Assembly (NCBI GenBank): GCA_001275005.1
Contig: JWZX01002879.1
Coordinates: forward strand, 1-30,566
Length of the DNA stretch: 30,566 nucleotides
Direction: 5' to 3'
Source of the DNA: Chrysochromulina tobinii
Taxonomy: Eukaryota > Haptophyta > Prymnesiales > Chrysochromulinaceae
The notes below the pieces were generated by a model. It saw nothing but the letters and a program-made list of their open reading frames with translations, was not told the DNA's origin and ran no database searches. How positions within the stretch are numbered: the first letter of the stretch is position 1; each line of letters starts with the position of its first letter. The translations under genes were made by a program, and so were the position numbers. Below are positions 1 to 30,566 of this stretch, in pieces.

Positions 1-111
1 GAACTTGGCGATGGCGCTCGGCTTCTCGGCGAGGCCGCCCACGAGCTCGATCGATGCGGCGGAGGGCGCGTCGGCGGAAGCGCGGCGGGCGCGCTTGCGA
101 GAGGGCGGCAT
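1..111 (-). CDS. 5' end of an unidentified protein (partial)
   Basis: The reverse strand reads from an ATG at 111-109 without a stop to the window edge, giving 37 codons beginning MPPSRKRARR. The start is rich in Arg/Lys (RKRARR), which could be a nuclear localisation signal, and is followed by a short Ala/Ser stretch. The gene continues outside the window. I do not recognise it. The ATG has a purine-rich upstream context and an approximately 490-base spacer before it, which supports a genuine 5' end. Confidence 0.45.
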   Translation of the reverse strand, partial: MPPSRKRARRASADAPSAASIELVGGLAEKPSAIAKF

Positions 112-602
112 ATGTTTCTTTCGCGAGCGTCTGTGAACGTTAACACGACAGACGCGACAGAAGTAAGAACAACGGGGCTAGCGGGGGCAGCCCTTGTAGC
201 GAGACCTGAGGTCACTTGACCCACACACCCACTATAACGTACTGTACCAACTTGGAGTACGTGGATATATGGTTTGGATCATAGGACGATGACCGGTCGG
301 GGAACCGCGCCGCGCCGCCGTCAGAAAGAAATTAACCAAAGCCGCTAACCGCCGGGGTCCCCTTGCACACATAATAGCGCCAGGTCATGCTCGATCCGCC
401 GAGCTCGCCAGAACTCGCAAGTCGCAACGACTGCGCACTCGCGACTCGGCAGACGGAATGGACTCATCAGTAAATTGCCATAGGCCATCGAGTGGCATGG
501 CAAAAATAGGACTCATCAGTAAACTCTGTGACACCGCTACTGTACGTACTGCAACTGCGCGCGCGCTCGCCGTGACTGGCGGCAGACGCCGGAGACGCGG
601 GC
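112..602. other. intergenic spacer between two minus-strand genes
   Basis: This holds the presumed promoter and 5' UTR of the partial gene and the 3' UTR of bL27m. The one visible structure is a 49-base-spaced direct repeat of GGACTCATCAGTAAA at 460-474 and 509-523. No convincing ORF or RNA gene is seen. Confidence 0.5.
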
Positions 603-1124
603 TCAATAAGTGAACGAACCGATCCTCCGCTGGCCGACGACGGCCTTGAGGCTGTCATCGACGGGGGCGTCCTTGGGCGCGAAGCGTTCGGCGAAGAGCC
701 CCTTCTGCGTCTTGTGCCACACGCCCTCGCGCGGCGGGTTGTTGCGCGCGTGCACGCGCGCAGCCACGCGTGCCTTGTGCTCCTCTGCGGAGTGCGCGCG
801 CACGTGTATGAGCGTGCGCGGCCTGGGCAGCCGCCGGTACGTGAACTCCACGAAGCCGTCCACGAGCGCGTGCAGCGTGTAGTCGCGCCCGATGCCCACA
901 TTCTCTCCGGGCTTGTACTTGGCGCCGCGCTGCCGCATGATGATCGCCCCGGCCTTGGCGAACTGGTCGCCGTAGATCTTGATGCCGAGGTACTTGGGTT
1001 GGGAGGTGCGCGAGACGCCGCCCGAGCCGCCCGTCTTCTTCGTTGCGTGCCGTACGAACTGGTGCGCTGCCGCGAGTGCGGGAGCCGCCACGCGAGTGCG
1101 CAGCGCAGCAAGAGCCGAGAACAT
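603..1124 (-). CDS. mitochondrial large-subunit ribosomal protein bL27m
   Basis: This 173-residue protein is a component of the large subunit of the mitochondrial ribosome; in bacteria L27 sits near the peptidyl-transferase centre. Residues 1 to about 27 are rich in Ala and Arg with no acidic residue, as in a mitochondrial targeting leader. The conserved L27 core follows: [10 protein letters not shown], then [10 protein letters not shown], then [20 protein letters not shown] and [10 protein letters not shown]. The C-terminal extension of about 80 residues after the core resembles the longer mitochondrial forms (fungal MRP7 type) more than plastid L27. No intron is needed. The start ATG lies in a good context (GAGCCATG). 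It is divergently arranged with the rhodopsin gene. Confidence 0.9.
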
Positions 1125-1441
1125 GGCTCAGCTTTTCTGATCAATACAACGCGAATTTGGCCCCTTAGCTTTTTCAACCTCCCAAACACAGGGATTGCTA
1201 TCGCATGGACGGAGCGTGTGACCTCGAGCTACTATTATATACGCTCATGCTGTACAACACAACGCGCGCCACTTGTCCGGAAGAACACGTGCGTCTTATC
1301 GAAGATATGAATGGACCGATGGTGGCCTGTGAGGGTCGAATGCCGGGTCACATCGAAGAAACTGGAATTCGTAATTCCTAAATGAGAATGCGGAAATGGA
1401 AACTCTGCTTCGTTAATCCGCCCGCGAGGAGATAAAGATCC
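1125..1441. promoter_or_regulatory. divergent promoter region between bL27m and the rhodopsin gene
   Basis: This 317-base spacer separates two gene starts pointing away from each other, so it must hold both promoters and 5' UTRs. It has an AT-rich TATA-like stretch, TATTATATA, around 1233-1241, unusual in this GC-rich contig. Which gene it serves cannot be told from sequence alone. Confidence 0.35.
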
Positions 1442-3161
1442 ATGACGCCCTTGCTCTGTCTTTGGCTGCTCCTCATGTTTGGCGCACAGCAAGCCGTCTG
1501 TGGTCTGTTGATCCGCAAGGATGTGCAGCCGCACCCTACTTGCGCCGCTCCTCACCCCAAGCGCTACGGGGCCGTCCAAAAGTACTGGCGGTATGCCGCG
1601 CAGTGCAACGCGCAGTGCGAGCCCGTGGTGCCGGATCGCACTCTTTGCAAATGGATTGGGTGCCTTGGCGCGCCCAACAGATCTGGCGCGCCGTCACCTT
1701 CGGAGCGCAACATTTGCAAATGGGCTGGGTGCACAAGCGCGCCTACGAGCACAGCCGCGCCACCGTCCCTCTTGGACCTCGATGTCGGGGCAGCTGTCCT
1801 CGCGGTGGGCGAGATGGGGCTGGTCGCCGCTCTGCTGAGCGTGAGCACCGGCCTTGTCTCGCCCCTGCGCATCCCGCCGAGCTGGGTCTGGCTCTCGGCC
1901 CCGGCTGCCGCGCTCTACTGCATGCTGCTGGCTCACGGCATCAGCGGTTGGCTCGGGTCCATACCGTTGGCGTCCCCTCCGGAAACCTCGACGTGGGTGA
2001 TCGTGGGGCAGTTCACGTGCTCGATGCTGGTGCTCCAATCGCTCATGGTCATGTGGCTCTGTAGCCAGGGGCCCAAGGCGCAGGTGATGCACATCCTCAA
2101 TCTGCCCGCCGGCATCATGGTGCTCGCGTGGATCTACCTCTTCCGCAAGCTGGTCCTCACTCCTCAGACCATCGAGAGTGACGTCCTCGGACTCACCCTC
2201 TACCCCGAGCACTTCATCCTCTGGCTCGGCTCCACGAGCATGCAATGCCTCTTCTGGGCGCAGGTGATTGGCATGGATTGCGGCTGAGTGCGCTTTGATG
2301 ACCTCTTGACGAACCTCCCTATTCACACCACCCTATTCACAGCTCCATCACATTGAGGTCACTCAGCGCTCACTCAGCGGTGACCGCACCGGCCGTACCG
2401 GCACGAGCGTGCCGCGCGGCTTCCCAGTGCCCGCGACGGCGCTTCTCCTGGCGCAGATCCTCATGTGGACGGGCCTGCTGGGGTCCCTCGACTACGGACC
2501 ATGTGGAGCCGCGACGCTTGTGCCCAATTACGTGCTGATCAGCATCTGCTGCGGCACGTTCTACTTCCTTCTGAGGTGTGATTGCATGCTGATTGCATGC
2601 TGATTGCGGCACTTTCTACTTCCTTCTGAGGTGTGAGCGGCCGCTATTCACACCTTCTGAGGTTGGCCACTCGACCGTTACATCGATCGGATGGCCTCGA
2701 CGGATGGCCTCTGATGGCCTCTGATTGCGTCTGATTGCGTCTGTCATCAGGTTGGCCACTCGACCGTTACGGCTCTGATGGCCTCTGATGGCCTCTGATT
2801 GCCTCTGATTGCGTCTGTCATCAGGTTGGCCACTCGACCGTTACGGCTCTGCGAGGACGCCTTCGCCGCACGCGGCGCGCGGCGCATCTCGTTCCAATTT
2901 CGGATGGTGCGGATGTACGTGTACATGACGTGGCACGCCTTCCCCGCAGTGTGGGCAGCGGCCGCGTACGGGAGGCTCGATTCCAACGGCCGTGAGTCTC
3001 TGTTCGTGCTCTGCGACCGTTACATCGATCTGATGGCCTCTGATTGCCTCTGATTGCCTCCGATTGCGTCTGTCATCAGTTTCGTGCTCTGCGACCTGTG
3101 TGCCAAGATCTTACCCGTCTCCGTGTTCCTCACGATGGTGTCCGTCAACGCCCTCGAGTGA
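1442..3161 (+). CDS. divergent type-1 (microbial) rhodopsin, channelrhodopsin-like; 4 exons
   Basis: Modelled exons are 1442-2263, 2367-2575, 2825-3001 and 3080-3161 (phases 0, 2, 2), giving 429 residues. The N-terminus has a signal peptide (MTPLLCLWLLLMFG) and a Cys-rich ectodomain to about residue 106, followed by several hydrophobic helices. The recognisable part is C-terminal. One helix has WHAFPAVW, matching the W-x-x-F/Y-P motif of helix F. The last helix has DLCAK, matching D-x-x-x-K with the retinal-binding lysine; the W to K distance is 33 residues against about 35 in known rhodopsins. A helix C candidate carries YPEH where channelrhodopsins have Y-x-E-W. The usual helix C Arg is absent. 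Helices D and E (ILMWTGLL, YVLISICCG) also fit. The protein stops soon after helix G with no signalling tail. Light-gated channel or pump activity is inference. Exon junctions show the same duplication grammar as the giant gene. Confidence 0.62.
2576..2824 (+). repeat. rhodopsin intron 2: class A filler and repeated exon edges
   Basis: The intron contains a copy of the exon 2 end (TTCTACTTCCTTCTGAGGTG, about 2612-2631). It also contains two earlier copies of the exon 3 start (GTTGGCCACTCGACCGTTAC), around 2663 and 2751, separated by TGATGGCCTC/TGATTGCGTC words and GTCTGTCATCAG. Only the last acceptor, at 2824, keeps the frame (phase 2). Confidence 0.7.
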
Positions 3162-3370
3162 TCCAAATATGGTAAGTGGTCGTCTTCCTCACGATGGTGT
3201 CCGTCAACGCCCTCGAGTGACCGAACAGTGCCTGCTGTGGAAGGTGGCCGCCTTCCTCACCAGTGTGATCCAAATATGGTAGCGAACAGTGCCTGCTGTG
3301 GAAGGGCTGTGGAAGGTGGCCGAGCTCCTCACCAGTGTTATCCAATTATGGTAAGTGGTCGTCTTCACCA
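3126..3370 (+). repeat. nested direct repeats at the 3' end of the rhodopsin gene
   Basis: The last coding bases and the stop (TTCCTCACGATGGTGTCC ... CTCGAGTGA) recur about 59 bases downstream. GAACAGTGCCTGCTGTGGAA occurs at about 3223 and 3284. The segment ATGGTAAGTGGTCGTCTT, containing a perfect donor-like GTAAGT, occurs at about 3168 and 3350. The block looks like failed or untranslated versions of the duplication seen at the introns, or like unrecognised 3' UTR introns. Confidence 0.6.
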
Positions 3371-3784
3371 CAATCAGGTCATTCACGCGTGGGATTCAAA
3401 AGTCCTTTGACCGCTATAGGCCTTGACTATGGTGATCACGGCGCTGCGCACGTTCCATCACCTCTAGGGGCGCTCGAGAGTTCTTTCGCGGACGTGTCTC
3501 GTGTGTGTGATGTGTGGCCGTGTGCGATTCTTCGCGCAGTGGGAGCGGGTGACGGCCGCGGTCGCCGCGCCGCGCCGCTTTTTGCTAAGCGTCTGCGTTC
3601 CTTACGGTTCGTTCTTAAGCGCCGTGCCGAGCGCACCCCAGAAGTATTCACACATGGGAAGAACATCGGCGTGCGCGCGGCTTCTCTCTCTCCCGACGCG
3701 CCCGAATCAACAAGGTCGCGAGCACGATCGGCCGCAGGCACGTTTCGCTGCCCCGCGTCCGTACGCTGAACACGTCCGTGCGGC

Positions 3785-4009
3785 ATGTGCCACAAGCGCA
3801 GAGGTGTCTTTCTCGGCACGCGACACAATTCAAAGGCCACGCGACGGTCGGCACCAAACGCTAGGCGCGGAATGTGGCGGCGTGACCCCAGCCCCGACGT
3901 GCCGGCGCCACCAAAGCTGTCTCTGCTGCATTATGCTGCATTCGGTTGGGCTGCGCTCGTTGTTGCGTACGGCGTGCTGCGGCTTGTAGCGGCAAGCACT
4001 TCTCGGTGA
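3785..4009 (+). CDS. doubtful small ORF with one C-terminal membrane helix
   Basis: This open frame of 74 residues has a basic N-terminal half and one hydrophobic helix near the C-terminus (LLHYAAFGWAALVVAYGVL) ending STSR. The layout would suit a tail-anchored or mitochondrial membrane protein. I do not recognise it. The true gene could begin further upstream with an intron: the other frames of 3640-3840 encode Arg/Ser/Thr-rich leader-like peptides. The rest of 3371-4395 shows nothing I can support. Confidence 0.25.
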   Translation: MCHKRRGVFLGTRHNSKATRRSAPNARRGMWRRDPSPDVPAPPKLSLLHYAAFGWAALVVAYGVLRLVAASTSR

Positions 4010-4395
4010 TTTGAGAAAGCATCTCCAAGGCGCAAGGGGGTGCCTGTGTATGCAATGAAAGTGTATGTGAGTCGGAGCTGCCTTCAAGTCAGGAGCGTGT
4101 GTGTTATGCGTTGCTTTGGCAGAAGAAAGACGGCTGAGAAGCGTGTTCAGGTCCGTCTCTTTCACGCGTCGTCTCTATACTGCTACTCGCGGTGTGATCG
4201 TGGCTAGGACTCGACGGATCGAAACACACTTGAACGTGTGGTGGTCGCACTTGAGGAAACCGATGCCGCAGCAGCGTCGCAGGCGTGCAATATCCGGTGC
4301 AAACTAAGTGGCATCTTCCGGTGCACAAACTTGCCTCAAAAGGAAGCTGGCTTCTGACTGGTCCGCTCCGCTGAGTCGCTTCTGGCGGAGTTCTC

Positions 4396-5403
4396 ATGAA
4401 GAGCATCCCCGTCGTTGTCACCCTCGACGACGTCAAGCTCAAACTCACCTGCACCGAAGCGCTACTACAAAAGGCGCTCGTCGATGCGGTGATCACACCC
4501 TTCCTCGGCGCGTATAACAAGAAGCGAAACGCCAGCGTCGCCGCGGCGCAGCTGTCTTCGGTGCATGTCGACGGCAGAGAGGTTTGTGATGTAAGCGTCA
4601 AGGCGGCCGACGTATTCGGTGGAACCGAGGCGCCCACCGTTGAGCTTAGCTTCGGAACCGCTGCGCCAACCCCGCCGCCGCCGGCTGCACTGCCAGCGTC
4701 CGACGGCGCTGCCCGTGAGTGCAATGACGCCGTCGCACGGCTGCTGGAGCTTCCGGCGCACGCGCCGGTGGAGGCGTGGGCTCCGCCGCTGCACGTGCTG
4801 TGCATTCACTCGCGCGACTCGTGCGAGGCACCCGGCGTCGCCGATTGCCTGCTCGTGCCACGCGTCGTTCTCTACGCTGCTCAGCGCGCTTGCGTCGCCG
4901 ACGAGGCGCTGCTGCCGGCCGGCGGCACAGTCGCCGCCTCAGAGGCGGCGACGCTGCTGAACAACTTGCTCAAGATGGACCGCGCAAGGGCCGGTGGCGC
5001 ACTCGCCGGAGCAGACAGCCGCGCTGTACCCGACATCATCGCGCTGCTTTCGGAAGCGCCCAAGATAGCGCTCTCGCGGCTTCGTCAGTTTGGCCAGATT
5101 TGCTTTCAGCTCTCTCTCCTACCTGCCGTCGCGAGCGGACCGTACGCCGAGGCACTCACAGGCGCAGTGCGGTCCGCGCTCGCGTGGGCGAGCGTGACGG
5201 TGCGCTACCCCTCGCCGACGGAGCACGCTCCCGAAGATGTCGGCCATGTCGCCGCCTTTGCGGCCGACGCATGCAGGACGGCATTCAACTTACTCCGGTC
5301 GATCCCTAATGACGGCTCATCAAAGGCGAAGCGGCTCGAGATCGAGAGCTGGCTGAGCTCGATGATTGACGTACTCGGCGCCGCGCCCGGCCCAGGTCAT
5401 CAT

Positions 5404-5434
<31 letters not shown>

Positions 5435-6107
5435 AGATTCAGGATGCAATCAAGGAGGCGCAGCTCGCTTGCCTGCAGATTGGCGTAGTGCTGCCGGTGG
5501 AGATGGTGTACACGCGGCTGCAGCCAGCGTGGCCTGCGCTGCTTGCGCTGCTCACACAGGTGCGCGGTCGACGGCAGATTGTCACTGACTGCCTCGAATG
5601 GTATCTGATGTCCCTCGATCTCAAGTGATCTCTGATGGTCTCTGATGGCCTCCGATTGCCTCCGATTGCCTCCCTCATCTTCAGGTGCTCAGCCTCGACA
5701 ATACTGGCTCGGAGGGCTACGCACCAGTGCTGCTGCTACTCACGCTCCAAAAGATCAGTGCGACCGACGCCGCTCTGTGCACGGCCGTCCGCGCCGCGCT
5801 CTTCCCGCCCGATTGGCTCTCGTTTGAATTCACCAAGGAAAGGGACCCCTACCGGCCGCCCTGTATGGAGCCGAATTGGGATCCAAACACGCCGCTTCCG
5901 ATCGGCGCGCCAGTCCACCTGCGCCTGGTGCAGCGGCTCACGTGTACCAACCACACCCTCAAGACCGTCGTGGGCGACCTGCTGTACACCCTGAGCGGCG
6001 AGGATGCCGGCGAGCTCGTGAGGCTTGTTGGGCTCGGTAGCGCCGCTGGCTGGCTCTCAGAGAGAGGCATGTTCTCGGCCTTCCAGCAGACGGCGCAGGC
6101 ATCCTGA
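4396..6107 (+). CDS. Ric-8 (synembryn)-like G-alpha chaperone/exchange factor; 2 exons
   Basis: Ric-8 proteins are cytosolic armadillo-like folds that chaperone and activate heterotrimeric G-alpha subunits. The best match is the second exon. GYAPVLLLLT corresponds to the Ric-8 helix before the conserved lysine/arginine segment. The stretch VVGDLLYTLSGEDAGELVRL, followed by VGLGSAAGWLSERGM, corresponds to the family's motif that reads GYGNAAGLLAxRG in animals. Exon 1 supplies helical repeats (for example EAATLLNNLLK, FGQICFQLSLL) and a His/Gln tract at about residues 336-348. The N-terminal roughly 85 residues look like a separate beta-rich domain I cannot name. The junction is uncertain. One option is donor 5625 with acceptor 5692 (phase 2), which keeps all of exon 1. 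The other is donor 5560 with acceptor 5684 (phase 0), which fits the local AG|GT grammar but drops about 22 residues. Length is about 540 residues, normal for the family. Confidence 0.6.
5397..5436 (+). repeat. CAT/CAG trinucleotide repeat inside the Ric-8-like CDS
   Basis: Eight CAT codons are followed by five CAG codons, encoding eight His and five Gln. It is a length-variable microsatellite in a predicted loop, unlikely to be essential. Confidence 0.85.
5625..5692 (+). repeat. Ric-8-like intron with class A filler
   Basis: The core reads TGATGGTCTC, TGATGGCCTC and CGATTGCCTC words and ends CTCATCTTCAG, the class A signature seen in the giant gene. The exact donor and acceptor are uncertain (see the CDS entry). 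LMSLD before it and VLSLD after it are encoded in the same frame, as expected of a duplicated exon edge. Confidence 0.55.
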
Positions 6108-6369
6108 AAATCAATACATACCGAGTACGGCATAATTGTCGAAAGAGCGTATCGCCAACGAGCAACGTTGGTCGTTCGCGCGATCTGTGCTCATCCCCTC
6201 GGCCAACCTTGTTTGAGTCCCACCGGCCCGCCGTCATTGTTGAGTATCTGCCAAAGTCACACGCAGCTTTCCTGCAGCGGATTTCACATATTCACGTTCA
6301 CACCTCCACACAGGCCCACGGCAGTCGGGCCGAGGCAAAAGACGGCACACCCCTCCCTGTGGCGCACGC

Positions 6370-7158
6370 ATGAACGCGCTCAATTCGTTCACGTCCGAGT
6401 CGGTGCCGCTCAGCGACATCCGACAAATGACCGAGCTGCAGGCTGTGATCCATCAAAATTTGCGCCGCGCGAACCAGGACGTCTCGGAGTTCAACCAATT
6501 CTCTGCCGAGCAGCATGCCCAACTCAGCGGCCGCTTGGCGAGGCACGTGGCGACTCTTCGACACGTGCACAGCGAGCTCTTTGGCATCTTTCAGCGAGTG
6601 CGCGTGCTGCGTGGCGAGATGCTCAGGCGCCATCCAGAACTCGCTGGGGCGCTCGAACGACACGAGGCTGCTCGCGAGGCAGAGCTTGAGGTTGCTCGCC
6701 AGCAAGGGTCGTCTAAGGTCGCTTCAACGCCGGCGCAGTCGACCGCCGCATCGGAGTCTGCAGAGACCGTTGGGACGCGAGGCCATTCGGCGTTGGGGCA
6801 GAATAACCAGCATGGCGAGCTCCGCACCAAATCAGGACGCAACCGAGCTCATCACCGTGATGACGGTGGTGGCGACGGTGGCGGTGGAGAAGGCGGCGGT
6901 GATGGCGCTGGTGATGGCGGTGGAAGCGACGGTGGTGGTGGTGACGGAGGTGGAGACGGAGGTGGAGGCAGCGGTGGCGGTGGAGAAAGTAGTGATGATG
7001 GCGGTGATGGCGGCGATGGTGGAGGCGACGTTGATGGTGGCCGAAGCGGCGATGGCTTCGGCGGTGATGGGGGTGGAGGTGGCGATGGCGGCGGCGGAGA
7101 GAGGGGTGGAGAAGGCGCTGGGGAGATAAGTCCTGGAGGTGGAGAGATCACTACGTAG
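6370..7158 (+). CDS. KXD1-like protein (BORC/BLOC-1-related) with Gly/Asp-rich tail
   Basis: This intronless frame encodes 262 residues. Residues about 15-95 match the KxDL family. AVIHQNLRRANQDVSEFNQF, then LARHVATLRHVHSELFGIFQ, then RVRVLRGEMLRRHPE align with the human KXD1 coiled coil, including the following IFRRIRTLKGKL-type segment. The family's K-x-D-L signature is replaced by HSEL. KXD1 is a subunit of BORC, which links lysosome-related organelles to kinesin through Arl8. The last approximately 100 residues are almost only Gly, Asp and Ser, encoded by GGTGGC-type repeats, and look disordered. Start: first ATG of the frame, with the helical domain beginning 12 codons later. The domain call is fairly firm; the role in this organism is inferred. 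Confidence 0.72.
   Translation: MNALNSFTSESVPLSDIRQMTELQAVIHQNLRRANQDVSEFNQFSAEQHAQLSGRLARHVATLRHVHSELFGIFQRVRVLRGEMLRRHPELAGALERHEAAREAELEVARQQGSSKVASTPAQSTAASESAETVGTRGHSALGQNNQHGELRTKSGRNRAHHRDDGGGDGGGGEGGGDGAGDGGGSDGGGGDGGGDGGGGSGGGGESSDDGGDGGDGGGDVDGGRSGDGFGGDGGGGGDGGGGERGGEGAGEISPGGGEITT
6853..7130 (+). repeat. GGN/GAN low-complexity tract encoding poly-Gly/Asp
   Basis: An irregular minisatellite of GGTGGC, GGCGGTGAT and GGTGGAGAC units forms the tail of the KXD1-like protein. Its complement encodes Pro/Ser-rich sequence, a by-product of the repeat. Confidence 0.8.
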
Positions 7159-7325
7159 TCTGTTGTTTCGTCAAAACCGTTTCGACGCGCTGTTTTGAAC
7201 ATATCCATGAACTCTAGCCACCAAAACCAGGACACAGTGCTGCGCGGTTGACCACCGCGCGACAGCCACCTCGGCTCCTCGCGACGACCACCTCGGCTCG
7301 AGCGTGAGGAGGGCCGCCGGCCGCC
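7159..7325 (+). promoter_or_regulatory. short spacer upstream of the giant gene
   Basis: Only 167 bases separate the KXD1-like stop from the giant gene's ATG. The ATG has an excellent context (GCCGCCATGCC). No TATA-like element is apparent. Confidence 0.3.
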
Positions 7326-10300
7326 ATGCCACCAGCAGCCAAGGGTCCCGGCTTGACGGCACTGCCGAAGATGCCTGCCAAAGATAAGGACAGGCCGCCG
7401 ACCGCGCGGATGGGCGGCGACTCGGACCGGGGCACAAACGGTGCCGCGCCCGCCAAGTCGGACCGGTCAACTCCTGCTGCATCAGCTGCTGCTGCTGCTG
7501 CTCCGGCCAAGCCGGCAGCCAACGGCAAGGTGGCGGCGACCGCGCCGGCCGGGAAAACCACATCTCCCTTCCTCAAGGATCAGGCCAGCACCAGCGCAAC
7601 GGCGGCGCCGACAGGGAAGCCGCCGACGCCGCGCGGGAAGGACGGCAAGCAGCCGACGCCGCGCGGGAAGGACAAGGATGCCAAGCCGGCGACGCCGCGC
7701 TCGAAGAAGGTGGCAGACGAGAAGCCGGGCGGCGGCTCCAAGCTCGCCGCCGCGGCCACCAAGCTCATCGCTCCCAAAGAAGGACCCAAGGGTTCTACGT
7801 CGGCTCTGCCGCCGAGCGCCATCGCGGCCGCGGTGGCCGCCACGAGCGCGCCCAAGGAGGGCGGCGAGAAGAAGAAGGATGAGAAGGGCAGCTCTGGCCC
7901 TTCACAGAAGAAGGTTGAGTTCTTCACAGACGATCTGCTGAACCGCAAGCCGTTGGACGAAAAGACGCGCGAGGCACTCGTCCACAAGTGCGGGGCGGGT
8001 CCACCCAAGCAGGAGGCCCGCTTCCAGCGCAATGAGAACAAGCGACCGGTAGGACGGCCCGACGAGCTCGCGCCGTCGCGGCACGAGCGGGTACCCCCGG
8101 GGCGTGTGGTGCTCATGTTCAATTGCTACGAGGCTTCTTTTGAGCTGCTGCACGGCGATCTCTCCACGCTGCCCGAGGCGGAGACGACGGAGCTTCGCTC
8201 GCTCACTTCGGGTAAGGTGCTCGGACGCATCAAGATCACGCCTGAGAAGGGCACACCCATCGAGGATCGCTTCGAGTTCAACAATGACTGGAAGGTAGGC
8301 TCCGAGCACGGCATCGTGCATGACGGGCTGCAGAGCGATGGCTACCTCGAGCTGCGCCTCGATTGGAAAGCCGTTTCGCGCGTCAAGAACGAGGACAGCG
8401 TCGCCAAGGTCGCCCTAATTAGGTACGCAAACCCACGAAGACTCATGACGTGTAGCTTGCATGCAAGCGCTCACCACGGCACCCTTCTCTCCCTAATTAG
8501 GGTCAACCCTTGGCTCGCCTATGGCTGTGGGGAAGGCGCGCGTCTCGCAGTTCGCAAGCCTGGCGCGACCGAGGGCATCGCCTCCACACTTCAGCGAGCG
8601 CTGCGCGACGACTACGTCGTGGTGCGCCGAGACGGTACGTACCTGATTGCCTGCTGATTGCGTGATGATTGCCTGATGATTGCGTGATGATTGCATGATG
8701 ATTGCATGATGATTGCATGATGATTGCATGATGAGGGAGGCAATCAGAGTCGGGAGATGCGCCGAGACGGTACCGGCCCAGCATGCATGCAAATGCTCAC
8801 CACGGCGCCCGCGCTCCGGCTCGGAGCCAACGGTCGAGCCAACGGTCGAGCCTTGAGGGGCTACGCATGCATGCACGTGCTCACCACGGCGCTCGCGTTT
8901 CGCACAGGTTCCGACTCGGAGCTGACCGTCGACCCGACGCCGTTCACGGTCGTCACCGCGACCAACCCGCGTCACCAGCCCGGCACGCGGCTGCTCATCG
9001 TACATGAGAACTCGTGCGTGGATGCCGTGAATGGAGCCGTGAATGGAGCCGTGGCCACGCCTCGCATGCACGCGCTCACCACGGCGCCGTTCCCTTCCTG
9101 TTCCCCACAGGTGCGTGGATGCCGTGGTGGAGCCGTGGCCGGAGCCGGAGATCCCAATCCACATGGGCTCGCGGCACCAGATGCGGGTCGAGGGTAAGCA
9201 TATCTCGGGCTGGATCTCGCCCATCTCGCCCATCTCGCCCATCTCGTCCCGATCTCGCCCACATCAGGTAAGCATATCTCGGGCTGGATCACGATCGTCT
9301 CGAAGGACCAAAAGCAGCTGCTGTGCAAAAAGGAGATCGCGGACGCAGCCCCCGAGGGGGCGGACCTGTCGGCGCTCACGATCGCCATCCCGCCGGTCGA
9401 GAAAGACTCGAAGCCCCTCGGAGATCGAATCTCGCGAAGGTGCGATCTCCCTTGATTGCCCTTGATGGCCCTTGATGGTCCTTGATGGCCCTTGATGGCC
9501 CTTGATGGCCCTGGAAGTCACGCCGTGGTCACCTCGCGGAGGTCGAATCTCACGGAGGAGCGATCTCCCTTGATGGCCCTTGATGGCCGTGGTGGTCACC
9601 TCGCGGAGGTCGAATCTCGCGGAGGAGCGATCTCCCTTGATGGCCCTTGATGGCCGTGGTGGTCACCTCGCGGAGGTCGAATCTCACATAATCTCGAGCA
9701 GGCTCTCCCCGGAGGAGGAGGCGGCCGCGGCGGCGAAGAAGGCCAAGGAGGGCGAGGGCGATGCGATTGATGAGGACGAGGCTTGGATCCTAAATAGGAA
9801 GAAGCCTCTCGTGATGCACTCGGGGTGCGACCCGGCCAATTCCGAGCGAGTCGGCAAGCATGCATGTGCTCACTACGGCGCCCTCGCCTCTCCACAGGTG
9901 CGACCCGGCCAATTCAGAGCGAGTCGGCTTGCTGACGAACAAGATGCCGGTTCACATCCTGGAGCTCCGGACGGTGAGATTGCGATCCTTGAGTGCCCTT
10001 GATTGCCCTTAATTGAGCTCCGAACGGTGAGATCGCAATGCGAAGACGAAAGAGCTCCCCACCCTGATTTGGCAGGTGCAAGATGAAGAGACAAAGGAGC
10101 TCTCGGTGCGAGCGTACGTGTCGACGATCCCGGGGCAGTCGGTGATCATATTGGTGGCGGCTCTGAACGAGTTCAACCACAGCGTGCAGCGCTTTCCCTC
10201 GGTCGCCCAATACGAAGGTGAGTCGCCCTAATGACCACTGATGACCACTGATGACCACTGATGACCTCTGATCGCATCCCTAATTGGCGCCCAATACGAA

Positions 10301-13300
10301 GGCGCCCGAGCCAACTACCTCGAGGACATCGTTGTGCGCGAGGCCCTTGTCGAGGATGCGATCACTGGTAACAATCTGCGCATCAAGGACCAGACGCTGC
10401 ACATCTCGACCGCGACGGATGCGCAAGATAACTGCCGCCCCATCCCAGCTGAGTGGAAGGTCGAGAACGTGCTCGATCTCGTCAAGCTCTATCTCGTGCC
10501 ATCTCCCAACCGCGCCTCCGGCTCGCATTCGACCCAACCGACCCTGGTGCGCGTTCCTTATGTATCGCCCTAATTGCCCTAATTGCCCTAATTCGAATGT
10601 AACGTTACATCGACCCAACCGACCCAACAGGTGCGCGCCGGCCCGGGCACTGGCAAGACCTGGATGGCCAAGCAGGCGGTCTACACGCTCGCCGACCGGC
10701 TGCTGCGCGGTTCGGGATCGAACGATGGGATTCGACTCGTACCCATCGTCGTCTTCGTCCAACGAATCATCTACCTGCTTCGCGAGGTCGAGAGCAAGAA
10801 CAGTCAGTATATTGAGCGGCGCAAGTCGCTCCTCGAACGTTACATCGAGTCCGTGTATAGCGGCAAGAAGTTGGAGGCGTGGTGTACGATGCTCATGCAG
10901 GCGTACGACATGCGCGCGCTCGTGGTGCTCCTCGACGGCGTCGACGAGGCCGCCGGCTTGCGAGACCAGATTGAGGAGTTTGTGCACAAGGAGGTGGTGC
11001 CGAGTGGCAACCGCGTGCTCGTCACGTCTCGTCCTGAGGGGGTACGACTCGAGACGTACTCGAAGACCTGACGGCCTCTGATGACCTCTGATGGCCTCTG
11101 ATGACCTCTGATTGCGTCTGTCATCAGGTACGGCTCGAGACGTACTCGAAGGCCTGATGACCTCTGATGACCTCTGATGACCTCTGATGGCCTCTGATGA
11201 CCTCTGATTGCGTCTGTCATCAGGTACGGCTCGAGACGTACTCGAAGACCTTTGTGGTGATGAACCTATGCTCGCTCACCAACGAGCAGCAGCGGCGTGT
11301 GATCAATATCCAGATGGAGGGTAACGTCTTCTTCGACCATCTGCTCTCGCTCGGCGAGGTCCGCAAGCGGCTCGACGACGCGTACAAGAAGGTCACGCCC
11401 GGTGCGCGCGACGAGCCTGAGAGCCTCTGATTGATTGATTGATTGATTGAAGGTCATGTCTCCCTAATTTGGCAGGTGCGCGCAACGAGCTTGAGAGCCT
11501 CTGGGCCCCGAACCGCTGGTTGTTACCCGACTCGGCGGCCGGCGAAGGGCCCAAGTTCAATCCGGACGAGCGCCTCAAGGAGATCTCCGGCGTGCGGCTG
11601 ATCGCGGCCACTGACGAGAAGCCCAAGTCGGCCTACATCAAGTCGCTCGATGCGAAGCTGCGCAGCGAGGACACCCCGTGCAAGGTGTCCCTCCTCAGCC
11701 GCCTCGACGCCGCGTGCCATAGCCACGTGCTCGGCAATTCACCAGACGAGTTCAAGTCCAGGTTCGAAGCGACGATCATGGAGGATATGCTTCCTCCCAA
11801 GGCGAAGGGCAAGGAAGACCTCGAGCATAAGGTGGCCAAACGGCTCGGGATGCTGCTTCAAAAGGAGAGGAAGGCGATCGAGGATGTCGCGTCCGAGAAC
11901 AAGAAGAGGGCGCATGAGAAGGCGAAGGCGAGTGGCAACCTCGCCAACTTCAAGGCGGGGCTGCAGGGTAGCGAGGTCTCGGAGGCAATCGCTGCGGTCA
12001 AGAAATGGGAAGAGATTTTGTCCCGCACCAACGAGGCGTACGTCGTGGCCGAGGCATGCGAAGAGATCTTCCTCAAGGTGCGTCGAGATTGCGTCGAGAT
12101 CGCGTCGAGATCGCGTCGAGATTGCGTCGCGATGGTCTGTCTGACGGCCTGTCTGATGACCTCTGAACACGTCTGATTGCCTGCCTCATCAGGTGGCGAA
12201 GAAGCTGGTAGTCGAGTCGGCGCGCGACGATGACGAGGCCACGCTCATGTGCAAGGACATTGCCTCATTAGGGTTCAAGGATCCAATTGACTTTTATGAG
12301 AGCGCCCAGAGCTACGCGGGGCGGTTTAGCGACAATGCGCATATGGGCGAGCAATGTGTGCCCGACTTGTTGCGCGCGCGCATCTCGATGCAGCAGGGGC
12401 AGCAGATCAAAGACATCGTGGTGCGGCTCGTGGGCGGCATGTCGCTGAGCGAAGAGGCAATCGAGCCAATCAAGCCGTCCTTGCGAGTCGCCGTTCCCGT
12501 CGACGAGGACGCGGAGGTACATTGATGGCGCCTGATTGCCTATCGGAGCGCCACTGATGACCTCTGATTGCTCGACGAGGACGCGGAGGTACATTGATGG
12601 CTGCCGCGGATGACCGGGCCTTGAATACAAGTGCTCAGCACGGCGCCTCGTCCCTCCTGTACAGGGCATTGTGAAGCCAAAGGTCGTAGAAAGCAAGCCC
12701 GGCGAGAAGATCGTGTGCGAGGTGATGCTCATGCAATTGCTCAACCGCTTTGAGGAGCTCGACCCGACCCATTTTAGGGAGGCCCGCTGCGGCCTCAAAC
12801 TCACGTGGAAGGGGGTACGTGTCGAGTGCATGCTGATTGCCCACTCTCGACCCGACCCATTTTAGGCCCGCTGTGGAAGGGGTACGTGGAAGGGGGCGGT
12901 GGATGGTCACCGAAGCCCTGCCACTGAGAGGACCTGCGCCTTGCATGCAATGCTCAGCACGGCGGACAATCGCCCCTAATTTGGCAGGTGTTCGTCTACT
13001 GCGAGCTCGAGATCCACTTTTGCGACATCCTCCTTGTGGGAAATCAGAGCGACCCGAAGCAGCACTACAACTTCTTCCGGCGGCGGCTGGCTGGGACGGT
13101 GCCCGAGACGGCGCTCGATCCTCACTGCGTCCTGCCACTGCCCGAGACGGCGCTCGCTCCTCACTGCGTCCTGCCAAATTAGGGAGATCCCTCGCATTGC
13201 GATGGATTGCGACTGATGAGCTCTGATGGCCTCCCTCATCAGGTGCCCGAGTCTGAGCTCGATCATCTCCTCGAGGAGAAACTCCTCTTCCTCGTCGACG

Positions 13301-16300
13301 CGACCGGCGTGCCCGTGCTGCTCTCGTTGCTCGTGCTCATCTTCACCGCGGGCGGCGAGGACCTGACGAAACTGCCATCGAACCGCATCGAGCTGTACGA
13401 GCTCGGCATCGACTCGGCCATCTCGCGTCGCCTGCTGCCTGGCAACCGCACGAACACCGACGCTCTGATCCACGACTGGCTTCGACTCTTCAACCTCGAC
13501 CGCTCGGCGATGAGCGCCACTCTCACCGAAGGCGCGACCGAGAAAAAGGAGCGCGAGCACCGGCCCACTCGCAAGGCGGCGCTCTCGATGGAGCTCTCGA
13601 ACAACGTGCAGGAGAAGAAGATGGCAGCGGAGATGGAGGCGGCGTCCAAGAAGAAGGCGAGTGAGCAGCAGTCGAGCAAGGGAGACCGCAAGCTGTACAA
13701 TCTCGACTCGAAGGAGGTGTACGAGGTGTTCCGGTACAGCGCCGCACTCTTTCATGTTGCCTCTGATTGCAATCCCGCACTCACTCATTGCCTTTGATGG
13801 CCTCTGCTGGCCTCTGATGGCCTCTGATGGCCTCTGATTGCATTTGTTTGCCGGTAAAGCGCGCACTCTCCCCCGCGGGATAGCGCCCCGCCGCATGCAA
13901 GTGCCCACCATGGCGCGCCATCGCCACCTCTTTCCCTCCAGGTACGGCGCGCACTACCTGCGCGAGGCGAACAAGCCCGAGGTGCAGCGCACCGAACTCA
14001 ACCGCATCGAGCTCTCCATGCCAAAGAAGCTCGTCGACACGGTCATGACGCTCGTGAACGCAAACTTGAAGTCCTTATTAGGCAACCGGGCGCAGACGTT
14101 CGGTCTCACGATGCTCCGCCACGTGGCAGTCGCCAATCAGTTGCAGGGGCGGCGCGAGTTCTCGGCGGTGCACGTGGCACAGGCGCTGCTGCTCGAGCAG
14201 GTACGTCGGGTTGCGTCGGGTTGCGTCGGGTTGCCTCTGTTGGCCGCTGTATGCCTCTGATCGCCTCTGATGGCCTCTGATTGCCTCTGGTGGCCTCTGA
14301 TCGCCTCTGATGGCCTCTGATTGCCCCCTGATCATCTTCGCTGGTGCTCGTGCAGATGAACACGGAGGGTCTCACCCTATGGATGCATCTCAACAAGGAG
14401 GACGCGGGGCTGCCCCTCATCAAGACGCTCGAGGCGCAGACCGAGCTCGCGCCCGCGCAGTACCAGTTCAAGCACCTCTCCTTCCAGGAGGGCTTGTTCG
14501 CGCAGCACCTGTTGATACAGGCGGATTTAGGCTGGGAGGGGTGGGAGACGGATGCCGTCTCGTGCGAGTTTCTCAACAACCCGTTCATGAACAACACGTG
14601 CCGGATCGCGGCGGGCTTCCTGGGCTCTCGCCTCGCCAAGCGCCGACCTGCTTGGAACTTTTCGACCCCGGACGCTCGACTGACCGAGGTGGGGCTCACG
14701 GCCCTCTGGCTGATCTGTGAGAAGAACGAGAAGCTGCGCGATCTGAATCTGAACTCGAACAACGTCGGCATCAGCCCGAACGACTCGTCGGGGCTTGCGA
14801 GGATGCTCCTCTCCTCTCCCTCACTCGTCATCCTCGACCTGAGCAACAATTGCTTGGGCGAGCTCAAGCAGTACGCTCATTGCCTCAAATGACCCTTGAT
14901 TGCCCCCTGATGACTTCGAATGAGAGCATGGAGGCTTGATGGCCTCTTAATGGCCTCTTGATGACTTCGAATGAGAGCATGGAGGATTGATGGCCTCTTA
15001 TTGGCCTCTTGATGACTTCGAATGAGAGCATGGAGGCTTGATGGCCTCTTGATGGCCTCTTGATGACTTTTGAGGACACCCTTGATTGCGTCCCTCATCA
15101 GGTACATTCGTGCCTTTGGTCGTGGACTAGCCGCGAACAAGACGCTGACCCAGCTCAACGTGTCGAGCAACAAGCTGCTGCCCGAGGGCATCAAGGTCGT
15201 GTGCAACGCTCTCAAGACGTGAGTGGCCACTGATGATAGCCACTGATGACGGCCACTGATGATGGCCACTGATGACGGCCACTGGTGATGGCCACTGATG
15301 ACAGCCGCTGAATGCGTCGGAGCGCTGTCCTCATCAATTAATTTCCCTTAATTGCGTCTCGATGACGGCCACTGATTGCGTCGGAGCGCTGTCCCCATCA
15401 GGTGCACGGCCATGAAGGACCTCGACATCTCATACAATTCCCCCGGACGCGAAGCGGCACTCTCCGCGATGCTGCTCGTGCACCCTGGCCTTCGCTCCTT
15501 GGGAGTCGTCGAGAAGGAGCCGACCACGCGATCCGAGCGGACCTTTTGGCTCGACACCCGGGGTAAGGACACATGATTGCCTCTGATTGCCTCTGATGAT
15601 CTCTGATGAGCACCTTTTGGCTCGACACCCGTGGTAAGGACACATGATTGCCTCTGATTGCCTCTGATCATCTCTGATGAGCACCTTTTGGCTCGACACC
15701 CGTGGTAAGGACGCGATTGGGCAGTCGCCATCGAATTCCGTTGAGGACCTCTGATGAGCTCTGATGGCCTCCCTCATCAGGTAAGGAGGCGATTGGGCGT
15801 GCGTTACTCGAGCCGGCGTGCGCGGGCACAGTGCAGTTCCTGCAGTGCGACGTCTTCTCGCTGACCGACACGACAGAAACCCTCAATTGGATCAGCCGAG
15901 CGCCGTGCGATGCGATCGTGCTTGCCGGCGTGCTCCGCTCCAACTCCACGCTCAAGACGCTCAACATCGCCAACGGCGACATTGGCGACTATGAGCGCGA
16001 GCTGATCGGGACTGCCTTATTAGGCAACACCTCCGGCCGACTCGGCTATTGCGACGCGTACGGTCTCAAGGAGAACGGCCAGCCCTCCCATACGGTCGAC
16101 GTGAAGGACAAGGAGCAGATCCGTTCACGCCGATCGTTCACACTCTTCGCGGGCCTGCTGCGCGCGAATCGTACGAGCCTGATTGCCTCTGATTGCTCTT
16201 GATTGCCAATGATTGCCACTGATGACGAGCACGAGCCTGATTGCCTCTGATTGTCTCTAATTGCTCTTGATTGCCACTGATTGTCACTGATTGCCTCTGA

Positions 16301-19300
16301 TGACAAGCACGAGCCTGAATGGCCACTGATTGCCACTGATTGCTGCCCCTGATGACCACACTGATGACCACTGATTGGGTGTGAGGACCTCTGATGGCCA
16401 ATGATGAGGACCGCTGATGATGACCACTGATGATGACCACCGATGACCTCCTACCTCAGGCACGATCACAAGCCTCACTCTCTGCTCCGTCGGACCCGAG
16501 CACGTCGAGGTCCTGGCCGATGCGCTCGCGACGAACCGCACGATGGTCGAGCTCCGGCTGGAGCAGCCCTCGAAGAATGACGCGACGCAGATCGCGACGC
16601 TTCCCGTGCAGGAGCTCAACGGCGCCAAGAAGGTCCGTCTGATGGCCCTCTGATGACCTCTGATGGCCCTCTGATGGCCTCTAGTTACCTCGGATGACCT
16701 CTCTAATGAGCTCGGATGGCTGCTCTCCTCAGGTCGAGCTCATTGACCTGTCCAAGGCGGGATTCCCCATCGAGGGGGGCGAAGGACTCGGAGCTTACCA
16801 GCCCATGCACCGGTACGCCGTCGCGGTCGTGGGCGCCATCCTGGGCGCCAACATGACGGTGAAACGACTCAAGCTCAACCCCGGCGGCGCGACCGAGGGG
16901 GGCGCAGTGCTCGAGCACATTCACAGGTAATCCCTCCGATTCCCTCTGATTGCCCTCTAATTACCTGCGTAATCACAGTGCTCGAGCACATTCACAGGGC
17001 GCGCAAGTCGACGCTCGCTATCTTGGACGTGACGGGCATCGAGCTTGGCGACCGCGGCGGCGCCAAGTTCTTTGAGTCGCTGCTTGCTGGCAAGTCGTCC
17101 TTTTTGACCTCGCTGCATCTGGGCTCCAACAAGCTGACGGACCAGGCTGTGGGACCCTTGCTCGTCGAGACGCTGCGATCGGATGGGTGATTGCCATTGA
17201 TGACGTCTGATTGCCATCGATGACGCCTGCTTGGCATTGAGGATGACCCCTGATTGTCGAGACGCTGCGCTCCGATCCGTGTGTTTCGTTGATTGCCTCC
17301 CCGATCAGGTGTAATCACATGGATTGCCTCACCCATCAGCAGTACTCACATTGATCGCCTCCCCCACCAGGTGTAACATCTCGACGCTCGATCTGAACGA
17401 CAACCAAATCGGAGCGCCCGTGATTACGCAGGCCATCAAGTATAACCGCTCGCTCACGAATTTGGACATCCGTAACTGCCCAATCGACGACGACGGTCTC
17501 GGCTCGATTGGGAGATTGCTGCTCGACGCCGACTGCTCGTGCCAAGTGCGTTACGCCTCGCGTGCCGCCGTGGGTGTGCCGCCGGCATGCATGTGCTCAC
17601 CACGACGCCCTCGCCTCCCCACAGGTACGGTACGTCTCTTGTGCTGCCTTTGAGGTCAAGGACGGCAATGCGGACCTTGTGATTCACGGCACGACGCTCG
17701 GCTCGGGCGCCACGCGGCTGCTCGCCGGTGTGTTCAAGTACAACCACCTCGTCAAGAAGCTCAACCTCTCGGGGCTCGGGATCGAAGCCGATGCGGCCAG
17801 CGTGCTCGCGATTGCGGTCACGCACAACACGACCCTCACCTCGATCGACCTCTCCAACAACCCGCTCTCCGACGTGTCCGTGTACACTGGCGCGATGCAG
17901 CACGAGACGACCGGACTGTACGCCCTCGCCGAGGCTGTCAAGGTCAACAAATCGCGATTGGCCCCCTCATGATTCACACCGTGGCTGCATGCATGTGCTC
18001 AGCACGACGCCCTCGCCTCCCCAAATCGCGATTGGCCCCCTCATGATTCACAACGTGGCCGCATGCATGTGCTCAGCGCGACGCCCTCGCCTCCCCACAG
18101 GTCAACAAATCGCTCGACGCGATCACGCTCGAGGGCGGCAAGCTGCCCGTAGATCAGCTCAAGGGCGACAAAAAGATGCGCTCGCTCGACCTCTCAAGGA
18201 AGGCGCTCGGGTTCGTGAGTGCCATCTTCATCGGCACGCTTCTCCGCGGCAACACCTTCCTCACGGAGCTCGTGCTTCATTCCAACGAGTGAGCCCCTGA
18301 TGAGCTCTGATTGCCTCTGATGAGCTCTGATGAGCTCTGATGACCTCTGATACCTTCCTCACGGAGCTCGTGCTTCATTCCAACGAGTGAGCCCCTGATG
18401 AGCTCTGATGAGCTCTGATTGCCTCCCTCTCTTTGCCCCCTCTAATGACCCCCCTCATCACGAACGACCCCCCTCATCACGAATGACCCCCCTCATCTCT
18501 AATGACCCCCCTCATCACTAATGACCCACCTCATCAGGCTCACACCTGTCGGGGCGACCATCGTCGTCAAGCAGCTCTCCTCCTCCCTCCGCACCCTCGA
18601 CCTCGCCAACGTGGTGCGCGTCGAGGAGCGATCGAAGGCGGACAAGAAGGAGAAGTCGCGCTCGACGATGCGCGCCAACGCCGTCGAGTTACCCGCCGAG
18701 CAGCTCGAGTCTCTCTGGCTGGCCGTCTCGACCCTCGGGTACCTTGACAAGCTCTCTATTGATCGCCCCCTCTCCATGGCCCCCTCTAATGACCCCCCCT
18801 CATCACTAATGACCTCCCTCATCAGGTACCTCGACAAGCTCTCTATTGATCGCGACCACTTGCGCGACCTACCTAATTTGGGCAAACTGCTCTCCCTTAA
18901 GCACCTGTCCGCGGCGAACAATAAGCTGACAGCCATCCCCGACGACATCGCCTACGTTCGTGGGCTGAAACAGCTCACGCTAGTAGGCAACTCGCTGCGC
19001 GAGCTCAACTCGGCCATTGGCGATCTCGAATTGCTTGAGAAGCTCGAGGTGCGCTGATTGCCTCTGATTGCCTCGGATGGCCTCGGATGGACTCGGATGG
19101 ACTCGGATGGCCTCTGATTGACTCTGATTGCCACTCGAGAATCTCGATGTGCTCTCCAATCAGCTCAAGTGCCTCCCCGTCGCCATCTCCAAGCATGCAA
19201 GTGCTCACTACGGCGCCCTCGCCTCCCCACAGGTGCGCTCCAATCAGCTCAAGTACCTGCCCGTCTCGCTCTCCAAGCTGCGCGTGCTCAAGCAGCTGGA

Positions 19301-22300
19301 CGCTTCCGAGAACTTTCTCATCGCGCTCGAGCCCTCCATCTGCGATCTGCATGAGGTCGAGAAGCTCGAGCTCAAAGACAATCCGCTCCAACGGCCGCCT
19401 GCATCCACCGCGCGGCAGGGCATCGGAGCCGTGCGTAAATTCTTCCAGGAGAAGCTGATGCAAGGCTTGATGAAGTACTATGGAGCGCGCGTGTGCATCG
19501 TCGGGCACGCTCAGTCGGGCAAGACGGTACGTTGATTACCATTACCATTGATTGCCACTGATTGCCACTGATTGCCACTGATTGCCTGCCGGGCATGCTC
19601 AGTCGGGCAAGACGGTACGCGTACGCCCAGCATGCATGTGCTCACCACGGCGCCCAAGATGCGCGTCCACCACGGCGCCAAGATGCGCGCTCACCACGGC
19701 GCCCTGCCCTCGCTCACTTCCCCACAGGTGCTCACCAAGGCTCTCAAGCAGCTCGAGCAGCACATGCGCGACCTCTCGTACTCGCCCTCCGATCACATCA
19801 GCGTCTCGTCCGCGCTCATCGGCGAGGCGGACTCGCAGGGGGTCCTCACCCTGTGGGACATTCCTGGTGGAAAGGATTATGGGTCCGTGCTACAGCCGTA
19901 CCCGTGCGACGGCTCCATCTCCATGCATGCATGTGCTCACTACGACGCCCTCGCCTCCCCACAGGTCCGTGCTACAGCCGTACCTGTGCGACGGCTCGGT
20001 CTACCTGCTCGTGGTGCCCGCGCTCGATGTATCCATCCTGAAGACGATGGACGAGCTCTATGTCGGTCGCTGGCTCAACGCATTGCGCCTGGGTGCCCCG
20101 AACGCCACCGTCATCCCGGTCATGACCAAGGGCGATCTGCTGATGTCCGCGGAGCGGCGCGACCGTTCAAGTGCGGTGCTCGAGGCAGCATGCGCCCCGC
20201 AGGTCGAGTGGCTGAAGTCGCGCCTCGAGCAGTTCCAGGTAGTTACCCTGATTGCCTCCCTAATTGCCTCCCTAATTGCCTCCCTAATTGCCTCCCTAAT
20301 TGCCTCCCTAATTGCCTCCCTAATTGCCTCCCTAATTGCCTCCCTAATTGCCTCGAGCACTTCCAGGACTCTGTGCCGGAGCATATGCCCAAGCTCAAGA
20401 TCCGGATCGACCTCTTCTCGTGCGTGTGCTCGGCCGTTGGCGGCGAAGCCTCCGTCGAGGTGCGCACTGATGACGCTGATGACGCCTGATGACGCCTGAT
20501 GACGCCTGATGACGCCTGATGACGCCTGATGACGCCTGATGGCCGTTGGCGGCGAAGCCTCCGTCGAGGTGCGCACTGATGACGCCTGATGACGCCTGAT
20601 GACGCCTGATGACGCCGGATGGCCACCTAATGGTCGCCCGATGACGCCTGATTGTCGCCTGATTGTCACCTGATGGTCGCCTGATTGTCGCCTGATTGTC
20701 GCCTAACAGGACCTTCGCAAGAAGCTCGAGAGCTTGATGTCGCCCGACCAGACCCCGAACCTGACGCGCGCGGCGTACCTGTCGACTGTCTTCTTGCGCG
20801 CGCTGCGCGACGGGCGCGACCCGATCGATGCGGCACGCGCGGCCGATCTCGGGTATATCCCGTCGGCGACGAATGCGGACTTCAAGCCGAGTGCGCGCCT
20901 GATGACGCCTGATGACGCCTGATGACGCCTGATGACGCCTGATAACGCCTGATGACTTCAAGCCCAATGTCCTCGCTTCCCCACAGGTGCGCGCGCGTAC
21001 ATGCCGTACGCCGAGGCGCGGCGCATGTACTTTGACGAATTCGTACCGGCACTCAAGCTGTCCGTTACGGGCGAGAATGCGCTGATGGAGGCCATCAAGC
21101 TGATGAGCTCGCTCGGCGAGGTCGTCATGGGCCCGTCGCAGGTCATCTACCTTGATTGCTTTGATTGGCCTTGATTACTTGAACTCAAGTCCGTGGGCGC
21201 CCTTGATTGACCTTGACTGTACTTGGGCTCAAATCTGTCGATCCGAATCGTCGCAGGTCATCTACCTCAACCCGCAGTTCATCCAGCAGCTGCTCCGGCC
21301 GCTCTTTGACGAATCTTGCGGCGGCCGCCTCTGGGCGCAGCGCACGCTCGCGCGCCAGGATGCAATTCGCCTGCTGGCCACCGGCACCGGACTCACCGAC
21401 TCCGAAAAGGAGAGCGCGATTGCAGCGGCAGACCACCTCGTGAACACAGGCGAGCTGTCCTTGAGTGCCCTTGAGTGTCTTTTGAGTGCCCTTGAGTGTC
21501 CATGATTGCCCTTGAGTGCCCTTGAGTGTCCTTGATTGCCCTTCACGACCACTTAACGAACACTGGCGAGCCGCCGCGACGAGCTCCGCCCGCCGCAATC
21601 TCCGTGAATCTCGGATGATCTCGGATGATCTCGGATGATTGCCCCCTCATCAGGCGAGCTGCGCGAGGAGCTCTTCGCCACGTTTTGGGCATCGACCGGG
21701 CTGCTCAAGGACCAGTGCGTGGAGTGCCACTGATGACCTGCCTTGCATGCACGTGCTCACCACGGCGCCTCGGCCCAATGTGCTGTGCTCACCACGGCGC
21801 CCCGCTCTATGTGCTCCCCCCCCTCCCCCATCTTTCCCCACAGGTACCCGGACTTTGCGACGCTGCTCTGCCAGGCGGGCGCGCTCTTCATCGCCGACCA
21901 CTCGCATGACGGGCGTCGCTGGATGATGCCCTCGAGGCTGCCCGATACGATGCCTGAGGGCGCACGCGACCTGTGGAACCACGTGAGCGCACGGCCGGGC
22001 TACGAGGTGCGATCTCCGATGATGATGATGATGATGACCCTGATGACCTGTGGAATCACGTGAGCGCACGGCGGGGCTACGAGGTGCGATCTCCGATGAT
22101 GACCCTCTCTGATGATGATGACCCTCTTTGATGACGACGAGGTGCTCGATCCATCTCGAGCCATCTCGAGCCATCTCGAGCCATCTCGAGCCATCTCGAT
22201 CCTTCTCGATCCTTCTCGAGCCATCTCGAGCCATCTCGAGCCATCTCGAGCCATCTCGATCCCTCTGAGCGCCACTCGGGATTGCTATCTCCCATCGATC

Positions 22301-25300
22301 TCGATCCCTTTGAGCGCCACTCGGGATTGCAATCTCCCATCGATCTCAGGTGCTCACGATCTCCGTCGCGCTCGGCAACTCCATCCCGTACGGAATCTTC
22401 GAGCGCCTTCTCGCGTCGTGTCAAGCGCTCGGCACGTGCTACAAGGTCTGATTGCCTCCCTCCTCAGGTCTGATTGCCTCCCTCATCAGGCTGCGTGCCT
22501 CCCTCATCAGTCTGATTGCCTCCCTCATCAGGTCTGGCGGACGGGCTGCCACATGATCTCGCGTCATCTCGAGGCCATCGACCATATATGGTTCGAGATC
22601 CGCGACAAGCATTGGGGCAGTCGGGACTCGTTCAAAAAGGGGTACCGCGCGCGCATCAGCGGCGAGATCGAAGTCGACGCTTCGGTCCTCCTGCAAGCCG
22701 ACGAGGGGAACTTTCCGCGAAGCTCGGAGGGCGCGGCCGAGGCGGAGGTAGAGAGAGCCTGCCGTGGACCCGACGCGCCCCTGCCGTGCCTGCACACGCT
22801 CACGACGGCGCCCTGACTTGCATGCATACGCTCACGACGGCGCCCTGGCCTCCCCACAGGCCGAGTTGGAGAGCTTCAAGCGAAAGAGAGACGCTGGGCC
22901 GGGCGAGTACGAGCTTGTGGTGCACGGGTGCATGCGATTGATGAGCCCTGATTGCGACTGATGAGCCCTGATTGCGACTGATGAGCCCTGATTGCGACTG
23001 ATGAGCAATGATTGCGACTGATGAGCCATGATTGCGGTGAACGGGTGCGTGCGGGGAGCGTGCGCGCGCTCCGGCTCGGCATGCATGTGCCCACCACGGC
23101 GCCCTCGCCTCCCCACAGGTGCGGTGAGCGTGCGAATCGGCTCGACATGTGGGTGTCGATGCTGTGGGTGCGCAGCCAGATGCAGGTGTGCTGCTGCCTG
23201 GATGGCCAACGCCTTGCATGCATGTGCTCACCACGGCGCTGCGTAGATAGCTAAAGCCGTGCCGCTCCCCACACGCCTCCCCGGCAACGAGCATGCATGT
23301 GCTCACCACGGCGCTCCCCAACTTGTTCACAGGCGTGCCTGGACGACTTTCACACGGAGACGAAGAAGATCTACGTGCGCTGCCCCACTTGCCATACAAG
23401 GCAGATCGAGAACCCATTTTCGGAGGGAGCGACCTATTGGCCCATTGATGACGTGATGATGCGTCGCCAGCGATGTGAGCCCTGTGGGGAAGAGATGCAT
23501 CTACATCATTGTACCATGGATGCGAGCCGGGGCATCCCGATGAGCTCGCTCATCCTGCAGCCCTTCGAGGACGTGCCCGAGCTCAAGTTCTGCAGCGAGA
23601 AGATGCGGTACGGGCGACCGTTCGAGACGTCGTACACGCTACATAAGCTTCTCGGGCAGCCGAGCTCTGATTGCATGCTGATTGCCTCCCTCATCAGGTA
23701 CGGGCGACCGTTCGAGACGTCGTACACGCTTCATAAGCTTCTCGGGCAGCCGAGCTCGGAAGCGCTAGACAAGCTCAAGGCCAGCGGAGAGGATGGCATT
23801 CGACACGAGATGGTCGAGTTCTACTGCTCGCAAAGCGGCAAAGACGCGGGCTCGCACGACAAGGACGAGTACGTCGGATGGCCTCTGATTGCCTTGGATG
23901 GCCTCTGCGATGGCCTCTCATGCCACCAGATCTGGATGCGTCTGGATCGACCGAGATCGACTGGCTGCGAGATCTAATTGCCTCTGATGACCTTCTCTAA
24001 TTGCCTCTGATGGCCTTCTCTAATTGCCTGTGATGGCCTTCTCTGATTGCGTCCGATTGCGTCGCTCTCTCTAGGTACGGATGGAGCGAGCTCGACTGGC
24101 TACGCTACATGAGCAACTCGTGGCCCGACCTCAAGGGCGCCGTGTCGGGCGCCATGTCCTCGCGCACCGGCTCCGATGAGGAGAAGCTCTCGAAGCTCAA
24201 GGCGGAGGCCAAAACCAACGGATTCGATAAGGGCCACCGTGACGTGTCGCTCGAGTACGTGGCTGGCCACTGTGGAGGACTTGCCTTGTTTGGCTCGCCA
24301 CCGTAGAGGACCTTCCTCCTTTGGTAAGCAAGTGCTCACCACGGCGCCATGCTCCCCCCTTTTGCCCACAGGTACTTTGCCAAGCGGCCAATCGCCGTGA
24401 TGGCCAGCCTCAACCGCGGCCACCTGCTCGCTCTCCGGCTCTTCTCGTCAACGGCTGTCTCGCGACGCGTCAACAGGGCGTTACACGAGGGGTGCTCGGC
24501 CGATCGGCCCCATCCTTACCCGTCGCTCGTGACCCAGCTGATCGACGCGCTGCACCGGTACGTGGACGGCACTGATGAGCCATGATTGCCTCTTGATGAC
24601 CTCTGATGAGCTCTGATGATCCCCGATTGCCTCTTGATGACCTTCGATCACCCCTAATCGCCCCCCTAATGGCCTCCCTAATTGCCTCCCTAAATATATC
24701 CATGATTACCTTCCTAATTGCCTCCCTAATCGCCTCCCAAATCGCCTCCCACAGGCTGCGTGCGGCACAAGCGGAGCAGCGCCGCGCAGCCGTCGCCAAA
24801 GCGGCCGCCCTCAAAGAAGCTGTCGACCAGCTGCGTGCGGCCGAGGCGGAGGAGGACGACATCAAGGCGGCCGCGCGCAAGGCAGCCGAGGCCGCTGCCG
24901 ATTCGGAGGCGCTGCAAGTCTTCACCTTTTGGCGCGCCGTGTCGGGCCTCAACCCCGTCGAGTATAAGCAGCGAGGCTCCTCGGAGCTCGCGTTCCTCTC
25001 GTTGACGAAACGCAAGTCGGTCGCCGAAAAGTATGTGGACGAAACCCTGAGTGGACGAAACCCTGAGTGGACGAAACCCTGAGTGGACGAAACCCTGAGT
25101 GGACGAAACCCTAATTGCCTCCCTGATTGCCTCGCTAATCACTCCCTGATTGCCTCCCTAATTGCCTCCCTGATTGCCTGCCTGAGTTCAGATACGCGGA
25201 GCTCGCGCTCAAGATAGTGGCCCTGATTGCCTCCCTAATTTTGCCTCCCTAATTGCCTCCCTGATTGCCTGCCTGAGTTCAGATACGCGGAGCTCGCGCT

Positions 25301-27654
25301 CAAGATAGAGGCCGAACCCAACTTTGAGGCGAAGAAGGCCCTGGCGCTCTTCGGACTGGCGGGCAGTAGCCTCAATACCGCGCGGACTGGGGGCTCGTCT
25401 CCCCAGTCATTGTCTCCCAATCGTGCCGGTTCCCCACAGAGGACGCAGAGGTCGCCGGTGGTGACTCACCGGTCCTCGGCTGAGTTCATGGAGCCCGGCG
25501 AGCTGGCCGAGGAGGGCGAAGGACCTGTGGGGATTGCGGCCGAGCCGGAGGTGGCGCCCGAGGCGACGCCAATCGAGGCGGCGGCGGAGGAGGCGAAGGC
25601 GGCGGAGGAGGAGGCGGCGGAGGAGGAGGCGGAGGCGGCGGCGGAGGATGAGGAGGAGGAGGCGCTCGTGTTCCTCGCCATCGCACCGTCCCGAGCACCA
25701 GGGAAGGCAAGCACTTCCACACTACGTAATGACGAGGAGACCAGGGCACGGGTGCGCGCGCTCACCACGGCGCCCTGCACGAATGGAAGCCCTTGCATGC
25801 ACGCCTTGCATGCACGCCCCAGCAGGCGCGCGCTCACCACGGCGCCCTGTCCCTGTCCCATCCCCACAGGTGCACGCGCTCTTCGAGTCGATGGACACGG
25901 ACGGGAGCGGCCACGTGTCACGTAAGGAGCTCGCCGCCAAACTGCATGCCGACGGTGAGTCGCCCTTCGCGCCCTCGCGCACGCCGCCGTCCCCACCCCA
26001 CCGAGCCAGTGCTCACCACGGCGCTCGCAACGACGCTCACCACGGCGCTCATGACGAAGCTCAACGACGCTCACCACGCCCCCCCCCCTCTTGGTCCCCA
26101 CAGGTGAGCTTGAAGCTCTCCTAGGGCTGCCGGACGCGAGGACCATTCCGCAGGTGGTGCGCCTCATGCGCTACCTCGAGCAGACAGGTGCGTGATTGCA
26201 TGCCGATTGCGTCCGATTGCGCCTCATGCGCCACCTCGAGCAGACCGGAAGAGTTTCGGTTTCGTCACCACGTGGACGGTTTCGTCACCACGTGGACGGT
26301 TTCGTCACCACGTGGACGGTTTCGTCACCACGTGGACGGTTTCGTCACCACGTGGACGCGCCACGCCCACCCGCGAGCTTGCGCGAGTGCTCACCACGGC
26401 GCCTCCCCACCCCTTTCCCCACAGGCGAGCTCGACCAAGATGGTGACTCGCACACGACGCTCGACGAGCTCATGGCAGGGCTGCTCGGCACGGCGCCGCT
26501 CAAAGGGATCGTCGGCGACGCCGTCGCGCTGCACGAGGACGCTCACGACGACGCGTTCGACGAGAGTGATTCCTCCGATGACGATCTCGATCGGCAGATT
26601 GGTACCCCATCCGTCTCCTTCCGTCACCCAAAGGTGCATTGATTGCCACTGATGATGTGCGTTGATTGCCTCCGATGACGATCGCGTTCGGCATCCGTCT
26701 CCTTCCGTCACCCCCACAAGTGCCCAGCGGCCTGATGGGTGGGTATCACCCCAGCATGCATGTGCTCACCACGGCGCCCCGTCCCTGTCCCTTCCCCACA
26801 GGTGCCCGACGGCCTGATGGGCATCACCCAGCCCATGGCCACCGCCGACGAGGCGGCCGCCGACGAGGCCCAATTGACGAACCCCGAGGCCGCCGACGAG
26901 GCCCAGTTGACGAACCCCGACGCGCCGGCGGCGAAGGCCACGGAGGCGGCGCCCGGGGGGGCGGCTCCCGCGGCGGCGCCAGCGGCCGCGAGGGCGCCGC
27001 CCAAACGGGGCCGTCTGAAGAGCAAGGATGATGTGGCCGAAGCGGCGCGGGAGCAAGGCAAGGGCAAGGGGCCCGCGGAGCCGAAGAAGAAGAAGCGCTC
27101 ACCCATAAAAGGCAACTTTGGCGCGACGTTCAAGTTCACGCCCCGAGGCTCACCTGTGGACACCGGCGAGAAGAAGAGGTTCGTTGATTGCCGCAGAGGA
27201 GGCCTGCCTTGCATGCGAGTGCTCACCACGGCGTTCGCTCCCCGCTGAGGGCCTGCCTTGCATGCGAGAGTGCTCATCACGGCGCTCGCGTCCCACTTGA
27301 GGGCCTGCCTTGCATGCGAGAGTGCTCATCACGGCGCTCGCGTCCCCTCCTGTCCACAGGGAGGAGAAGGTCGAGCCTCCCATCCTGCTGTTCCGCGTGG
27401 CGGTGCCGACTGAGCTGACGCTACCGGTGGATGTGTCCGCCTTCTCCGCCTTTCCTGACGAGGCCGAGTGCCTGTACGCGCCGGGCGTGCACCTTGAGCA
27501 GCGCAAGGAGGAGCTCGCCTACCTGCTGCCCACTGTCAGGTGCAAGATCGTCGAGGTCCTTCCATCGAATGTGGGCACCAAAGGGCACAAGCTCAAGAGC
27601 GCAGGCGCCGTTGCCAAGGATGACAAGGCGGACACCAAGGCCGCCGCCACGTAG
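7326..27654 (+). CDS. giant NACHT-LRR-Roc-COR-ADP-ribosyltransferase protein, 53 exons, 4056 residues
   Basis: Exon ends: 7326-8422, 8501-8634, 8908-9013, 9111-9193, 9268-9439, 9702-9824, 9898-9973, 10076-10217, 10302-10546, 10631-11041, 11224-11401, 11476-12077, 12193-12516, 12665-12814, 12988-13098, 13243-13733, 13942-14200, 14356-14870, 15102-15218, 15402-15562, 15781-16170, 16460-16632, 16733-16926, 16998-17186, 17371-17545, 17625-17942, 18101-18288, 18538-18738, 18826-19048, 19233-19526, 19728-19882, 19965-20238, 20367-20459, 20710-20890, 20987-21141, 21257-21449, 21654-21714, 21844-22006, 22350-22445, 22532-22747, 22860-22927, 23119-23185, 23333-23607, 23698-23868, 24075-24254, 24372-24557, 24755-25030, 25283-25751, 25870-25954, 26104-26187, 26425-26633, 26802-27178, 27360-27654. 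They sum to 12171 bases (4057 codons with stop), and every junction joins in phase (22 phase 0, 10 phase 1, 20 phase 2), which strongly supports one gene. Domains are listed separately. The architecture suggests an intracellular receptor: LRRs sense, NACHT and Roc switch, ART modifies targets. A few junctions (exons 7/8, 29/30, 51/52) had alternatives, and two shorter genes cannot be excluded. Confidence 0.75.
8635..8907 (+). repeat. composite intron 2: class A, an inverted class A copy, and two class B units
   Basis: The donor is GTACGT. Seven or more GATTGCATGAT words follow, then TGATGAGGGAGGCAATCAG at about 8729-8747, which is the reverse complement of the class A ending CTGATTGCCTCCCTCATCA. 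Then come a copy of the upstream exon end (GCGCCGAGACGGTAC, about 8760) and two class B units. The acceptor GCACAG is at 8907. Confidence 0.75.
9440..9701 (+). repeat. intron 5 with a 67-base tandem repeat derived from the exon edge
   Basis: Copies beginning GGTCGAATCT at 9541, 9608 and 9675 repeat every 67 bases. Each contains a version of the exon 5 end and donor (CGAATCTCGCGAAGGTGCGA) and of the class A-like filler CTTGATGGCC. Confidence 0.75.
10631..11401 (+). other. NACHT-type NTPase core (exons 10-11)
   Basis: Walker A is GPGTGKT at about residues 730-736. Walker B is LVVLLDGVDEA at about 823-832, with the small-residue/acidic pattern typical of NACHT (LLDGxDE). A sensor-1-like VTSRPEG follows at about 857-863. 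Order and spacing are normal for STAND-class NACHT ATPases, which oligomerise on nucleotide exchange. The exon 10 border lies just before the P-loop. Confidence 0.85.
11042..11223 (+). repeat. intron 10: the whole intron duplicated head to tail
   Basis: Unit 1 is 11042-11127 (86 bases) and unit 2 is 11128-11223 (96 bases). Each begins with GTACGRCTCGAGACGTACTC, the start of exon 11, and ends TGTCATCAG. Either acceptor gives AG|GT, but only the second continues open: after the first, the frame meets a stop in the filler. Confidence 0.85.
11476..14700 (+). other. NACHT-associated helical and winged-helix region (exons 12-18)
   Basis: Exon 16 holds LPSNRIELYELGI (about residue 1362), matching the winged-helix segment LPxxRxELYxxGI found in NACHT ATPases. 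Exon 18 holds FKHLSFQEGLFAQ (about 1606-1618), matching the F-x-H-x-S-F-Q-E hallmark that precedes the LRRs in NLR proteins. Exon 12 is a long Lys/Glu-rich helical insert. Exon 13 and exon 16 (EKKMAAEMEAASKKK) also contain charged coiled-coil-like helices. Confidence 0.7.
14871..15101 (+). repeat. intron 18 with a 51-base tandem repeat
   Basis: TGATGACTTCGAATGAGAGC recurs at 14908, 14959 and 15010 (period 51), with a partial fourth at 15061. Each is followed by class A words (TTGATGGCCTCT). The acceptor is CTCATCAG. Confidence 0.85.
15563..15780 (+). repeat. intron 20 with two extra copies of the exon-donor boundary
   Basis: TTTTGGCTCGACACCCGTGG followed by TAAGGAC occurs in the exon at 15544 and twice more in the intron, at 15615 and 15686, exactly 71 bases apart. 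Each copy carries a GTAAGG donor. The frame uses the first donor and the acceptor at 15780, where exon 21 again begins GTAAGG. Confidence 0.85.
17943..18100 (+). repeat. intron 26: doubled class B cassette
   Basis: Two near-identical 75-base units, each AAATCGCGATTGGCCCCCTC ... then TGCATGTGCTCAG. The 5' end GTCAACAAATCGC duplicates the start of exon 27. Confidence 0.85.
18826..19440 (+). other. second leucine-rich repeat array, short LRRs next to Roc
   Basis: Exons 29-30, about residues 2442-2560. These repeats have the short LxxLxxxxNxLxxLPxx form of LRR-ROCO proteins: LKHLSAANNKLTAIPDDI, LKQLTLVGNSL, VRSNQLKYLPVSL, LKQLDASENFLIAL, VEKLELKDNPLQRPP. The change of repeat class at exon 28/29 marks the seam between the NLR-like and the ROCO-like halves. 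Confidence 0.8.
19049..19232 (+). repeat. intron 29: class A plus class B enclosing a diverged LRR-exon copy
   Basis: Class A words occupy 19049-19130. Then 19133-19192 is about 60 bases similar to the exon 29 end plus exon 30 start; in frame it would read LENLDVLSNQLKCLPVAIS. A class B unit follows with acceptor CCCCACAG. I treat all of it as intron because the direct join gives an intact LRR and the copy lacks a GT donor. Confidence 0.65.
19527..19727 (+). repeat. intron 30, directly after the Roc P-loop GKT codons
   Basis: This is a composite intron. Class A words are followed by a copy of the exon end (GCTCAGTCGGGCAAGACGGT at about 19600-19618), then one full and two partial class B cores (ACCACGGCGCC). 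The acceptor is CCCCACAG. Confidence 0.8.
20239..20366 (+). repeat. intron 32: 12-base tandem array
   Basis: CCCTAATTGCCT is repeated about eight or nine times with almost no variation. It is closed by GCCTCGAGCACTTCCAG, a one-mismatch copy of the upstream exon end (GCCTCGAGCAGTTCCAG). Confidence 0.85.
20460..20709 (+). repeat. intron 33: 10-base array with internal exon copy
   Basis: CTGATGACGC repeats occur on both sides of a copy of the upstream exon end and donor (GGCCGTTGGCGGCGAAGCCT onward, at about 20540-20579). It ends CGCCTAACAG. Confidence 0.8.
21450..21653 (+). repeat. intron 36: GC-AG intron with duplicated junction
   Basis: The upstream exon ends AACACAG and the intron begins GCGAGCTG. 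The downstream exon also begins GCGAGCTG, so phase 1 is kept and the codon is Gly. No GT in this neighbourhood restores the frame. A further copy (AACACTGGCGAGC) lies at about 21558-21570. The filler is TTGAGTGCCC and TCGGATGATC words. Confidence 0.75.
22007..22349 (+). repeat. intron 38, the longest: 10-base CATCTCGAGC array and boundary copy
   Basis: A second copy of the exon end and donor (GTGAGCGCACGGCGGGGCTA, about 22060-22079, through GAGGTGCGATCTCCGATGAT) is followed by about twelve CATCTCGAGC/CATCTCGATC units and a doubled GAGCGCCACTCGGGATTGC segment. Confidence 0.8.
23333..23540 (+). other. zinc-ribbon-like CxxC-CxxC segment after COR
   Basis: CPTC at about residues 3205-3208 and CEPC at about 3236-3239, with nearby His and Cys (HLHHC), form a plausible zinc-binding pair separated by 27 residues. 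A segment ending in IxCPxC after COR is seen in other ROCO proteins. Metal binding is inferred. Confidence 0.55.
23608..23697 (+). repeat. intron 43: almost pure exon duplication, 90 bases
   Basis: The first 60 bases match the first 60 bases of exon 44 (23698-23757) with a single mismatch. The remaining 30 bases are class A words ending CTCATCAG. The length is a multiple of three with no stop, so retention would add 30 residues. Confidence 0.9.
24372..25345 (+). other. ADP-ribosyltransferase domain, first part (R and S motifs)
   Basis: Exons 46-48. The helical lead-in (LLALRLFSSTAVSRRVNRAL, then HPYPSLVTQLIDALHRLR) resembles the N-terminal half of protist ART domains. A coiled helix (about 3460-3505) follows, then FTFWRAVSG with the candidate R at 3519, then GSSELAFLSLTKRKSVAEKY with the STS-like S-L-T at 3541-3543. 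These are the R and S of the R-S-E clade that transfers ADP-ribose from NAD to protein. Activity is inferred from motifs only. Confidence 0.68.
25031..25282 (+). repeat. intron 47: 16-base array plus duplicated acceptor block
   Basis: GTGGACGAAACCCTGA is repeated five times from 25035. Class A words follow. TGCCTGAGTTCAG plus the exon 48 start (ATACGCGGAGCTCGCGCTCA) then occurs twice, at acceptors 25191 and 25282. The second keeps the reading frame. Confidence 0.8.
25490..26633 (+). other. acidic stretch and EF-hand pair inserted in the ART domain
   Basis: Exon 48 encodes a Ser/Pro-rich linker, then about 50 residues dominated by Glu and Ala. Exon 49 carries a complete EF-hand loop, DTDGSGHVSRKE (about 3716-3727), with calcium-ligand positions 1, 3, 5 and 12 filled. 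Exon 51 carries a second loop, DQDGDSHTTLDE (about 3767-3778). The helix between them is QVVRLMRYLEQTG. A very acidic tail follows (DESDSSDDDLD). Exon 52 encodes a low-complexity Ala/Glu/Pro linker and a basic KKKKRSP motif. Confidence 0.75.
26188..26424 (+). repeat. intron 50: 20-base array with CACGTG core
   Basis: TTTCGTCACCACGTGGACGG is repeated five times at about 26260-26358. It is preceded by a copy of the upstream exon end (CGCCTCATGCGCCACCTCGA) and followed by a class B core. Confidence 0.85.
27179..27359 (+). repeat. intron 52: three tandem class B cassettes
   Basis: GGCCTGCCTTGCATGCGAG followed by TGCTCAYCACGGCG occurs three times at intervals of about 50 bases. It ends CCTGTCCACAG. 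The last two copies are nearly identical. Confidence 0.85.
27360..27654 (+). other. ADP-ribosyltransferase domain, final part (E motif) and C-terminus
   Basis: Exon 53 reads ILLFRV, then VDVSAFSAFPDEAECLYAPG. This corresponds to the ART strand followed by S-x-F/Y-P-x-E-x-E-x-L-x-x-P-G. Glu 3993 and Glu 3995 form an ExE pair, typical of arginine-specific mono-ARTs, the second Glu being the catalytic one in the family. The chain ends 55-60 residues later in a Lys/Ala-rich tail with TAG at 27652-27654. Confidence 0.68.
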
Positions 27655-27790
27655 CCAAGGACCCGCGCTGCATGCAAGTGCTCACCACGACGCGGACACC
27701 AAGGCCGCCGCCACGTAGCCAAGGACCCGCGCTGCATGCAAGTGCTCACCACGACGCGGACACCAAGGCCGCCGCCACGTAGCCAAGGAA
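27628..27790 (+). repeat. 64-base tandem triplication across the stop codon
   Basis: GCGGACACCAAGGCCGCCGC followed by CACGTAGCCAAGG occurs at 27628, 27692 and 27756 (period 64). A class B core (GCATGCAAGTGCTCACCAC) lies between the copies. The coding frame stops at the first TAG, so copies two and three are 3' UTR. Confidence 0.9.
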
Positions 27791-28759
27791 ATACAGCATG
27801 GAGCATACGCACGTGTAATGCACGTGGACACGTTTGATGGCCTCTCCTCGCCTACTATGGGCGGATACGTTCGAGGGCAGCGGTTGGCAAGTCGAGCTGG
27901 GCCCAAGTATTACGTCATACGGTTCGAGCACACTCGTTCTTGCATCAATGTGGCCATGCACAAAAAGTAAGCGGGGGTTCTTATACGTCAAGGACTGTGC
28001 GTCTGATGCCGCGATATGCGATATGATATGGGATATGGCCCCAGGAGCCCAGTGCGGCGAAGTTGGTGCGCTTTTATACGTATATCGCATATCGTTGTAT
28101 ATACCGGGTCTCGCGCCTCCGTTTACCGTTAGAAGTTACTCTTTTTAAACCGGTCGTATGGAGATTACAATGCACCACCGGATAGCGGATTCATGACCGG
28201 ATTCGAGTGCGGCCACGAGTGCACGAGTGTCACGAGTGCAGGCTCTGACCTCTATTAACATGTCATGTAACATGTCTATTAACTATTAAATGTGTGCGAG
28301 CCGGTCGCTTCTTGTCCCGTTTTGTGGGCGGCGGGCCCGGCTCGTCGTGTGCACAGCAATGTACACCCTCCCCGGGGCAATCAAGGGGCAATCCTCCAAG
28401 ATCTATGGCACAGGGCATCCCCGCTCGGCCAGGACGCGCGCAATTTCGTCGTGTTGCCGGTGTTTTGTATTTTGGGCCGCGGCGCACAGGGCAAGTGTGT
28501 ATATAAAATGCGTTTTTGTGATTTGGCAGACTCCGCCCAACACAAAGCGAGGTGCCAAGATGGTGAAAAACTCTCTGTAGTTTTCCTGCTCCTATCTGTC
28601 CACACCAGGACAAAACTATTGGCGACAGTCAAGGATCGTCATCCGTCGCAAGCAGCTGCCCGGTAGCTCCAGCAACTGCAGCGGAAGGCGCCTGCAGAAA
28701 TAGCTGGGTCGTCCGACTGCGTGATTCAAGGCTTCATCTTGATCTTCAACTGTGATCAT
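27791..28759. other. lower-GC intergenic spacer
   Basis: Noticeably richer in A and T than the rest. It contains ATATGCGATATGATATGGGATATG near 28014-28036 and TATACGTATATCGCATATCG near 28075-28094, which are partly complementary and could form a hairpin. It also has a CGAGTGCGGCCACGAGTGCA-type short repeat near 28204-28238. Several open frames cross it (for example 28292-28666), but none looks like a protein I know. Confidence 0.45.
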
Positions 28760-29083
28760 TCATTCCGAAATGTGCTTGTCGAGACGTCGATCGTCGTACG
28801 CTCGAGACGCGCCTCTTCTTCCTGCAAAGAAATTGGCGATGGACGCGCGCGTCCCAGTGGAATACTCGCCCATCCGTTGCTTGCGCTGTCGCTTGACCGG
28901 CCCTCTCCGCTCCTCCTCTATCAATGGAGTGGTAAACGTGAAACCGCTCTCGAACTGCACCTGCTGCCGATCTCCCGCCGGCATCATCCGAACCAGCATG
29001 AAAGTCACGCAGACGGCTACCGCCAGAAGGGGGACGTACGTCAGCACGAAGGTGAGCGCGAGTTTGAGAAGGGGGACGTCCAT
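28760..29083 (-). CDS. small single-pass membrane protein of unknown function
   Basis: This has 107 residues. The N-terminus (MDVPLLKLALTFVLTYVPLL ... through CVTFMLVRMM) is one long hydrophobic helix starting a few residues in, acting as a signal anchor. The rest is hydrophilic with a basic stretch (RRGPVKRQRKQR) and a charged C-terminus (RRLDKHISE). Composition is less GC-biased than shadow frames in this contig, and the start lies upstream of a plausible spacer. I do not recognise the family. It is divergent from the gene beginning at 29375. Confidence 0.45.
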   Translation of the reverse strand: MDVPLLKLALTFVLTYVPLLAVAVCVTFMLVRMMPAGDRQQVQFESGFTFTTPLIEEERRGPVKRQRKQRMGEYSTGTRASIANFFAGRRGASRAYDDRRLDKHISE

Positions 29084-29374
29084 CCGTAGATATTCAAAGA
29101 GCGCTTAAAGAGCGGTTGAGGTGCGCGGCGATCGAGTTAGAGAAGAACGTGCATGGAAGAACGAGTAGTTTATTTAAATGCTGGAGAACTTTAGTCGCGT
29201 TCAGATTTTTGTGCTGCATGCAAGGTGGCTTTGGGGATTTCTCACCCCTCCTCAAGCACCCCGAACTCCGGCGTGTGGGTGTTGGTGTATTTTGGGGTTG
29301 GAGTTCACAGAAGGAGCGGTTTCATCGCTCGAAGAAAAGTAGCCGGAGGTCAGTCGCGCAAGGCCTCTTGCAGC

Positions 29375-30566
29375 ATGAGGGCCCAGCTCGCAGCGGCGTT
29401 GCGTGCGCAGCCGCAGGACGAGGGGAATGCGGACACGAACGCGCTGCGGTCCCTTCACAAAAAGCGCGCGATAAATGTGCTTGCCACCACGGTGAAGACC
29501 TCGGTCGACTTGCGGGTGGTCCTCGAGGACCCGAAGCTGCCGAGCAAGCAGGATCTGGGTCGTTGGTGGCCTGAGCCGGCACGCGAGACGCTCAGCCCGC
29601 TGGTGCCCTTCCCCACACGCCCTGCGATGGACACCTTCGACGCCGGGTTCAAGGTCGTCTCACACGCGTCGCCGCCGTCGACGAGCATGCGGGGCTCGCT
29701 TGGGGGGTCTCTGACGCCGGGGTTTGCGTCGCCGCCGCTCGGGTCGCCCTCGGCTGCGATGGCGCGATCGGCGAGCGCGTTGGTGCTGCCGCGCAGCGCC
29801 TCGCTGCCGGCGGTCGCCCGCGACGGCAAGAGTGCACCGGCCACCGCTAGCCCGCTCTCGACGCATGGCAGCCATGGCAGCCCGCTCGGAAGCATCAACG
29901 CGCGCGGCCAGAGTCGCATCGGTGGCAAGTGGCGGAGCAAGCCGAGGCTGGGCGATCCGAGCGCGAACCTGGGCAACCCTGCCATCATTGAGCTGCCCGA
30001 TGGTGGAACGGACACGCCACTCGACGTCTTCGAGCACCTAGGCAAGGGAGGCACCCCATACGCACTCGCTTTCTCGCAGCAGCTCGAGACACTCGATCGC
30101 TCGTCACGACTCGCGCAGTGGATGAACGCGTTCGCCGCGGACGAGGAAGCCTTCGCCTCCAAGGCCGTCTTTGTGGAGATGAGGCTGCGGCAGGCCCTCT
30201 CCTCCTCTGTCTCGCTAGGGGTGCTCGAGCCTGCCTCGAACCTAATATGGACCTCCGCCTTGCATGCATGTGCTCACCACGGCGCCATTGGCCGAACCTT
30301 CTATGGACCTCCGCCTTGCATGCAAGTGCTCACCGCGGCGCCGTCGGTCCTCACAGGTCCCGAATACGTTTCGGATCGCCGTCGTGTGCGACGCCTTCGA
30401 ACGCGTCGCGCCACTGACCGGTCGGTACGAGGGCGTGCTCGTCCTAATTTGGAAGGAGCTCATCCGCTCAATCTTTGCGGACTTTACCAACGATCTCCCA
30501 GGGCAGGGCGCCAAGGCGTACGCCGAGCGCACATCCCCCCCCTCCCCCTGCCTTGAGCCCCCCCCG
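29375..30566 (+). CDS. 5' part of an unrecognised Ser/Pro/Ala-rich protein (runs off the window)
   Basis: Exon 1 is 29375-30220, starting at the first ATG of the frame. The intron is 30221-30356 (phase 0), and exon 2 runs from 30357 to about 30517, where GTACGC could be the next donor. The protein has a helical N-terminus (MRAQLAAALRAQPQDEGNAD), a disordered Ser/Pro/Gly/Ala region (about residues 95-205), then folded-looking segments (LDVFEHLGKGGTPYALAFSQ) and, in exon 2, VPNTFRIAVVCDAFERVAPL and RYEGVLVLIWKELIRSIFAD. The last part weakly recalls the TSNAXIP1-type helical domain of ciliary proteins, not enough to name it. Confidence 0.55.
30221..30356 (+). repeat. intron with two class B cassettes in the last gene
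   Basis: Two units reading TATGGACCTCCGCCTTGCAT then GCAWGTGCTCACC are spaced about 56 bases apart, and the intron ends GGTCCTCACAG. It shows that the class B family is not confined to the giant gene. Confidence 0.8.

Follow-up and report, generated by a model that had tools for sequence, protein, structure and literature searches.

A Chrysochromulina tobinii gene encoding a NACHT-LRR, LRR-Roc-COR and ADP-ribosyltransferase polypeptide, with an EF-hand pair inside the transferase

The NLRs are oligomerising ATP switches. NLRC4, NOD2, NLRP3 and the Prymnesium parvum protein AB1Y20_002506 are alike in possessing a NACHT domain with Walker A, Walker B and SRPEG motifs, followed by leucine-rich repeats (LRRs). 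The ROCO proteins (LRRK1/2, MFHAS1, the brown-algal LRR-ROCOs and bacterial Roco) have the common order LRR-Roc-COR, and a review describes them as nucleotide-dependent dimers (PMC6337361). The 111 ROCOs of brown algae are reported to be of the LRR-ROC-COR type, a peptidase being present in three of them and DUF900 in three (PMC11378527). In the bacterial LRR-AP-GTPase-COR conflict proteins, LRRs, a Roc-type GTPase and COR are followed by a variable C-terminal domain of at least 24 kinds (PMC8195603). The mono-ADP-ribosyltransferases (ARTs) of the R-S-E type, such as ART2.2 and the C3-like enzymes (PF01129), have a common fold and carry R, S-x-T and E-x-E motifs. Lastly, LRRC9 has LRRs and an ART in one chain, and an immune-like role has been speculated for it; its ART is remote and PARP-like, with a poorly conserved catalytic tetrad, and the order is LRR-ART-LRR (PMC7955679).

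The window, by which we mean the whole 30,566-nucleotide stretch analysed (contig C1720 of a C. tobinii assembly of 53.15 Mb in 2253 contigs), contains one gene in which such parts follow each other in a single polypeptide (Table 1). Unlike the NLRs, this protein has a long additional stretch separating sensor 1 from the presumed helical part, and continues after the LRRs with ROCO and ART regions; a Pfam scan at E ≤ 1 revealed no death-fold or TIR family in it. It shares with the ROCO proteins a Cys pair after the PGL motif at the end of COR-B, but has an ART instead of a kinase and a NACHT-LRR half in front. In contrast to the bacterial conflict proteins it is eukaryotic, carries at its front another STAND switch, of the ATP type and equipped with LRRs of its own, and has an EF-hand within the effector. 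The ART shares the three motifs and, judged from a relative, the fold of the R-S-E enzymes, but is the C-terminal domain of a receptor-like protein and is split by an EF-hand pair. From LRRC9 it differs in both domain order and type of ART.

Taken singly the parts are not new, and the joining of an LRR-ROCO to an effector has precedents; within a limited search of titles, abstract openings and open-licence literature no LRR-Roc-COR-effector protein with an NLR front half was found. The main text of the ROCO survey PMC11378527, which presents some forty domain combinations in its Figure 2, contains neither "NACHT" nor "ADP-ribosyl", and nor do the portions of the review PMC6337361 that were covered. 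A search of the open-licence literature for Prymnesium together with NACHT also returned no paper. NLRs and ROCOs have been treated as separate switch classes; a protein with both ahead of a single enzyme makes it possible to study which of the two takes the lead and whether one is layered on the other. It also carries the LRR-Roc-COR-effector theme from bacteria over to a protist, where the family has many copies.

Table 1. Features of the window (positions are those of the forward strand)
Feature	Position	Strand	Basis
Ribosomal protein L27	606-1127	-	Pfam scan
Ric8 fragment	5646-6104	+	Pfam scan
KxDL protein	6373-7155	+	Pfam scan
Whole gene, 53 exons, 4056 aa	7326..27654	+	Splice-aware model and paralogue frames
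Basic, low-complexity N-terminus (residues 1-195), then N-terminal region conserved in the family (about 196-644)	7326..10217	+	Aligned in paralogues
NACHT NTPase core, residues 645-922	10302..11401	+	Motifs; fold of relative P0116
Presumed helical/winged-helix part after NTPase (VPVLLSLLVLIF..LPSNRIELYELGI; HLSFQE at 1608)	13243..14870	+	Motifs
LRR block 1, LRR_6 type	14700..18738	+	Pfam LRR_6 E 2.3e-22
LRR block 2, LxxLP type, adjoins Roc	18826..19480	+	Pfam LRR_8 8.8e-8
Roc GTPase, residues 2601 to about 2740	19485..20190	+	Pfam Roc 32.8 bits, cut-off 27
Predicted COR-A/COR-B region, CxxC pair at end	20367..23607	+	hhalign to ROCO COR E 3.1e-6
ART first part: R3519 (24933-24935), S-L-T 3541-3543	24230..25030	+	Motifs; relatives
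Insert inside ART, residues about 3563-3964, acidic/low complexity	25318..27375	+	EF-hand loops at 25894-25929 and 26433-26468
ART last part, E-A-E (27460-27468), then stop	27376..27654	+	Motifs

The neighbouring genes look ordinary, and three other frames of the window gave no Pfam match at E ≤ 0.01.

The gene was rebuilt with a splice-aware Viterbi model trained on hand-picked segments, the start and stop but not the exons being taken from the initial annotation. A weak intron penalty over-split it into 79 exons and a stronger one gave 55, after which eight corrections were made by hand (two exons dropped, six boundaries moved), mainly at exons read twice through a copied intron end. The final model has 53 exons in one frame of 12,171 nt (4056 codons plus TAG), with 51 GT-AG introns and one GC-AG intron. 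These are the numbers given by the initial annotation; the exact agreement in exon count is not fully independent, as the count was known during correction, while the paralogues confirm the layout independently. Over the 258 codons of one segment shared with a copy on C968, itself partial and deleted, dN/dS is 0.27.

The genome was searched with two blocks of the window protein, a NACHT block and a Roc block, which matched at least 24 and at least 11 other contigs, respectively; the algal protein is a member of a family which has expanded to many copies within its genome. Both blocks lie on at least eight contigs (C523, C684, C1000, C1830, C1859, C1912, C2149 and C2221), in identical order and strand in 8/8, and the ART region is matched at least partly in seven of these, C2149 running to the contig end. 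Among the matches listed, C304, C968 and C1825 have the Roc block without the NACHT block, and the Roc block is present in only 8/24 NACHT-block contigs (C1225 runs off its contig), so that the NACHT family can do without Roc and ART. The window gene has intron-poor paralogues in this genome. C523 has one stop-free frame of 3355 amino acids aligning to window residues 378-4030, from NACHT through ART; C684 has one of 3100 amino acids for residues 194-3257; and a 2648-amino acid frame on C1000 runs from residue 1159 into the ART. Of the metagenome proteins, P0090 spans the end of the NACHT to COR and P0003 the LRRs to the ART; some other metagenome matches are the species' own paralogues (P0012 as C1000, P0014 as C1859, and P0013 close to C523). 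The proposal that NACHT-LRR, LRR-Roc-COR and ART form a single polypeptide is thus backed by the intron-poor paralogues and by both of these bridging proteins. Alignment A2 used 48/62 matches, 14 partial or weak ones being dropped, and alignment A6 used 20/51. Two giant NACHT-LRR relatives, L037 (C2119) and L038 (C1990), have frames of 4493 and 3799 amino acids. After their second LRRs the N-terminal region of the family comes a further time, together with a degenerate part resembling an NTPase; inspection by eye of the stretches read showed neither Roc nor ART. PF27087 is precomputed on many homologs (P0001, P0002, P0003, P0079, P0090, P0116) and is absent from the Pfam scans made here.

The N-terminal region matched no Pfam family at E ≤ 1. 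The NACHT core contains Walker A (from residue 728), Walker B (from 823) and sensor 1, together with SRPEG at 859-863. On its own profile score (19.4 and 23.2 bits) the window NACHT falls under the Pfam cut-off of 26.7, whereas 6/6 family segments match the profile at E ≤ 0.1 (best 6.7e-6), and PF05729 (NACHT) is precomputed on relatives P0098, P0102, P0116, P0122 and P0124 of 51 matches. A PDB sequence search with the NACHT gave four CDC48-type sequences (E 0.028-0.095). Since such searches were weak for NACHT and ART alike, the folds of relatives decided: that of P0116 fits NLRC4, NOD2 and NLRP3, and its Foldseek ranking places NOD2 first but has AAA proteins interleaved ahead of NLRP3. The NACHT assignment of the initial annotation holds up, though it takes relatives for it to do so. 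Relatives of this part with names come from Prymnesium parvum and Cylindrotheca closterium. The stretch VPVLLSLLVLIF..LPSNRIELYELGI would correspond to the helical/winged-helix part of NLRs. LRRs follow the NACHT, and the two classes of LRR proposed earlier are borne out by matches to LRR_6 in the first block and LRR_8 in the second.

The Roc domain scores above its cut-off and contains G1 (GHAQSGKT, within 2601-2614), G3 (WDIPG from 2656; WDLAG in some paralogues) and G4 (TKGD from 2717). A profile of five members matches the Roc of LRRK2 (E 8e-10), with Rab chains further down. The number of Roc matches was rejected as a sign of ROCO expansion, because the 54 matches in the genome include frames of ~200-300 amino acids resembling small GTPases, and because the same profile also matches 8/14 control prokaryotes. 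Neither the window protein nor alignment A5 gave a Pfam COR match at E ≤ 1, although P0001 matches COR-B at E 0.19, and the 60 PDB sequence matches listed contain nothing past Roc. Profile-profile comparison was therefore used. It predicts COR directly after Roc, as had been claimed: hhalign against ROCO COR gave E 3.1e-6 (probability 88, 344 columns), compared with 0.2, 0.46 and 0.84 for three controls. The CxxC pair (residues 3205-3208 and 3236-3239) is present and aligns with the ending of the ROCO COR-B; it is not a separate module.

All the catalytic motifs of the ART, R3519, S-L-T and E-A-E (3993-3995), are kept in the window, yet the window protein has no Pfam ART match. The ART of paralogue C1830 scores 26.3 bits (PF01129, cut-off 22.3); alignment A1 comprises five ART segments, those of the window and C1912 not being included, and 4/5 match PF01129 at E ≤ 5, with a best value of 1.8e-6; P0003 scores 18.6 bits. 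A PDB sequence search with the ART found seven sequences (best E 0.008), five being ART chains by name and two unrelated; the ART fold was recognized on relative P0015 only. Named relatives of this part are from the cryptophytes Baffinella and Rhodomonas. The ART claim holds as to motifs and as to the profile and fold of relatives, but the initial annotation missed that the domain is interrupted. The helix that follows S-L-T is set apart from the ILLFRV strand by an additional ~400 residues. These contain two EF-hand loops, DTDGSGHVSRKE (3716-3727) and DQDGDSHTTLDE (3767-3778), which separate S-x-T from E-x-E. Read directly, they fit the 12-residue EF-hand calcium-loop pattern with D, D, S/D and a final E. 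Four Pfam EF-hand models match the insert (E 2.4e-5 to 5.5e-4), all under their curated cut-offs.

The EF module has relatives elsewhere in the genome, with E values of 1e-13 or lower on seven contigs and weak matches on three more. The pair occurs, as if mobile, in otherwise different frames (L039, L040, L041, C2117, C1164, C961 and C1335); of three read by eye, one is ankyrin-like and two are of low complexity. It thus seems that the catalytic domain of the window copy was invaded by a mobile EF-hand module. The third ART motif varies in other segments (E-K-D, D-C-E, D-A-E and Q-A-E among C1000, C1912, C2221 and P0003), hinting at different targets or at loss of activity. Genome-wide there are 38 matches to PF01129, several in frames of at least 1500 amino acids and one in a frame of 6180 amino acids on C2239, as against none in 14 control prokaryotes.

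The reading which we consider probable, if by no means secure, is that of an intracellular receptor-enzyme of an algal family, immune in type, in which NLR and ROCO switches drive an ART. The NACHT-LRR half would sense a cue, its putative ligand, and, in the manner of NLRs, switch from its ADP-bound form to one that binds ATP and oligomerises; the GTP cycle of the LRR-Roc-COR module would set the monomer/dimer state; and the bringing together of copies, or a change of shape, would release the C-terminal mono-ADP-ribosyltransferase. This would use NAD+ to modify host proteins, E-x-E suggesting arginine as the target, with arrest or death of the infected or damaged cell as the outcome. The behaviour of NLRs, ROCOs and the bacterial LRR-AP-GTPase-COR proteins supports such a sequence of sensor, switch and effector, and the protein may thereby be one of the ways in which cells die in algal blooms. 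Several observations weigh against this reading: the NACHT and EF-hand scores of the window lie below the Pfam cut-offs and its ART has no Pfam match, AAA proteins intervene in the Foldseek ranking of P0116, the Roc G3 is WDIPG where some paralogues have WDLAG, the insert could disable the ART, most of the NACHT-block contigs listed show no Roc block, and the C968 copy used for dN/dS is itself deleted. Calcium, if bound by the EF-hand pair in the loop after the S-x-T helix and before the E-x-E strand, may gate catalysis, and the insert offers a testable gate. A bolder reading, which we think less likely than not, is that the protein is a triple-input immune enzyme, in which NLR ATP and ROCO GTP switches, each with LRR sensors of its own, form a two-key lock on the ART and, in this paralogue, a domesticated mobile EF-hand pair within the catalytic domain adds calcium as the third key. 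If so, a single protist chain would bring NLR signalling and ROCO signalling together.

Two other readings are serious rivals to the immune receptor-enzyme. Human LRRK2 and other ROCO proteins have roles outside immunity, and nothing here ties the gene to infection; the protein could accordingly be an LRRK-like scaffold with an ART replacing the kinase, serving membrane traffic, the cytoskeleton or stress, with the NACHT-LRR as a regulatory ATPase. We regard this as rather unlikely, as a multi-copy NACHT-LRR family with differing C-terminal ends, the many genomic ART domains, and the presence of LRR, NACHT and ART within a single chain are more in keeping with conflict systems. It is also unlikely, in our judgement, that the ART of this copy is a pseudoenzyme acting as a sensor or decoy for its paralogues. 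An insert of this size could disable the enzyme, and the missing Pfam ART match, the lack of EF-hands in the five paralogues with a readable ART (C523, C1000, C1912, C2221 and C1859) as well as in P0003, and the deviating third motif of some paralogues such as C1000 favour that view. Against it, R, S-x-T and E-A-E are all retained, the insertion site falls in a loop of a relative's model (one that links helix 145-152 to strand 165-170), inserts of lesser length occupy this site in C1912 and C2221, and other places in the genome have kept the EF module conserved. Alternative splicing which skips the exons at 25870-27178 would yield forms with and without EF-hands from one gene, the EF-hands being on separate exons with their own splice sites; this is distinctly improbable, as exon 25283-25751 encodes some 145 insert residues along with ART sequence. 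Very unlikely indeed is a pseudogene, or a false fusion of two adjacent genes near 18738: although separate NACHT-LRR proteins (P. parvum P0116) and NACHT-block contigs lacking Roc are known, the C523 and C684 frames cross the joint stop-free, P0090 from another assembly crosses it too, and the open frame, conserved motifs and dN/dS reject a pseudogene.

Exons make up 60% of the gene span, yet words typical of the introns lie almost wholly outside them. In the gene range TGATTGCC has 52 matches and TGATGACC 25, none in exons, while TGATGGCC (31 matches), TGATGAGC (17) and GTGCTCACCACGGCGC (29, with ≤ 2 mismatches) have one each in exons. In 19/52 introns at least the five initial bases are identical to those with which the following exon opens (control 2.4%), a pattern that introner-like insertions should leave. 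Two introner-like families are seen, TGATGGCC/TGATTGCC arrays and the GCATGCATGTGCTCACCACGGCGCCC element, with examples at introns 8635-8907, 11042-11223 and 19527-19727 and also at 30270-30341. A 16-base core of the latter element is nearly matched 33 times in the window, each time on the strand of the gene (expected 0.03), and its 26-mer has 74 exact copies genome-wide (control 0). The C968 copy (L015, C968:2246-5821) is partial and internally deleted, with 90-94% identity in exons; introns 19883-19964 and 20239-20366 are missing from it, exactly at the modelled joints, over 527 nt of 94% identity, so that near-identical copies differ in the presence of introns. The end of the last exon with its stop codon is repeated in tandem downstream (27641-27780), an intron-type element lying between.
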